From the NCBI GenBank assembly GCA_000277545.1, contig AKXM01000057.1, positions 62,001 through 126,000 on the forward strand: 64,000 nucleotides of DNA, given 5' to 3'. The notes beneath the pieces are model-generated. The model was not told the origin of the DNA and did not search any database. It worked only from the letters and a program-made list of their open reading frames with translations. Position numbers and translations under genes: made by a program. How positions within the stretch are numbered: position 1 is the first letter of the stretch; each line of letters opens with the position of its first letter. Source of the DNA: Enterobacter sp. Ag1 (lineage in GTDB: Bacteria > Pseudomonadota > Gammaproteobacteria > Enterobacterales > Enterobacteriaceae). Shown in pieces: positions 1 through 64,000 of the stretch.

Positions 1-1
1 G

Positions 2-70
2 ATGTATTACAAAGTGGGCTGCTGGTTTGAAGATGACATCATCAATTTTTACGCCGGAGACGAAGGGTAA
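2..70 (+). CDS. C-terminal end of an unidentified gene (partial)
   Basis: An open frame enters from the left window edge and stops at TAA 68-70. Only about 22 residues are visible (MYYKVGCWFEDDIINFYAGD followed by two more). The ATG at position 2 may be internal, because upstream sequence is missing. I do not recognise the fragment and can assign no family. It could also be non-coding. Confidence 0.3.
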   Translation: MYYKVGCWFEDDIINFYAGDEG

Positions 71-109
71 GGGGTGGGTAACTGCGCGAGGCATCATTAC
101 CCGGAATGT

Positions 110-529
110 TTAACCTTTAAAGACGGAAAACTTTTTGGTCAGCGGTTTGAGTTTTTCCGTTTCGCCGTACAGCGCGATGCCAACAAAATCGAGCTCAGCG
201 AAAGGCGTGTCGCGCGTATCTTTGATCTGCTGCTCAGAAGAGTGCGACAGCATGGTGGTGGTAAAGAAGTTATACAGCACGCCTTCTTCCCTGCATTTCT
301 CCAGCGTCGTCCCCAACTGGCTGCTGTTTTTAGACTGAAGTACAACCACCGGATAATGGTTCATCCAGGCGCTTAAGCCGCTATCCTGGTTGGGATAGTC
401 ATGAAATACAGGCTCCTCGACTTTAAGCATAATACCGCCGCAGAGGTGGCCCACGGCATTCATTTGCACGCTGACGTCGGCAGTGCGGTTCACGATGACA
501 TACAGCTTATAGTCATTATCTTCGAACAT
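110..529 (-). CDS. DUF2000 family protein
   Basis: A 139-residue cytoplasmic protein with no signal peptide or membrane segment. The stretch NAVGHLCGGIM near residues 25-35 and the overall length fit the DUF2000 family (compact alpha/beta proteins, biochemical role unknown). The ATG at 529 is preceded on the minus strand by AAGGAGCCAG, a good ribosome site. It stands alone, convergent with the fragment at the left edge and divergent from the DUF1543 gene. Family assignment is by recognition of pattern only; no function is inferred. Confidence 0.6.
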   Translation of the reverse strand: MFEDNDYKLYVIVNRTADVSVQMNAVGHLCGGIMLKVEEPVFHDYPNQDSGLSAWMNHYPVVVLQSKNSSQLGTTLEKCREEGVLYNFFTTTMLSHSSEQQIKDTRDTPFAELDFVGIALYGETEKLKPLTKKFSVFKG

Positions 530-713
530 TCTGGCTCCTTGTCTGTTTAAGCTTCTGCGTTGGCTGCTGATTTAGCTTAGGGCGAAAAGCTCAAGCATAG
601 TAATCGTTTTTTTATCCGTCTTCCTGCTTGCGATCAATCTTCCCGCCACATGAAAGTCATTCAAATATCAATCGTTATATATTATTTTATATAGCGATTA
701 ATAAGGAGAACAA

Positions 714-1217
714 ATGGAACTTTACGTCTTTTATGTGGGCGGCAATGCCGGAAAATCCAATATCGAAGTGCATGACGTCCAGTTTGTGGCTGCAGAGAAG
801 CCAGAGGACGCGTGGCCCGCGCTGCGGGCGGCCTGGTTTGGTGACAAAGATAAAATCCATATCGACGGGTACGGCAAGCTGCGTTGGGCCGACGGCTACC
901 GCATTAGTCTTTCCGATAAACCCGTAGAGCAAACGCCAAAGCTCTTTTTTGTGAACGTCGGCGGCTACAGCCCGAAAACGCTGGCAGAGCTGCATGACTT
1001 TGATTTCTTCGTGGCTGAAAATCCGGCCCAGGCAAAGGAGAAGGCGATTGCGAACCTGCTGGTCGAAAGCTACCAGCAGCACAAAGACAACCTGAAAGAT
1101 GTCGATGACTGCCTGCTGTTAGAAAGCGTGGGGGATTATTTTATCCATCTGGAAAAAGCGGAGCAGGGCGAACGCTTCAGGCCAGAATGGCAGGGCTATT
1201 TGCCGATTAGCGAATAG
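714..1217 (+). CDS. DUF1543 domain-containing protein
   Basis: A 167-residue soluble protein. It has two related halves: MELYVFYVGG at the start and KLFFVNVGGY near residue 77 begin similar beta-strand modules followed by 'V-A-E-x-P' helices (residues 24-28 and about 98-102). This internal duplication fits DUF1543 proteins, whose function is unknown. The start ATG at 714 has AAGGAG upstream at good spacing, and an AT-rich stretch before it could serve as promoter. A strong hairpin terminator follows, so it is probably monocistronic. Confidence 0.65.
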   Translation: MELYVFYVGGNAGKSNIEVHDVQFVAAEKPEDAWPALRAAWFGDKDKIHIDGYGKLRWADGYRISLSDKPVEQTPKLFFVNVGGYSPKTLAELHDFDFFVAENPAQAKEKAIANLLVESYQQHKDNLKDVDDCLLLESVGDYFIHLEKAEQGERFRPEWQGYLPISE

Positions 1218-1235
1218 CGCTATTATTCCCAATGG

Positions 1236-1267
1236 AAAACGGTGCTTTAGCGAAAGGCACCGTTTTT
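1236..1267 (+). terminator. Intrinsic terminator after the DUF1543 gene
   Basis: Arms AAAACGGTGC (1236-1245) and GCACCGTTTT (1257-1266) are exact reverse complements around an 11-base loop, followed by a T-run. The A-rich left arm makes it able to act in both directions. Confidence 0.85.
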
Positions 1268-1369
1268 ACTGTATCACTCGCTAACGCAGCAAAATTGATA
1301 AACTCACGCCTGAACTACGCGAATCTGCTAGCATACGCGCCTGCCCGTTATTATTAAGAGATGACCATT

Positions 1370-2743
1370 GTGACCGCTTTTTCCGTACTGAACGCTTTAC
1401 CTGAAGCACAACTCGCCAACCTTAGCGAACTGGGGTATCACGAAATGACGCCCGTTCAGGAAGCGGCCTTGCCCGCCATTCTGGCCGGAAAAGACGTCCG
1501 TGCTCAGGCCAAAACCGGCAGCGGCAAAACCGCAGCTTTTGGCCTTGGCCTGCTGCAGCACATTGATGCCAGCCAGTTTTTAACCCAGTCGCTGGTACTG
1601 TGCCCAACCCGCGAACTGGCCGACCAGGTCGCTAAAGAGCTGCGTCGCCTGGCGCGCTACATGCCAAATATTAAAATTTTAACCCTGTGTGGTGGCCAGC
1701 CGTTTGGCGTACAGCGCGACTCGTTACAGCATGCACCGCACATTATCGTGGCCACGCCGGGCCGCCTGTTAGATCACCTGAAAAAAGAAACGGTGAAGCT
1801 GGAGGCTCTGCAAACGCTGGTGCTGGACGAAGCCGACCGTATGCTGGACATGGGCTTCGCCGACGCCATCGATGAAGTTATTGCCCATGCGCCGGCCAAA
1901 CGCCAGACGCTGCTTTTCTCCGCCACCTGGCCTGCCGCTATTGCCGCTATCAGCGGGCGAATTCAGCGCGACCCGCAGACTATCGAAATTGATACCGTTG
2001 ATGAGCTGCCGTCCGTTGAACAGCAGTTCTATGAAATCTCCCGCGGGGGCAAAATCGGCCTGCTGCTGGCGCTGCTCAGCAAGCATCAGCCGGCGTCCTG
2101 CGTGGTGTTCTGCAACACCAAAAAAGATTGCCAGGCCGTGTGCGATGCGCTGAACGAGCGACATCAAAGTGCGTTAGCGCTGCACGGCGACATGGAACAG
2201 CGCGACCGCGACCAGACGCTGGTGCGTTTTGCCAACGGCAGCAGCCGCGTGCTGGTGGCAACAGACGTTGCGGCGCGTGGGCTGGATATCAAAGCGCTGG
2301 AAATGGTCATTAACTACGAACTGTCGTGGGACCCGGAAGTGCACGTTCACCGCATTGGCCGTACCGCGCGAGCCGGGCAAAGCGGGCTGGCTATTAGCTT
2401 CTGCGCCCCGGAAGAAGCGCAGCGCGCGAGCGTGCTGGCTGAAATGCTGAATCTTTCGCTGAAATGGCAGCAGGTGCCGTCCGGCGTTTCCGTGAAGCCG
2501 CTGGAAGCGGAAATGGCGACGCTGTGCATTGACGGCGGCAAGAAAGCCAAAATGCGTCCGGGCGATATTTTGGGGGCGTTAACCGGCGATATGGGGCTGG
2601 AAGGTGCGGACATCGGCAAAATCGACGTCCACCCAATCCATGTTTACGTTGCGGTGCGCCAGTCCGTGGCGCGTCACGCGTGGAAACAGCTGCAGCAGGG
2701 CAAAATCAAAGGTAAATCAGTGAAGGTTCGCCTGCTGAAGTAA
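1370..2743 (+). CDS. dbpA: ATP-dependent RNA helicase DbpA
   Basis: DEAD-box helicase that acts on 23S rRNA during 50S subunit maturation, stimulated by helix 92. Visible motifs in order: Q-motif region MTPVQ, Walker A AKTGSGKT, motif Ia PTRELADQV, GG, motif Ib TPGRLLDHL, DEAD (LVLDEADRMLDMG), motif III SAT, motif IV region VVFCNTKKDC, motif V VLVATDVAARGLD and motif VI HRIGRTARAG. The DbpA-type RNA-binding domain ends in GKSVKVRLLK. I chose GTG 1370: the ribosome site AAGAG (1356-1360) directly abuts an in-frame ATG at 1361 but lies 9 bases before this GTG, and the resulting 457 residues equal E. coli DbpA. In E. coli dbpA and nifJ are also near each other, separated by the Rac prophage and a few genes. 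Here the FnrS small RNA that precedes E. coli dbpA is not seen. Confidence 0.97.
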   Translation: MTAFSVLNALPEAQLANLSELGYHEMTPVQEAALPAILAGKDVRAQAKTGSGKTAAFGLGLLQHIDASQFLTQSLVLCPTRELADQVAKELRRLARYMPNIKILTLCGGQPFGVQRDSLQHAPHIIVATPGRLLDHLKKETVKLEALQTLVLDEADRMLDMGFADAIDEVIAHAPAKRQTLLFSATWPAAIAAISGRIQRDPQTIEIDTVDELPSVEQQFYEISRGGKIGLLLALLSKHQPASCVVFCNTKKDCQAVCDALNERHQSALALHGDMEQRDRDQTLVRFANGSSRVLVATDVAARGLDIKALEMVINYELSWDPEVHVHRIGRTARAGQSGLAISFCAPEEAQRASVLAEMLNLSLKWQQVPSGVSVKPLEAEMATLCIDGGKKAKMRPGDILGALTGDMGLEGADIGKIDVHPIHVYVAVRQSVARHAWKQLQQGKIKGKSVKVRLLK

Positions 2744-2751
2744 ACGCGTTT

Positions 2752-2916
2752 TCTCCTCCGCCTGACCTTCTCCCCCCAGGGGCGAAGGTATCTGAAGGGG
2801 TGGGCGTGTTTTCCCCTCACCCTAACCCTCTCCCCATGGGGGAGAGGGGATAAAAGAACGCCAATTTCTGTTTTCCCCCTCTCCCTTCCAGGAAGAGGGC
2901 CGGGGTGAGGGGCATT
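2752..2916. repeat. Palindromic intergenic repeat cluster (REP-like), copy 1
   Basis: Between the convergent dbpA and nifJ ends lie at least three GC-rich palindromic units: about 2768-2790 (CTTCTCCCCC...), 2813-2849 (CCTCACCCTAACCCTCTCCC then its inverse GGGGAGAGG) and 2875-2912 (CCCTCTCCC ... GGGTGAGGGG). The same core recurs near 12.0, 42.7 and 62.3 kb. The hairpins could protect or terminate the 3' ends of both genes; no ordinary T-tailed terminator is seen. Confidence 0.8.
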
Positions 2917-2923
2917 CCCCCGA

Positions 2924-5900
2924 TTACTCGCTAACCTTCTCCGCTTTACCCGCCAGCTGCGCCAGGAAGTCGTATCGCTTCTGCAAATCGGCGGCGGCAT
3001 CTTTCCACAGCTGCTCGGCGACTTCCGGCTGCTGGGCGTTCAGGCGGCGGAAACGCTGCTCCTTCATTAACGTATCGGCCAGCGCATCGGACGGTGGACG
3101 GGAATCCAGCGCCAGCGGCACCTTGCCTTCATCAGCCCTACGCGGGTCGAAGCGATAAAGCGGCCAGAAGCCGGTGGCGGTCAGCTGGCGCATCTGATCG
3201 TGGCTCAGTGCCAGATCGTAGCCGTGCTCTTCGCAAGGGCTGTAGGCGATGATCAGCGATGGACCAGGATAAGCCTCCGCCTCCTGAATGGCCTTCATCG
3301 TCTGGTTCAGCTGTGCCCCCAGCGAAATCTGCGCGACGTACACATGGCCGTACATCATCATGCTGACGCCCAGATCTTTACGTGCTTTACGCTTGCCGTG
3401 CTCGCCAAACTTGGTGACGGCGCCCAGCGGCGTGGCTTTAGACGCCTGGCCGCCGGTGTTGGAGTAACACTGCGTATCCAGCACCAGAATGTTGACGTTT
3501 TCGGTCAGGCTCAGCACGTGGTCGAGGCCACCGAAACCGATGTCATAGGCCCAGCCGTCACCGCCAATCAGCCAGATAGATTTCTCCACCAGCGCGTCGG
3601 CATCGGTGACCAGCTGACGGGCATCAGCATCGTCAATGTTCGCCAGATGTTTACGCAGCTCGGCGACCTGTTCACGGCGGACTTCCGGTGTCGCTTCCGC
3701 GTGAAGCTGCTCATTAAGCTCGGCCGGAAGTTTATCGGCAAACTGGCCCAGTAAACGCATGACGCGGGCGCGGTGCTGATCTACCGTCAGGCGGAAGCCC
3801 AGCCCAAATTCGGCGTTATCCTCAAACAGCGAGTTAGCCCAGGCTGGCCCGCGGCCGTTTGCGTCGGTGGTGTACGGCGTGGATGGCAGGTTGCCGCCGT
3901 AAATAGACGAACAGCCGGTGGCGTTAGCGATCAGCATACGGTCGCCGAACAGCTGGGTCAGAATTTTAATGTACGGCGTTTCGCCGCAGCCTGAGCAGGC
4001 CCCGGAGTATTCAAACAGCGGCGTTAACAGCTGCGAGGTACGGATATCGATGCGCTCCAGGCTGGTGCGATCGATTTCCGGCAGCGCGAGGAAGAAGTCA
4101 TAGTTCTCTTTCTCTTCTTCAACGTGTTCAAGGCGAGACAGCATATTAATCGCCTTGATTTCCGGGTTCTGGCGATCTTTGGCCGGGCAAACTTCTACGC
4201 AAAGGTTACAGCCGGTGCAATCTTCCGGCGCTACCTGCAGCACGTATTTCTGGCCGCGCATATCCCGGGACTTCACGTCCAGCGACTGCAGGGCTTCCGG
4301 GGCGCCTTCCATTGCCTCAGGCTGAACCACTTTGGCACGAATAGCCGAATGCGGGCAGGCGGCGACGCAGTGGTTGCACTGGGTACAAATATCCGGCTTC
4401 CAGATAGGAATTTCTTCGGCGATGTTGCGTTTTTCCCAGCGGGTCGTGCCCATCGGCCAGGTCCCATCCGGCGGCAGGGCGGAAACCGGCAGGGCATCGC
4501 CGAGACCGGCGAGCATCGCGGCGGTAACGGTTTTCACAAAATCAGGTGCGGCGTCGGAGACGACCGGCGGACGCATCGCGCTTGCCGGGTTAACGTCCTG
4601 CAGAGGCACTTCGGCGAGGGAGTCACGAGCCAGCGCCAGCGCCTGCCAGTTACGTTCGACGATTTCCGTCCCTTTACTGCTGTAGCTTTTGGCAATCGCG
4701 CCCTGCAGCTCTGCCAGCGCGGTGTCGCCAGGCAGGATCTGCGTCAGGTGGAAGAATGCCATCTGCATTACGGTGTTGATACGGGCACCAAGATGACACT
4801 CGCGGGCGATCTTCGCCGCGTTAATGACGTACAGGCGAGCCTGCTTCTGATTGAGCACCGCCTGAACTTCCTGCGGCAGGCGACTCCACACCTCATCGGC
4901 GGCGTAAGGTGTGTTCAGCAGGAAAATACCGCCGGGCTTCAGGCGCTCAGCCATCTGGTACTTGTCGATAAACTGCAGCTGGTGGCAGCCAACGAAATCG
5001 GCTTTCTCAATCAGGTAGGTGGAGTTGATCGGCTGCTCGCTCACGCGCAGGTGAGAAACCGTCAGCCCCCCGGCCTTTTTGGAGTCATAAACGAAATAAC
5101 CCTGGGTAAACCACGGCGTGGAGTTACCGATAATTTTGATATTGTTTTTGGTGGCAGACACGCTGCCGTCGCTGCCCAGGCCATAAAACAGCGCTTCGAG
5201 TTTAGCGCGGTTCGGCAGGGTATTTTCCGGCAACGGCAGCGACAGGTTGGTCACATCGTCGTAAATGCCCACGGTAAAGCGCGGGCGCGGTTTGGCTTCG
5301 CGAAGTTCATTGAAAATAGCCAGGACGCATTCCGGACCGAACTCTTTGGATGACAGCCCGTAGCGGCCCCCAATCACGCGAGGCAGCGTTTCGCGCTCGC
5401 CACGGCTTACCGCCTCGGCAAGCGCGGTCATCACGTCGAGATACAGCGGCTCAGCAAGGGCCCCCGGCTCTTTAGTGCGGTCAAGCACCGCCACCTGACG
5501 CGCGGTTTGCGGCAGAACTTCCAGCAAATGTTCGGCGGAGAAGGGGCGGTACAGGCGCACTTTAAGCACGCCGACTTTTTCGCCCCTGGTCAGCAATTCA
5601 TCGACAACTTCTTCGCAGGTGCCGACGGCGGAGCCCATCACGATAATCACGCGCTCCGCTTCCGGGTGGCCGTAATACTCAAACGGACGATAGCTACGGC
5701 CGGTGGTGGCGGCAAAGTCGTTCATCGCCTGTTCAACGTGCGCGTAAACCGCGTTGTACCACGGGTTGGTCGCTTCGCGGGACTGGAAGTACGTATCCGG
5801 GTTGGCCGACGTCCCGCGAATCACCGGATGCTCCGGGTTCAGGGCGCGGGCGCGATGTTCATCGATCTCTTTTTGCGGCAGCAGGCCGCGAAGGGTATCG

Positions 5901-6451
5901 TCCGCCAGCGGCACAATTTTGTTGATTTCGTGCGAGGTGCGGAAGCCGTCGAAGAAGTGAATAAACGGCACGCGGCTTTTCAGGGTCGCAATATGGGAAA
6001 TCAGTGCGAAGTCCTGTGCTTCCTGGACGCTGCTGGCGCACAGCATGGCGCAGCCGGTCTGGCGCACGGCCATCACGTCAGAATGATCGCCAAAAATGGA
6101 AAGCGCGTGGGTGGCCACGGTGCGCGCGGCAACGTGGAGAACAAATGGCGTCAGCTGGCCCGCAAGCTTGTACAGCGTCGGGATCATCAGCAGTAAGCCT
6201 TGCGATGACGTAAACGAAGTGGAAAGCGCCCCGGTTTGTAGCGCCCCGTGCACCGCGCCAATTGCGCCTGCTTCAGACTGCATCTCGACTACGCGAGGGA
6301 CATCGCCCCACATGTTCTTCCTGCCGTCACCCGCCCAGGCATCCGCCTGTTCCGCCATTGTCGAGCTGGGAGTAATCGGGTAGATGGCAATTACTTCGCT
6401 GGCACGAAACGCCACGGAGGCGACTGCGCCGTTGCCGTCGATAGTGATCAT
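2924..6451 (-). CDS. nifJ: Pyruvate:flavodoxin/ferredoxin oxidoreductase
   Basis: Single-chain pyruvate:ferredoxin (flavodoxin) oxidoreductase (E. coli YdbK). It oxidises pyruvate and CoA to acetyl-CoA and CO2, with electrons going to flavodoxin or ferredoxin. At 1175 residues it is full length (E. coli 1174). It starts with the thiamine-fold domain (YPITPSSTMAEQADAW). Two ferredoxin-type 4Fe-4S motifs are seen, CTQCNHCVAACP (about residue 688) and CTGCNLCVEVCP. CSGCGETPY and a later Cys supply the third cluster, and the thiamine diphosphate site GDGWAYDIGFGG lies near residue 962. It sits divergent from ydbJ, as in E. coli. The long shared upstream region (6452-6786) should hold its promoter. 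E. coli YdbK is linked to oxidative stress (SoxS); no site is claimed here. Confidence 0.97.
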   Translation of the reverse strand: MITIDGNGAVASVAFRASEVIAIYPITPSSTMAEQADAWAGDGRKNMWGDVPRVVEMQSEAGAIGAVHGALQTGALSTSFTSSQGLLLMIPTLYKLAGQLTPFVLHVAARTVATHALSIFGDHSDVMAVRQTGCAMLCASSVQEAQDFALISHIATLKSRVPFIHFFDGFRTSHEINKIVPLADDTLRGLLPQKEIDEHRARALNPEHPVIRGTSANPDTYFQSREATNPWYNAVYAHVEQAMNDFAATTGRSYRPFEYYGHPEAERVIIVMGSAVGTCEEVVDELLTRGEKVGVLKVRLYRPFSAEHLLEVLPQTARQVAVLDRTKEPGALAEPLYLDVMTALAEAVSRGERETLPRVIGGRYGLSSKEFGPECVLAIFNELREAKPRPRFTVGIYDDVTNLSLPLPENTLPNRAKLEALFYGLGSDGSVSATKNNIKIIGNSTPWFTQGYFVYDSKKAGGLTVSHLRVSEQPINSTYLIEKADFVGCHQLQFIDKYQMAERLKPGGIFLLNTPYAADEVWSRLPQEVQAVLNQKQARLYVINAAKIARECHLGARINTVMQMAFFHLTQILPGDTALAELQGAIAKSYSSKGTEIVERNWQALALARDSLAEVPLQDVNPASAMRPPVVSDAAPDFVKTVTAAMLAGLGDALPVSALPPDGTWPMGTTRWEKRNIAEEIPIWKPDICTQCNHCVAACPHSAIRAKVVQPEAMEGAPEALQSLDVKSRDMRGQKYVLQVAPEDCTGCNLCVEVCPAKDRQNPEIKAINMLSRLEHVEEEKENYDFFLALPEIDRTSLERIDIRTSQLLTPLFEYSGACSGCGETPYIKILTQLFGDRMLIANATGCSSIYGGNLPSTPYTTDANGRGPAWANSLFEDNAEFGLGFRLTVDQHRARVMRLLGQFADKLPAELNEQLHAEATPEVRREQVAELRKHLANIDDADARQLVTDADALVEKSIWLIGGDGWAYDIGFGGLDHVLSLTENVNILVLDTQCYSNTGGQASKATPLGAVTKFGEHGKRKARKDLGVSMMMYGHVYVAQISLGAQLNQTMKAIQEAEAYPGPSLIIAYSPCEEHGYDLALSHDQMRQLTATGFWPLYRFDPRRADEGKVPLALDSRPPSDALADTLMKEQRFRRLNAQQPEVAEQLWKDAAADLQKRYDFLAQLAGKAEKVSE

Positions 6452-6786
6452 AAGACACCCTTACATTGCGCAAAATAAAGGGACTCGCCTGAAAGCCTGG
6501 AGCCCCGTTGTAATTCCTCAATTATAGTGTGTCCACCCTGGCCATTAGAAGTTATGGGCCTGCCGAGTGCACAAATTGATCCACGATTAACAGTGAAATA
6601 ACCTGGGGACGTACTGCGCTGAATCATAAAAGGAATGAAGGATGCTCAGAAAACTCTGATGTTTTGGCTTGAAAGGTGATCTTTGCCACAAAAATCAACA
6701 CATTTTATTGCCTTATGCTCTCGACGCAGCGGGAACCATGCGCCATTATGCAAAGGTTTTGCATATTCAGACGGGAGAGAGAAGCC

Positions 6787-7053
6787 ATGCGCGCTGCGTT
6801 TTTAGCCGGTTGTGCCGCACTGTTATTATCGGCATGCAGTAATGAACCCCCTCAACAGGCCACTGCGGCCCACGTTCCTCCGGGCCTCAGGGCGGCAATG
6901 TCCAGCCAGGGCGAAGCGAACTGTGCGATGATTGGCGGTACGATGAGCGTTGCGCGTCAGCTGGACGGCAGCGCGATTGGCATGTGTGCCATGCCGAACG
7001 GCAAGCGCTGTAACGAAAACTCGCTTGCCGCTGGCACCTGTGGAAGCTACTGA
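6787..7053 (+). CDS. ydbJ: DUF333 family lipoprotein YdbJ
   Basis: An 88-residue predicted lipoprotein. Signal MRAAFLAGCAALLLSAC carries the lipobox LSAC with Cys at residue 17. The DUF333 region follows (NCAMIGGTMSVARQLDGSA, then GMCAMPNGKRCNENSL), with four conserved Cys. The open frame runs further upstream (to 6676), but I use ATG 6787 because GGAGAGAGAAGCC precedes it and the lipoprotein signal begins there. Function is unknown. It converges with hslJ with no bases between the two stop codons. Confidence 0.9.
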   Translation: MRAAFLAGCAALLLSACSNEPPQQATAAHVPPGLRAAMSSQGEANCAMIGGTMSVARQLDGSAIGMCAMPNGKRCNENSLAAGTCGSY

Positions 7054-7491
7054 TTAATTAACGAGATCGGCCAGTTTGTACGTCAGCGTATGCTGGCCGC
7101 TCTTCAGCACCAGCTGCTGGTTAGCCAGAGAAACTTTGGCCCCGCTGGTCAGCATGTCATTGATACGGTGATCCAGATCGTTCAACAGCGGGTCGCTGCA
7201 AAGCATCATCGTCATGCCCACGCCTTTCGCCTTCAGCGTGTTGTGTTCCAGAGTTGCCTGGCCCATAAAGCGGTTACACATCTGACCATAAATCTGCATG
7301 TTTTCACCGAAGCTAAGCTCAGGCGCGCGTTTGCTGTTTTTCACGTCCAGAGGCTTACCGTCTACGCTCTCCAGCACAAAGCGATGGTGCTGCAAATCTT
7401 GTGCGGTCACGGCACCTTTATCGGAATCTGACGGCTGGGCGCAACCTGCCAGCACTACGCTTGCCAGCATCAGTGAAGCGAACTTTTTCAT
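7054..7491 (-). CDS. hslJ: Heat-inducible lipoprotein HslJ (META domain)
   Basis: A 145-residue outer-membrane lipoprotein precursor. The signal ends in lipobox LAGC (Cys 17) and the META domain follows (LSFGENMQIYGQMCNRFMG, GMTMMLCSD), with the paired Cys typical of HslJ. In E. coli HslJ is heat-induced and linked to novobiocin resistance. The ATG at 7491 is preceded on the minus strand by GGGAGAAGAA. The order ydbJ-hslJ-ldhA matches E. coli. Confidence 0.93.
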   Translation of the reverse strand: MKKFASLMLASVVLAGCAQPSDSDKGAVTAQDLQHHRFVLESVDGKPLDVKNSKRAPELSFGENMQIYGQMCNRFMGQATLEHNTLKAKGVGMTMMLCSDPLLNDLDHRINDMLTSGAKVSLANQQLVLKSGQHTLTYKLADLVN

Positions 7492-7583
7492 TTCTTCTCC
7501 CTAAGTTTTATCAGTCATCAATGAAAGCGCGCCACTTTCGCAGGATGTGGCGCATGAATCAGTAAGGATACTCTTAAAATTAA

Positions 7584-7603
7584 CCGCCTCCTGCGAGAGG
7601 CGG
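7584..7603 (-). terminator. Intrinsic terminator after ldhA
   Basis: Arms CCGCCTC (7584-7590) and GAGGCGG (7597-7603) form a perfect 7-bp stem. Read on the minus strand it is followed by TTAATTTT. It lies 8 bases beyond the ldhA stop. Confidence 0.75.
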
Positions 7604-7611
7604 GCGGAAAA

Positions 7612-8601
7612 TCAATTCAACTGGTTCGGGCAAGGCTCGCCTTTTTCCAGCTGACGCAGGTTTTCAAGCGTCGTTTCGGAAATGCTGGTCAGCGCCTCCG
7701 CCGTCAAAAATGCCTGGTGGCCGGTAAACAACACGTTGTGGCAGGCGGAAAGGCGGCGGAACACGTCGTCCTGAATCACGTCGTTAGACTTATCTTCAAA
7801 GAAAAGATCGCGTTCGTTCTCGTACACATCCATACCCAGCGCGCCGATTTTCTGGTGCTTGAGCGCGTCGATGGCGGCCTGGGAATCAATCAGCCCGCCG
7901 CGGCTGGTGTTTATCACCATCACGCCGTCTTTCATTTGATCAAAGGCGGAGTGGTTGAGCAGGTGATAGTTTTCCGGCGTCAACGGGCAGTGCAGGGAAA
8001 TAATGTCGGACTGCGCAAACAGCGTTTCGAGATCGACATATTCCACGCCTAAATCCAGCGCCGCTGCGCTCGGATAAGGATCAAACGCCAGCAGGCGCAG
8101 GCCAAACCCTTTCAGGATCCGCAGCGCGGCAACGCCGATTTTCCCGGTGCCGATCACGCCTGCCGTTTTGCCGTGCATGGTAAAACCGGTTAAGCCTTCG
8201 AGCGAAAAGTTGGCGTCACGTGTGCGCTGGTAGGCGCGATGAATGCGACGATTAAGGCACATCATCATCCCGATAGCGTGTTCAGCCACGGCTTCCGGCG
8301 AATAGGCAGGGACGCGAACCACGGGCATACCAAGCTCTTTCGCCGCGTCTAAATCGACGTTGTTAAAGCCGGCACAGCGCAGCGCGATAAACTTAACGCC
8401 GTGTTTTTTTAGCTCTTCCAGCACCGGGCGACTACCATCATCATTAACGAAAATACACACGCCGTCGCAGCCGTTGGCCGTTTTGGCGGTTTTTTCGCTC
8501 AACAGGAAGTCAAAAAATTCAAGATCAAAGCCATATTCCTGGTTAACCTGCTCCAGATACTTTTTGTCGTACTGTTTTGTGCTATAAACCGCAAGTTTCA
8601 T
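7612..8601 (-). CDS. ldhA: Fermentative D-lactate dehydrogenase
   Basis: NAD-dependent reduction of pyruvate to D-lactate in mixed-acid fermentation. The 329 residues match E. coli LdhA. It has the D-2-hydroxyacid dehydrogenase fold: catalytic-domain start MKLAVYSTKQYDKKYL, the NAD-binding GxGxxG written VIGTGKIG (about residues 150-157), the catalytic Arg in INTSRGGLID (about 235), the Glu in the YENERDLFFED region and the His in FTGHQAFLT (about 296). The ATG at 8601 has GGAGATAAG upstream on the minus strand. It is monocistronic, with its own terminator, and divergent from ydbH. Confidence 0.97.
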   Translation of the reverse strand: MKLAVYSTKQYDKKYLEQVNQEYGFDLEFFDFLLSEKTAKTANGCDGVCIFVNDDGSRPVLEELKKHGVKFIALRCAGFNNVDLDAAKELGMPVVRVPAYSPEAVAEHAIGMMMCLNRRIHRAYQRTRDANFSLEGLTGFTMHGKTAGVIGTGKIGVAALRILKGFGLRLLAFDPYPSAAALDLGVEYVDLETLFAQSDIISLHCPLTPENYHLLNHSAFDQMKDGVMVINTSRGGLIDSQAAIDALKHQKIGALGMDVYENERDLFFEDKSNDVIQDDVFRRLSACHNVLFTGHQAFLTAEALTSISETTLENLRQLEKGEPCPNQLN

Positions 8602-8813
8602 AAGACTTATCTCCAGAAAGGGTTGGTTCCAAAACTATCATGCTTAAAATAATCATACAATTTATAAACTGAAATTTTAACGGCAGGTGACTATTTCACT
8701 TCCCGGGCAGACTATGCTTACTATTGCCGCCGCCTTCACGCCCGGCCTGAATCGTGCCAGAATAATGACATATTTCGGCTTAAATTGTCGCTGAATCAGG
8801 ATATTAACCACCC

Positions 8814-11459
8814 ATGAAGGGTAAATATAAAGCCGCGCTTGCGCTGATACTTGCATTGATTCTGCTGCCGCTGTCGCTGCTGCTCACGGTGGCGTACTGG
8901 CTGCCGACGCTCGCCGGGATCTGGCTGCCACAGGGCACCCGTATTGCGCTGGAGGCCAGCCCACGCCTGCACAACGGGGCGATTATTATCCCCGATCTTC
9001 GTTATCTGGCCGGGGAGTGCGAGCTTGCCAGCCTCAAAGATGCAAGCCTCAGCCATCCGAGCCGCTGGCGGCTTCACCTCGCGGAACTGAATCTCAATCC
9101 AGACTGCATCAGCAAGATCCCCGCCGATGATGTGGCTCCCGCCGCACCGCGCACCCTTGAAGAATGGCAGAAAATGCTGCCGAACACCTGGCTGACTATC
9201 GACCAGCTTAACGTCACGCCGTGGCTGCAGTATGCGGGGGCGCTGCATCTCTCTTTGACCGCGCAGCAGCAACAGCTGGATTATCAGGGGAAATTGCTCA
9301 CGCTTTCCGCCACGCTTAAAGGGCAAAACCTGAAAATTAGCGATCTAAAAGTCGGGGCATTCGAAGGGCTTCCGCCGCTTGAGCTGGTGGGTGACTTAAC
9401 GCTCCCGCTGGTGCCGGATGGCCTGCCGACGGATGGGCAAGTGGCCACGCAGGTACAAATTCCGCAGGAGCCGGACAGGCTGCACGTGGCCCTGAACTGG
9501 CACACTAACGCCGGCAACCTGACGGTGAAAAAATTATCAGGCGACGAGGCCCCGCTGCTGAGCATTCCCTGGCGCCTGAGCGAAAACGCCCTTGAGATTA
9601 ACGCCGGGCAGTGGCGCTGGCCTTATGAAGGTTTCCCGCTGGGCGGCGGAGTGTCGCTGAAGGTGGATAACTGGCAGGCCGGGCTGGATAACGCCATTTT
9701 CACGGGGCGGCTGAATGTGTTGACTCAGGGCGACGCCGGGAAAGGGAACGCCGTGCTTAACTTCGGCCCAGGGAAACTCAGCCTGACCGACAGCGCCTTG
9801 CCGCTGCAGCTCACCGGAGAGGCGAAGCAGGACCAGCTGATTTTCTATGCCGCGTTGCCCGGTGAACTGACGGGCGCATTGACCGACCCGTCGCTGCTGT
9901 TCCATCCGGGCGCCTTGCTGCGTTCCCGTGGCCGCCTGATTGAAACGCTGAATATTGACGATGTGCGCTGGCCGCTGGCGGGCGTGCGAGTCTCCAGTAA
10001 AGGCATCGACGGCAGGCTACAGGCTATCTTACGCGCCCACGACAATGAAATGGGCGCCGTGGAACTGCATCTGGACGGGAAAGCCAATGACTTCCTGCCG
10101 GACGCCGGACTGTGGCAATGGCGCTACTGGGGCAAAGGCAGCTTTACGCCGATGCAGGCAAAATGGGACGTTCGCGGCGTGGGCGAATGGCGTGACAGCG
10201 CCATTGAATTGAGTTCGCTGTCCACCGGTTTCGACAAGCTGCAGTACGGCTCAATGCTGATGTCGAAGCCTCGTCTTAGCCTGGACAACCCGCTGCGCTG
10301 GGAGCGGAACGAAGAAAAAGAGATCTTCACCGGCGATTTCTCTCTGGACGCGGGGGCGACCACCTTTAGCGGCGGCAGCACCTTGCCGCCATCGACGCTT
10401 AAATTCAGCGTGGACGGGCAAAACCCGACTGCTTTCCTGTTCAAAGGCAATTTACACGCCGGGAAAATTGGCCCGGTGCGTGTGGTCGGACGCTGGGACG
10501 GGGAGCGCCTGAGAGGCAACGCGTGGTGGCCAAAACAGACGCTCACCGTGTTCCAGCCGCTGCTGCCCGCCGACTGGAAAATGGATTTGAAAGGGGGCGA
10601 TCTCTACGCCCAGGTGGCCTTCTCCGCGGCGGCCGGGCAGGGCTTTGAAGCCGGGGGCCACGGCGTGGTCAAAAGCGGCAGCGTGTGGATGCCGGATAAC
10701 CAGATTAACGGCGTCGATTTTGTGCTGCCGTTCCGCTTTAGCGATTCAACCTGGCACTTTGGCAGGCATAGGCCGGTCACGCTGCGCATTGCTGAAATTC
10801 GCAACCAGATAGCGGCACAAAACATCACCGCCGATCTGGAAGGCTGGTATCCATGGAGCGAACAGCAGCCGCTGCTGCTGACCAACGTCAATGCGGATGT
10901 GCTGGGCGGCAAGATCTCAATGCAGCAATTGCGCATGCCCCAGCGGGACGCGGCGCTTTTACGGCTGCAAGGGCTCTCCTCCAGCCAGCTCGTCACCGCC
11001 ATCAACCCTAAACAGTTCAGTATGTCCGGGCGCTTCAACGGCGCGCTGCCGCTGTGGCTCAATCACCCGCAGTGGATTATCAAAGACGGCTGGCTGACCA
11101 ACCCTGGCCCAATGACCTTCCGCATGGACAAAGACATGGCGGATGCCATCGTGGACAACAACATGGCGGCTGGCGCGGCAATCAACTGGCTGCGCTACAT
11201 GGAGATCTCGCGATCATGGACACAAATCGACCTCGACAACCTCGGCGTGGTCAGGATGCGTTCCAGCGTGACCGGCATCAGCCACGTGGAGGGAAAAACT
11301 AACACCGTCAATCTCAACTATACCCATCAGGAAAACCTGTTTACCCTGTGGCGCAGTTTGCGCTTTGGCGATAATTTACAAACCTGGCTGGAAGAGAACG
11401 CCGCGCTGCCAACGGCTCGCTGCACCCAGTCCGGTGAAGCCTGTGAGGAACCCAAATGA
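8814..11459 (+). CDS. ydbH: AsmA-like intermembrane protein YdbH
   Basis: An 881-residue AsmA-like protein, close to E. coli YdbH in length. It is anchored in the inner membrane by one N-terminal helix (residues about 8-31, LALILALILLPLSLLLTVAYW), and the rest is periplasmic and beta-rich. In E. coli YdbH is redundant with TamB and YhdP in moving phospholipid to the outer membrane, and it is completed at the outer-membrane side by the lipoprotein YnbE. The start ATG 8814 has AGGAT about 10 bases upstream. Its TGA overlaps the ynbE ATG by 4 bases, which favours coupled translation. Confidence 0.94.
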   Translation: MKGKYKAALALILALILLPLSLLLTVAYWLPTLAGIWLPQGTRIALEASPRLHNGAIIIPDLRYLAGECELASLKDASLSHPSRWRLHLAELNLNPDCISKIPADDVAPAAPRTLEEWQKMLPNTWLTIDQLNVTPWLQYAGALHLSLTAQQQQLDYQGKLLTLSATLKGQNLKISDLKVGAFEGLPPLELVGDLTLPLVPDGLPTDGQVATQVQIPQEPDRLHVALNWHTNAGNLTVKKLSGDEAPLLSIPWRLSENALEINAGQWRWPYEGFPLGGGVSLKVDNWQAGLDNAIFTGRLNVLTQGDAGKGNAVLNFGPGKLSLTDSALPLQLTGEAKQDQLIFYAALPGELTGALTDPSLLFHPGALLRSRGRLIETLNIDDVRWPLAGVRVSSKGIDGRLQAILRAHDNEMGAVELHLDGKANDFLPDAGLWQWRYWGKGSFTPMQAKWDVRGVGEWRDSAIELSSLSTGFDKLQYGSMLMSKPRLSLDNPLRWERNEEKEIFTGDFSLDAGATTFSGGSTLPPSTLKFSVDGQNPTAFLFKGNLHAGKIGPVRVVGRWDGERLRGNAWWPKQTLTVFQPLLPADWKMDLKGGDLYAQVAFSAAAGQGFEAGGHGVVKSGSVWMPDNQINGVDFVLPFRFSDSTWHFGRHRPVTLRIAEIRNQIAAQNITADLEGWYPWSEQQPLLLTNVNADVLGGKISMQQLRMPQRDAALLRLQGLSSSQLVTAINPKQFSMSGRFNGALPLWLNHPQWIIKDGWLTNPGPMTFRMDKDMADAIVDNNMAAGAAINWLRYMEISRSWTQIDLDNLGVVRMRSSVTGISHVEGKTNTVNLNYTHQENLFTLWRSLRFGDNLQTWLEENAALPTARCTQSGEACEEPK

Positions 11460-11647
11460 ACTATTTTACCCCTGTGCTGCTGGCATCGGCGGCGCTGATG
11501 CTGACAGGCTGCACGCCGCGCATTGAAGTGGCCGCCCCTAAAGAGCCGATCACCATCAATATGAACGTCAAAATCGAACACGAAATCCACATCAAAGTGG
11601 ATAAAGACGTTGAAAGCCTGCTTAAAAACCGTAGCGATCTGTTCTGA
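11456..11647 (+). CDS. ynbE: Outer-membrane lipoprotein YnbE
   Basis: A 63-residue lipoprotein with lipobox LTGC (Cys at residue 17), followed by a short beta-rich tail (ITINMNVKIEHEIHIKVDKD). In E. coli YnbE stacks onto the C-terminal end of YdbH to complete a bridge across the periplasm. It starts inside the ydbH stop (ATGA overlap) and is followed 14 bases later by ydbL. Confidence 0.93.
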   Translation: MNYFTPVLLASAALMLTGCTPRIEVAAPKEPITINMNVKIEHEIHIKVDKDVESLLKNRSDLF

Positions 11648-11661
11648 GAAGGGGAACGGCG

Positions 11662-11985
11662 ATGAACTCTATGATTAAAAGCGTGCTGCTGGCTGGCCTG
11701 TTGTTCAGCACATCCGTGATGGCGCTGACCCTAAACGAAGCGCGTGAGCAGGGGCGGGTGGGCGAAACGCTAAGCGGCTATATTGCGCCCATCAAGCAGG
11801 ATCCGGAGACGCTGGCACTGGTACAAAGCATCAATGAAGGTCGCGCCCAGCACTATCAGCAGCTGGCGGACACCAACAATGTCTCGCTCAATGAGGTTGC
11901 TCGCCTGGCTGGTCAGAAGCTGGTGGACAGGGCACCTGCCGGAGAATACGTCCGCGGGCTGAACGGGCAGTGGATGAAGAAGTAG
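11662..11985 (+). CDS. ydbL: Periplasmic YdbL (DUF1318)
   Basis: A 107-residue secreted protein. The signal peptide ends near SVMA (about residue 21) and mature DUF1318 starts LTLNEAREQGRVGETLSGY. In E. coli YdbL keeps YnbE from uncontrolled self-assembly, so this three-gene operon encodes bridge, cap and chaperone. GGGGAA precedes ATG 11662; a second in-frame ATG lies at 11671. Confidence 0.92.
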   Translation: MNSMIKSVLLAGLLFSTSVMALTLNEAREQGRVGETLSGYIAPIKQDPETLALVQSINEGRAQHYQQLADTNNVSLNEVARLAGQKLVDRAPAGEYVRGLNGQWMKK

Positions 11986-11998
11986 CTTTATGTCTATT

Positions 11999-12052
11999 CC
12001 CCCTCATTTGTCTTCCCTCTCTCCCTTTGGGAGAGAGCCGGGGTGAGGGTTG
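11999..12052. repeat. Palindromic intergenic repeat (REP-like), copy 2
   Basis: CCCTCTCTCCC (12016-12026), a TTT spacer and GGGAGAGAG, with a flanking GGGGTGAGGG, lie between the convergent ydbL and feaR ends. The core is shared with the copies near 2.8, 42.7 and 62.3 kb. It may act as a bidirectional transcript end. Confidence 0.75.
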
Positions 12053-12056
12053 CCTT

Positions 12057-12971
12057 TCAGGCTGATTGAAAACGCTTGCGATACTCCCCCGGCGACACGC
12101 CAAACCTGCCCTTAAACGCCGTTGAAAAATGGCTGTGATCGGCAAATCCCCAGCTGTAGCCAATCCCCGCCAGTTTTTCACTGTGGCTGGCCGTGCGCAG
12201 CGCCTGGGCGCAGAGATCCAGTCGGCGATTCTTAATGTATTGCGCCACAACCAGGCCTTTATCGGCAAACAGTCGGTAAAGGCTGCGCACCGACATCCCC
12301 GACTCGGCGGCGATCCACTCCGGGCGCAGCGTTTCGGACTGAATATGGTCATCAATCAGCGACATGACTTTCTGCAGGTGGCGGTCGCGCTTTGAGCCCG
12401 GCAGGCTGTGCTGAATCAGCGCCGGCGCGAGCAGGCAGGCAATCGCTTCGAGCGTGGCTTCACTTTCTCCGCCACTGAGCCCCTCGCTACCCATACTTTC
12501 ACGCAGCAAGCTGTGACTCAGGCGCACAACAGGCATCTCTGCGGAGAGTCTTTGTGCGCAGGGGACTTCGCCCTGGCGAAGGTGCTGTTCCAGCAGATGG
12601 CGCGGCAGTAAAAGCGAAACCTGCTTCGCCCCGTCGGTATAGGTAAAACAGCTGGGGCGGCCAGCATCAATCAGCGTAATATCACCCTGAGTAAGCACGG
12701 CCTGGCGATCGCCTTGCTCCATGACGGCTTCGCCCTCCAGCTGAAAAACGGTATAAAACCAGGCGTCGTTGCTATGGGTAACTTCCTGCTTTGTACGCAG
12801 CAGGCGTGCCTGGTTAATTTCCACCACGCTAAGTTTAATGGCATGGGCAAGGTGTTCGCTCAGGCTGCCGTGAAACCCGCTCTCCAGCGCCGCACCTGAA
12901 AAACGACCACATGCGCGATTCACCTGGTCAAGCCATTTTTCGAATCGCTCGTTGCACTGTTTTTCTGCCAT
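12057..12971 (-). CDS. feaR: AraC-family activator FeaR
   Basis: Transcriptional activator of the aromatic amine genes feaB and tynA. It has 304 residues (E. coli 301). The N-terminal AraC-binding-like domain covers about residues 1-180. The C-terminal double helix-turn-helix covers about 205-300, with the first helix pair at EWIAAESGMSVRSLYRLF and the AraC signature GYSWGFADHSHFSTAFKGRF. It is divergent from feaB, with a 190-bp shared region holding two FeaR boxes. The second tynA target lies 28 kb away because of the inserted adhesin locus. Confidence 0.95.
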   Translation of the reverse strand: MAEKQCNERFEKWLDQVNRACGRFSGAALESGFHGSLSEHLAHAIKLSVVEINQARLLRTKQEVTHSNDAWFYTVFQLEGEAVMEQGDRQAVLTQGDITLIDAGRPSCFTYTDGAKQVSLLLPRHLLEQHLRQGEVPCAQRLSAEMPVVRLSHSLLRESMGSEGLSGGESEATLEAIACLLAPALIQHSLPGSKRDRHLQKVMSLIDDHIQSETLRPEWIAAESGMSVRSLYRLFADKGLVVAQYIKNRRLDLCAQALRTASHSEKLAGIGYSWGFADHSHFSTAFKGRFGVSPGEYRKRFQSA

Positions 12972-13056
12972 ATATCCTCACTGATTGCCGCCAGAAGCCA
13001 ATAACTATAGGTAAACGTGATTCAAAAAAAGAATCATCATCAACATTTGTGTAGCG

Positions 13057-13093
13057 TGTCACAGCCAGCAAAGCGAATGTCAGCCGGAGAAAA
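13057..13093 (+). promoter_or_regulatory. Two FeaR boxes upstream of feaB
   Basis: TGTCA-N8-AAA occurs at 13057-13072 and again at 13078-13093, start-to-start spacing 21 bp (two helical turns). This fits the TGNCA-N8-AAA element reported for FeaR in E. coli. The downstream box ends on the presumed -35 (from 13092), and a -10 candidate TAGAAT lies at 13115-13120. The geometry suggests activation by contact with RNA polymerase. Confidence 0.8.
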
Positions 13094-13161
13094 CCCTAAC
13101 CTCAACATAGCGCCTAGAATGAAGGTGGGCTACACGATAATGACCTTGATAAGGAGATGCT

Positions 13162-14664
13162 ATGACCGAGCCAGAAACGGTAAGCGTGCTGGGCTGTGTG
13201 CGCCAGTTTCTTCAGCGTTCACATGGGCTGTACATTGACGGCCGCTGGCAGGCGTCAGACAGCGAAGGGCGCCTGCCGGTCTTTAACCCGGCGGACGGGC
13301 TGCAAATTTCCAGCAGTGCCGACGCCAGCGCCTCGGATGTCGACCGCGCGGTAACGTCTGCCTGGCGTGCCTTCAGCAGCGGCGTATGGGCCAACATGCT
13401 GCCTGCCGGGCGGGAGCGGATCCTGCTGCGGTTTGCCGACCTGCTTGAGCAAAACACGGAAGAACTGGCGCAGCTTGAAACGCTGGAGCAGGGCAAGTCC
13501 ATTAACATCTCTCGCGCATTTGAAGTGGGCTGCACGCTGAACTGGATGCGCTATACCGCAGGCCTGACAACGAAAATCAGCGGCCAGACGCTGGATGTTT
13601 CTATCCCGATGCCGGAAGGGGCGCACTATCAGGCCTGGACGCGCAAAGAACCCGTGGGGGTCGTGGCCGGGATCGTGCCGTGGAACTTCCCGCTGCTTAT
13701 TGGCATGTGGAAAGTGATGCCGGCGCTGGCGGCAGGCTGCTCGATTGTCGTCAAACCATCAGAAACTACGCCGCTAACGCTGCTGCGTATGGCCGAACTG
13801 GCTACAGAAGCAGGCGTGCCGGACGGCGTATTTAACGTCGTCACCGGCAGCGGCTCCGGCTGCGGTAAAGCCCTGACCGAACATCCGCTGATTGCCAAAG
13901 TCAGCTTCACCGGTTCGACGGCGACAGGCAAAGGCATTGCCAAATCAGCAGCGAACAGGCTAACGCGCGTCACGCTGGAGCTGGGGGGGAAAAACCCGGC
14001 AATCGTATTGAAAGATGCCGACCCGGCGATGGTGATTGCAGGCTTAATGGCGGGCAGCTTCCTTAACCAGGGGCAGGTGTGCGCCGCCAGTTCGCGGATC
14101 TATATCGAAGCCCCGCTGTTCGACACGCTGGTGAGCGGCTTTGAGCAAGCGGTGAAATCGCTGCAGGTGGGGGCGGGCATGAACCCAGCGGCCCACATCA
14201 ACCCGCTGGTATCGAAAGTGCAACAGGAAAAAGTGGCCGAATATATGGCACAGGCGCAAGAGCAGCGCGCGGAGCTAATCTCCGGGAATTCAGGCCCGCA
14301 GGGCAGCGGCTACTATATTGCCCCAACGCTGGTAGTGAACCCTGCCGCCTCTCTGCGCCTTGCCAGAGAAGAGGTCTTTGGCCCGGTGGTTAACCTCGTG
14401 CGCGTGGCGGATGCGGAAGAAGCCTTGCGACAGGCCAACGACAGCGACTACGGCCTGACGGCAAGTCTGTGGACCAACAACCTGCAGGCGGCAATGCAGT
14501 ACACTGGCCGTATACAGGCGGGCACTGTCTGGGTGAACAGCCATACGCTAATCGACGCGAATATGCCGTTTGGCGGCATGAAGCAGTCGGGCTACGGGCG
14601 TGATTTTGGCCCGGACTGGCTTGACGCCTATACCGAAACCAAAACCGTATGCGTGCGTTACTGA
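13162..14664 (+). CDS. feaB: Phenylacetaldehyde dehydrogenase
   Basis: NAD-dependent oxidation of phenylacetaldehyde (made by TynA) to phenylacetate, the entry compound of the paa pathway. It has 500 residues (E. coli 499). Class I aldehyde dehydrogenase features are seen: [10 protein letters not shown], the NAD-binding [13 protein letters not shown], the catalytic-base Glu in LELGGKNP and the catalytic Cys in [11 protein letters not shown] (about residue 307). It ends in [22 protein letters not shown] 13162 follows AAGGAGATGCT. It is activated through the FeaR boxes upstream and ended by the terminator at 14796. Confidence 0.96.
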
Positions 14665-14724
14665 ACGTTGGCACATTTCGGTACTTATCACGTCCCGGAA
14701 TAAGTTGCCGCTGGTAATCTGCAG

Positions 14725-14825
14725 GTCCCCTCCCGCGAGGGAAGATCGTTGTCCGATCTTGACCATTAATCTTGATAAGAAATGTTGCTACCTTCAGACC
14801 GGGTTTCCCCCCGGTCTTTTTTTTG
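14725..14825 (+). ncRNA. Structured 3' region of feaB, possible small RNA
   Basis: Three hairpins in a row: CCCTC/GAGGG (14728-14741), AAGATCG/CGATCTT (14742-14760) and the terminator stem AGACCGGG/CCCGGTCT (14796-14817) with eight T residues after it. A terminator with a long T-run preceded by small stems and an unpaired linker (14761-14795) is the layout of Hfq-bound RNAs released from mRNA 3' ends. No clear separate promoter is seen, so processing from feaB mRNA is the likelier source. Not a recognised family. Confidence 0.35.
14796..14825 (+). terminator. Intrinsic terminator of feaB
   Basis: Perfect 8-bp stem AGACCGGG (14796-14803) / CCCGGTCT (14810-14817), loop TTTCCC, then T8. Confidence 0.92.
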
Positions 14826-15009
14826 CATTTTTTTGTCAAGAAGACGTTATTTTAGTCATGAAATGATTTTTTTCCGTGACGATCTCCCCGGGTTAACATC
14901 TGCCCAACGCCCTTATTTTGCGTAGAACTTGCGACAATGTAACATTTATGGAAAAACAACCAAAAATGAGCAGCACGGATTTATTGAAGAACTTCGCTGG
15001 AATGTAAAA

Positions 15010-15053
15010 TTGATGTAAATCAATGCTTATGCCATAAGCTTATGAATTATAAC
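15010..15053 (+). promoter_or_regulatory. FNR-type site, inner palindrome and -10 box before the adhesin operon
   Basis: TTGATGTAAATCAA (15010-15023) is an exact match to the FNR consensus TTGAT-N4-ATCAA. TATAAC (15048-15053) is a good -10. The implied start is near 15059-15060, putting the FNR centre about 42-43 bp upstream, the class II activator position. Between them CATAAGCTTATG (15033-15044) is a perfect 12-bp palindrome, a possible operator. The site would give a leader of about 450 bases before the TolC-like gene. Confidence 0.55.
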
Positions 15054-15059
15054 CATTAG

Positions 15060-15509
15060 CTATTTATCACGATGTCTCTATTCACGAGATCAATCGATCT
15101 GTTTTTTCAGAGCACCTCCTTTTGAGTAACATACTATTAACAATAAATCATTGGTGAGGTTAATTTTTATTTGGTAGGATTTTTCTTAAGGATGATTCGG
15201 AAAAAGGATCTAAGTGATTTGCTCCGCAGGACTAAATAAGTCATATTGCGTAACGCCTTTATATTAAGAGGCAGCGTGAAATCATGACCTTCATTTATTA
15301 AGAAGACATGAAAGCGGTCGACAGCTTTCTACCTCTTTATAGTCACAACGTCTCGCTCCAGAAATAAACGGGGCGCCATAATGTGGGCGTTTTAATTCAA
15401 CCATTACAGTCGTTTAAATACATCAGCTACTCATCCGTGCCTGTTTATTCCCAATGCAGGAAGGAGCAACATCATCCTGATTATTTAATGGATAAGGATA
15501 TTGCCGTTT
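15060..15509 (+). other. AT-rich untranslated leader before the secretion operon
   Basis: No protein gene is supported in this stretch; short frames (15-19 codons) lack convincing ribosome sites. A hairpin GAAAGC/GCTTTC surrounds 15310-15330. A weak GC hairpin followed by TTTT lies near 15370-15395 and could attenuate. The composition is clearly more AT-rich than the flanking feaB and TolC-like genes. This may be a regulated leader or simply import-derived spacer. Confidence 0.4.
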
Positions 15510-16853
15510 ATGCTTCAGTCTTATTCCCTGCCGGTCGCGATGCTTGCCGTTATTTTTTTCGGCAGCGGCATGCGGGTGAATGCCGCACCAGCGCCGGCCT
15601 GGGCCACAGCACCCGGCATCGCGCAAACGGCAACCCTCACGCTGAACGAAAGTATTCTGTTCGCTCTTGACCGCGATCCTGCCGTTTCTCAGCAGGCAGC
15701 TCAGTTCGGGATTGGTCAGGCGCAGATTGATCAAGCCCGAAGCGCCTGGATGCCGCAGATCTCCCTCAGCGGCAGCACCGGGCATTCGCGTACCACGGAC
15801 TCCAGCGGTTCCCTCAAGAACTCGGCTGCCTACGGGCTTAGCCTGACGCAGCTGGTGTATGACTTTGGGAAAACCAGCAGCAACATTAGTCAGCAGGAGA
15901 GCCAGCGTGAGAGCTATCGCTACCAGCTTATGGCGACGTTGACCGGTGTGGCAGAAAAAACGGCGCAGGCCTATGTCGATGTGAAGCGTAACCAGGCGCT
16001 GATCGCGGCAACGACAGAGAGTATTGCCGCGCTGCAAAACGTCAACACCATGGCAAAGCTGCGGGCGGATGCCGGGCTGAGCTCGAGTTCGGACGTGCTG
16101 CAAACCCAGACTCGCATTGCCGGTATGCGCTCAACGCTTGAACAATATCAGGCGGCACTCCAAAGCGCGAAAGCGAGACTGGCGGTATTAACCGGAATCA
16201 ACGCCGCGCAATATCAGGCCATGCCGGTACGCCTGGCGCTTGAACAGGAACCGCTCGACAACATTGATTACTCGCTGATCCCGAGCGTGCTGGCGGCGGA
16301 GGCCATGCGTGAGTCTTCAGGGTATGCCGTAGAGAAAGCGAAATCGGGCCACTGGCCCACGTTGAGCCTGAAAGGCGGACGCACTCGTTACCAGTCCAAC
16401 AACAGCGCGTACTGGGACGATCAGATTCAGCTGAGCGTGGACGCGCCTATCTATCAGGGCGGGGCGGTCTCCGCCCAGGTCGAGCAGGCTCAGGGAGCCA
16501 GACGTATTGCGGCTTCTCAGGTTGAGCAGGCGAAATTCGACGTGCTGCAAAAAGCGTCCGTGGCAATGGCTGACTGGAACGGGGCCAGAGGCCGTGAAAC
16601 GGCGGGAAAACTCCAGCTGGAAAATGCCCGACGCGCGCGGGAAGTTTATAAAAATGAATATAAATTAAGCAAGCGCAGTCTCAACGACTTATTAAGCGTG
16701 GAGCAGGATGTGTTCCAGGCGGCCTATGCACAAATTAATGCGGACTTCGACGGCTGGCAGGCGGCAGTAAATTACGCTGCCGCCGTTGATAATCTATTGC
16801 CCCTGACAGGCGTCGAGAAAAATGCCGCCTCGAAATTACCGGATTTGAAATAA
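15510..16853 (+). CDS. TolC-family outer-membrane channel of a type I secretion system
   Basis: A 447-residue outer-membrane efflux/secretion protein. The signal peptide covers about residues 1-26 (LPVAMLAVIFFGSG, cleavage near VNA-AP). Two TolC-type repeats follow, starting LTLNESILFALDRDPAVSQQ and, near the middle, LIPSVLAAEAMRESSGYAVE. Coiled coil-forming segments include EKTAQAYVDVKRNQALI and ASVAMADWNGARG. An open frame begins at TTG 15501, but ATG 15510 sits 11 bases after AAGGA (15494-15498) and gives a normal signal. It is first in the operon, 136 bases before the adhesin. It should be the dedicated exit duct for the adhesin together with the ABC and HlyD-like proteins downstream. Similar proteins serve LapA, BapA and SiiE adhesins. 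Confidence 0.88.
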   Translation: MLQSYSLPVAMLAVIFFGSGMRVNAAPAPAWATAPGIAQTATLTLNESILFALDRDPAVSQQAAQFGIGQAQIDQARSAWMPQISLSGSTGHSRTTDSSGSLKNSAAYGLSLTQLVYDFGKTSSNISQQESQRESYRYQLMATLTGVAEKTAQAYVDVKRNQALIAATTESIAALQNVNTMAKLRADAGLSSSSDVLQTQTRIAGMRSTLEQYQAALQSAKARLAVLTGINAAQYQAMPVRLALEQEPLDNIDYSLIPSVLAAEAMRESSGYAVEKAKSGHWPTLSLKGGRTRYQSNNSAYWDDQIQLSVDAPIYQGGAVSAQVEQAQGARRIAASQVEQAKFDVLQKASVAMADWNGARGRETAGKLQLENARRAREVYKNEYKLSKRSLNDLLSVEQDVFQAAYAQINADFDGWQAAVNYAAAVDNLLPLTGVEKNAASKLPDLK

Positions 16854-16989
16854 ATGGTGTGAAAGTAGTGGCTTAGCCCCGCCACATAAAAATAAGTTGA
16901 TGTGAAATGAGATCCGGAATTCTCAGGGGTTTCCACATCCAAAAATTAATACCGTATGCCTCGTTCCGGCATATATAAGGAGAAGTGCT

Positions 16990-19900
16990 ATGAGTAAGAT
17001 TCTTGAAGTTATTTCCCGCAAGGACGCAGAGAAAACCCTGGTAACAGGCGATGGGAATCTCTCTGTGTCGCTTTCATCCCCCTCTGTCATTCAGATTCAC
17101 GGCAGCGCTAAAGATGTGGCGCACTATCTGCGTCAGGGCAACGATCTGCTGGTATACATGAAAGACGGCAGCGTTATTCGCTGCAATGGCTATTTTGTGG
17201 AGGAAGAAGGGCGGTCTGGGCACCATTCAGAACTGGTGTTTGATGACGGCAAGGCACTGACGCATATCACTTTCGACGAAGCGGGCGCCGCGGTTGGCAC
17301 CCAGGGCACGGCTTTAACGGCAACCTCCGTCCCCATTGAATCCATTGCACCATTCATGGACGGCTCTGCGCTCGGCGATGTGCCGTGGGGCTGGGTTGCT
17401 GGTGCCGTGGCCGGGGGCGCGGGTATCGGGGCGCTGCTGGCACACGGCGGCGGGAAGTCACACACCACCGTTATCGACAATACCAAAGAGGTCGAAAGCG
17501 CCCGGCCAACGTTCACGGTTACCGACAACAAAGGCGACAGCAAAGGGCTGCTGAGCAGCAACGCGGTGACCGATGACGCAACGCCAACCTTCAGCGGCTC
17601 CGGACAGCCGGGAGCCACTATTCAGGTCAAAGACAGCAACGGCAACACCATTGCCAGCACCATGGTCGACAGCAACGGCAACTGGAAAGTGCTGCTGAGC
17701 GAGCAGCCGGACGGGACGCACACCTACAGCGTGGTGCAAATCGACGGCAATAAAGTCACCTCAGCCGGGGATATTACCCTCAATGTTGTTACCGCTCAGG
17801 CTTCACTGACCGTCGCGACGACGGCAGGCGACAATATGATCAACGCGGCGGAGCAGGCAAATGACGTTATCATCAGCGGCAGTTCGCAGGCGCTGGCCAG
17901 CGGCACGGCGTTAACCCTCACCCTGAACGGGAAAACTTACAGCACAACCGTAGGTAGCGACGGCAGCTGGAGCGTAACCGTGCCTGCAGCCGACGCCAAA
18001 AACCTGGCGGACGGGAGCTGGACGGTAGCCGTGAGCGGGAAAGACGCCGCAGGCAACAATGTCACTGCCAGTGAAACGCTGGTGGTGGACACGAAAGCGC
18101 CTGGGCTAACGGTAAATGCCATCGCCGACGACAACATCATTAATGCGGTTGAACACGGCGCGGCGGTGATCATCGGCGGTAAAACTGACGCCGAAGCCGG
18201 GCAGGTGGTCACGCTTAAGCTTAACGGCAAAACCTATACCGCAACGGTAAGCGCAGACGGCAGCTGGAGCATGACCGTGCCGGCGGGTGATGTGCAGACT
18301 ATGGCGGACAATAGCTACACGCTGAACTTCAGCGTCAGCGATAAAGCGGGCAACACCACCACCACTAACGCGTCCCTGCTGGTAGACACCACGCCGCCGG
18401 AAGCCAGCGTCAATACCGTGGCCGGGGATGATATTCTCAGCGTCAGCGAACAGGGTCAGGCACAGATCATTTCTGGCACCAGCCGTGGCGCAGCCCCTGG
18501 AGACCAGGTCACCGTTTCTATTGGAGGAGAAACCTTCCAAACCAGCGTGCAGCAGGACGGCAGCTGGAGCGTGGGCGTACCCAAAGAAATTATTTCATCG
18601 CTGCCGGAAGGCACAAATACCGTTACCGTAACCATCACCGATGCGGCGGGAAACAGTGGCCGAGTAGACCATGACATCACCGTCAGCTCTACGCCGCCAG
18701 CGGTTGCCTTCCATCCGATAAGCCAGGACAACGTGCTGAACGCCATTGAGGCGACTCAGCCGTTAACGCTGAGCGGCACCAGCAATTTACCGGACGGCAG
18801 CACCGTCACCGTCAGGCTGAATAACGTCAATTATACCGCGGACGTTCAGGGCGGTGTCTGGCAGGTTCAGGTACCCGTTGATGATGTCGTCAAGCTGGGC
18901 GATACCACTTACACGCTGAGCGTCAGCGGCACGGACAGTACGGGAAATACGGGGACGGCGAATGCGACGCTGCTGGTTGATACGGCACTGCCTACGGTAG
19001 TGGTGTCGACCTTCGCGGGCGACAACCGCATCAACAACAGCGAAATCGCTAACGACCAGACGCTGAGCGGACGAGTCACCGGCGCGCGTGAAGGCGACAC
19101 GGTTACCCTTAACGTAGGTGGAAAAAACTACACCACCAAAGTACAAAGCGATTTGACCTGGAGCATCACTGTTTCTGCGGGCGACCTGCAGGCGCTGGGC
19201 GATGGCGATGTCTCCGTGGTTGCGTCCGTGACCAACGGTCACGGCAATACAGGCCGGGGCGACAGCAGCTTTAATATCAACGCTCAGCTCCCGGGGCTGC
19301 GCATCAATACCGTGTCCGGGGATGACGTGATTAACGCCATCGAGCAGCATCAGGATTTGACGGTGAGCGGCACCAGCTCACACCTCAACGCCGGGACAAT
19401 TATTACCGTACGCGTGAATGGCGTGGATTACCCGGCGGCCGTAAGCGCCACCGGCACCTGGCAAATAGGGATCCCGGCAAGCGATCTGGCCAGCTGGCCG
19501 AACGGTAAGCTGGACATTAGCGCCAGTTCTGCCGATGAATGGGGCAACCCGGTTGCGGCCTCCCGCCCGGTGGACGTTGACCTGAACTCCGTCGCTATCT
19601 CCATCAACAGCGTGACCAGCGATGACATGCTGAATGCGGTTGAGAAGGCCGCAGATCTCACCCTGGGCGGGAAAACTCAGGGCGTAGAAACCGGGCAAAC
19701 TGTAGTCATTAAATTTGCCGGGCACACCTACACCACAACCGTTAACGAAAACGGTGACTGGACGTATACCGTGCCAGCGGCGGATATGCGCGACATGATT
19801 GATGGCCGCGCAGAAGTGTCCGTGAGCGTTACCAATGCCAGCGGTAATAGCGCCAGCGGCGCAAGGGAAGTGCTTGTCGATACCCAGCCACCGTCAATCA

Positions 19901-22900
19901 CGCTCCACAGCGTCACGGCTGACAATATTCTTAATCATGCCGAAGCGGCACAAGACCTGGTCATCACCGGTACCAGCACCGCACAGCCGGGGCAAACGGT
20001 CACCGTGAACCTCAATAACCAAAGCTACACCGGGCAGGTGCTGGCCGATGGCACCTGGAGCATCACCGTGCCGGTTGCAGACCTGGCTAATCTAACCGAC
20101 GGTAACTGGTCTATCAGCGCCAGCGTCAGCGACATAGCAGGCAACCCGGCCAGTATCAACCACGGCATGCTGGTCGATACCACCGTGCCGGTGGTCACCA
20201 TCAATGTTTTCGCTGGCGATAACATCGTTAACCGCACCGAACATTCCCAGGCGCAGATCTTGTCCGGTAAAGCCACCGGCGCGGCCGCGGGCGACAGCGT
20301 TAAAGTCACCGTTAACGGCGTCGAGTATTCTACGGTGCTGGACGCCGGTGGAAACTGGAGCATTGGCCTGCCTGCAGAGGTGATAGGCGGTCTGGCAGAC
20401 GGCAAATATACCGCAACGGTCGCGGTGACGGATAAAGCAGGCAACGTCGGCGGCAGCTCGCTGGCGTTTGATGTTGCTACCGGACTGCCGCAAATCACCA
20501 TCAATGTCATCGCGCAGGATGACGTGATTAACGCGGCAGAAAAGAGCGCAGAAGTTACCATTAGCGGGACCAGCAACCAGCCGGACGGGACACAAATCAC
20601 CGTGAATCTGAACGGCGTTGACTATGCTGCCGTCGTCAACGGCAGTGCCTGGAGCGTTAAGATCCCGGCGCCGGACGTCGCAAAATTGGGTGAAGCTAAC
20701 TATACCGTTAACGCATCGGTCACGGATGCCAGCGGTAACAGCAATTCTGCCAGTCACAGCGTGCTGGTCGACAGCTCGCTGCCTGTCATCACTATTAATA
20801 CCGTCGCGGGCGACAACATCATCAACCTGGCGGAGGTTAACGCCGGACAGGTGCTCAGCGGCAGCGCGTTCAACGCGGCGGCAGGAGATGAAGTTACCGT
20901 CATTCTTGGCGGTAAAAGCTATACGGTTACCGTCCAGAGCGACCTGAGCTGGAGTTTGCCGCTGAGCAAAGAGATGCTCACCGCGCTGGGCGATGGTGAG
21001 CTTACCGTTCACGCCTCCGTCACCAACGGGCGCGGTAACACCGGCAGCACGGATCATGACATCACGATCGCAGCCCAGCTGCCGGGCCTGCGTATTAATA
21101 CTATCGCGGGCGATGACGTGATCAACCTCGCGGAGCATAGCCAGGATCTCATTGTCAGCGGCACCAGCATTGGCCTCAACGCGGGTAGCGTGGTAACCGT
21201 GACGCTAAACGGCAAAGACTATCTGGCAACGGTAAACGCAGACGGCACCTGGAGCGCCGCCGTACCGGGAAGCGACGTTAGCCGCTGGCCTGACGGCGTG
21301 CTGACGGTAACCGCAAAAGCAGAGGATGGCGCCCAAAATCCGGTCAGCATCGACGGTATCGTGGATGTCGATTTAGCGCCGGTGTCCATCAGCGTGAATA
21401 GCGTCACGGCCGATAACGTGCTGAACGCGGCAGAAAAAGGCAGCGATCTGGTGCTCTCCGGCTTGACCACTAACGTTGAGCCGGGCCAGACCGTCAGCAT
21501 TACCTTCGCCGGGCATCGCTATACCACCGTCGTGAATGACGACGGGAGCTGGCGCTATACCGTACCAGCCGCCGACATGGCAAAACTGAAAGACGGTGAT
21601 GCCCAGGTGACCGTCAGCGTCAGCAACGTGAACGGTAACCCGGCAAACGCCGCCCAGGAATACAGCGTGGACGCCAGCGCGCCAACGCTACTTATCGATC
21701 CGCTGAGCGGGGATAACCTGCTTAACGCCGCAGAAGCGAAGCAGCCGCTGATTGTCAGCGGCAGCAGCAGCGCAGAGCCGGGGCAGGACGTTACGGTGAC
21801 GCTGAATAACGTCAACTATACCGCGACCGTTGGCGCCGATGGCCGCTGGAGCGTCAGCGTTCCGGCCAATGATTTAGCCGCGCTCAAGGACGGCATCATC
21901 ACCGTCAGCGCCTCCGTGGCTGACAAAGCAGGTAACCCTGCAAACGCCGATCGCGGCATGCTGGTTGATATTACCGAGCCGAAGCTGACTATCGATACCG
22001 TGGCAGGCGATGACATCATTAATGCCAGCGAGCATAACCAGGCCCACACCGTGAGCGGCACCAGCACCGGAGCTGCTGCGGGGGATGTGGTTACCGTCGT
22101 GGTGACCAACGGGCAGGGAACGTCATTCACCTTCACCACAACGCTTGATGCCGGGGGTAACTGGAATGTCGGCATCCCGGCGTCGGTCATTAATGGCCTG
22201 GCGGACGGCAGCTACACCATCACCGCCAGCGTCACCGATGCGGCTGGCAACAGCGGCAGCGCCGATCGCGGCCTGAGCGTGAATACCGCGCTGCCGGCGA
22301 TCTCGATTGCCGCCATTGCGGTGGATGACGTCATTAACGCGACGGAAAAGGGGCAGGACCTTGTGCTTTCCGGGACCAGCAACCAGCCCGCTGGCACCCT
22401 CATCACCGTCACCCTGAACGGGATTACTTACCAGGCCGTGGCCGGAACCGACGGCAGCTGGAGCACAACGATTCCGGCTTCTGCCGTCAGCAAGCTGGGT
22501 GAGGCTAATTACACGGTGACCGCGGCGGTAACCGATGCCCACGGTAATAGCAATAGCGACAGCCACAGCGTGCAGGTCGATAGCGCCTTGCCAACCGTTA
22601 CTATCAACAACGTCACCAGCGACAATATTCTCAATATCACGGAAATCGCCAGCGGCCAGACGCTCAGCGGCCTCGTCACCGGGGCGGTAAAAGGTGACGT
22701 TGTCACTATTAATCTCGGCGGCAAGCTGTATCAGGCGACCGTCCAGGACGATTTGAGCTGGAGCCTGTTGGTTTCCAAAGAGATCCTCACCGCGCTGGGC
22801 AACGGCGAGCTGACCATTACTGCTTCTGTGACCAACGGACACGGCAACACCGGCAGCGGCAGTCGCGATATTGTTATCGACGCGAACCTGCCGGGGCTGC

Positions 22901-25900
22901 GCGTGGGCACCGTCGCGGGCGATGACGTGATTAACGCCATCGAGCATAACCAGAACCTGATTATCAACGGCACCAGCACCGGCCTCAGCGCGGGCAGCGC
23001 GGTAACCGTAACGATTAACGGTAAAGACTACGCGGCAACCGTTCGCGCAGACGGCAGCTGGCAGGCCGCCGTACCGAGAGAAGATGTCGCTCGCTGGGCA
23101 GAAGGTGCCGTCACCATTGAGGTGAAGGGCAGCAGCGGCGCGGGAAATGATGTGGCTATCCAGCATCAGGTTACCGTCGATCTCAGCGAAGTGGTGATCG
23201 GCATTAACGCCATAACCGGCGATAATGTACTGAACGCCGCCGAAAAGAGCGCCAACCTCGAACTCTCCGGCACGACGCAAAACGTAGAGCCGGGGCAAAC
23301 CGTCAGCATTACCTTTGCCGGGCACACCTACACCGCCACGGTTCAGGCGGACGGCAGCTGGAAGTACACCGTCCCGGCGGCGGATATGGTGAACCTGAAA
23401 GAGGGTGACACCACCGTTCAGGTGAGCGTGACCAACAAAAATGGCAACAGCACAGAAGCGGCGCAAAACGTCAGCGTCGACAGCCTTGCTCCGACCCTGA
23501 CCGTGGATCCTGTCAGCCAGGATAACCTGCTGAATGCCGCAGAGGCTAAGCAGGATCTGATTATCAGCGGAACCAGTACCGCAGAGGCGGGCCAGACCGT
23601 GACCGTGCAGCTGAACGGCGAAAGCTATCAGGCAACGGTAAAGGCAGACGGAAACTGGAGCCTGACCATACCTGCATCGGACGTCGGCAAACTGGTTGAT
23701 GGTAACGTCACCGTCACCGCAAGCGTGGAAGACCGCGCGGGTAACCCGAGCAGCGCCAGCCGCGACGTGCTGGTTGATAAAACCGTGCCTGAAGTGACCA
23801 TCGGCACCGTCGCTACTGACGACGTGATTAACCAGACCGAACACGGCCAGGCGCAGGTGATCTCCGGTACCAGCACCGGCGCGCAGGCTGGCGATATTGT
23901 TACCGTTACGCTAGGCGGTAAAAGCTACACCGGCGTAGTGGACGCGAGCGGGAACTGGAGCGTCGGCATCCCGCGGGCGGATATCAGCGCGCTGGGCGAT
24001 AACACCTACACCGTGACGGCCTCCATTACCGACAAAGCGGGCAATACCGGCGATGCGATTCATAACGTCAAGGTCGATACCGCGGCACCAACCCTGACCA
24101 TCGACATTATTGCGGGGGACAACATCCTCAATGCCGATGAGAAAACCGGGGATGTCATCATCAGCGGTTCCTCTACCGGGCTGGCGAGCGGGAGCGCCGT
24201 CACCGTACATCTGAACGGTAAAAACTATGCCGCTACCGTGGGCGACGACGGCAAATGGTCCACCACCGTACCAGCAGGCGACGTGGGCAAACTTGGCGAG
24301 GCCTTCTATGAGGTTTCCGTCAGCGCCAGCAACGGCGTGGGCAACGCTGGCAGCCAGAGCAGCACGCTGGAAGTCGCCTCTACGCTGCCGGGCGTTATTA
24401 TCAATGCCGTGGCGATCGACGACATTATCAATGCCTCCGAGCTGGCCGCTGGCCAGACGATCACCGGGCGCGTGACCGGCGTGCAGGCCGGCGCAGACGT
24501 GACCATTAACATCGGCGGCGTCAACTATACCGCGAAGGTGCAAAGCGATCTCACCTGGAGCCTGACCCTTAGCCAGGATGTGCTGACCGCACTGGGCGAC
24601 GGCTCGCTTAAAATTAATGCTTCCGTGACGGACGGCGCGGGTAACACCGGTACCGGCTCTCGCGAAGTCACTATCGACGCGGCCCTGCCGGGCATCCGGA
24701 TTAATACCATTGCGGGCGATGACGTTATCAACGCCATTGAACATGGCCTGAACCTGGTCATCAACGGCACCAGCCGCGGCCTGAGCGAAGGCAGTGCGGT
24801 AACCGTGACCATCAACGGTAAAGACTATGCCGCGACGGTACGCGCCGACGGCAGTTGGCAGACTGTGGTGCCAGGAAACGAAGTCAGCCAGTGGCAGGCC
24901 GGAGATATTACCGTTTCGGCAGGCGGAACCAGCAGCTCAGGCAACCCGGTGTCCATCGATCACACCGTCAATGTTGATCTCAGCGCGGTGGCGATAACCA
25001 TCGGCCAGATTGCCGGGGACGACGTGCTGAACGCTGCCGAGAAGGGCGCTGATTTATTGCTGTCCGGGGCAACACAGAATGTGGAGGCCGGGCAGACCAT
25101 CACCATTACCTTTGCCGGGCACACCTACACTACTCAGGTAGCAAGCGACGGTAGCTGGACATTCACCGTACCGGCTAATGATATGAAAGGGTTGAAAGAC
25201 GGCGAGACTTCTGTGGAAGTTAGCGTCGCTAACGTGAGCGGTAACGGAGCATCGGCCGGGCGTGAAATCAGCGTGGATACCGCAGCCCCGACCCTGCAAA
25301 TCAACACTATCGCCGGGGATGACGTGCTCAATGCAGCCGAGGCCGGGCAGCCGCTGGTCATCAACGGTACCAGCAATGCGGAGCCGGGCCAGACCGTGAC
25401 CGTGAAGCTGAATAATGAAACTTATACCGGTACCGTGCAGGCTGACGGAACGTGGAGCATAACCGTTCCGGCGGAGAAAGCTTCTGCGCTTGGTGACGGC
25501 GTCTATTCCGTTGCAGCCAGCGTCAGCGATGCCGCAGGCAACCACACCTCCGCAAACCATAACTTCAGCGTGGACGTCACCGTGCCGACCATCTCCTTTG
25601 GTGTGGTTGCGGGCGACGATGTGATTAACCTCGCCGAGCACGGGCAGGCACAAATTATCTCCGGTTCCAGCAGCGGCGCTGCGGCAGGGGACAAAATTAC
25701 CGTGACCATTGGCTCCAACAGCTGGACCACCACCGTGGACGCTGCGGGCAACTGGAGCATTGGCGTCCCGGCCAGCGTCGTCAGCCAGCTGGCGGACGGC
25801 ACCGTCACTATTCACGCCAGCCTGACGGATGCAGCAGGTAATACGGGGATCGGTAGCCGTGACGTTGTGGTCAATACCGGTTTACCGTCGCTCAGCTTCA

Positions 25901-26580
25901 ATCCGTTAAGCGGTGACAACGTGCTTAACGCTAGTGAAAAAGGGGAAACATTAACCCTGAGCGGGACCAGCGCTAATCTGGCCCCGGGCACTGCGGTTAT
26001 TGTCACGCTGAACGGTAAAAATTATACCGCCACCACCGACGCCAGCGGTAACTGGAGTGTTGACGTTCAGCCGGGCGATCTGGTCGGGCTGGGCGAAGCC
26101 AACTATACGCTGACCGCTACCGCAACAAGCGCTATCGGTAACAGTGCCAGCACTCACGCCAGTTTGTTGGTCGACACCGCCGCGCCGGGCGTCACGATTA
26201 ATCCAGTGACCGCAGACAACGTCCTTAACGCGTCTGAAATCGCAGCAGGCCAGACTCTGAGCGGAAAAGTCAGCAATGCGGCAGCCGGCGACACAGTCAC
26301 GATCAATCTGGGGGGGAAAACCTACACCGCGACGGTGCAGAGCGATCTGAGCTGGAGCCTCGACCTGCCTGCTAGCGTGCTTACCGCCCTGGGGAACGGA
26401 AAACTCACCGCCACGGCCTCGGTCACTAACGGGCACGGCAACAGCGGCACGGCAGAACGTGAATTTACCATTGATGCCAGCCTGCCGGGTCTTCGGATCC
26501 ACACCGTGGCGGGGGACGATGTGATCAACGCCATTGAACACAATCAGAACCTGATTGTTAGGGAAGCGCTAGCGGTATGA
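16990..26580 (+). pseudogene. Giant Bap/SiiE-like adhesin, N-terminal part (frame broken at 3' end)
   Basis: 3196 codons forming the first 59% of a huge type I-secreted adhesin. Residues about 1-135 form a BapA-prefix-like domain (MSKILEVISRKDAEKTLVTG). A Gly/Ala-rich linker follows, WVAGAVAGGAGIGALLAHGG (about 139-158), probably the part that stays in the exporter. One different Ig-like domain comes next, then from about residue 271 some thirty Ig-like repeats of near 100 residues with the pattern 'AGDDVINAAE...GTS...VTVTLNGKTYTATV..DGSWSVTVP'. There is no Cys and the proteins are Asp-rich. ATG 16990 has AAGGAG upstream. The frame ends abnormally inside a repeat: after LIV it reads REALAV and stops. 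One extra base near 26561 would read S-G-S-A-S-G-M-S-A-G and continue in the next frame for 5410 residues in all. Without that base this product lacks the C-terminal export signal. It could be a true mutation or a sequence error. Confidence 0.85.
19297..26493 (+). repeat. Higher-order six-domain repeat array in the adhesin gene
   Basis: The Ig-like domains fall into six types in fixed order. A: LRINTVAGDDVINAIEH; B: SVTADNVLNAAEK...TFAGHTYT; C: AEPGQTVTV; D: EHxQAQIISG...GAAAGD; E: EKxxDLVISGTSNQ...LGEANYT; F: EIAxGQTLSG...SDLSWSL. Type A begins at 19297, 21088, 22897, 24694 and 26491, so the period is 1791, 1809, 1797 and 1797 bp. A partial unit (C-D-E-F) precedes the first A, and A-B-C-D-E follows the last. 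The 18-bp longer second unit is explained by a six-residue insertion in its D domain (TNGQGT region near 22105). Confidence 0.85.
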
Positions 26581-29500
26581 GCGCAGGCAGTACCGTGACC
26601 GTCACCATCAACGGCAAAGGCTACCTGGCAACGGTGAGCGCCAGCGGAACCTGGTCGGCCGCCGTACCTGCGGAAGATGTCAGCCAGTGGGCGGCAGGCA
26701 ATGTCACTGTTACCGCCGCGGGCAGCAGTAGCGCGGGGAACCCGATCTCTATCGATCGTATGGTGAATGTCGACCTCAGTCCGGTTGCGGTCAGCGTTGA
26801 CGCTATCACAGCAGATAACGTGCTTAACGCGGCTGAGAAAGGGGCCGATCTGGTTCTTTCAGGTAAGACCCAGAACGTTGAGGCCGGGCAAAACGTCACC
26901 ATTCTTTTCGGCGGGCACACCTATACGGCGCAGGTTGCGGCCGACGGGAGCTGGAGTTACACCGTGCCAGCAGGCGATATGGCTGGGCTGAAGGATGGCG
27001 ATGCGTCAGTAAAAGCTACCGTGACTAACGTGAACGGCAACGGAGCCAGCACAGAGCGTGAGTTCAGCGTGGATGCCACGCCGCCGGGGCTTGCCATTGA
27101 CCCCATTGCCACGGACAACGTTATCAATGCCGCAGAAGCAGGCGCGGGCGTCGTCGTCACCGGAACGTCAAACGCGGAAGCCGGACAGACGGTCACGCTG
27201 ACCCTGGACGGAAAAACCTATACTGGCGTAGTGAAAGCGGACGGCACCTGGAGCGTAACGCTTGATGCTACAGCCCTGGGGAGCCTGGCAGATAACAACT
27301 ATCAGCTTAGTGCGAGCGTCAGCGATGCGGCGGGTAACGGATCAACCAGCAGCAAAACGATAACGCTAGACACCACCGCGCCGACGATCGGCTTTAACGT
27401 CGTGGCGGGTGACGACATCATCAACTTTGAAGAGCACGCTCAGGCGCAGATTATCTCTGGCTCCAGCAGCGGCGCAGCGGCAGGGAATAAAATTGTTATT
27501 ACCCTCAACGGCACTCAGTATGTCACCCAGATAGATGCCAACGGCAACTGGAGCATAGGCGTCCCGGCTTCGGCGATTTCATCGCTGAAAAACGGCACGG
27601 CAACGATTACCGCCACGCTCACCGACAGCGCCGGCAACGAGGGCACTAACACCCATACGGTTGAGGTTAACGCCGTCCGTGTCGGGCTAACCATCGGGAC
27701 TATTAGCGATGACGACGTGATTAACGCCGCAGAATCTCAGCAGGATTTGGTTATCGGCGGAGGTAGCGCTGAACTTGCCGTGGGCACTCAGGTGACCGTT
27801 ACGCTGAACGGCGTACAGTACCACACCACTGTTCAACAAGGCGGCGGCTGGAGCGTTACCGTGCCGGCGAATCAGGTACAAAACCTGGTGCACGGTAACG
27901 GCTACACGGTCGTGGCATCGGCGACGGACGGCGCAAATAACGCCACTTCGGCAAGCCATAACATCACCATAGACACCGCAGCGCCGGTCATCACCCTCGC
28001 CGATATCTCCGGTGACAACGTGATCAACGCGGCGGAACAGCAGCTGCCGTTAACCATTCGCGGTACCAGCAGCGCGGAAGCCGGGCAAAAAGTGACCGTT
28101 AAGCTGGGAAGCGGGAGCTACGAAGCTACGGTGCAGGCGGACGGCTCCTGGAGCGTGACCGTTGCCGCGGACGACCTGGCGAAGCTTACCGACGGTGACT
28201 TCAACGTTAGCGCCTCCGTTCAGGATAAGGCAGGAAACCCGGGCAGCGCGGATCGTACTTTGACGGTGGACACCACCCCGCCAACCATCACCTTTAACAA
28301 GGTGGCGGGGGACGACATCATTAACAGCGCCGAGCAGCAGGCAGGCCAGGTCATTAGCGGCACCACTGACGCTCAGCCTGGGCAGACGGTAACCATTACC
28401 TTCAATAATCACTCTTATAAGGCGGTGGTGAGCGACACCGGAACATGGTCTGTGACCGTCCCGGCACAGGACTTCCTGGGCGCGACAGACGGCAGTTACC
28501 AGATTTCCGCCAGCGTTAGCGATAAAGCCGGGAACAGCAGCAGTGCGAATAAGCAGGTGACCCTGAACGGCGAGGTGCCGACCATCAGCGTCAATGACTT
28601 CGCGCAGGACAACATTGTCAGCGCCGCAGAACACGGCACGCCGCTGGTGATAAGCGGCGTGACCAACGCGCCTGCGGGCCAGACGGTGACTATCACCCTG
28701 AATAATCAGAGCTATACCACCACGGTCAACGGCGACGGCACCTGGAGCTACACCCTCGGCAGCGGTGCGGTTTCCGCGCTGGTCGATGGCGGCTCGTATG
28801 TGATTCATGCCAGCGTCAGCAACAGCATCGGTAACAGTGCGGGAGCAGATCGCACCGTCACGGTGGACACCACACCGCCGCAGATGACCATTACCATTGA
28901 CGCTCTGCAAAACGACACCGGGCTGAGCAAGACTGACTTTATTACCGCCGATAACAAGGTGGTGGTGAAAGGTTCCCTGAGCGCGGCACTCGGCAATAAC
29001 GAAAAGGCGCAGATAAGCCTCGACGGGGGATCCAGCTGGATTGACCTTGTGGTTAACGGCAAATCCTGGAGCTATGCCGATGGGCGCACGCTGCCGGACG
29101 GTATCGTGACCTATAACGTACGCGTCATCGACAATGCCGGCAACGTGGGCTCGACGGCAACGCAAAACGTAACTATTGATACTGTTGCGCCGGATGCCAG
29201 TAAAACCATTACCGTTGAGGCCATTACCCAGGATACGGGTCTCGATGCGCACGACTTTATTACCAGTGACAATACGCTGACCATTAGCGGCAAGTTAGGG
29301 GGAACGCTGGCGGCCGGTGAACATGCCCAGATCAGTATTGATGGCGGAAAAACCTGGGTTGACGTGAGTATCAGCGGCACCACATGGAGCTACATCGATA
29401 GCCGCACGCTGGCCGACGGGGATTATCTCTATCAACTGCGCGTGATTGATGATGCGGGCAATATCGGGGCAACCACCAGCCAGTTGGTCACCGTTGATAC

Positions 29501-32500
29501 CGTGGCACCGGATGCGAGCAAATCCGTCACCATTGACCGCATTGCCGACGATACAGGGCTGAGTAATAGCGACTTTGTCACCAGCGACACCTCGCTGACT
29601 ATCCACGGTTCTCTGGGCGCTTCACTGCTGGACGGCGAATATGTGCAGATAAGCATGGACGGAGGCCTCACCTGGAAAACGGTCACCACGGTAGGCACAA
29701 CCTGGTACTTTACCGACGGGCGAACGTTAACTGACGGCACGTATCAATACTATGTTCGCGTGGTCGACGCTGCGGGTAATGTCGGGCAGAGCGCTTCTCA
29801 GACGGTAACGGTAGACACCACGCCGCCGGATGCGGCTATCACCGTTACCGTGGACAGCATCACCACCGACAGCGGCTTCAGCAACAGCGACTTTATCACC
29901 AACGATAACACGCTGACGCTGAACGGCTCACTTGGCGCGGTGCTTGGCAAAAATGAATATGTTCAGGTGAGCTTCGACGGCGGAGCCAACTGGGTTAACG
30001 CCACGTCCGTCAACGGGACAAGCTGGAGCTATACCGATGGCCGCCAGCTTGCGGACGGTAACCACACCTGGCAGGTTCGCGTTGTCGACCTTGCTGGAAA
30101 CGTGGGAGCAACCACCAGCCAGACGGTAACGGTAGATACCGTCGCGCCAACCTACGGCATCACCATCGACAGTATTTCGGATGATACCGGGCAGAGCGCC
30201 AGCGACTTTATCACTATGGATACCACGCTCACGCTGAACGGCACCCTGGGCCACGCCCTTGCCAGCGACGAGCGTGTGCAAATCAGCCTGGACGGCGGTC
30301 AGAGCTGGGTGGATGCCGTGGTGAACGGCACGGCGTGGCATTACGTGGATGGACGTACATTGCCGGACGGCGACCATCTTTATCAGGTGCGGATTATCGA
30401 TCAGGCCGGAAACGTGGGTTCAACCGCAGCCCAGGTTGTCACCGTTGATACCGTAGCGCCGGATACCGTCGGCACTATCGTCAGCTATACGGATAATGAC
30501 GGCGAGCGTACCGGTAATTTCGACAGCAGCTACTCCACCGACGATACCTCGCCGGTGCTGAACGGTACGCTGAACCATGCGCTGGCCGACGGTGAAATTG
30601 CCCAGATCTTCCGCGATGGCGTGCTGGTAGGCAAGGTGACCATTACCGGCGGTACAAGCTGGACCTTTGCGGATTCTGGCCTGCTGGACGGAAATTACCA
30701 CTATGTTCTGCGCGTGACGGACAAAGCGGGGAACTACACCGAGTCGAACGACTTCACGCTGACGGTCGATACCTCGGTGCCGACGACAATTGCCCACGTA
30801 GATGCGGTATCGACTTCAGATACCACGCCGATTCTCACCGGGGATGTCAGTGCCCAACTGATGAATGGTGAATTCGTGGTCGTGACCGTGAATGGCAAAA
30901 CGTACAGCTCCGAGCGCGGAGGTCCGGTGGTGGTCGATCCTTCATCCAACCGCTGGTATCTGCAAATTCCTGACAGCGACCTGCTGGGGCTGAACAGCTA
31001 CAACGTCACCGCCCAAGTGAAGAGCAGCGCGGGTAACGGCAACAACACCGGGATCCAGACAGGATCGCTGGTCGTGCATGCCGAAACGGCCAATGACACC
31101 AGCTGGGCGAACACGGCGGGCAATGCGAACAACAGCGCCAGCACGTTAATGCTCAACAATAACGGCCTGTGGACGCTGGTGACCAATACCTCGGTATACA
31201 ACGGCACGGATCTGAACAGTTACACCCAGACGTCGCTGCCTAATACGCGTGCGAATACCGTCAGCTACACCGCGCTGGACTTTGACCGTAACGGCACCGT
31301 TGATATATACGGCACGGAAACCACTTACGGCAACGCGGTACAGACCATGTGGATCGCCAACGCCAATGGCACTTATACCACCAGTACCCAGGCCAACGGC
31401 ACCACGATCTGGTACGGCGGCGTTATCGCCTATGACAAAAACGGCGATGGTTATGTCGACCTGGCCTACGGTGACGCCGGGGGCGACTCCAGAACCTACC
31501 TGATTAACAACAAGGGTAGCATGGTGGCCGACGGGACCAATGGCAACGGCGGCTTGACCGGCGTCAGCTACCGCGAACTGTCCGGCGTGGACATCAACAA
31601 TGACGGTAACATCGATATTGTTCAGCATACCAACAGCAACGGGACCAGTGCGCTGAGTGTGATTTCTAACAACGGCAGCAAGCTGACGACCCTGCAGTCT
31701 ATTGCCAACGTGTTTGTCGATAACGCGGCGAACACGACGACCGCTGCCTCCATGACGTGGGCCGACTTCAACGGCGATGGCTACCTGGATCTCTATATCG
31801 CCACCGGTCGGAGCGTGACCTCTGCGACGGTGAATTACAGCGGGAAGATTTTCTACAACGATGGCAATGGTCAGTTGAACAGCAACTACACCAGCGTGGA
31901 GTCTACGTCGACCGCGGCTAACGCAGGCTATATGTCCGTGGCCGTGGACTGGGACGGTGATGGCGACATGGATATTGTTAAGTTTTCCACCTACGGCACC
32001 AGTCAGACAGCGCGTCTGTTTAGCAACGACGGCACCGGCAAGAACTGGACCGAAAGCCAGCTGGCAAAAGGACTGGTTAACGTCACGGGCGTTGCGGTGG
32101 CGGACTACGACTGGAACGGTACTCAGGATCTGCTGGTGTCTCAGCAAAACGGGAAAGTGGTGTTGGTGGCCAACACCAACACCATCGCCCCGGGTACCGC
32201 GATGCATCTGCGCATTGTCGACAGTGAAGGGATCAACGTCTTCTACGGCAATACCGTCCGGCTGTATGACTCTACCGGGAAGCTGGTTTCGACGCAGATT
32301 ATCAACGCCCAGTCGGGCATTGGGGCGAACGACGCGTCGGCGCTGGTGAGCTTCTACGGCCTCAACCCGAATGAAACCTACCATGCCGAGCTGGTCAGAG
32401 CGATTAACGGCGTCACCAGCAATGTGACCTGGAATGGGCTAACCGCCGGAGACGGGAAAGAAAGCTATGCCCTGACGGCGGAGGCCGCCACCGGCGTTCA

Positions 32501-33221
32501 CGGCGGCACGCTGAACGGCACTGGCTATAACGATACCTTTATCGCCGAGCAGGGAACCTACGTCTATAACGGCGGCGGCGGCTGGGAAACTTCATCCGAT
32601 CACCAGACGTGGAGCGCGACGGGCGGGATGGATGTGGTTGACTTCCGTAACTCCGGGGTAGGCATCACCGTTGATCTGGGCAAAACCGGGGCGCAAAACA
32701 CCGGCTTTAACACGGCAACCTTCACCAACATCGAAGGGATCGTCGGCTCCAGCCATGACGACGTGATCACCGGCAATAGCGGGAACAACACCTTCGAAGG
32801 CGGCGGCGGCAACGACACCTTCAACATCGGCAGCGGCGGCCACGATACGTTGCTCTACAAGCTGTTGAACAGTTCGGATGCCACCGGCGGCAACGGCCAT
32901 GATGTGGTGAACGGCTTCAGCGTGGGAACCTGGGAAGGTACGGCGGACAGCGACCGTATTGACCTTCGTGAGCTGCTGCAGGGCAGCGGCTACGCCGGGG
33001 ACGCATCGGCGCATTACATCAATGGCGTTGCGCAGCTGGGGGCCGGGGCGGGCAATATCGGGGACTACATCAAAGTGGTGCAGAACGGCAGCAGCACTGA
33101 GATTCAAATTGACCGCGACGGTAAGGGCGGCGTCTTCGACCCAACCACGGTAGTCACGCTCAACGGGGTACAAACCGATCTCGCCACGCTGCTGGCTAAC
33201 CACCAACTGTTAGTTATCTAG
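26577..33221 (+). pseudogene. Giant Bap/SiiE-like adhesin, C-terminal part with export signal
   Basis: 2214 codons continuing the adhesin in the +1 frame. The frame opens in mid-repeat (SAGSTVTVTINGKGYLATVS), with no ribosome site of its own; its ATG overlaps the previous stop (ATGA). It adds seven more 'DDVINAAE' repeats (to about residue 768). Five repeats of another Ig type follow, each about 105 residues and marked by DTGxSxxDFIT (nt 28.88-30.47 kb), then two shorter ones. Six FG-GAP/VCBS-like blades carry Ca-binding Asp loops (DFDRNGTVD, YDKNGDGYVD, DINNDGNID, DFNGDGYLD, DWDGDGDMD, DYDWNGTQD; residues about 1560-1845). RTX-type GGXGXD-like turns lie near 2055-2085 (GGGGNDTF), then a type I C-terminal target domain ending NHQLLVI. 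Large Ca-dependent adhesins of this plan mediate biofilm or host-cell attachment. Confidence 0.85.
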
Positions 33222-33226
33222 CCCTT

Positions 33227-33255
33227 ATTCCGCCGGGCCTTAAGTCCGGCGGAAT
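33227..33255 (+). terminator. Hairpin between adhesin and exporter genes
   Basis: Perfect 10-bp stem ATTCCGCCGG (33227-33236) / CCGGCGGAAT (33246-33255) right after the adhesin stop. No T-run follows directly, so it may be a partial terminator or a 3'-end stabiliser, giving less exporter than adhesin mRNA. Confidence 0.6.
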
Positions 33256-33361
33256 ATCAGCAGCTTAACTTTTATTACCCGGTATAAAACATGTTTATGA
33301 AACAAGCCGCGGAAAGGACGACACAGGCGTTTTTTGGCATTTTCGCAGGATGTGAAACATC

Positions 33362-35542
33362 ATGACTTCAACGAATACAAGCTATGAACCCTGGCTGCAG
33401 GCCATGCTGGCCGTCGCGCGCCACTATCGGCTGGATTTCTCGGAAGAGCACGTCCGCGTGGTGGTTAACCAGGAAAACCAAAGCCCGCAGCAGCTGGTGC
33501 TGGAAGATATGGCCCGCCAGCTTGGTTTAGCGATGCGTCGCGCCCCGGCGGACGTCTCGCTTATCGACCCGTGGCGCTTGCCGCTGGTGGCCGAGCTTGA
33601 GGGGGGCCAAATAGCGGTGGTTACCCATATGGATAATCACGGGCAACTAAGCCTGCAGCTTAGCGGCGATGGCGGTCTGGAGACGGTGATCGCTCGGGAT
33701 GTGCTGGCCAAAAGGCTAAAGAGCCTGGTTGTGCTGCGCCCGCTGAATTCAATTCCCGATGCACGCGTCGATGATTACGTGAAGCCCTATCAGAAAAACT
33801 GGTTCTGGACGCTGGCGCTGAAAGACTGGAAACGCTACGGCGATATCATGCTGGTGGCGATGGCGGCCAACGTGCTGGCGCTGGCCGGGATGATCTTTTC
33901 CATGCAGGTGTATGACCGCGTGGTGCCCTCGCAGTCGGTGCCCACTTTGTGGGTGCTGTTTGGCGGCGTCATGCTGGCTATCCTCTTTGAATTCACCATG
34001 CGTATGCTGCGCGTGCATATTGCCGATGTGGTCGGCAAACGGGCCGACCTGCGTATCTCCGACAGGGTTTTTGCCAGGGCGTTACGCATCAAAAACAGCG
34101 CCCGGCCAAAATCTACCGGCTCCTTTATCTCGCAAATTCGCGAGCTGGAGTCGGTGCGCGAGCTGATTACCTCCACCACCATCAGCACCGTATCGGATAT
34201 CCCGTTCTTCCTGCTGTTTGTTTTTATTCTCTGGCTAATAGGCGGCCCGCTGGTGTTCGTTGTGCTGCTGGCGATCCCGCTGCTGCTGATCCCCGGTTTA
34301 CTGGTGCAGCGCCCGCTGGCGCACCTTTCGAATGAGGGGATGCGCGAGTCGGCCATTCGCAATGCCACGCTGGTAGAAGCCGTGCAGTCCATCGAAGACA
34401 TTAAACTGCTGCGCGCCGAACAGCGGTTCCAGAACCAGTGGAACAACACCAACGACGTTGCCGCGGCGGTCGGGATGAAACAGCGCTGGCTGACCAGCCT
34501 GCTCATGACCTGGACGCAGGAAGTGCAGTCCATTGTTTATGCCGTGGTGCTGCTCGTCGGCTGTTACCTGGTGATTAACGGCGACATGACCACCGGCGCC
34601 CTGGTGGGGACTTCCATTCTGGCCTCACGCACCATCGCGCCGCTGGCGCAGATTTCCGGCGTGCTTTCGCGCTGGCAGCAGGCGAAGGTGGCGCGCAAAG
34701 GGCTGGACGACCTGATGCAGCGCCCGCTGGACGATCCTGAACAGGGCAAGAAAGTGCATAAAGCCCACCTGCAGGGGAACTACCAGCTCAACTACGCGGC
34801 GTTTTATTACGACGAAGAAGAGAAGGTCAACGATTTGGACATTGCCAGCCTGACGATCCGCGCCGGGGAAAAAATTGCGGTGCTCGGGCGAAACGGTTCG
34901 GGTAAAAGCACGCTACTTCAGCTTTTGGCGGGGATGCAAACGCCTCAGCACGGCCAGATTTTGCTGGACGACACCAGTCTCGGGCAAATCGACACTGCCG
35001 ATTTGAGACGCGACATGAATCTGCTCAGCCAGCAGGCGCGGCTCTTCTTCGGCTCAATACGTGACAACCTCACCATGGGGCGCCCGTTAGCCACGGACGA
35101 AGAAATCCACCGGGCGCTGGCGCTAAGCGGGGCGCTGGAATTTGTGCAAAAACAGAAAAATGGCCTCAACTACACGATCAGCGAAGGCGGTAGTGGGCTA
35201 TCGGGCGGCCAGCGGCAGGCACTTTTGCTGGCCAGAACGCTGATCCTGCAGCCGCAAATCTTATTACTGGATGAACCTACAGCGTGGCTGGATGAAGTCA
35301 GCGAGCAGCAGCTTATCCAGCAGCTTGGCCCGTGGCTCGGCAACCGCACGCTGGTGGTGGCCACGCATCGTATCCCAATTTTGCAGTTGGTTAACCGCAT
35401 CATCGTGCTGGATAACGGCCGCATCGTAATGGACGGCCCAAGGGACCAAATCTTGCAGCAGCACGGTCTTATGGAAAAAAAAGCTGCCCCTCGCAGAACC
35501 GCGACCTTAAAACCGACAGGTGACACGGAGGTTCGGGCATGA
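33362..35542 (+). CDS. Type I secretion ABC transporter (permease/ATPase) for the adhesin
   Basis: A 726-residue LapB/SiiF/BapC-like exporter. Residues about 1-135 form a C39-like domain without any Cys, so it is a non-cleaving substrate-binding domain. The transmembrane domain (about 155-440) has clear helices (IMLVAMAANVLALAGMIFSM, LWVLFGGVMLAILFEF, IPFFLLFVFILWLIGG, IVYAVVLLVGCYLVI). The nucleotide-binding domain has Walker A LGRNGSGKST, signature LSGGQRQ and Walker B ILLLDEPTAWLD, then the switch His in VVATHR. AGGATG precedes ATG 33362. Its TGA overlaps the next gene's ATG by 4 bases. It pushes the unfolded adhesin, C-terminus first, through the HlyD-like and TolC-like partners. Confidence 0.93.
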   Translation: MTSTNTSYEPWLQAMLAVARHYRLDFSEEHVRVVVNQENQSPQQLVLEDMARQLGLAMRRAPADVSLIDPWRLPLVAELEGGQIAVVTHMDNHGQLSLQLSGDGGLETVIARDVLAKRLKSLVVLRPLNSIPDARVDDYVKPYQKNWFWTLALKDWKRYGDIMLVAMAANVLALAGMIFSMQVYDRVVPSQSVPTLWVLFGGVMLAILFEFTMRMLRVHIADVVGKRADLRISDRVFARALRIKNSARPKSTGSFISQIRELESVRELITSTTISTVSDIPFFLLFVFILWLIGGPLVFVVLLAIPLLLIPGLLVQRPLAHLSNEGMRESAIRNATLVEAVQSIEDIKLLRAEQRFQNQWNNTNDVAAAVGMKQRWLTSLLMTWTQEVQSIVYAVVLLVGCYLVINGDMTTGALVGTSILASRTIAPLAQISGVLSRWQQAKVARKGLDDLMQRPLDDPEQGKKVHKAHLQGNYQLNYAAFYYDEEEKVNDLDIASLTIRAGEKIAVLGRNGSGKSTLLQLLAGMQTPQHGQILLDDTSLGQIDTADLRRDMNLLSQQARLFFGSIRDNLTMGRPLATDEEIHRALALSGALEFVQKQKNGLNYTISEGGSGLSGGQRQALLLARTLILQPQILLLDEPTAWLDEVSEQQLIQQLGPWLGNRTLVVATHRIPILQLVNRIIVLDNGRIVMDGPRDQILQQHGLMEKKAAPRRTATLKPTGDTEVRA

Positions 35543-36714
35543 ACGACATCACGCGTTATAACAGCCGACTGAAAGAGCCGGCGCTTCCACGAGCAAGCCT
35601 GGTGGCGTGGGCACTTGGACTGATGCTGCTCGCATTTGTGTTGTGGGCAAACTTTTTCTCTCTGGACGAAGTGACCACCGGGTCTGGCAAAGTCGTGCCG
35701 TCCTCTCGCGAGCAGGTTATTCAGTCCCTGGAAGGCGGCATCCTCTACAAACTGGACGTTCGGGAGGGGGATATTGTAGAGAAGGGCCAGGTTCTCGCGC
35801 AGCTCGATCGCACCAAAACCGAGTCCGGCGTGCAGGAAAGTGAATCCAGGCTACATGCCGCGATGGCTACCGCCGCACGACTGAAGGCTGAAGTGAGCGG
35901 CACGCCGTTGGTTTTTCCCGAGATGCTCCCCGGAGAGAGCGAACTTGTTCGCCAGGAAACCGCGCTTTATAACTCGCGCCGGAGCAGTCTTGAAAAAGGG
36001 GTTGCCGGATTGCGGGAAGCCATTTCGCTGGTTCAGCGCGAGCTGGCGATGACGCAGCCGCTGGTTAAACAGGGGGCGGCCAGCAGCGTGGAGGTCCTGC
36101 GCCTGCAGAGACAAAAAAACGAGCTGGAAAACAAAATTACCGAAATGCAGAACCAGTATTACGTGCGCGCGCGCGAAGAGCTGGCGAAAACTAACGAAGA
36201 AATTGAAACCCAGCGCTCGGTGATGCGCGGGCGGGAGGATTCGTTAACCCGGCTCAAATTTACCGCGCCGGTCAGGGCGATAGTGAAGGGCATCGAGGTC
36301 ACAACGGTGGGCGGCGTCATCCCGCCAAACGGAAAGCTCATGACGTTGGTTCCGCTCGACGATCAAATGCTGATTGAGGCAAAAATTTCACCTCGTGACG
36401 TGGCGTTTATTCATCCCGGCCAAAAGGCACTGGTGAAAATCACCGCCTATGACTACTCGATTTATGGCGGATTAAAGGGCGTGGTGACCACTATTTCACC
36501 GGATACGATTCAGGATGAGGTCAAACGTGATGTTTACTACTATCGGGTTTACATCCGCACCGATGTCAGCCAACTGACAAACAGGGACGGCAAAACGTTT
36601 CCGATATTTCCGGGGATGATTGCCACCGTGGATATCAAAACCGGTAGCAAATCGGTACTCGATTACCTGCTGAAACCACTGAACAAAGCAAAGGAAGCGC
36701 TCAGAGAACGATAA
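35539..36714 (+). CDS. HlyD-family membrane fusion protein of the adhesin exporter
   Basis: A 391-residue adaptor linking the ABC exporter to the TolC-like channel. A short cytoplasmic start is followed by one membrane helix (about residues 21-42, LVAWALGLMLLAFVLWANFF). Then come a biotinyl-lipoyl-like half (VIQSLEGGILYKLDVREGDIVEKGQ), a periplasmic coiled coil (about 90-225) and the second lipoyl half plus beta-barrel (FTAPVRAIVKGIEV, PRDVAFIHPGQKALVKIT), ending in the HlyD C-terminal signature region (GMIATVDIKTGSKSVLDYLLKPL). It overlaps the ABC gene by ATGA. It is last in the operon and convergent with the next gene. Confidence 0.93.
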   Translation: MNDITRYNSRLKEPALPRASLVAWALGLMLLAFVLWANFFSLDEVTTGSGKVVPSSREQVIQSLEGGILYKLDVREGDIVEKGQVLAQLDRTKTESGVQESESRLHAAMATAARLKAEVSGTPLVFPEMLPGESELVRQETALYNSRRSSLEKGVAGLREAISLVQRELAMTQPLVKQGAASSVEVLRLQRQKNELENKITEMQNQYYVRAREELAKTNEEIETQRSVMRGREDSLTRLKFTAPVRAIVKGIEVTTVGGVIPPNGKLMTLVPLDDQMLIEAKISPRDVAFIHPGQKALVKITAYDYSIYGGLKGVVTTISPDTIQDEVKRDVYYYRVYIRTDVSQLTNRDGKTFPIFPGMIATVDIKTGSKSVLDYLLKPLNKAKEALRER

Positions 36715-36716
36715 TC

Positions 36717-36740
36717 AAAAAAGCCGGCGAAAGCCGGCTT
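36717..36740 (-). terminator. Terminator between convergent genes
   Basis: AAGCCGGC (36721-36728), GAAA loop and GCCGGCTT (36733-36740) form a perfect 8-bp stem. On the minus strand it is followed by T-rich sequence, so it best serves the gene at 36749. It may also stop the secretion operon. Confidence 0.8.
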
Positions 36741-36748
36741 GATGTTGT

Positions 36749-37600
36749 TCAAAATATCGTCGGGTCGATATCCAGACCGTACATGATAAAGGAAAAATAA
36801 TATCCAAAATAAGACTCAGCCGTCTCCATGAAGGCACGGTGTATTTCGAGCTTGCCCTCACTGTCTTCACTGAATAATCCGGCCATAATGCCGCAATTAA
36901 CAATGCGTCTCAGATGCATTCTCGAGACAAAAAGATCTTTGGACGTTTTATTATAATTAGGCTTCAGCCACCAGCGGCCATCATCATCCTGTTTTGCCCT
37001 CAGGTATATTCTCAACATAATGATATGCCCGGCATCTTTGTCAACAAACATGGCGCTGTTGGGTACCAGTCGACTTAAAATGACTTCGTCAAAAAGAAGG
37101 TTGGCGCTGCGCCGGAAAAAATTCGCAAATGTGTTTTCATCCTCCAGAGCGTGAAACGACAGAGCATTTTCCGGTAGCAAAAATTTCAATGAAGGGATGG
37201 ATATTTGCATATAGCTGCGGGTTTCATTGAGACCCTTTACGCTCGGGGAATACAACAGAACCCGGCGGTCATCCTCACTTTTTTCAAGCGTCATTCTGCC
37301 GGTGATGCGCAGGAGCGTGACCAGAGAATTCACTGTGTTCAGGCTGGTCAACCCCATTTTTACGCAAAACTCTTTGATGTCTGCGAGCACCGCCTGGCGG
37401 TCACCGTAGTGAAAACAGAGCAGGGCCAGAACCACATGAAAGCGCGAGCTTTGCAGAATGGTTTTATAAAAAAGAGGTTGTTTTTTATAGGTGATTAACA
37501 GGTGATCATAATGATGCTGTATGGCTTCTCGAAAACGAGGATGTTTTTTAACTTGTTGGCTGTATTTATCGATGGTGTCTTGAAGTTTGTGTCGTGTCAT
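36749..37600 (-). CDS. Unidentified protein with winged-helix-like segments
   Basis: A 283-residue soluble, basic protein with no signal or membrane segment; I do not recognise the family. Residues about 70-125 (LADIKEFCVKMGLTSLNTVN, then SLVTLLRITGRMTLEKSEDD followed by RRVLLYSP) read like a MarR-type winged helix: recognition helix, then a basic beta-hairpin wing ending in DDRR. A second helix-turn-helix-like stretch is near 225-255 (SKDLFVSRMHLRRIVNCGIM). I infer a DNA-binding regulator, perhaps of the neighbouring adhesin operon, but that is not shown. Coding is AT-richer than the secretion genes. It is divergent from the caspase-like gene across 560 AT-rich bases. Confidence 0.6.
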   Translation of the reverse strand: MTRHKLQDTIDKYSQQVKKHPRFREAIQHHYDHLLITYKKQPLFYKTILQSSRFHVVLALLCFHYGDRQAVLADIKEFCVKMGLTSLNTVNSLVTLLRITGRMTLEKSEDDRRVLLYSPSVKGLNETRSYMQISIPSLKFLLPENALSFHALEDENTFANFFRRSANLLFDEVILSRLVPNSAMFVDKDAGHIIMLRIYLRAKQDDDGRWWLKPNYNKTSKDLFVSRMHLRRIVNCGIMAGLFSEDSEGKLEIHRAFMETAESYFGYYFSFIMYGLDIDPTIF

Positions 37601-38164
37601 ATTGTTTTTTCTCGGTATTCAGCTATGGCGCAAATGCTCCATAAAACGACTGCTAAAGGCAGAGATAAAATGCACGTTATACGTGATTTTTATTTAGTGA
37701 TTGCAAGTTGATATCGTTTTTGAGTATATCACTGTTTATTTTAAAGTTAAAAATATGATTCTGTTTTTTCTTATTTTTATTTTTATTAACCAAAAATGCT
37801 TATCGTTCTCATTTTTTTGATTTTGAAATTATGTGGAAATAATATCTCCGGGCAGAGGAAAACAGTGTGAGGTCATGTACAAAAAACATGCAGCGAGCGT
37901 TACGCCTGGATTGCTGTCTTTTCCGTCAGGTTTGCAGCCGATGTAGCAGTTAAAGTTGCGGCGACTTCGGTAAAATGTTTAAGGATTATGCCAACGAAGT
38001 ACTCACTTTTGTTTCTGCTTCATCTTTAATTTTCTATTTTTTTTAGGGTTTAAAATGCTCTCCGTTCAGAGCGGGGGATAATACCTTAATTAAGATTTTG
38101 TTCATGGTGCTTCTCGCCATTTTATTATAATGTCCTATGCCTTATTTATGATATGGATATTGCT
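37601..38164. other. AT-rich intergenic region between divergent genes
   Basis: No gene is supported here. It is much more AT-rich than the window average, with long A/T tracts near 37735-37800 and 38030-38060, as in H-NS-silenced imported DNA. A -10-like TATAAT lies at 38126-38131, 33 bases before the caspase-like gene's start, without a clear -35. Promoters for both flanking genes probably lie here. Confidence 0.5.
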
Positions 38165-38782
38165 ATGACTATTTGTAAAAGCATTAATCAATTTTTATTT
38201 GAACGAAAAAAGAGAAATTTAAGCATTGATTTTAATCCTGCTGATGCAAAGCCAGTTGCTTATTATAAAGCGATTGAAATAGGTGAGAAAAAGAATGGGA
38301 AAGCTACCCGACTCCGTCTGGGATACGTCAGTGATTATTTGGGTACAGGAGAGCCGGGTCTTATGGTGCATGGTTCTCAAAGCGGTAAGTTATACATCAT
38401 GGGGGATGGACCTGATCCTGTTTATCAGACATTTACACCGGAAGATCTTCACCGTTATCTTATTTTTCGCCATTCACTTGATCTCTCGAGAGATAAAAGA
38501 CCGCTACATCTTTTAAGCTGTTATTCTGGCGAGGCAAAAGAAAATTCTGAAGAGCTTAGCGTGGCGCAGAGGTTAGCTAATGTATTGCAGAGAAGAATAT
38601 ATGTATATGGTGGATATGAACGTTTATCTTATAAATCGGAATATCAAGGGATTTTAGGTCTTTTAAATAATCAGGGGGCTATTTTTAAGGAGCGAAATCC
38701 TTTTGATAATAATCCGAGATTACCCCTTGTCGGGAAATTGATTACTCCAGTTTCACCTTTTAACTCGTTAAGAAATCGGTGA
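38165..38782 (+). CDS. Putative caspase/C80-like cysteine protease-fold protein
   Basis: A 205-residue AT-rich gene. Two motifs stand out: MVHGSQSGKLYIMG with His 69 and LHLLSCYSGEAKEN with Cys 119, followed by AQRLANVLQRRIYVYGGYER. This His...Cys order with a hydrophobic strand before each is the plan of caspase-fold (clan CD) enzymes and of C80-like domains in toxins, where 'LLSC.(S/T)G...FA..LA..L...V.AP.G' recurs. No signal peptide or membrane helix is seen. ATG 38165 is chosen over ATG 38153 because GGAT (38155-38158) gives spacing for it. A decayed relative lies at 39833. The role could be effector, toxin or defence; function is inferred only from motif pattern. Confidence 0.55.
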   Translation: MTICKSINQFLFERKKRNLSIDFNPADAKPVAYYKAIEIGEKKNGKATRLRLGYVSDYLGTGEPGLMVHGSQSGKLYIMGDGPDPVYQTFTPEDLHRYLIFRHSLDLSRDKRPLHLLSCYSGEAKENSEELSVAQRLANVLQRRIYVYGGYERLSYKSEYQGILGLLNNQGAIFKERNPFDNNPRLPLVGKLITPVSPFNSLRNR

Positions 38783-39039
38783 TTTTTAGCCAGCGGCGAA
38801 CAACATCGAAATAACTAAAGGGCAGGGCTTGCCCTTTACATAGCGTTGTGAAAAGAAAACGGCGATTATTATATTTGCTACAAAAATAGGCTTCGGCAGG
38901 CGTCAGAAAAGCAAGATACAAAGTCTTTCTATACCCATCTTTCATGTGATATCGTAAGTTACATGATATTTCAGAGGTCATTTGACCTTTTATCCATGAT
39001 GGTGATGTTTAGCCGCAGTGCACCGCCGGAGGTGAAGTG

Positions 39040-39744
39040 ATGAACGACACAAATGATATCTTTAACGCGGAATTTTCCCGCCAGTACGATGCCAGCAGCG
39101 AACGTCTGAAAGACATCTCTAACAACCTGCACGCCTTGCTGTCATTGCTTCTCAGGGATCTTCCATCTGAGGCGAAAGTGCTTTGCGTGGGCGTAGGGAC
39201 CGGCACCGAAATCGTCCGGCTGGCAAAACAGCATCCTGACTGGCATTTTACCGGGGTCGATCCTTCCCCCGATATGCTGGCCGTCTGTGCAGAAAAGCTT
39301 GAACGGGAGGGGCTGAGCGGCCGCTGTGAGCTGATTGTAGGCCACGTCAAAGACGTCCCGGAACAGGATAAATTTGATGCTGCGCTGTGCTTACTGGTGG
39401 CGCATTTTATTCAACATCCGCAGCGGGGCGGGATCTATCAGCACATCGGCGACAGGCTAAAACCCGTGGGACAGCTGATTGCCGCAGAAATAGCGGGAGA
39501 TATGGCGGATCCCGATTTTGATGGGCAATTAAGAAACTGGGTTGCGCTGCAGCAGGCCTATACCCAACGCCAGCGCGATATTGCTGAGGTAAAAGCTGAG
39601 CTCAACCAGCGGTTGCTCTTGTTGCCGCCTCGCCAGACCGAAGCTCTGCTGCGCGAAGCCGGGTTCGCCAGCGTAACACCGTTCTTCCAGTCGCTGCTGA
39701 TTCACGGCTGGCAGGCGGTAAAATCTTCAGGCGGGCGGGAATAG
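39040..39744 (+). CDS. Class I SAM-dependent methyltransferase
   Basis: A 234-residue cytoplasmic protein. The SAM-binding motif I is VLCVGVGTGTEIVRLA (about residues 46-61), motif II FTGVDPSPDMLAVC has the acidic residue that holds the ribose, and motif IV FDAALCLLVAHFI follows. It is similar to Methyltransf_25/trans-aconitate-type enzymes. The substrate cannot be told from sequence. GGAGGT (39028-39033) sits 6 bases before ATG 39040; an in-frame GTG at 39037 is too close. It is GC-richer than its neighbours on both sides, so it may have a different history from the AT-rich caspase-like genes. Confidence 0.8.
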   Translation: MNDTNDIFNAEFSRQYDASSERLKDISNNLHALLSLLLRDLPSEAKVLCVGVGTGTEIVRLAKQHPDWHFTGVDPSPDMLAVCAEKLEREGLSGRCELIVGHVKDVPEQDKFDAALCLLVAHFIQHPQRGGIYQHIGDRLKPVGQLIAAEIAGDMADPDFDGQLRNWVALQQAYTQRQRDIAEVKAELNQRLLLLPPRQTEALLREAGFASVTPFFQSLLIHGWQAVKSSGGRE

Positions 39745-39787
39745 CACGCCGCAAAACTGAGAGTTCATCGTTTTTTTCTTCTTAATG

Positions 39788-39825
39788 ACCAACTATAACG
39801 CCTTAATTAAGGTGTTATAGTTGGT
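39788..39825. terminator. Long perfect-stem hairpin after the methyltransferase
   Basis: Arms ACCAACTATAACGCCTT (39788-39804) and AAGGTGTTATAGTTGGT (39809-39825) form a 17-bp stem with one G-T wobble and an AATT loop. It is probably a terminator, but unusually long and AT-rich. It could be the end of a past insertion, since the decayed gene begins right after it. Confidence 0.55.
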
Positions 39826-39832
39826 TTGTTAT

Positions 39833-40102
39833 TTCATCTATTATCTGGTTGGCTGCTATTCCGGCGCGGCAAAAGAGAACTCAGAGGAGCTAAGCATTGC
39901 GCAGCAATTGACGAATGTTTTACATAGAAAAATAGGGTCATATGGTGGTCATGAGTAAGCCTATTATTATGGTAAATACCAAGAATTAATCGGTGTGGTA
40001 AATAATGTGGGGGGTATTTACACCCATAATGAAATAAAATTAAAAAGACTAAATCAATGCTGGCTACGCCACATTTTTATTATTCATGACAAACCAAAAT
40101 GA
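39833..40102 (+). pseudogene. Decayed copy of the caspase/C80-like gene
   Basis: Reading from 39845 gives LVGCYSGAAKENSEELSIAQ, then QLTNVLHRK and later SYGGHE, a TAA stop at 39956-39958, and after it in the same frame YYYGKYQELIGVVNNVGGIY. These match residues about 116-175 of the intact gene at 38165 (LLSCYSGEAKENSEELSVAQ...YVYGGYERLSYKSEYQGILG). The 5' half with the His motif is missing and no start codon is seen. The Cys motif is retained, so decay seems recent. Confidence 0.8.
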
Positions 40103-40145
40103 CTACCTAAGCCAGGTCGAATATTTCGTCCAGGCGTTAAATAAA

Positions 40146-40168
40146 CGGCGCGCTGTAATAGTGCGCCG
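40146..40168 (-). terminator. Intrinsic terminator after tynA
   Basis: Stem CGGCGC (40146-40151) / GCGCCG (40163-40168). Read on the minus strand it is followed by TTTATTT. Confidence 0.7.
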
Positions 40169-40176
40169 CAAACCCT

Positions 40177-42450
40177 TTATTTACTGGTCGTTTCCTCTGA
40201 TTTCACAAGCGTCGGCGTTTCGTTAAAGAAATTCCACGGCTTCAGCAGGGCATGTACCCACTCGGTCGGCATGATGGGCCACTCTTCGGCGCGGGCGATA
40301 TGCGTGGTGCCGGTGGTTAGCCAGACCACATTATCCGTGTTCTCAAGTGACTGATTGTCTTTGCTGTAAGCCCCTAAACCGGTGTCGTGCGCAGAGCGGT
40401 TCGGGTATTTCCCTTCAGAATAGCGCTCATCCGGGTTGTAGCGGGTCACCCACAGCTGCTTATCCATAAAGCTCAGGCGATGATAAATCCACTCGTCCGG
40501 GGCAAACTTCGCGCCGGTGGCGACCGGGTGAGTCCCGCCCGCGTAGGGGATCAGTTGGTAGGACACCGGGTTGCCCATGCGGTTTTCTTTGTTCGGATTG
40601 CTCAGCAGGCGGACAGTGCCAGGGTCAAATTTCTGCGCGGCGTCCTGCTCGTTTTTAATCGCATACTCATTGGTTTGCATGGTACTTGTGCGCGGGCCGC
40701 CGCTGGTATTTGTCTTCACCACCGGGTCAATCGCGGTCAGGCTGTTGTTTTCGCCATCCACGTCCAGGTCCAGACGGAAGTTGTAGATGTGCTGATGCGT
40801 TGTGCCGACAATATTATGGTCGATCAGCGTCCCGTACCGGGTATCTTCTTTGGCGGTGGCATCATGCATGGTTTTGGCCTTCACGCCTTTGACCGCCTCA
40901 ATGCCGGTCGCGCCTGCATCAATGCCAATGGTGCCGTTCTGATGGAAGACCCAGTCAAAGATGTAGTCGTAGTTGCCGACGGTGCTTATCCAGCGGATCA
41001 CCAGCTCACGGCGTTCGCTGCTAACGTTCGGCTGGCCCATTTCCTGATGTTTGTATTCCGGCCCGGCGTAGCGCTCGAAAATGGCAATTGCTCGAGGAAT
41101 GGTGGTGGGTTTGCCGGTGTAATCGGCCAGGGTTTCGTCCAGCAGGACCGCGTTAGCCGGCGCATCTTTGCCGCGCACGATAGGGGACGTGAGCGTGCCC
41201 ATGCCGTAATCCCCGGCGTCCAGATACGCTTTAAAATACCAGCCGATGTCCGGGTCGCCATACGGCACAATCATCCCGCCGAGCGACCCTTCATACATGA
41301 TCTTCCGTTTAGTGCCGTTGTCGTTGTAGGTCACGGTGGAAATCATCGGGCCAACGCGGGAATTCAGGCGCAGGTGCAAATCCCAGTTTTGCCAGTGAAT
41401 CGTGTCGCCGGTAATGGTGTAGTTTTTTCCTTCCGGCTCAATGATATCCAGCGGCTTGAGGTTGGCAGCCTGCCGGTCGCGGCCATCATAAGGGCGGGGC
41501 GTCATCGGCACAGGAATGACCGGGCCTTCCTCAATTTTGATGATTTTTTTCTGCTCGAGATCCACCACCGCGACCAGGTTTTCAATCGGATGCGCCCAGT
41601 AGTTGCCGTCGCCAACGTCAAGGTAGCTCACCACTTTCAGCAGGCGCTGATCCTGCTTCAGGCCGTCTTTACCGTCGAAATAGCCGACCGTCAGCGGCGT
41701 TGTGACGACCTTCGACGGATCGCTGATACCGCGTTTTTTCACCGCTTCCGCGAATTCTTTGCTGTTATTGATGATTGACTGCACGCTGGCAAAATCGTCC
41801 AGCAGCACCATGCCCTGTGCGCCTTCGATAGGCTTCCAGCTCTTAACTATCCCGGCGGCCAGATCCACCGTGGCTTCAATAATATGGCGGCCATCCAGCA
41901 TGATGACGTCCGCCTCGCGTGGTTGGCTGACGCTGGTGCCGTCCATCACAAACTTCCAGACTTGTTCTTTAGGCGGCTCGCGTAGTGAGATTTCGGTAAA
42001 GCGAATAGTCGGCTTGTAGTTAGCCGCGTCTTTGATTATCTCCACCGTTTTATTAATTTCGTCGGCGCTCAGAGAGTTCAGCGGGTGCGGCTTTTTCTCG
42101 ACGGCAAAGGTTTGATCCAGCCCGGACTGGAAGATTTCATTGATAAACCCTTCGGAGATAAACGCCGTTTTGCCTTTAAAGATCACCGGCACTTCAAGCT
42201 TCAGCGTTTTGCCGTTAACGATGGCGGAGGTGGCATTAGGCTTCACCTTCACATAGGCACCGTCTTTCACGAGGGTGAACATCTGCGCGTAATCGTCCCA
42301 CTGGACGTCGGCGCCAAAATCCGTCAGCGTTTTTTGCATCGGCACCATATGTGCCTCGCCGCCGTGGGCAAATGCGGGGGCGTTAATCCCCGCCGAAGTC
42401 AGGAGCGCAATAGCCAGCGCCAGCGCTTTTTTTCCAGTTTTCATTGTCAT
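40177..42450 (-). CDS. tynA: Periplasmic copper amine oxidase (tyramine/phenylethylamine oxidase)
   Basis: Oxidises 2-phenylethylamine and tyramine to the aldehyde, ammonia and H2O2 in the periplasm; FeaB then handles the aldehyde. It has 757 residues, equal to the E. coli precursor. The signal peptide is residues 1-30 (ALAIALLTSAGINAPAFA), followed by the extra N-terminal domain of the E. coli enzyme. The N-Y-[DE]-Y motif is NYDY, and its first Tyr (residue 494) is the precursor of topaquinone. Copper ligands include the HQH of TTHQHIYNFRLD and a later His in the C-terminal part. ATG 42450 is preceded by AAAAAGCG-type sequence with only a weak ribosome site. It is controlled through two FeaR boxes at 42542-42578. 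Confidence 0.96.
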   Translation of the reverse strand: MTMKTGKKALALAIALLTSAGINAPAFAHGGEAHMVPMQKTLTDFGADVQWDDYAQMFTLVKDGAYVKVKPNATSAIVNGKTLKLEVPVIFKGKTAFISEGFINEIFQSGLDQTFAVEKKPHPLNSLSADEINKTVEIIKDAANYKPTIRFTEISLREPPKEQVWKFVMDGTSVSQPREADVIMLDGRHIIEATVDLAAGIVKSWKPIEGAQGMVLLDDFASVQSIINNSKEFAEAVKKRGISDPSKVVTTPLTVGYFDGKDGLKQDQRLLKVVSYLDVGDGNYWAHPIENLVAVVDLEQKKIIKIEEGPVIPVPMTPRPYDGRDRQAANLKPLDIIEPEGKNYTITGDTIHWQNWDLHLRLNSRVGPMISTVTYNDNGTKRKIMYEGSLGGMIVPYGDPDIGWYFKAYLDAGDYGMGTLTSPIVRGKDAPANAVLLDETLADYTGKPTTIPRAIAIFERYAGPEYKHQEMGQPNVSSERRELVIRWISTVGNYDYIFDWVFHQNGTIGIDAGATGIEAVKGVKAKTMHDATAKEDTRYGTLIDHNIVGTTHQHIYNFRLDLDVDGENNSLTAIDPVVKTNTSGGPRTSTMQTNEYAIKNEQDAAQKFDPGTVRLLSNPNKENRMGNPVSYQLIPYAGGTHPVATGAKFAPDEWIYHRLSFMDKQLWVTRYNPDERYSEGKYPNRSAHDTGLGAYSKDNQSLENTDNVVWLTTGTTHIARAEEWPIMPTEWVHALLKPWNFFNETPTLVKSEETTSK

Positions 42451-42541
42451 CGCTTTTTCACCTTAAAAGTGCGTTGTGTTGTTATGTGCGTGCTGGATAA
42501 AGACTGTCGGATTCAACATAACAACTTCCGCCAGGGCTTCC

Positions 42542-42578
42542 CTTGCGCTCCCTGCCAAGTGTTTTGCTGTGGTTGCCA
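42542..42578 (-). promoter_or_regulatory. Two FeaR boxes upstream of tynA
   Basis: On the minus strand TGGCA-N8-AAA lies at 42578-42563 and TGGCA-N8-AAG at 42557-42542, again 21 bp apart. The downstream box ends on the presumed -35 (from 42543), and a -10 candidate TATGTT is at 42520-42515. Spacing and overlap are the same as at feaB. Confidence 0.75.
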
Positions 42579-42635
42579 GAATGTGGGATTGGGGAGGATT
42601 GTGACTCCGGGTCGATGAGCGTCGGGCTAAATCCA

Positions 42636-42736
42636 GCCCTCACCCCGGCTTCTCCCAGAGGGAGAGGGGGAAGGCAACCTGCGGGGGATTTGTTTCTTCC
42701 CTCTCCCTGGCAGGGAGAGGGTTAGGGTGAGGGTAA
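42636..42736. repeat. Palindromic intergenic repeat cluster (REP-like), copy 3
   Basis: Two inverted units: CCCTCACCCCGGCTTCTCCC with AGAGGGAGAGGG (about 42636-42670), and CCCTCTCCCTGGCAGGGAGAGGG followed by TTAGGGTGAGGG (about 42700-42736). They lie between the paaZ stop and the tynA promoter. They may end paaZ transcription; no T-tailed terminator is seen. Confidence 0.78.
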
Positions 42737-42775
42737 AAACCAGGCGCGATGCCAGGCCGAACTAACGTTTAAGGC

Positions 42776-44821
42776 CTAACAGGCAACATCACCGTGCAGG
42801 CGGGCAACCAGCGTCAGGATTGAGTAGCGCGCAACAATCTGCTGATGCTGGTTGGTGACATCCACCGCCCATTCCACCACGCCAACCGGCTTATCTTCCG
42901 CCGTCTTCTGCGGCTTGGCGGTTTTGCGTTTGCAGGTCAGGCGCACCTGAATGGTATCGTCGATTTTTACCGGCTCGATAAAGCGCAGATTTTCCATGCC
43001 GTAGTTGGCAATCACCGGCCCGACGCCTGGGTCAACAAACAGCCCGGCGGCGGCAGACACCACGAAGTAACCGTGCGCCACGCGCTCGCCGAAGAACGAC
43101 TCCGCCGCGCCAATTTTGTCGGTATGGGCGTAGAACCGGTCGCCGCTCAGGTTGGCGAAGTTGGTGATATCAGCTTCGGTGACGGTGCGGCGGGCAGTCA
43201 GAATACTTTCCCCGATGCGCAGCTCCTCAAAATGTTTGCGGAATGGATGCAAGGCGTCCTCGTGAACTTTTGCGCCGTAGTTCCATTGCCCGCTAACGGC
43301 GGCCAGCATCGTCGGGCTGCCCTGAATGGCGGTGCGCTGCATATAGTGCTTCACCGCCCGCAGGCCGCCGAGTTCTTCCCCGCCGCCCGCGCGACCTGGG
43401 CCGCCGTGCACCAGCATCGGCAGCGGAGAACCGTGCCCGGTGGATTCCACTGCAGACTCCTGGTTCAGCACCTGAATGCGCCCGTGAGCGCGGGCCGCGC
43501 CGAGGATAAAGTGACGTGCCGTTTGCTCATCGGCGGTCACCAGCGTCCCCGCCAGGCTGCCCTGACCGGCGCGAGCCAGCGCCATGGCATGTTCGACATC
43601 CCGGTATGGCATCACGGTCGCTACCGGGCCGAAGGCCTCAAGCTCATGCACCGCAGGCGTTTCGTCAGGCTGTTGGCAAAGCAGCAGGGTTGGCGGGAAG
43701 AACGCGCCCGGCTGTGCAGTATCGGCCTTGCCGCCCAGCAGGACATCACAGCCGGCGCCAACCAGTTGGTCGACTTTCCGCTGCACGTCATCCCGCTGCG
43801 CAAGGCTGACCAGCGCCCCCATGCGCACGCCTTCCAGTGCCGGGTCGCCGGGCTGTATTTTTTCCAGTTTCACTTTCAGCGCTTCAATCACCGAACCCAG
43901 CCGATTTTGCGGCACGATAATCCGGCGAATGGCGGTGCATTTTTGCCCGGCTTTGGCGGTCATCTCGCGCACGACTTCCCGTACGAACAGCGCAAATTCA
44001 GGTTGTTCAGGCGTGACATCTTCCGCCAGTACGCAGCAGTTCAGCGAGTCGGCTTCCATGGTGAAGGGAATTGAACGGGCAATGATATTTGAGTGACAAC
44101 GTAACTTCTGGCCGGTGCTGGCCGAACCGGTGAACGTCACCACGTCCTGCTCATCCAGGTGCTCAAACAGATCGCCCACGCCGCCGCAGATCAGGCTTAT
44201 CGCCCCGTCAGGCACCAGCCCTGATTCCACAATCGCTTTCACCATCACCTGAGTTAGCTGCGCGCTCGCCGTGCCGGGCTTGATAATCGCGGGCATCCCG
44301 GCCAGCCAGGTTGGGGCCAGTTTCTCAAGCATTCCCCAGCAGGGGAAGTTGAAGGCGTTGATGTGCAGCGCTACGCCTGACTTCGAAGTGAGTACGTGGC
44401 GGGCCGCGAATCCCCCCTGTTTGGACAGCGGCATCAATTCGTCTTCCGGCCACAGCGTGTCGTCCGGCAGCTCGCGGTTGCCCATTCCGGCGTAGGCATA
44501 CAGCGTACTGATGCCGCCTTCTATGTCTACCCAGCTGTCGGCGCGGGTGGCACCGGTCTGGTAAGAGACCTGGTAAAACGCTTCTTTCTGCGCCAGCAGG
44601 TGCTTAGCCACCGCTTTTAACATCGCGGCACGCTGAATAAACGTCATCGCCTGCAGCGCTTTGCCACCTTGCGCAATGGCGAAGCGCTTTGCCGCCGCCA
44701 TATCCGCCCCTTCGCTGGTCACCTGCCACAGCGGTTCGCCGCTAACGGCATGAAAAATAGTTCTTTCTTTTCCCTGGCCGCTAAACCACGTCCCGGACAG
44801 ATAGCTGGTTAACTGTTGCAT
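42776..44821 (-). CDS. paaZ: Bifunctional oxepin-CoA hydrolase / 3-oxo-5,6-dehydrosuberyl-CoA semialdehyde dehydrogenase
   Basis: Opens the oxepin-CoA ring and oxidises the aldehyde formed. 681 residues, as in E. coli. The N-terminal aldehyde dehydrogenase domain has [28 protein letters not shown] and the catalytic Cys in [11 protein letters not shown] (about residue 295). The C-terminal MaoC-like hydratase domain (about 530-681) has [12 protein letters not shown] and [15 protein letters not shown]. The frame opens 8 codons upstream (44845), but ATG 44821 has GGAGAG just before it and gives the family start [10 protein letters not shown]. It is divergent from paaA. Confidence 0.95.
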
Positions 44822-44978
44822 CTCACTCTCCATTACATGCTGCATTTAATCATTACAGTGTTTGTTTTATGAATCATAAAAATCAAGCTGTAATTTAATG
44901 AATTGTTAACATTGTGATGGCTTGTGTTTTTTGTTATTGATTTATCTCAATGATAAGTCTGGTTTTTACGATATTTAG

Positions 44979-44994
44979 CGTGATAGACCTCACA
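44979..44994. promoter_or_regulatory. CRP-type site between paaZ and paaA
   Basis: CGTGA-TAGACC-TCACA matches the CRP palindrome TGTGA-N6-TCACA at 9 of 10 positions. E. coli paa promoters are known to need CRP, which gives carbon catabolite control. The centre lies about 120 bp before the paaA start. Confidence 0.7.
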
Positions 44995-45045
44995 AACGTG
45001 CGGTGTAATCTTTGCGATCTTCGTTAACTTATCTGTAACTTTTAA

Positions 45046-45066
45046 TCATGAAGTGATTCGCAATAT
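45046..45066. promoter_or_regulatory. Possible PaaX-like operator before paaA
   Basis: AATCATGAAGTGATTCGC includes the inverted half-sites AATCA/TGATT and the TGATTCG core of the E. coli PaaX box. Outer positions differ from the known consensus, so this is only suggestive. It matters because no paaX gene is seen after paaK. Confidence 0.3.
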
Positions 45067-45105
45067 CGCAGATTGTTGAGTTAAATTGAATCATAAGGTG
45101 ATGCC

Positions 45106-46035
45106 GTGACAGAACAAGAACGCTTTGATGAGCGCATCCAGCAGGAAACCGCCATCGAACCACAGGACTGGATGCCGGAGGCTTACCGCAAAACGCTGAT
45201 CCGCCAGATAGGCCAGCATGCGCACTCGGAAATCGTTGGCATGCTGCCGGAAGGTAACTGGATAACTCGCGCCCCCAGCCTGCGCCGCAAGGCCATTCTG
45301 CTGGCCAAAGTGCAGGATGAAGCCGGGCACGGGTTGTACCTCTACAGCGCGGCGGAAACCCTGGGCTGCGCCCGGGAAGATATCTACCAGAAGATGCTCG
45401 ACGGCAAGATGAAATACTCTTCCATCTTTAACTACCCGACGCTCAACTGGGCCGACATCGGCGTGATTGGCTGGCTGGTGGACGGGGCAGCCATAGTCAA
45501 CCAGGTCGCGCTGTGCCGGACCTCGTATGGCCCGTACGCCCGGGCGATGGTGAAAATCTGCAAAGAAGAAAGCTTCCACCAGCGGCAGGGATTTGAAGCC
45601 TGCACCGTGCTAGCGAACGGCAGCGCCGAACAGTGCCAGATGCTGCAGGACGCCATTAACCGCTTCTGGTGGCCGGCGCTGATGATGTTCGGACCCAACG
45701 ACGACAACTCGCCGAACAGCGCCCAAAGCCTCGCCTGGAAAATCAAACGCTTCGGCAATGACGAGCTGCGTCAGCGCTTTGTCGACAATACCGTGCCGCA
45801 GGTTGAGCTGCTGGGCATGACCGTGCCGGATCCCGATCTGTATCGCGATGAGGTCACGGGCCATTACCGCTTTGGCGACATCGACTGGCAGGAATTCAAC
45901 GACGTGGTGGCCGGGCGCGGCTTATGCAACGAAGAGCGCCTCGCCGCCAAGCGCAAAGCCTGGGAAGAGGGGGCATGGGTGCGCGAAGCCGCCCTTGCGT
46001 ATGCCGAAAAACAACAGGCCCGCACCGCCGCCTGA
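45106..46035 (+). CDS. paaA: Phenylacetyl-CoA 1,2-epoxidase catalytic subunit PaaA
   Basis: Di-iron catalytic subunit of the multicomponent epoxidase that converts phenylacetyl-CoA to the ring 1,2-epoxide. 309 residues, same as E. coli. The two carboxylate-His motifs of the bacterial di-iron fold are seen: QDEAGHG (Glu72, His75) and KEESFHQR (Glu155, His158). The start is GTG 45106, after ATAAGGTGATGCC; the nearby ATG is out of frame and stops at once. First gene of an 11-gene operon with gaps of 0-23 bases. The CRP-type site upstream suggests catabolite control. Confidence 0.96.
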
Positions 46036-46046
46036 AGGAGTAAGAG

Positions 46047-46334
46047 ATGAGCAAAATTTACTGGCCGCTGTATGAAGTCTTTATTCGCAATAAAAAAGGG
46101 CTGTCCCATCGCCACGTTGGCAGCCTGCACGCCGCCGACGACCAGATGGCGCTGGAAAACGCGCGCGACGCCTACACCCGCCGCAGCGAAGGCTGCTCCA
46201 TCTGGGTCGTGAAAGCGAGCGAAATCGTCGCCTCCCAGCCGGAAGAGCGCCCGGAATTTTTCGACCCGGCAGACAGCAAAGTCTACCGCCACCCAACGTT
46301 TTACACGCTGCCTGACGGCATCGAGCACATGTGA
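46047..46334 (+). CDS. paaB: Phenylacetyl-CoA epoxidase subunit PaaB
   Basis: A 95-residue structural subunit that bridges the PaaAC heterodimers and is needed for activity. The family pattern is clear: YWPLYEVFIRNKKGLSHRHV and GSLHAADDQMALENARDAYT, then RRSEGCSIWVV. GGAGTAAGAG precedes ATG 46047, 11 bases after paaA. Confidence 0.95.
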   Translation: MSKIYWPLYEVFIRNKKGLSHRHVGSLHAADDQMALENARDAYTRRSEGCSIWVVKASEIVASQPEERPEFFDPADSKVYRHPTFYTLPDGIEHM

Positions 46335-46342
46335 GGCCGCCA

Positions 46343-47098
46343 ATGACACTCGATCCTGTAGCGACCTACAGCCTGCACCTCGGCGACACCTGCCTCGTGC
46401 TGGCCCAACGCCTGAGCGCGTGGTGCGGCCATGCGCCGGAGCTGGAGATTGATCTGGCGCTGGCCAACATTGGCCTCGACCTGCTCGGCCAGGCGCGCAA
46501 CTTCCTGACCTACGCCGCCGAGCGCGAAGGCGAGCACCTCGACGAAGACAGGCTGGCCTTTGGCCGCGACGAGCGCGAGTACCGCAATCTGCTGCTGGCG
46601 GAACAGCCCAACGGTGATTTCGCCGAAACGCTGGTGCGTCAGTACCTGCTGGACGCGTGGCACGTCTCGCTGTTCAGCCGCCTGGTAGAAAGCAAAGATC
46701 CGCAGCTGGCGGCCATCGCAGCCAAAGCCATTAAAGAAGTGCGCTATCACCTGCGCTTCAGCCGTGGCTGGCTGGTTCGCCTGGGCAACGGCACTGAGCT
46801 TTCGCAGGCGAAAACGCAAAGTGCTTTAAACAAACTATGGCGCTTCAGCGGCGAAATGTTCGTTGTCGATGAGCTGGAAACCATGCTGGCGGAGCAGGGC
46901 ATCGCCGTCGACCCGCGTAGCCTCAAGGCCGAATGGCTGCAAGAAGTGACCGCCGGACTGAGCGATGCCTCGCTGCAGGCCCCGGCAGAGCAGCCATACC
47001 GCACCGGCGGTAAGCAAGGCTTACACACCGAACACCTCGGCCCGCTGCTGGCTGAAATGCAGTACCTGCAGCGCGCTTACCCGAACCAGCAGTGGTAA
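46343..47098 (+). CDS. paaC: Phenylacetyl-CoA epoxidase structural subunit PaaC
   Basis: A 251-residue catalytically inactive relative of PaaA that pairs with it (E. coli 248). Seen: LGDTCLVLAQRLSAWCGHAP, ANIGLDLLGQARNFLTYAAE and AIKEVRYHLRFSRGWLVRLG; the C-terminus is EMQYLQRAYPNQQW. An open frame starts at GTG 46331, overlapping the paaB stop. ATG 46343 with GAGG upstream fits the family start better. Ten bases separate it from paaD. Confidence 0.94.
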   Translation: MTLDPVATYSLHLGDTCLVLAQRLSAWCGHAPELEIDLALANIGLDLLGQARNFLTYAAEREGEHLDEDRLAFGRDEREYRNLLLAEQPNGDFAETLVRQYLLDAWHVSLFSRLVESKDPQLAAIAAKAIKEVRYHLRFSRGWLVRLGNGTELSQAKTQSALNKLWRFSGEMFVVDELETMLAEQGIAVDPRSLKAEWLQEVTAGLSDASLQAPAEQPYRTGGKQGLHTEHLGPLLAEMQYLQRAYPNQQW

Positions 47099-47108
47099 GG
47101 AGGAGAGG

Positions 47109-47603
47109 ATGCAAACCGCCACGCTTCAGCCCGCTGCCGTCCGCGACGTCTGGCGTCTGCTGAGTGAGATCAGTGACCCGGAAATCCCGGTGCTGACCAT
47201 CACCGACCTCGGGATGGTGCGCAGCGTCGAGCACCGCCCGGACGGCTGGCATATCGGATTTACGCCAACCTATTCCGGCTGCCCGGCCACTGAATTTTTG
47301 CTGGCCGCCATCCGGGAAGCCCTGGAAGGCGCAAAGCTGAGTCCGGTGCACATCAGGCAGGTTTTGCATCCCGCCTGGACGACGGACTGGATGTCGCCGG
47401 AGGCTAAAACCCGGCTGCGCGAATACGGCATCAGCCCGCCGCAGGGACATGCCTGCCACGCGGCGGTCGCCACCCAGGTGACTTGCCCACGCTGCGGGAG
47501 CGAACACACGTCGCTCATCAGTGAATTCGGCTCCACGGCCTGTAAAGCGCTTTACCGCTGCGACAGCTGCCGGGAACCCTTTGATTACTTTAAATGTATT
47601 TGA
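47109..47603 (+). CDS. paaD: Phenylacetate degradation protein PaaD (DUF59)
   Basis: 164 residues. Belongs to the MIP18/DUF59 family and is thought to help assemble the iron or iron-sulfur centres of the epoxidase. The N-terminal DUF59 part has DPEIPVLTITDLGMVR and PTYSGCPATEF. The C-terminal zinc-ribbon-like pairs are CPRC and CDSC, the protein ending EPFDYFKCI. AGGAGAGG precedes ATG 47109. Confidence 0.94.
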   Translation: MQTATLQPAAVRDVWRLLSEISDPEIPVLTITDLGMVRSVEHRPDGWHIGFTPTYSGCPATEFLLAAIREALEGAKLSPVHIRQVLHPAWTTDWMSPEAKTRLREYGISPPQGHACHAAVATQVTCPRCGSEHTSLISEFGSTACKALYRCDSCREPFDYFKCI

Positions 47604-47610
47604 GGATGCC

Positions 47611-48678
47611 ATGACAACGTTTCATTCCCTGAAAGTGGCACGCATCGAACCCGAAACCGCAGAGGCGGTAGCGATTACCTTTGCGGTGCCGGACGCGCTG
47701 CGCGGGCAGTACCGCTTTCGTCCAGGGCAGCATTTGACGCTGAAAGCCCGGCTGGGCGGGGAAGAGCTGCGCCGCTGCTACTCTATTTGCCGCTCTGAGG
47801 ATCCCGGTGAAATCTGCGTGGCGGTAAAAGCCATTGAAGGCGGCCGTTTTTCACAATATGCGGTCAGCGATTTAACCGCCGGGATGTCGCTCGAGGTGAT
47901 GGTGCCGCAGGGAACGTTTGGCTACCAGCCGGAAGCGGAAACTCGCGGCAACTATCTGGCACTCGCCGTCGGCTCCGGCATCACGCCGATGCTGGCCATT
48001 ATCGGCGCCACGCTCGCCACCGAGCCAGAAAGCAGCGTGACCCTGGTTTACGGCAACCGCAGCAGCGCCAGCATGATGTTCCGCCAGACGCTGGCCGACC
48101 TGAAAGATCGCTACCCGCAGCGCCTGCAGCTGATTTACCTGTTCAGTCAGGAGAGGTCGGACAGCGACCTGCTCAGCGGCCGGCTGGACGGCGAAAAACT
48201 GAAGCAGCTTGGCGACCACCTATTGGACGTCAAAGGCTTTGACCGCACGTTTATCTGCGGCCCGCAAAGCATGATGCAGGCCACCGAAACCGCGCTGAAA
48301 GAGATGGGCGTCGCACCTGAGGATATCTATCTCGAACATTTCAACACGCCGGGCATTGCGCCGGGTGCCCGTTCCCGCGCTCAGGCGGCGGGTAAAACCG
48401 TCACCCTGCGCCAGGACGGCGTAGATCGCCAGATTACCCTGACCGCCGGGGACGAAAGCATTCTCGACGCGGCCCTGCGCCAGGGCGCGGATCTGCCGTA
48501 TGCCTGCAAAGGCGGCGTCTGCGCCACCTGCCGCTGCAAGGTGCTGCAGGGCGAAGTGGAAATGGGCGTCAACTACAGCCTGGAGCCGGATCAGCTGGCC
48601 GCAGGCTACGTCCTGAGCTGCCAGGCGCTGCCGAAGGGCGACGACGTGGTGCTCGACTTTGACGCGCAGGGGGTGTGA
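47611..48678 (+). CDS. paaE: Phenylacetyl-CoA epoxidase reductase PaaE
   Basis: NADPH-dependent reductase that feeds electrons to PaaABC. 355 residues (E. coli 356). An FAD-binding barrel (RPGQHLTLKA, RRCYSICRSE) is followed by a nucleotide-binding domain (AVGSGITPMLAII, FICGPQSMM). The C-terminal plant-type 2Fe-2S domain has YACKGGVCATCRCKV and a last Cys in VLSCQA. The open frame reaches back into paaD, but ATG 47611 with GAGG upstream gives the family start. Its stop shares one base with the paaF ATG. Confidence 0.95.
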   Translation: MTTFHSLKVARIEPETAEAVAITFAVPDALRGQYRFRPGQHLTLKARLGGEELRRCYSICRSEDPGEICVAVKAIEGGRFSQYAVSDLTAGMSLEVMVPQGTFGYQPEAETRGNYLALAVGSGITPMLAIIGATLATEPESSVTLVYGNRSSASMMFRQTLADLKDRYPQRLQLIYLFSQERSDSDLLSGRLDGEKLKQLGDHLLDVKGFDRTFICGPQSMMQATETALKEMGVAPEDIYLEHFNTPGIAPGARSRAQAAGKTVTLRQDGVDRQITLTAGDESILDAALRQGADLPYACKGGVCATCRCKVLQGEVEMGVNYSLEPDQLAAGYVLSCQALPKGDDVVLDFDAQGV

Positions 48679-49445
48679 TGAGCGAACTTCTTAGCCAGCA
48701 AAACGGCCGGGTGTTAACCCTGACGCTGAACCGCCCGCAGGCGCGGAACGCGCTCAACAACGCGCTGCTGACGTTGATTGCCGAAGCGCTCGAAGCTGCG
48801 CAGCAGGACGCCGCCATTGGTGCCGTCGTCATTACCGGCAGCGAACGTTTTTTTGCTGCCGGAGCCGATCTCAAAGAGATGGCCAGCCGGGATATGCCCG
48901 CCACGCTCAACGACCCCCGGCCACAGCTTTGGGCTCGTCTCGAGCGTTTCCCTAAACCCCTGATCGCTGCCGTGAACGGCTATGCGCTCGGGGCTGGCTG
49001 CGAGCTGGCGCTGCTGAGCGACATCATCGTGGCCGGGGATAACGCGCGCTTCGGCCTGCCGGAAATCACTCTGGGGATTATGCCCGGCGCGGGCGGCACG
49101 CAGCGGCTTATTCGTAGCGTAGGCAAAGCGCTGGCTTACCGCATGGTGCTGAGCGGCGAAGCTATCGACGCGGACCGGGCTTTACGTGCAGGGCTGGTCG
49201 CCGAAGTGCATCCCGCAGCCCTAACGCTGGAATACGCCCAGAAGCTTGCCGCCGGTATTGCCCGTCATGCGCCGCTGGCGCTGCAGGCCGCCAAAAATGC
49301 GCTTCAACAGGCACAGAACACGGGCCTGAGCCAGGGGCTGCTGCAGGAACGCCAGCTGTTTACGCTGCTCGCCGCCACCGAAGATCGTCGGGAAGGCCTC
49401 GCCGCTTTCCTGGAAAAACGACCTGCTGAATTCAAAGGACGTTAA
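48678..49445 (+). CDS. paaF: 2,3-dehydroadipyl-CoA hydratase PaaF
   Basis: Enoyl-CoA hydratase of the lower phenylacetate pathway. 255 residues, same as E. coli. Crotonase-fold marks: FAAGADLKEM (oxyanion hole), NGYALGAGCELALL, the catalytic Glu in GLPEITLGIMPGAGG and the last helix FLEKRPAEFKGR. ATG 48678 overlaps the paaE stop by one base; a GTG one codon earlier is less likely. Confidence 0.95.
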   Translation: MSELLSQQNGRVLTLTLNRPQARNALNNALLTLIAEALEAAQQDAAIGAVVITGSERFFAAGADLKEMASRDMPATLNDPRPQLWARLERFPKPLIAAVNGYALGAGCELALLSDIIVAGDNARFGLPEITLGIMPGAGGTQRLIRSVGKALAYRMVLSGEAIDADRALRAGLVAEVHPAALTLEYAQKLAAGIARHAPLALQAAKNALQQAQNTGLSQGLLQERQLFTLLAATEDRREGLAAFLEKRPAEFKGR

Positions 49446-49447
49446 TC

Positions 49448-50233
49448 ATGAGTTTTATTGTCAGCGATGTGCAAAACGGGGTGATGACCCTGACCCTCAA
49501 CCGCCCGGAGCGGCTGAACAGCTTCAATGACGAAATGCATCGCCAACTGGCGGAAGTTCTCACCCAGGCCGAGCGGGACGAAACCATCCGCTGCCTGCTA
49601 ATCACTGGCGCAGGGCGCGGCTTCTGTGCCGGGCAGGATCTCAACGACCGCAACGTTGACCCAAGCGGTGACGCCCCGGACCTCGGTTACTCGGTTGAAA
49701 CGTTTTATAACCCTCTGCTGCGCCGCCTGGCGAAATTGCCAAAGCCGGTGATTGCGGCGGTTAACGGCGTGGCGGCGGGAGCCGGGGCTACGCTGGCGCT
49801 GGGCTGCGACATGGTTATCGCCGCGCGTTCAGCAAAATTTATTATGTCTTTCAGCAAGCTGGGGCTGGTGCCCGACTGCGGCGGCACCTGGTTCTTGCCT
49901 CGCCTGACCGGGCGGGCGCGTGCCATGGGGCTGGCGTTACTTGGCGACACGCTAACCGCCGAGCAGGCGCACGACTGGGGCATGATTTGGCAGGTCGTGA
50001 ACGACGAACAGCTCAGCGATACCGCCCGCCAGCTGGCCCAGCACTTTGCCACCCAGCCGACCTTTGGCCTGGGGCTTATCAAGCAGGCGCTTTACGCCTC
50101 GGAAACCAACACCCTGGACGCCCAGCTCGACCTGGAGCGCGACTATCAGCGTCTGGCTGGCCGCAGCGAAGATTACCGCGAAGGCGTGTCTGCTTTTCTG
50201 GCGAAGCGCCCGGCCACCTTTAAGGGGAAATAA
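49448..50233 (+). CDS. paaG: 1,2-epoxyphenylacetyl-CoA isomerase PaaG
   Basis: Crotonase-fold isomerase that turns the ring epoxide into oxepin-CoA and also shifts the double bond later in the pathway. 261 residues (E. coli 262). Seen: NRPERLNSFNDEM, GFCAGQDLNDR (the oxyanion loop followed by the PaaG-type DLNDR), VAAGAGATLALGCD and FSKLGLVPDCGGTWFLPRL. The catalytic Asp corresponds to PD in that last motif. It starts 2 bases after paaF. Confidence 0.95.
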   Translation: MSFIVSDVQNGVMTLTLNRPERLNSFNDEMHRQLAEVLTQAERDETIRCLLITGAGRGFCAGQDLNDRNVDPSGDAPDLGYSVETFYNPLLRRLAKLPKPVIAAVNGVAAGAGATLALGCDMVIAARSAKFIMSFSKLGLVPDCGGTWFLPRLTGRARAMGLALLGDTLTAEQAHDWGMIWQVVNDEQLSDTARQLAQHFATQPTFGLGLIKQALYASETNTLDAQLDLERDYQRLAGRSEDYREGVSAFLAKRPATFKGK

Positions 50234-50235
50234 GT

Positions 50236-51660
50236 ATGTTAACTCCTGAGGCCGTGATTGCGGTGATTGGCAGCGGCACCATGGGCGCAGGTATTGCCCA
50301 GGTGGCGGCCAGCGCGGGTCATCCGGTGTGGCTGTACGATATTCAGCCCGGCGCAGCAAAGCGTGCGATAGACGGCATTGATACCGTACTCAGCGCCCGC
50401 GTAGCCAAAGGCAAACTTGACGAGGCGCTCCGTCAGTCAACGCTTGCCCGGCTGCATCCGGCGGAAACGCTGGCTGATTTGGCTCAGGCCGCGCTGGTGA
50501 TTGAGGCCGCCGCCGAACAAATTGACGTCAAGCAGGCCATCTTCCGCGATTTAGCGGCGGTCTGCGGGGCTGATACCGTCTTAGCCAGCAATACCTCATC
50601 CATTTCTATCACCGCCATCGCCAGCGGCATCAGCCACCCGGCGCGCGTGGTCGGACTGCATTTCTTTAACCCTGCGCCGGTGATGAAACTGGTCGAAGTG
50701 GTCAGCGGCCTGGAAACCTCGTCGGAGATTGCCGAGCGGCTTTGCGAGCTGGCTCTGCGCTGGGGTAAACAGCCGGTGCGCTGCCATTCCACGCCGGGCT
50801 TTATCGTTAACCGCGTGGCTCGGCCTTTTTATGCTGAAGCCTGGCGCGCGCTGGAGGAGCAGGTTGCCCCGGCGGCGGCTATTGATGCCGCGTTACGCGA
50901 CGGGGCGGGCTTCCCGATGGGGCCGCTGGCGTTAACGGATCTGATAGGTCAGGACGTCAACTTCGCCGTCACCTGCTCGGTGTTTAACGCCTTTTGGCAG
51001 GAGCGTCGTTTCCTGCCTTCTCTCGCCCAGCAGGAACTGGTGCTTGGCAAGCGGCTGGGCAAGAAAACCGGGCAGGGCGTCTACCGCTGGCCGCTTGAGG
51101 CGAAACCGGCATATCAGCCTCAAGTGCCTGCCGAACTGGCGGCTAAACAGGTCACGCAGGTCGGCAAAACTCTTGAAATCGACGGCATCGCCGTTGCCAT
51201 AACCAGCGGTATTACGGCCACTGCCATGTCGGCCGAGCTGAAACGCCCGGTAGTGCTGCGGGACAGACTCGCCGAGTCTTCGCTGGAAGTGTTAGCGCCG
51301 TCGGCTTCGGTCACGCCTCAGCAGTTGGCGCAGGTCACCCATTACTTCCAGCAGCAGGGTAAACAGGTGCTGGTGATCGGTGACTACCCCGGCATGCTGG
51401 CCTGGCGCACCGTGGCGATGCTCGCCAACGAAGCGCTGGATGCGCTGCAGAAAGGCGTGGCTGCGGAAGCCGACATCGATACCGCCATGCAGCTCGGCGT
51501 GAACTATCCGCACGGGCCGCTGGCCTGGGGAGCCCGCCTGGGCTGGCAAAACATTCTGACGCTGCTGGAGAATCTGCAGCGCCATTACGGCGAAGAACGC
51601 TACCGCCCGACCTCTTTACTGCGCCAGCGCGCGCTGCTGGAGAACCAACATGAGCACTAA
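50236..51660 (+). CDS. paaH: 3-hydroxyadipyl-CoA dehydrogenase PaaH
   Basis: NAD-dependent dehydrogenase making 3-oxoadipyl-CoA. 474 residues (E. coli 475). The N-terminal Rossmann motif is IAVIGSGTMGAGIAQVAA. The catalytic His is in VGLHFFNPAPVMKLVEVV and the second-domain signature is GFIVNRVARPFYAEA. A second 3HCDH C-terminal domain ends GARLGWQNILTLLENL. Its 3' end overlaps paaI by 11 bases. Confidence 0.95.
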   Translation: MLTPEAVIAVIGSGTMGAGIAQVAASAGHPVWLYDIQPGAAKRAIDGIDTVLSARVAKGKLDEALRQSTLARLHPAETLADLAQAALVIEAAAEQIDVKQAIFRDLAAVCGADTVLASNTSSISITAIASGISHPARVVGLHFFNPAPVMKLVEVVSGLETSSEIAERLCELALRWGKQPVRCHSTPGFIVNRVARPFYAEAWRALEEQVAPAAAIDAALRDGAGFPMGPLALTDLIGQDVNFAVTCSVFNAFWQERRFLPSLAQQELVLGKRLGKKTGQGVYRWPLEAKPAYQPQVPAELAAKQVTQVGKTLEIDGIAVAITSGITATAMSAELKRPVVLRDRLAESSLEVLAPSASVTPQQLAQVTHYFQQQGKQVLVIGDYPGMLAWRTVAMLANEALDALQKGVAAEADIDTAMQLGVNYPHGPLAWGARLGWQNILTLLENLQRHYGEERYRPTSLLRQRALLENQHEH

Positions 51661-52075
51661 CGCCTGGGATAACGCCCGCGTGATGTACGCGCGGGACAAC
51701 TGCGCCAGACAGATGGGCATTGAAGTGGTTGAGATGGGCGACGGTTTTGCGCTGCTCACCATGACCATCACTGAGGCCATGCTTAACGGGCACCAGACCT
51801 GCCACGGCGGGCAATTGTTTACGCTCGCCGACACCGCTTTTGCCTACGCCTGCAACAGCCAGGGGCTGGCGGCGGTGGCCTCCGGCTGCAGCATTGAATT
51901 TCTGCGTCCCGGCAAGGCCGGGGACCGGCTTAAAGCGGTGGCTAGGGTGCGCCAGCAGGGGCGGCAGACGGGCGTCTACGACATCGAGATCATTAATCAG
52001 GACGAGAAGACGCTGGCGCTGTTTCGCGGCCGCGCACATCGCATCGGGACGACGGTTTCAGGAGAAAAATTATGA
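51650..52075 (+). CDS. paaI: Hydroxyphenylacetyl-CoA thioesterase PaaI
   Basis: Hot-dog thioesterase that frees CoA trapped in dead-end products such as hydroxyphenylacetyl-CoA. 141 residues (E. coli 140). The active-site region is NGHQTCHGGQLFTLADTAFA, with Asp61-type general base/nucleophile. It overlaps paaH by 11 bases and paaJ by 4. Confidence 0.94.
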   Translation: MSTNAWDNARVMYARDNCARQMGIEVVEMGDGFALLTMTITEAMLNGHQTCHGGQLFTLADTAFAYACNSQGLAAVASGCSIEFLRPGKAGDRLKAVARVRQQGRQTGVYDIEIINQDEKTLALFRGRAHRIGTTVSGEKL

Positions 52076-53280
52076 GTCAGGCTTTTATTTGCGATGGGGT
52101 ACGCACCCCGATTGGCCGCTACGGCGGCGCGCTTGCGAGCGTGCGCGCGGATGACCTGGCCGCGCTGCCGCTAAAAGCGCTATTGGCACGCTATCCCACT
52201 CTCCACTGGAGCGCCGTAGACGACGTGATTTTTGGCTGCGCGAACCAGGCCGGGGAGGATAACCGCGACGTGGCACGCATGGCGACGCTGCTGGCCGGTT
52301 TACCACAGACTGTGCCGGGCACCACGATCAACCGCCTGTGCGGCTCCGGGCTGGATGCCGTGGGCTTTGCGGCTCGCGCCATCAAAGCCGGTGACGCTCA
52401 GCTCATGCTGGCAGGTGGGGTGGAATCCATGTCTCGGGCACCGTTTGTGATGGGCAAAGCCAGCTCGCCGTTCCAGCGTCAGGCCGAGATGTTTGACACC
52501 ACCCTTGGCTGGCGTTTTGTGAACCCGCTCATGGCAGCGCAATTTGGTACTGACAGCATGCCGGAAACGGCAGAGAATGTAGCGGAATTGTTAAAAATAA
52601 GCCGTGAAGACCAGGACCGGTTTGCGTTTCGCAGCCAGCAGCGTACCGCTCTCGCGCAGCAGACAGGCATTCTGGCTGAAGAGATTGTGCCGGTCACGCT
52701 AAGCGGTCGCAAAGGCGCGGTGACGGAAGTAAGGGAAGACGAGCACCCGCGTGCGGAAACCACGCTTGAACAGCTGGCGGCGCTAAAAACGCCGTTCCGC
52801 GCGAACGGCGTCGTGACGGCGGGCAATGCTTCCGGCGTGAACGACGGGGCGGCAGCGCTGCTTATCGCCAGCGAAGCTGCCGCGCTGCAGCACGGCCTGG
52901 CGCCTAAGGCGCGCATAGTCGCGATGGCGACGGCGGGCGTGGAGCCTCGCCTGATGGGGCTGGGGCCGGTGCCTGCGGTACGTAAAGTGCTGGAGATGAC
53001 CGGATTAAGCATCCACGACATGGATCTGATTGAACTCAATGAAGCCTTCGCCGCGCAGGCGCTCGGCGTGCTTCGCCAACTGGGGCTTCCGGATGATGCC
53101 CCGCATGTGAATCCTAACGGCGGCGCGATTGCCCTGGGACACCCGCTGGGGATGAGCGGTGCCAGACTGGCGTTAACGGCCAGCCTGGAGCTGCACCGGC
53201 GCGGCGGGCGGTATGCCCTTTGCACTATGTGTATCGGTGTGGGTCAGGGCATTGCCCTGGTCCTTGAGCGTGTGAGCTAG
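52072..53280 (+). CDS. paaJ: 3-oxoadipyl-CoA/3-oxo-5,6-dehydrosuberyl-CoA thiolase PaaJ
   Basis: Thiolase that releases acetyl-CoA twice and finally succinyl-CoA. 402 residues (E. coli 401). Active-site Cys in NRLCGSGLDAVG (about residue 90), the NEAFAAQ region, His in GGAIALGHPLGMSG and the second Cys in TMCIGVGQG. ATG overlaps the paaI stop (ATGA). Confidence 0.95.
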   Translation: MSQAFICDGVRTPIGRYGGALASVRADDLAALPLKALLARYPTLHWSAVDDVIFGCANQAGEDNRDVARMATLLAGLPQTVPGTTINRLCGSGLDAVGFAARAIKAGDAQLMLAGGVESMSRAPFVMGKASSPFQRQAEMFDTTLGWRFVNPLMAAQFGTDSMPETAENVAELLKISREDQDRFAFRSQQRTALAQQTGILAEEIVPVTLSGRKGAVTEVREDEHPRAETTLEQLAALKTPFRANGVVTAGNASGVNDGAAALLIASEAAALQHGLAPKARIVAMATAGVEPRLMGLGPVPAVRKVLEMTGLSIHDMDLIELNEAFAAQALGVLRQLGLPDDAPHVNPNGGAIALGHPLGMSGARLALTASLELHRRGGRYALCTMCIGVGQGIALVLERVS

Positions 53281-53303
53281 TCAAACCTGCGAGTACCCTA
53301 ATA

Positions 53304-54620
53304 ATGATAACCTCTGAAACCAAGCTGGAACCGATTGAAACCGCATCGCTGGATGAGCTTCATGCCCTGCAGACGCAGCGCCTGAAATGGACGCTGAATC
53401 ACGCCTACAGTAACGTCCCGATGTATAAGCGCAAATTTGACGCCGTGGGCGTGCACCCTGACGATTTTAAAGAGCTGAAAGATATTCGCCTGTTCCCGTG
53501 CACCACCAAGCAGGATCTGCGCGATAACTATCCTTTTGACACGTTCGCCGTGCCGATGGAGCAGGTCGTTCGCATTCATGCCTCCTCCGGCACCACGGGC
53601 AAACCTACCGTTGTGGGCTACACCCAAAACGACATTGATACCTGGGCTAACCTTGTGGCGCGTTCGCTGCGTGCCGCAGGCGGAACGCCAAAAGATAAAA
53701 TTCACGTCTCCTACGGCTACGGGTTGTTTACCGGCGGGCTGGGGGCGCACTACGGCGCAGAGCGCCTCGGGGCGACAGTGATCCCGATGTCCGGCGGCCA
53801 GACGGAAAAACAGGCGCAGCTGATCCGTGATTTTAAACCAGACATGATCATGGTCACGCCGTCCTGGTGCCTGAACCTGATTGAAGAGCTGGAACGGCAG
53901 ATGGGCGGCGACGCCAGCGGCTGCTCGCTCCGCGTCGGGGTCTTTGGTGCGGAGCCGTGGACCAAAGCGATGCGGGCGGAAATTGAACGTCGCTTGGGCA
54001 TTACCGCGCTGGATATCTACGGCCTGTCGGAAGTGATGGGGCCGGGCGTGGCAATGGAATGCCTGGAATCCCGGGACGGCCCGACGATTTGGGAAGACCA
54101 TTTCTACCCGGAAATCGTTGACCCGCAGAGCGGTGTCCCGCTGGACGACGGCGAGCACGGCGAACTGCTGTTCACCACGCTGACCAAAGAGGCGCTGCCG
54201 GTGATCCGCTACCGTACCCGCGATTTAACGCGGCTGCTGCCGGGCAGCGCTCGTACCATGCGCCGAATGGATCAGATAACCGGCCGTTCAGACGATATGC
54301 TGATTATCCGGGGCGTGAATGTGTTCCCGTCCCAGTTGGAAGAGGAGATCCTGAAATTCCAGCACCTTGCACCGCATTATCAGCTGGAGGTGCATCGTCG
54401 CGGGCACCTGGATACCCTGGCGATCAAGGTGGAATTGAAGGAAAGCAGCCTGTATCTCAGCCACGAACAGCGCTGCGCAGTTTGCCATGAGCTGCGCCAC
54501 CGCATTAAGTCGATGGTGGGGATTTCAACGGATATCACCATTGTGAACTGCGGCAGCCTGCCGCGTTCAGAAGGAAAAGCTATCCGGGTGTGCGATCTTC
54601 GTCAGGCGGCGAATCATTAA
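53304..54620 (+). CDS. paaK: Phenylacetate-CoA ligase PaaK
   Basis: First enzyme of the pathway: ATP-dependent activation of phenylacetate to phenylacetyl-CoA. 438 residues (E. coli 437). Adenylate-forming motifs: HASSGTTGKPTVVGYTQND (P-loop), YGLSEVMGPG, RYRTRDLTRL and the C-terminal domain LIIRGVNVFPSQLEEE. It follows paaJ by 23 bases and is the last paa gene here. A hairpin comes next instead of paaX. Confidence 0.95.
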   Translation: MITSETKLEPIETASLDELHALQTQRLKWTLNHAYSNVPMYKRKFDAVGVHPDDFKELKDIRLFPCTTKQDLRDNYPFDTFAVPMEQVVRIHASSGTTGKPTVVGYTQNDIDTWANLVARSLRAAGGTPKDKIHVSYGYGLFTGGLGAHYGAERLGATVIPMSGGQTEKQAQLIRDFKPDMIMVTPSWCLNLIEELERQMGGDASGCSLRVGVFGAEPWTKAMRAEIERRLGITALDIYGLSEVMGPGVAMECLESRDGPTIWEDHFYPEIVDPQSGVPLDDGEHGELLFTTLTKEALPVIRYRTRDLTRLLPGSARTMRRMDQITGRSDDMLIIRGVNVFPSQLEEEILKFQHLAPHYQLEVHRRGHLDTLAIKVELKESSLYLSHEQRCAVCHELRHRIKSMVGISTDITIVNCGSLPRSEGKAIRVCDLRQAANH

Positions 54621-54644
54621 TCATCCGTGACGGTTTCACTTAAG

Positions 54645-54678
54645 CGTGCCGGTGGATCATAATTCCACGGCACGTTTG
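54645..54678 (+). terminator. Terminator of the paa operon
   Basis: CGTGCC-GGTGGA (54645-54656) pairs with TCCAC-GGCACG (54664-54674) with one bulged base; TTT follows. It lies 25 bases after paaK, between the convergent paaK and the CMD gene. Confidence 0.65.
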
Positions 54679-54689
54679 CCTGCCTGCAA

Positions 54690-55781
54690 TCAGTTAAACG
54701 GCTCGCCCAGGGTCAGCATCAGACGGTTGGCCCATGCGAAAAAGGCCGTGGACTGCACCAAATCCAACAACTCAAGCTCGCTTAATCCCAGTTCCCTCAG
54801 GGCATGTATCTGTTGCGCATTGGCGCTTGCCGGAGTGGCGGATAATGCCGCCGAAAAGTTAATTTCCGCCTGCCAGCGAGGGGATTGCCCGTCGCTCAGC
54901 GTCCCGCCAGGTTCGATGGTCAGTAGACGTTCAATCGCTTCGTTATGTTTTGACAGCTGGCTGGCCTTGCGGGCGTGCACGGAGGCGCAGTAAATGCAGC
55001 CGTTGATCTTGCTGGCAACCGTGGCGGCAAGTTCGCGCTCGGCGCGGGGCAAACCGCCCGGCGTATAGAAAATGCCTTTATCGGTGAGCGTGCGCTGTTC
55101 CAGTACCGGCAGATTGCGGCCCAGCAGGCGGAAATAATCCGAGTCCTGGTGCCCAAAACGTTTCAGGGTTTCCTGCTCTTCCGGGGCGAATTCCGCGTAA
55201 GGCAGGGCGGCTATCCAGGGTTCCCAGTTAAGCTCGGCCTGGGTAAACGTCACCGGAGCGGATTTGCCGCTGGCGGTTAACGGCTGGCGGTGCCACTCGC
55301 CGGCGGCAGGAATGCGAACCTGTTCGCCGTTTGCCTGTTGGCCGCCAATCAGGCGCAGGCCGCGCAGCAGTCGGCTCTGGAAGGCCACAAAGCCAATAAT
55401 TTGTGACAGTGTCACCACTTCTTCTTCGCTAAAGCCCGCCTGAATCAGCGTCTGGACGTCCTGCGGGCCTGCCTGCACCGGCTGGAAACTCAGTCTTTCG
55501 GCATGATCGAGCCAGGCGCTAAAGCGTTCGCTGGCGGGTTGGCCAGCCAGACGCTGGGCGTAATGGTCCGTGAGCCGGGCATCGTCGTGCCAGTCCGCCA
55601 CTCGCCTCGCGAGATGCAGCCTTTCTGGCAGGCTCAGGCCACTTGAACTGGCCTCACCGAAAAGCGCCTCATAGCTGCCCTGCGCGTGGGCTGTGGCAGC
55701 GTCGCGGATTTCCCGCGCTTCCGCAAGCGCGGTGCCGGGAATAACGCCCGCCAGATGATTGAGCAAATCCGAATGACTCAT
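54690..55781 (-). CDS. Two-domain CMD/alkylhydroperoxidase-like protein
   Basis: A 363-residue cytoplasmic protein with two carboxymuconolactone-decarboxylase-type halves. The N-terminal part (about 1-160) resembles the Avi_7170-type CMD domain. The C-terminal part (about 180-360) resembles the Avi_7169-type alkylhydroperoxidase domain and carries the AhpD-like redox motif NGCIYCASVHARKAS (two Cys and His). In other genomes these are often separate proteins next to the same luciferase-like gene, so this is a fusion. It is last in a six-gene operon, overlapping the upstream gene by 4 bases. It probably removes a peroxide or reactive product of the neighbouring monooxygenase; that is inference. 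Confidence 0.8.
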   Translation of the reverse strand: MSHSDLLNHLAGVIPGTALAEAREIRDAATAHAQGSYEALFGEASSSGLSLPERLHLARRVADWHDDARLTDHYAQRLAGQPASERFSAWLDHAERLSFQPVQAGPQDVQTLIQAGFSEEEVVTLSQIIGFVAFQSRLLRGLRLIGGQQANGEQVRIPAAGEWHRQPLTASGKSAPVTFTQAELNWEPWIAALPYAEFAPEEQETLKRFGHQDSDYFRLLGRNLPVLEQRTLTDKGIFYTPGGLPRAERELAATVASKINGCIYCASVHARKASQLSKHNEAIERLLTIEPGGTLSDGQSPRWQAEINFSAALSATPASANAQQIHALRELGLSELELLDLVQSTAFFAWANRLMLTLGEPFN

Positions 55782-56824
55782 AATGACTCCTTAGACAATG
55801 ACGAGGTAGAGGTTGGGCGGGCGCTGCTGCGAACCCAGCCGAGCGCCGGGGCAACCTGCTGCGCCAGCAGTTCAATAGACCGCAAAATGTAGGCATGCGG
55901 CGGATCGATGGAGTGCACCTGGAACGAAAGGTCGGTCACGCGCTGGAGCGTGCTGTCGCGTGTCAGCGAGGCAATGACCTGCTGCGGCGTCCCCAGATGA
56001 ACGTCAAACGAGGCAATATGGCTATCCAGCGTCTCGCCCAATACCGGATGCCCCTGCGCCCGGTGCTGCTCTGCCTGCTGGCGCAGCCCTTTGGCAGCTA
56101 GCTGCTTTGCCAGCTCGCCGTCGTCGGTGACAAACCCGGTTCTGGAGCCAAGGATGCGAGGCTCAACGCCCTCGGGCAAGGCGTCCAGATAGGCATCGAT
56201 GATCGGGTTTTGTATCTCATCCAGCGGGGTATTCAGCGCGTCAGCCGGGCGAGGCTGAGTGCGGGAAAGCATCAGCCCGTCGCCCGCTTTTCCTGCCCGC
56301 GCGCCGCCGTCAACGGAAAAAGTCGCCTGCCAGATGCGGTTTTTTAGCTGCGGGGAGGCCGGGTAAAGATGGTTATCCGTGCCCACCAGCGGCTCGTCGT
56401 TCAGGGCTGAGCGCAGCAATGAGAGGTTGTCGGCGTAAATTTTGCCCCTTTCCGCGCTTTGTAACCCAAATGCCGGAAAGGAGCCCGGTGTGCCGCCGGA
56501 GCCGACGCCAAGTTCAAAGCGCCCGCCGCTCAGCAGATCCAGGACAACCGCGTCTTCGGCCACGCGCAGCGCGGATTCCATCGGCAGGGTAATAATCCCT
56601 GTGCCAAGGCGGATGCGCCGGGTATGGGCCGCCACGTGGCTGAGAAACACCAGCGGGGCGGGAAGGCCGCCTTCGGCTTCGTGGAAGTGGTGCTGCGCCA
56701 CCCAGGCGGCATCAAAACCGTGCCATTCGGCGTGAATAATTTGTTCCGTTGCCAGCCGGTAGCGTTCGGCTGCCGGGGCATGGTCAAGCAGGCGGGTAAA
56801 AAAGCCCAGTCGTTTAATGGTCAT
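55778..56824 (-). CDS. Luciferase-like FMN-dependent monooxygenase
   Basis: 348 residues of the LLM (bacterial luciferase-like) fold, resembling the KPN_01858-type putative monooxygenases. It starts MTIKRLGFFTRLLDHAPAAE. WVAQHHFHEAEGG and RRIRLGTGIITLP are the flavin-site strands, and FELGVGSGGTPGSF is a phosphate-binding loop. It should use reduced flavin and O2 on a small, possibly sulfur- or nitrogen-bearing organic imported by the ABC system of the same operon; the substrate is unknown. It overlaps both neighbours by 4 bases. No flavin reductase gene is in the operon. Confidence 0.82.
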   Translation of the reverse strand: MTIKRLGFFTRLLDHAPAAERYRLATEQIIHAEWHGFDAAWVAQHHFHEAEGGLPAPLVFLSHVAAHTRRIRLGTGIITLPMESALRVAEDAVVLDLLSGGRFELGVGSGGTPGSFPAFGLQSAERGKIYADNLSLLRSALNDEPLVGTDNHLYPASPQLKNRIWQATFSVDGGARAGKAGDGLMLSRTQPRPADALNTPLDEIQNPIIDAYLDALPEGVEPRILGSRTGFVTDDGELAKQLAAKGLRQQAEQHRAQGHPVLGETLDSHIASFDVHLGTPQQVIASLTRDSTLQRVTDLSFQVHSIDPPHAYILRSIELLAQQVAPALGWVRSSARPTSTSSLSKESL

Positions 56825-58440
56825 GCAACGTCCTTATGGCCAAAGCCAATATCGGGAATAGCGTTTAGCAACTGCCAGGTGTAATCGCTGGCCGGGGCGT
56901 TAAATACGTCGGCAATCGGGCCGTTATCCACCAGTTCTCCGGCGCGCAGCACCGAAACGCTGTGGGCCAGCTGGCGCACGGTGGCGAGGTCGTGGGAGAT
57001 AAACAGGTAAGTCAGGCCGAGCTGCTGCTGCAGGTCGTCGAGCAGGCGCAGAATTTGTGCCTGTACCGTGACATCCAGCGCAGAGGTGGCCTCATCCAGC
57101 ACCAGAATTTGTGGCTCAAGAATCAGCGCGCGGGCTATAGCCACGCGCTGCCGCTGCCCGCCGGAAAGCTCACGAGGTTTGCGGGTCAACGCCTCCAGCG
57201 GGAGCGCCACGCGTTCGGTAATCGCCTCTACTTTGGCGCGCCGCTCGGCCTTCGACAGCTTGCCGAAGTTAAGCAGCGGCTCCTCGATGATACGAAAGAG
57301 CGTCTGGCTCGGGTCGAGTGAGGCAAAGGGGTTCTGGTACACCAGCTGAATTTTCTGCCGGAGCTGACGGCGCGCTTCCGGGCTGAGATCGGTGGTGTCG
57401 ATGCCGTCGATCAGCACTTGCCCGCTGTCCGGCTTCTGGAAGCCAAGCAGAATGCGCGCCAGCGTGGATTTACCTGAGCCTGACTCGCCAACCAGCGCGT
57501 GGGTGGTGCCTTTGGCTACGGTAAATGACACGTTGTCCAGAGCCCGGAGCGTCTGGTCACTGCCTTTCCCCAGGGAGAAGTGCTGGCTTAGGTTACGGAT
57601 TTCGATGGCCGCCGTTTGCGGGGCGCGTAAAGGCCAGGCTCGCAGCGTGCGCGACAGCCCTGGCGCATCGGCAAACAGCTGGCGCGTATAGGGGTTTTTA
57701 GGCTGTCGAACGACGTCATTCGTGGGGCCCGCCTCCTGGATTCGCCCGTCGCGGAGCACCAGAATACGGTCGGAACGCTGGGCGGCCAGCGCCAGGTCGT
57801 GGGTGACGAATAGCACCGCCGTACCGGACTCGCGCCGCAGAGTATCCAACAAATCAAGAATGCGTTTCTGCACCGTAACGTCCAGCGCGCTGGTCGGCTC
57901 ATCAGCGATAATCAGCGCGGGTTTCAGGGCGATAGCCATGGCGATCAGCACCCGCTGCTTCATCCCGCCGGAAAGCTGGTGCGGATATTGCCCCGCGCGC
58001 TGCGCCGGGTGACTCAAGCCCACTTTTTCTAGCAGGGCCACAACCTGGCTTTCCCGCTCGGCTTTTGGCAACCGCGCGTGAAGTTTCAGTACCTCTGCCA
58101 CCTGTTCGCCGATGGTTTTTACCGGATTCAGGGAACTGCCCGGATCCTGCGGGATCAGGCTGATGCTGGCTCCGCGCAGGGCATCGAGCTGGCGTTCAGA
58201 CCAGCGGCTGATGGCTTCCCCGTTGAGCTGAATTTCACCGGATTCAATTACGCCGTTGTCGCCCAGCAGCCCAATAATCGACTGGGCGAGGGTGGTTTTC
58301 CCTGAGCCGGATTCGCCCACAATCGCCAGCACCTCGCCAGCGTTCAGGCTAAAGGAGGCGTTATGCACCACGCGTTTGTTACCGCCGCGCTGGCGCCAGG
58401 CGATGCTGAGGTCGGTGATTTTTAGCAGCGGTGTATTCAT
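56821..58440 (-). CDS. Fused dual ATPase of a peptide/nickel-type ABC importer
   Basis: 539 residues holding two complete DppD/DppF-like ATPase modules in one chain. Module 1 has Walker A GESGSGKTT (about 42-50), signature LSGGMKQR and Walker B LIIADEPTSALD. Module 2 has Walker A GESGSGKST (about 315-323), signature LSGGQRQR and Walker B ILVLDEATSALD. Each module keeps its switch His (VTHDLALA, ISHDLATV). The arrangement is as in GsiA-type proteins. It powers the two permeases upstream and overlaps both neighbours by 4 bases. Confidence 0.92.
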   Translation of the reverse strand: MNTPLLKITDLSIAWRQRGGNKRVVHNASFSLNAGEVLAIVGESGSGKTTLAQSIIGLLGDNGVIESGEIQLNGEAISRWSERQLDALRGASISLIPQDPGSSLNPVKTIGEQVAEVLKLHARLPKAERESQVVALLEKVGLSHPAQRAGQYPHQLSGGMKQRVLIAMAIALKPALIIADEPTSALDVTVQKRILDLLDTLRRESGTAVLFVTHDLALAAQRSDRILVLRDGRIQEAGPTNDVVRQPKNPYTRQLFADAPGLSRTLRAWPLRAPQTAAIEIRNLSQHFSLGKGSDQTLRALDNVSFTVAKGTTHALVGESGSGKSTLARILLGFQKPDSGQVLIDGIDTTDLSPEARRQLRQKIQLVYQNPFASLDPSQTLFRIIEEPLLNFGKLSKAERRAKVEAITERVALPLEALTRKPRELSGGQRQRVAIARALILEPQILVLDEATSALDVTVQAQILRLLDDLQQQLGLTYLFISHDLATVRQLAHSVSVLRAGELVDNGPIADVFNAPASDYTWQLLNAIPDIGFGHKDVA

Positions 58441-59297
58441 GACGATCTCCGGGCAAAAGGGTGGCTAAGACGATTGACGGCAAGCACGACGGCCACGACA
58501 ACCACGCCGGGGAAGGTGGAAAGCCACCAGGCCGTTGCCAGATAGTTCCTACCTTCGGCAATCAACAGGCCCCATTCCGGCGTCGGCGGTGGCGTGCCAT
58601 AACCCAGAAAACTCAGCGTAGACAGCGCCAGAATAGCGGAGCCGAACTGCAGCGCGGCAAAGGCGAACACGGAGGTCAAAGCATTCGGCAAAATATGGCG
58701 CCACAGCACCTGCAGGAAGGTGCCACCGCTGCCGACCGCAGCCTCGACGTAATCGCTGTGGCGAATACGAATCACTTCCGCGCGGGCCAGGCGGGTAAAG
58801 TTCGCAATAGACGTCACGCCCACCGCGATGGCGGCGTTTACGGTGCCGAATCCAAGCAGAATAATCACACTGAGCGACAACAGCAGACCGGGGATCGCCA
58901 GCAGGACATCCACGCCTCGCATGAGCGCGTGTTCCGTTTTGCCGCCGGTTGCCCCGGCCAGGACGCCAAGTGCAGTACCGACCACCAGCCCGAGCGCTAC
59001 CGCGACCAGCGCGCCGGAGAGCGAATGCGATGCGCCCCAGACGATTCGCGCGTAGAGATCGCGGCCAAGCTGATCGGTGCCCAGCCAGTGTCCGGCCTGA
59101 GGTGCAAGACGCTGCGCGCCCGGGACGCCTTCGGTTGGGCTCCACTGAGTGAATAGCGCCGGGAACAGCGCCCAAAGTGTGACAATAATCAGCGTTAACC
59201 AGGCTAGCCAAAGACCGGGCTGAATGTTAGCGCGCAGGCCCGAAAAGCGGCTTACCGCACGGCGCGACAGCGGAGTATTAATATCAACGGTCGTCAT
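58437..59297 (-). CDS. ABC importer permease (DppC-like)
   Basis: A 286-residue inner-membrane protein with six predicted helices (first LWLAWLTLIIVTLWALFPAL) and the DppC-type N-terminal domain. The EAA loop region reads AEVIRIRHSDYVEAAVGSGG, with RHILPNALTSV after it. It pairs with the DppB-like permease, which it overlaps by 4 bases. The short periplasmic segment GHWLGTDQLGRDLYAR is the classic DppC/OppC signature. Confidence 0.92.
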   Translation of the reverse strand: MTTVDINTPLSRRAVSRFSGLRANIQPGLWLAWLTLIIVTLWALFPALFTQWSPTEGVPGAQRLAPQAGHWLGTDQLGRDLYARIVWGASHSLSGALVAVALGLVVGTALGVLAGATGGKTEHALMRGVDVLLAIPGLLLSLSVIILLGFGTVNAAIAVGVTSIANFTRLARAEVIRIRHSDYVEAAVGSGGTFLQVLWRHILPNALTSVFAFAALQFGSAILALSTLSFLGYGTPPPTPEWGLLIAEGRNYLATAWWLSTFPGVVVVAVVLAVNRLSHPFARRSS

Positions 59298-60238
59298 GCG
59301 GTGACTCCCCGAATAGATTTAAGGCGCGGATCGAGCAGGGGATAAAGCACATCCACCAGCAGATTAATGACCACGAAGCTCAGGGCGGAGATCATCACCA
59401 CCGCCTGCAGCACGGCGACATCCTGATTATTCACCGCCCGCTGCGTCAGCTGGCCCAGGCCGTTAAGGCCAAAGACGGTTTCGGTGATCAGCGCCCCGGC
59501 AATCAGCTCGCCCAGCAGCAAACCGGCCACGGTCAGCACCGGCAACAGGGCGTTGCGGGCCACGTGCCGCCACAGTACCCCGGCGCGGCTGCCGCCTTTT
59601 GCCCTGGCAACGGCGACGTACGGCTGGGTCAGCACCTGGTCGATATTTCGCATCAGCAGCTGGGCCAGCGGGGCGCTAATGGGCACCGCAAGCGTGGCGA
59701 CTGGCAAAATCAGCCCCTGCCAGAAACCGGGATTGATCACCGGAATCAGCCGCCACTGGAAGGAAAACAGCTGAATGAGCGCAATGCCGAGCCAAAATGT
59801 CGGGACGGCAATGAACAGCGCCGGAAGGTTGGCAAAGAGCGTTCTCAGCCAGCGAAGTGGGGCCAGCGTAGAGGCCGCTGAAATGCCCACGGCAAGAATA
59901 ATTGCGGCGGCAAAACCCAGCCCGGCCAGCCGCAGCGTCGAAGGAAGGTTGGCGGCAATCAGCTGGCTGACGGACACTCCAGCCTCGATGGAGTAGCCAA
60001 ACTCACCGCGCAGCATATGGCCGAGCGTCGTCAAATATTGCTGCCAGAGCGGGGTGCTTTCGCCATAGATCACCCGCATCTCCTGAATTTGCTCGGCGCT
60101 CAGGCCGAGATCCGGGTTCTGGAATTTGATCAGGACGGCATCGCCCGGCAAGAGCTGCAGAAGAATGAACGACACGCTATAGGCCGCCCACAGTACCAGT
60201 AACGCCTGGGCTATGCGCCCGGCCAGATAACGTGTCAT
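59294..60238 (-). CDS. ABC importer permease (DppB-like)
   Basis: A 314-residue inner-membrane protein. It starts with the DppB-type helix (RIAQALLVLWAAYSVSFILL) followed by LPGDAV and the periplasmic part. The EAA loop is YVAVARAKGGSRAGVLWRHV. It ends with helices that include SALSFVVINLLVDVLYPLLDPR, the family signature. It lies 9 bases after the binding-protein gene. Confidence 0.92.
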   Translation of the reverse strand: MTRYLAGRIAQALLVLWAAYSVSFILLQLLPGDAVLIKFQNPDLGLSAEQIQEMRVIYGESTPLWQQYLTTLGHMLRGEFGYSIEAGVSVSQLIAANLPSTLRLAGLGFAAAIILAVGISAASTLAPLRWLRTLFANLPALFIAVPTFWLGIALIQLFSFQWRLIPVINPGFWQGLILPVATLAVPISAPLAQLLMRNIDQVLTQPYVAVARAKGGSRAGVLWRHVARNALLPVLTVAGLLLGELIAGALITETVFGLNGLGQLTQRAVNNQDVAVLQAVVMISALSFVVINLLVDVLYPLLDPRLKSIRGVTA

Positions 60239-60247
60239 GGTTGCCCC

Positions 60248-61873
60248 TTAGTGCTTTTCAAGCCAGGCGGCGTAGAACGACGGGCGTCCGACCGCTTCAA
60301 ACGCCACGCCTTTCAGCCACGGTGCACCGGCAAAGACCTGCGGCTCTTCAAAGATCGGGATGACGTAGGCCTGGTCGATAAGGTAGCGCTGGGCATCGCC
60401 CGCCAGCGCCAGGCGCTTCTGCGGATCCACTTCGGAAGAGATCCCCACCAGCAGGGCGTTCAGCTTGTCGTCGGTAAACTGGGAGGCGGCGCTGAGGCCG
60501 CCTTTTTGCAGCAGGGCATCGCGGTTGGCCGGATGGAACTGGCTTTTGATCACGTCCGGGTCAGCGCGACCTACTTCGATGACGTTAACCCCGGTTTTAT
60601 GCGGATCGTTGGTATCCAGCACCCGGCTACCGGCATCACCGGCGCGCACGCTCAGGCCCACGCCGATTTGCTTCCACTGCTGGGCAACCAGCTGTAGCAC
60701 TTCTTTGTTCTGCGGCTGCGGCAGGGATTCGTAAATGGTCAGCGCTAGCGGCTTGCCGTCTTTCTGGCGAACGCCGTTGCTGCCTTTTTTCCATCCGGCT
60801 TCATCAAGCAGTTTGTTTGCCAGCGCCGGGTCATATTTCAGCTTGTCGCGCAGGTCAACATAGCCCGCTGCGGTGCTGGCGATCACCGACGTAGCAACCG
60901 GATAGTTGGCGGAAAACAGGGTGTCGACAACCTGCTGAGCGTTGGTGCCGTGCAGCAGCGCCTGGCGAACTTTAACGTCAGCGACCAGCGGGTTATCCGG
61001 GCGCAGCGCTATGCCGTCGTTCACGCCTCGGGTCGGGGCGGCGTAAAGGGGGAACTTCTGATCTGTGGCCTGTTTTTCGTCATAGGCCTGCACCTGGCGA
61101 ATAAAATCCGCCTGGCCCGCCAGCAGCGCGCCGATGCGCACGCTGTCCTCCGGCGTCACCAGAATCTTAATGCCGTCGAGGTTAGCTGGCCCTTGCTGCG
61201 GGCTGTTTTTCGGCCCCCACTGGTAGTCTTTCCGTGCGACCAGATCGACTTCCCGGCCCAGGGTTTCGTTTTGCACCACGAACGGGCCGGAACCGATGAT
61301 ATTGCGGGCATCGCCCAGTTCGTCAAAGGTGCGCGACAGCGTTTTCAGGGAAACCAGGCCGGAGCCGATGGTTGCCGTGCCCTGTAAAAAGCCCGGCGAC
61401 GGTTTTTTGAAGAAAAATTTGACGGTCAGCGGGTCAACAACCTCGCTATGGTCGTAGTTGTTGATCACCTCAGATACCGGCAGGCGCAGGGCTTTGTTGC
61501 CGAGACCGTAGGTATCAAAGTTTTTGGCCACGGCATTGGCATCCAGAGGGCTGCCGTCGGAGAAAGTCACGCCAGGGCGCAGCTTGAAGGTGTATTCGGT
61601 TTTGTCGGCATTGCTGGTCCAGGATTCGGCGATCCACGGTTCCACTTCCAGCGTTTTGGGGTTTTGCCAGGTCAGTTTGTCGGTAATTTGGTTCAGGATG
61701 CCGCCGTTCGGGTAAAAGCCCCCGGCCGGAGGATAAAGGTTAGTGTGAGCCTGTTGTTCCAGGTAGACCAATTCCCCGCCTTTTACCGGGGCGGCGCTGG
61801 GGCTGAAAGCAGCAAAGGCTGCTGCTAATGCCAGACCGCGAGCGATCGTATTCTGGCGAGGCGATGATGGCAT
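60248..61873 (-). CDS. ABC importer substrate-binding protein (SBP_bac_5 family)
   Basis: A 541-residue periplasmic solute-binding protein of the peptide/nickel class, resembling the KPN_01854-type. The signal peptide covers about residues 1-27 (GLALAAAFAAFSPSAA). Cluster C signatures are KLTWQNPKTLEVEPWIAESW and YTFKLRPGVTFSDGSPLDA. There is no lipobox, so it is free in the periplasm. First gene of the operon. AAAGGATAACACC gives a good ribosome site, which is part of an 11-bp inverted repeat with upstream leader sequence. The ligand is unknown; the monooxygenase neighbour argues for a small organic rather than a peptide. Confidence 0.9.
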   Translation of the reverse strand: MPSSPRQNTIARGLALAAAFAAFSPSAAPVKGGELVYLEQQAHTNLYPPAGGFYPNGGILNQITDKLTWQNPKTLEVEPWIAESWTSNADKTEYTFKLRPGVTFSDGSPLDANAVAKNFDTYGLGNKALRLPVSEVINNYDHSEVVDPLTVKFFFKKPSPGFLQGTATIGSGLVSLKTLSRTFDELGDARNIIGSGPFVVQNETLGREVDLVARKDYQWGPKNSPQQGPANLDGIKILVTPEDSVRIGALLAGQADFIRQVQAYDEKQATDQKFPLYAAPTRGVNDGIALRPDNPLVADVKVRQALLHGTNAQQVVDTLFSANYPVATSVIASTAAGYVDLRDKLKYDPALANKLLDEAGWKKGSNGVRQKDGKPLALTIYESLPQPQNKEVLQLVAQQWKQIGVGLSVRAGDAGSRVLDTNDPHKTGVNVIEVGRADPDVIKSQFHPANRDALLQKGGLSAASQFTDDKLNALLVGISSEVDPQKRLALAGDAQRYLIDQAYVIPIFEEPQVFAGAPWLKGVAFEAVGRPSFYAAWLEKH

Positions 61874-61879
61874 GGTGTT

Positions 61880-61951
61880 ATCCTTTATTGTCTGATTGTT
61901 AGCGGCGCACGCAGCGCCTTGAAACCCATAACAACTCAGGCAATAAAGGAT
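61880..61951 (-). promoter_or_regulatory. Inverted repeat overlapping the ribosome site of the binding-protein gene
   Basis: ATCCTTTATTG (61880-61890) and CAATAAAGGAT (61941-61951) are exact inverses about 50 bases apart. In the minus-strand mRNA the gene-proximal arm contains the AAAGGAT ribosome site. Between them GGCGC/GCGCC (around 61908-61922) gives an inner hairpin. Pairing of the outer arms would hide the start site. Confidence 0.55.
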
Positions 61952-61991
61952 GAGAACGAAGAAAATTTACTAACGATTGTTGAAAATCGAC

Positions 61992-62231
61992 TTAACGTAA
62001 ATAGGTGGCTGGCCGTCTGTGGGTGACCGCATGATGGTGTTCGCGAAAATCATCAGCGGAATCTTCTGCCGCCTGGCGCAGTTCGTCGCTGTCTGCCTGG
62101 TGGCTAAGCTGAATGTCCATCTCTTTCACCACGAAGTATTCATGTCCGTGACGTTCAGCCATGGTCTGGCCGGAGAAGAGTGCGGTAACAATTAATAACA
62201 GGATAATGTTGAGCGGTTGTTTTATTGCCAT
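61992..62231 (-). CDS. yncJ: YncJ-like small secreted protein (DUF2554)
   Basis: A 79-residue protein. The signal peptide covers about residues 1-25 (LNIILLLIVTALFSGQTMA). The mature part, HGHEYFVVKEMDIQLSHQAD, followed by SDELRQAAEDSADDFREHHH, matches E. coli YncJ/DUF2554. The open frame extends 54 codons upstream through a palindromic repeat; that part is not credible coding. ATG 62231 gives the family start. The ribosome site GAGG lies in the loop of a short palindrome CCACG-AGG-CGTGG just before it. Function unknown. Confidence 0.8.
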   Translation of the reverse strand: MAIKQPLNIILLLIVTALFSGQTMAERHGHEYFVVKEMDIQLSHQADSDELRQAAEDSADDFREHHHAVTHRRPATYLR

Positions 62232-62277
62232 CTTGCCACGCCTCGTGGTTTTTTTTCTTGAGCCATTGTTGTTTGCG

Positions 62278-62374
62278 CCCCTCACCCTAACCCTCTCCCC
62301 AAAGGGGAGAGGGAATAAAAACCATGCGCAGTTTGTTTTCTCTCTCTCCCTTTTGGGGATAAGGCCGGGATGAG
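62278..62374. repeat. Palindromic intergenic repeat cluster (REP-like), copy 4
   Basis: CCTCACCCTAACCCTCTCCC (about 62281-62300) with inverse GGGGAGAGGG, and a second inverted unit TCTCTCTCCC...GGCCGGGATGAGAGG up to 62374. Same core as copies 1-3. It lies upstream of yncJ. The rest of 62375-62549 holds no gene I can support. Confidence 0.78.
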
Positions 62375-62549
62375 AGGCAGCGTCAGCACGCAACCTGGCT
62401 ACTCTAGCGATAATCCCCGCGCGAAACTATTCGGTGAATCAAAAGTGATTTAAAGGTTTGTCAGCAAGGTAAAAACGGGCAAGGAAGGCGTTTTGTTGCG
62501 CTGCGGTTAAGGCGGAATATGCGAAGGGCCGCGCAAAAGCGGCAGCCCA

Positions 62550-62873
62550 TCAGTGAAGACCGGCGAGGCGCAGGAGCGCGGTAACCAGCGCCGCGGCGAT
62601 AATGACAAAAATCAATGGCACTTTGCGCCAGGCAAGGAATACGGCCACGGCAACGCCTGCAAACCTGGCGTATCCGGCGAAGTGCGCACCTTCGAAAAAA
62701 GTGGTTGCCAGCGCCACCGAAAACAGCAGGGTCGTTGCCCCGTCGTTAAGCAGCTTTTGCGAGCGTTCGGAAAGCGCCAGCTTGCTGCCGAGCTTTGCGC
62801 CACTGAAGCGCATCAGCCATGTTCCTGCGGAAAGCACTGCCAGGCCGGCAAGCACGGTGAATGTATTGGTCAT
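62550..62873 (-). CDS. AzlD-family small subunit of an amino-acid exporter
   Basis: A 107-residue inner-membrane protein with about three hydrophobic helices (LAGLAVLSAGTWLMRF, FAGVAVAVFLAWRKVPLIFV, AAALVTALLRLAG). It fits the AzlD/YgaH family, which partners AzlC-type proteins in export of branched-chain amino acids or related compounds. Its start shares one base with the azlC-like stop, which is typical for this pair. Confidence 0.88.
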   Translation of the reverse strand: MTNTFTVLAGLAVLSAGTWLMRFSGAKLGSKLALSERSQKLLNDGATTLLFSVALATTFFEGAHFAGYARFAGVAVAVFLAWRKVPLIFVIIAAALVTALLRLAGLH

Positions 62874-63535
62874 TATTTTTTCCTCGCCAGCAGGCCCAGC
62901 ATTGAAAGCAGTACCGGCAGGCCAACGGGGGCGAAAGGCGTGGCGGCAAGTGAAATGGCGGCCCCGGTCGAGGCGCGAACCAGGGTGGTACGGCTTTTAA
63001 ACGCCGGGATCACCAGCGCCAGCAGGATAGCCGGGAATACAGCATCCAGCCCGATAACCTCCGGCGAGGGAAGCAGGCTGCCTACGCCTGCGCCAAGCAG
63101 CGTTCCTGCGGGCCAGAAGATCGCGACGCCAGCCCCGCAGAGCCAGTAGGCGGCTTTGCGTTTTTCAGGCGTGGCCTGGGACAGCCCGAACACCACGCTT
63201 TCGTCGTTCATGATATGGCAGCCCAACAGGCTTAGCAGGCGTGTGCCCACCAGTTCCCGCACGGCGACGCCAAACGGAATATGTCTGGCGTTGACCAACA
63301 GACCGGCCATCGCGGCGGCAAAAGGATTCCCGCCGCTGGCAATAATACCGATAAACATAAATTCGGATGCCCCCGCCAGCACAACAAAAGAGGCCAGAAC
63401 CGGCAGCCAGAGTGGGAACCCGTAGGCCATCGCCAGCGAGCCGTAGGAGACGCCCACGACGCCGACGGCCAGGCAGACCAGAAATATCGCTTTTTTGGTG
63501 TCTCCGGGCAGGGTACGGAGATGTTCTCGCATCAT
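62873..63535 (-). CDS. AzlC-family large subunit of an amino-acid exporter
   Basis: 220 residues with several membrane helices (KAIFLVCLAVGVVGVSYGSL, LWLPVLASFVVLAGASEFMF). The AzlC signature is VLAGASEFMFIGIIASGGNP, then LLVNARHIPFGVAV. The frame is open to 63592; I choose ATG 63535 (MMREHLRTLPGDTKK), with GGAAAACAT upstream. The second ATG at 63532 is equally possible. On the minus strand a TATAAT -10 (63571-63566) lies close before it, and CGAACGAA motifs nearby may be operators of the divergent regulator. The transported substrate is not known. Confidence 0.85.
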   Translation of the reverse strand: MMREHLRTLPGDTKKAIFLVCLAVGVVGVSYGSLAMAYGFPLWLPVLASFVVLAGASEFMFIGIIASGGNPFAAAMAGLLVNARHIPFGVAVRELVGTRLLSLLGCHIMNDESVVFGLSQATPEKRKAAYWLCGAGVAIFWPAGTLLGAGVGSLLPSPEVIGLDAVFPAILLALVIPAFKSRTTLVRASTGAAISLAATPFAPVGLPVLLSMLGLLARKK

Positions 63536-63550
63536 CTTATGTTTTCCATA

Positions 63551-63612
63551 TCGAACGAAATCGCCATTATAATGACCGCAATCTGTTACCATATCAAGCG
63601 AACGAATCGTTC
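63551..63612. promoter_or_regulatory. Divergent promoter/operator between AzlC-like and XRE genes
   Basis: CGAACGAA occurs at 63552-63559 (then ATCG) and at 63599-63606 (then TCG). The second is part of the perfect 13-bp palindrome GAACGAATCGTTC (63600-63612). A third half-site AACGAAC follows near 63619. ATTATAAT (63566-63573) offers a -10 on both strands. This suggests autoregulation by the XRE protein and control of the exporter. Confidence 0.55.
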
Positions 63613-63638
63613 ATTTTAACGAACAGTGGGGGAGTTTT

Positions 63639-64000
63639 ATGACCCAGCCAATAGACACCATCGCAAAAAGTTTGGTGCGTGAACGTGGGCGGACGGGGCT
63701 GTCGCTGGCGGAAGTCGCCCGCAGGGCCGGGATTGCGAAATCCACGCTTTCACAGCTGGAAGCCGGGAACGGTAATCCTAGCCTGGAGACGCTCTGGGCG
63801 CTGTGCGTGGCGTTAAATATTCCGTTCGCCACGCTGCTGGAGCCGCAAAGCGCCCGGACGCAGATTATTCGCCGGGGTGAGGGCAGCCGCATTGCCGCCG
63901 AACAGGCTAATTATGTCGCTATTTTGCTGGCAACCTGTCCGCCAGGCGTGCGTCGGGATATCTATCTGGTCGAAGCGCAGCCCGGCACGCCAAGGCTTTC
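63639..64000 (+). CDS. XRE-family regulator, cut by window end (partial)
   Basis: The first 120 residues are seen. The helix-turn-helix is at about 21-70: GLSLAEVARRAGIAKSTLSQ and LEAGNGNPSLETLWALCVAL. The part after residue 75 (YVAILLATCPPGVRRDIYLV) looks like the start of a cupin domain, as in YdcN-like or PuuR-like regulators. GGGGGAG precedes ATG 63639. It is divergent from the AzlC/AzlD pair, which it probably represses together with itself. The C-terminal part lies outside the window. Confidence 0.88.
   Translation, partial: MTQPIDTIAKSLVRERGRTGLSLAEVARRAGIAKSTLSQLEAGNGNPSLETLWALCVALNIPFATLLEPQSARTQIIRRGEGSRIAAEQANYVAILLATCPPGVRRDIYLVEAQPGTPRL

What the first reader, a model, noticed from the sequence alone, without database searches (positions are those of the whole stretch)
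26551..26600. Giant adhesin split by a one-base frame break inside an Ig repeat
Seen: ORF 1 ends LIV-REALAV-stop, ORF 2 begins SAGSTVTVTINGKGYLATVS. Sister repeats at the same place read NLIINGTSTGLSAGSAVTVT. One added base near 26561 makes AGC GGA AGC GCT AGC GGT ATG, giving SGSASGMSAG. The full span 16990-33221 is 16232 bases; with one base added it is 5411 codons, an exact multiple of three. Split, part 1 (retention domain) has no export signal and part 2 (export signal) has no retention domain, so cell-surface display should be lost. It is either an assembly/read error, a real null mutation, or an on/off switch. The site is not a homopolymer, which argues against simple slippage.
Basis: seen in the sequence. 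Interest (0 to 1): 0.8.

Follow-up and report, generated by a model that had tools for sequence, protein, structure and literature searches.

The report
Giant adhesin gene broken by frameshift
In this Cedecea-group bacterium the gene for a giant surface-attachment protein is cut in two by a one-base frame break that its close relatives lack, most likely a recent loss-of-function mutation of a kind already known for such genes.

Summary
ORF 16990-26580 (3196 aa) and ORF 26577-33221 (2214 aa) are two pieces of one BapA/SiiE-like giant adhesin; their stop and start overlap as ATGA. In 7 of 7 sister genomes of the genus it is one frame of 5409-5441 aa, so the split is private to this genome among those held. 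The secretion genes beside it are intact. There is no second lesion, and amino-acid change on this lineage equals the sister's (47:114 against 45:104), so the break is recent or false. In 377 kb of coding DNA compared with the nearest sister it is the only lone one-base frame break in the middle of a gene, which argues against poor polishing. In a family survey 4 of 26 other scorable copies are also broken, each elsewhere. At the site there is no homopolymer, slippery heptamer or long repeat; a perfect 8-bp hairpin lies a few bases away and may have promoted the change. Best reading: a real, recent null allele (0.76); consensus error is the main rival (0.18). A switch has no positive support. 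The kind is known: siiE is a frameshift pseudogene in Salmonella Typhi.

The parts
16990..26580 (+). Piece 1 of the giant adhesin (3196 aa): BapA-type N-terminal prefix and about 30 bacterial Ig-like repeats; ends out of frame inside an Ig repeat
   Evidence: BapA_N 67.6 bits, cutoff 27; Big_13; Ca_tandemer 30 stretches; SiiEA model 258 bits, below its cutoff 425
26577..33221 (+). Piece 2 of the giant adhesin (2214 aa): Ig-like repeats, FG-GAP repeats, C-terminal type I secretion target domain
   Evidence: T1SS_VCA0849 31.5 bits, cutoff 17.6
26551..26600 (+). Frame break; no homopolymer at the gap, no XXXYYYZ heptamer in 26540-26577, longest exact direct repeat within the adhesin that touches 26541-26600 is 12 bases
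26577..26580 (+). ATGA stop/start overlap; the Met is an internal Met in 7 of 7 sisters, so the restart is probably fortuitous
26540..26558 (.). Perfect 8-bp inverted repeat with a 3-base loop just upstream of the break; candidate cause of the local mutation
15501..16853 (+). TolC-family outer membrane channel of the type I secretion system (open throughout, as in G007)
   Evidence: TIGR01844 333 bits, cutoff 225
33362..35542 (+). Type I secretion ABC permease/ATPase, LssB type (open throughout, as in G007)
   Evidence: TIGR03375 832 bits, cutoff 693
35539..36714 (+). HlyD-family periplasmic adaptor (open throughout, as in G007)
   Evidence: TIGR01843 339 bits, cutoff 209

Best explanation
The window carries a recent, lineage-private loss-of-function allele of a BapA/SiiE-like giant adhesin secreted by its own type I system. 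A one-base length change inside one Ig repeat stops translation after about 3196 of about 5410 residues. Shown: one gene in 7 of 7 sisters, a single one-base difference in length from the nearest sister, no further lesion, open secretion genes. Inferred: piece 1, lacking the C-terminal secretion signal, stays in the cell; piece 2 could be made at low level by restart at the ATGA overlap and, having the signal but no N-terminal prefix, would be released and not held on the surface; display of the adhesin is lost. A small perfect hairpin beside the site may have provoked the replication error (inferred).
For: 7 of 7 sister genomes have one frame of 5409-5441 aa. Only one indel separates the gene from that of sister G007. 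Of 320 coding-like ORFs (376,716 bases) compared between G007 and this genome on contigs C57 and C34, the adhesin is the only one with a lone one-base indel between 10% and 90% of its length; at the 95% upper bound on that rate 0.13 such errors are expected in the adhesin. No homopolymer at the gap and no exact repeat within the adhesin of more than 12 bases touching 26541-26600, so neither the usual long-read error nor repeat collapse is indicated. Loss recurs: of 29 copies with both ends on one contig 22 are in one frame; 2 of the other 7 hold long runs of N at the frame change and were set aside; 5 of 27 are broken, the window among them, by frame change or stop. siiE is reported as a frame-shift pseudogene in S. 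Typhi and as inactivated in other lineages. Only 0.95% of the gene lies within 5 bases of a hairpin as strict as the one beside the break.
Against: No reads and no second strain of the same species could be examined, so a consensus error remains possible. Nonsynonymous:synonymous change on this lineage equals the sister's (47:114 against 45:104, p 0.90), as expected also if the gene were whole in the living strain. Three differences from G007 lie within 13 bases next to the break, two of them absent from all 7 sisters, which could mean one complex mutation or a local consensus fault. The hairpin criterion was set after seeing the hairpin, and hairpins also disturb sequencing (general knowledge).
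Confidence: 0.76

Rival explanations
1. Sequencing or assembly error: the living strain has a whole gene and the break is only in the consensus.
For: Single one-base change, no other lesion, selection unchanged; draft assembly of 64 contigs; clustered differences and a hairpin at the site.
Against: No other lone interior one-base frame break in 360,483 further coding bases; not a homopolymer; no long repeat at the site; 4 of 26 other scorable copies are also broken, three of them in 2-contig assemblies.
Confidence: 0.18
2. Reversible on/off switch (phase variation) that happens to be off in the sequenced colony.
For: Large surface adhesin, a class in which phase variation is common (general knowledge); the only run of 7 or more identical bases in the gene, G7 at 26310-26316, lies about 250 bases upstream.
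Against: The break is not at the G7 run, and G007 has a G7 run at the matching place (place matched by arithmetic); no simple repeat at the break; 7 of 7 sisters whole.
Confidence: 0.03
3. Functional split: two separately translated proteins joined by ATGA translational coupling, or a programmed frameshift restoring one protein.
For: ATGA overlap and an AGGG motif 13 bases before the ATG; the 7 sisters show none of AGGA, GGAG, AGGG, GAGG in the 20 bases before that Met codon.
Against: No sister has two proteins here; the Met is an ordinary internal residue in 7 of 7 sisters; no XXXYYYZ heptamer in 26540-26577; the break falls inside an Ig repeat; ORF1 by contrast has AAGGAG 7 bases before its ATG.
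Confidence: 0.03

Closest known systems
siiE frame-shift pseudogene of Salmonella Typhi and other inactivated siiE alleles
   Same: Giant Ig-repeat adhesin of a type I secretion system, interrupted in one lineage while relatives keep it whole (passages of PMC6272769, PMC6540521, PMC8011750)
   Different: Other genus; the N-terminus scores below the curated SiiEA cutoff; FG-GAP repeats near the C-terminus (not compared with SiiE here); no sign of host adaptation was looked for
BapA / SiiE family of type I-secreted giant adhesins
   Same: BapA_N prefix, Ig-like calcium-stabilised repeats, T1SS_VCA0849 C-terminus, TolC, ABC and HlyD genes alongside
   Different: 258 bits against a cutoff of 425 for the SiiEA model; gene order TolC - adhesin - ABC - HlyD, not compared here with the Salmonella loci

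Membership tests
BapA/SiiE-like type I-secreted giant adhesin | BapA-type N-terminal prefix | tested here: met
   PF22783 67.6 bits (cutoff 27) and NF033677 67.2 bits (cutoff 35)
BapA/SiiE-like type I-secreted giant adhesin | Long array of bacterial Ig repeats | tested here: met
   Big_13 20 and 13 stretches, Ca_tandemer 30 and 13 stretches in pieces 1 and 2
BapA/SiiE-like type I-secreted giant adhesin | C-terminal type I secretion target | tested here: met
   TIGR03661 31.5 bits (cutoff 17.6) in piece 2
BapA/SiiE-like type I-secreted giant adhesin | TolC, ABC and HlyD genes beside the adhesin | tested here: met
   open throughout against G007
SiiE proper | Score above the curated SiiEA cutoff | tested here: not met
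   NF047714 258 bits, cutoff 425
SiiE proper | SiiA/SiiB accessory proteins | not tested
   No search made for them
Recent pseudogene | Whole orthologue in close relatives | tested here: met
   7 of 7 sisters; no N inside those frames
Recent pseudogene | Relaxed selection since the break | tested here: not met
   47:114 against 45:104, p 0.90; expected if very recent, and equally if the break is false
Recent pseudogene | Break confirmed by reads or sister strains | not testable with these tools
   No reads held; one genome per species
Phase-variable gene | Simple repeat or invertible element at the break | tested here: not met
   No homopolymer at the gap, longest exact direct repeat within the adhesin touching 26541-26600 is 12 bases; invertible elements were looked for only by a local inverted-repeat scan of 26480-26660
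Programmed -1 frameshift | XXXYYYZ heptamer upstream of the stop | tested here: not met
   none in 26540-26577

The most novel reading that the evidence does not exclude
The hairpin beside the break is a mutational hot spot that repeatedly knocks the adhesin frame out and back, so populations of this bacterium hold displayed and secreted-only forms of the adhesin: piece 2, restarted at the ATGA overlap, is exported without its N-terminal part and released as a soluble fragment.
Probability: 0.03. Interest if true: 0.55.

Novelty: new member of a known kind. Interest (0 to 1): 0.2.

Why it matters
With 4 others among 26 further scorable family copies, it is another independent case of a type I-secreted giant adhesin put out of action by one small lesion; here the exporter genes stay open. 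That suggests these very large genes are often dispensable in nature. For annotation, the two ORFs should be filed as one interrupted gene and not as two adhesins.

Tried and rejected
Programmed frameshifting: no slippery heptamer. Two conserved proteins: none in sisters. Slippage in a homopolymer: run length 1 at the gap; the only run of 7 lies about 250 bases upstream and has a G7 counterpart in G007. Repeat collapse: within the adhesin the longest exact direct repeat touching 26541-26600 is 12 bases, touching 26400-26750 17 bases. Old pseudogene: no other lesion, no excess amino-acid change. Internal promoter or terminator in 26300-26800: 0 and 0 found. Same break elsewhere: G125 is also split, but by eye in another Ig repeat type and register. 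Apparent splits in G151 and G186 C29 were dropped because long runs of N lie at the frame change. 13 of 42 N-end places had no C-end match on the same contig and were not scored. Of the 22 copies counted whole, only the 4 genus members were checked for N inside the frame (0); the other 18 rest on the open-frame column.

In the 59 named loci L036-L094, which hold 10 kb or less upstream of the C-domain, 46 are open from the C-domain to the locus start and 13 have an upstream stop. The 13 were not scored as whole or broken: one (L066) has the N-terminal prefix inside the same frame; one (L091) has a stop inside the C-domain match but also scattered N there; the rest were not followed. E. coli genomes gave no match to 26001-27200 in 'near' mode. 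Papers: of 301 papers the 15 listed have 0 mentions of Cedecea; one search lists two Cedecea neteri papers, seen in the listing only; one search found 0 papers with 'giant adhesin', 'frameshift' and 'Ig-like' together.

Full report
The window is G000:C57:62001-126000 of a 4.75 Mb, 64-contig genome. The 7 other genomes of its genus in the search tool include four whose contig lengths equal those of Cedecea davisae DSM 4568, Cedecea neteri NBRC 105707, 'Enterobacter sp. Cy-643' (G007) and 'Enterobacteriaceae bacterium RIT693', so it is a Cedecea-group enterobacterium; its species was not identified.

The finding is confirmed. ORF1 (16990-26580, 3196 aa) and ORF2 (26577-33221, 2214 aa) overlap as ATGA. 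ORF1 has a BapA-type prefix and Ig repeats; ORF2 has Ig repeats, FG-GAP repeats and a type I secretion target. A TolC-family channel lies upstream and an ABC permease and a HlyD adaptor downstream; all three align to the sister without gaps and without an early stop. This is a BapA/SiiE-like giant adhesin locus, though not SiiE proper by the curated SiiEA cutoff.

All 7 of 7 sister genomes of the genus have the adhesin as a single frame of 5409-5441 aa, with no N inside the frame. The nearest sister, G007, differs from the window gene by 491 substitutions and one one-base indel over 16.2 kb. The split is thus private to this genome among 8.

Is it an error? I compared contigs C57 and C34 of this genome (467,214 bases) with 540 kb of G007. 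Of 434 G007 ORFs of at least 120 aa, 356 had a match; 11 of these were set aside for low coverage or identity and 25 as not coding-like, leaving 320 (376,716 bases). The adhesin is the only one with a lone one-base indel between 10% and 90% of its length. Results that blur this: a 195-aa ORF carries two 2-base insertions at 16-20% of its length, a 223-aa ORF a stop at 35%, four ORFs carry +1/-1 pairs that cancel and may be alignment effects, and others show indels or stops in the first 10% or stops in the last 2%, which start or end choice may explain. In the other direction (321 ORFs of this genome, 376,284 bases, against G007) the adhesin piece is flagged at its very end; also flagged in the interior are a stop at 42% of a FeaR-type regulator, a stop at 15% of a 417-aa ORF, a 164-aa ORF with three indels and three cancelling pairs. 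Taking zero comparable events in the other 360,483 bases, the 95% upper bound predicts 0.13 such breaks in the adhesin. There is no homopolymer at the gap and no exact direct repeat within the adhesin above 12 bases touching 26541-26600. These speak against, but do not exclude, a consensus fault.

Age. On differences polarised by G002, G003 and G005, leaving out the last 20 codons of piece 1 and the first 10 of piece 2, the window lineage has 47 nonsynonymous and 114 synonymous changes, G007 45 and 104 (p 0.90). By piece: piece 1 38:65 against 25:48 (p 0.75), piece 2 9:49 against 20:56 (p 0.14). Unresolved differences (31 nonsynonymous, 147 synonymous) were left out. The outgroups are only 78-80% identical to the window over piece 2, so polarising is weaker there. 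There is no sign of decay: the break is recent, or false.

Cause. A perfect 8-bp inverted repeat with a 3-base loop lies at 26540-26558, present also in G007, G003 and G006 (3 of 7 sisters) but not at this stem length in the other 4. Of the gene, 0.95% lies within 5 bases of such a hairpin; the criterion was set after seeing it. Three differences from G007 fall at 26564-26576 beside the break, expected 0.6 in 20 bases, p 0.02, the stretch again chosen after the fact; at two of the three the window differs from all 7 sisters, at the third it agrees with one. A hairpin-provoked replication error that changed several bases at once would fit; this is inference.

Recurrence. In 392 family genomes the two ends of the adhesin were sought apart. 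Of 42 N-end places, 29 had the C-end on the same contig: 22 in one frame, 7 not. Two of the 7 (G151, G186 C29) hold long runs of N at the frame change and were set aside. The remaining 5 of 27 are broken: the window; G125 by a mid-gene frame change; G239 by a frame change in the N-domain; G306 by a stop in the N-domain; G359 by a stop in the C-domain (the frames of G239 and G306 by arithmetic from these calls). They break at different places, so they look like independent losses and no shared programmed site is seen. Some may themselves be errors, but G125, G239 and G359 are 2-contig assemblies.

Consequence (inferred from SiiE work; passages of PMC6272769 seen): the C-terminal part carries the secretion signal and the N-terminal part governs retention. 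Piece 1 should not be exported; piece 2, if made, should be released. ORF1 has AAGGAG 7 bases before its ATG, while ORF2 has only AGGG 13 bases before its ATG, where the 7 sisters show no such motif; any restart is probably weak.

Verdict: an ordinary, probably real and recent null allele of a known kind. siiE is reported as a frame-shift pseudogene in S. Typhi (PMC6272769), inactivated in S. Typhimurium ST313 and African invasive S. Enteritidis (PMC6540521) and in a passerine S. Typhimurium lineage (PMC8011750); passages seen.

Noticed in passing
12057-12971 (-) and sister G007: A FeaR-type regulator (NF007243, 402 bits) is whole here next to an aldehyde dehydrogenase gene, but its homologue in sister G007 has an in-frame stop after residue 128.
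   Followed up: partly
31578-33218 and G004: The adhesin's C-terminal domain is 99% identical at protein level to that of G004, although piece 1 is only 86% identical; five other sisters are 75-80% over piece 2. This suggests exchange of the C-terminal part between species.
   Followed up: no
26310-26316: The only homopolymer of 7 or more in the adhesin, a G7 run, in frame and with a G7 counterpart in G007; a possible slippage site but not the cause of the break.
   Followed up: partly
64826-99861 of contig C57 (window about 2826-37861): The block around the adhesin is 96.5% identical to G007 while the other aligned blocks longer than 5 kb are 92.7-95.2%.
   Followed up: no
36749-37600 (-) and 38153-38782 (+): Two ORFs beside the secretion genes match no Pfam or NCBIfam family at E 0.001.
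   Followed up: no
L091 (Trabulsiella odontotermitis), about 4220: A stop falls inside the C-domain match of a related adhesin; scattered N in the same stretch leave it open whether this is real.
   Followed up: partly
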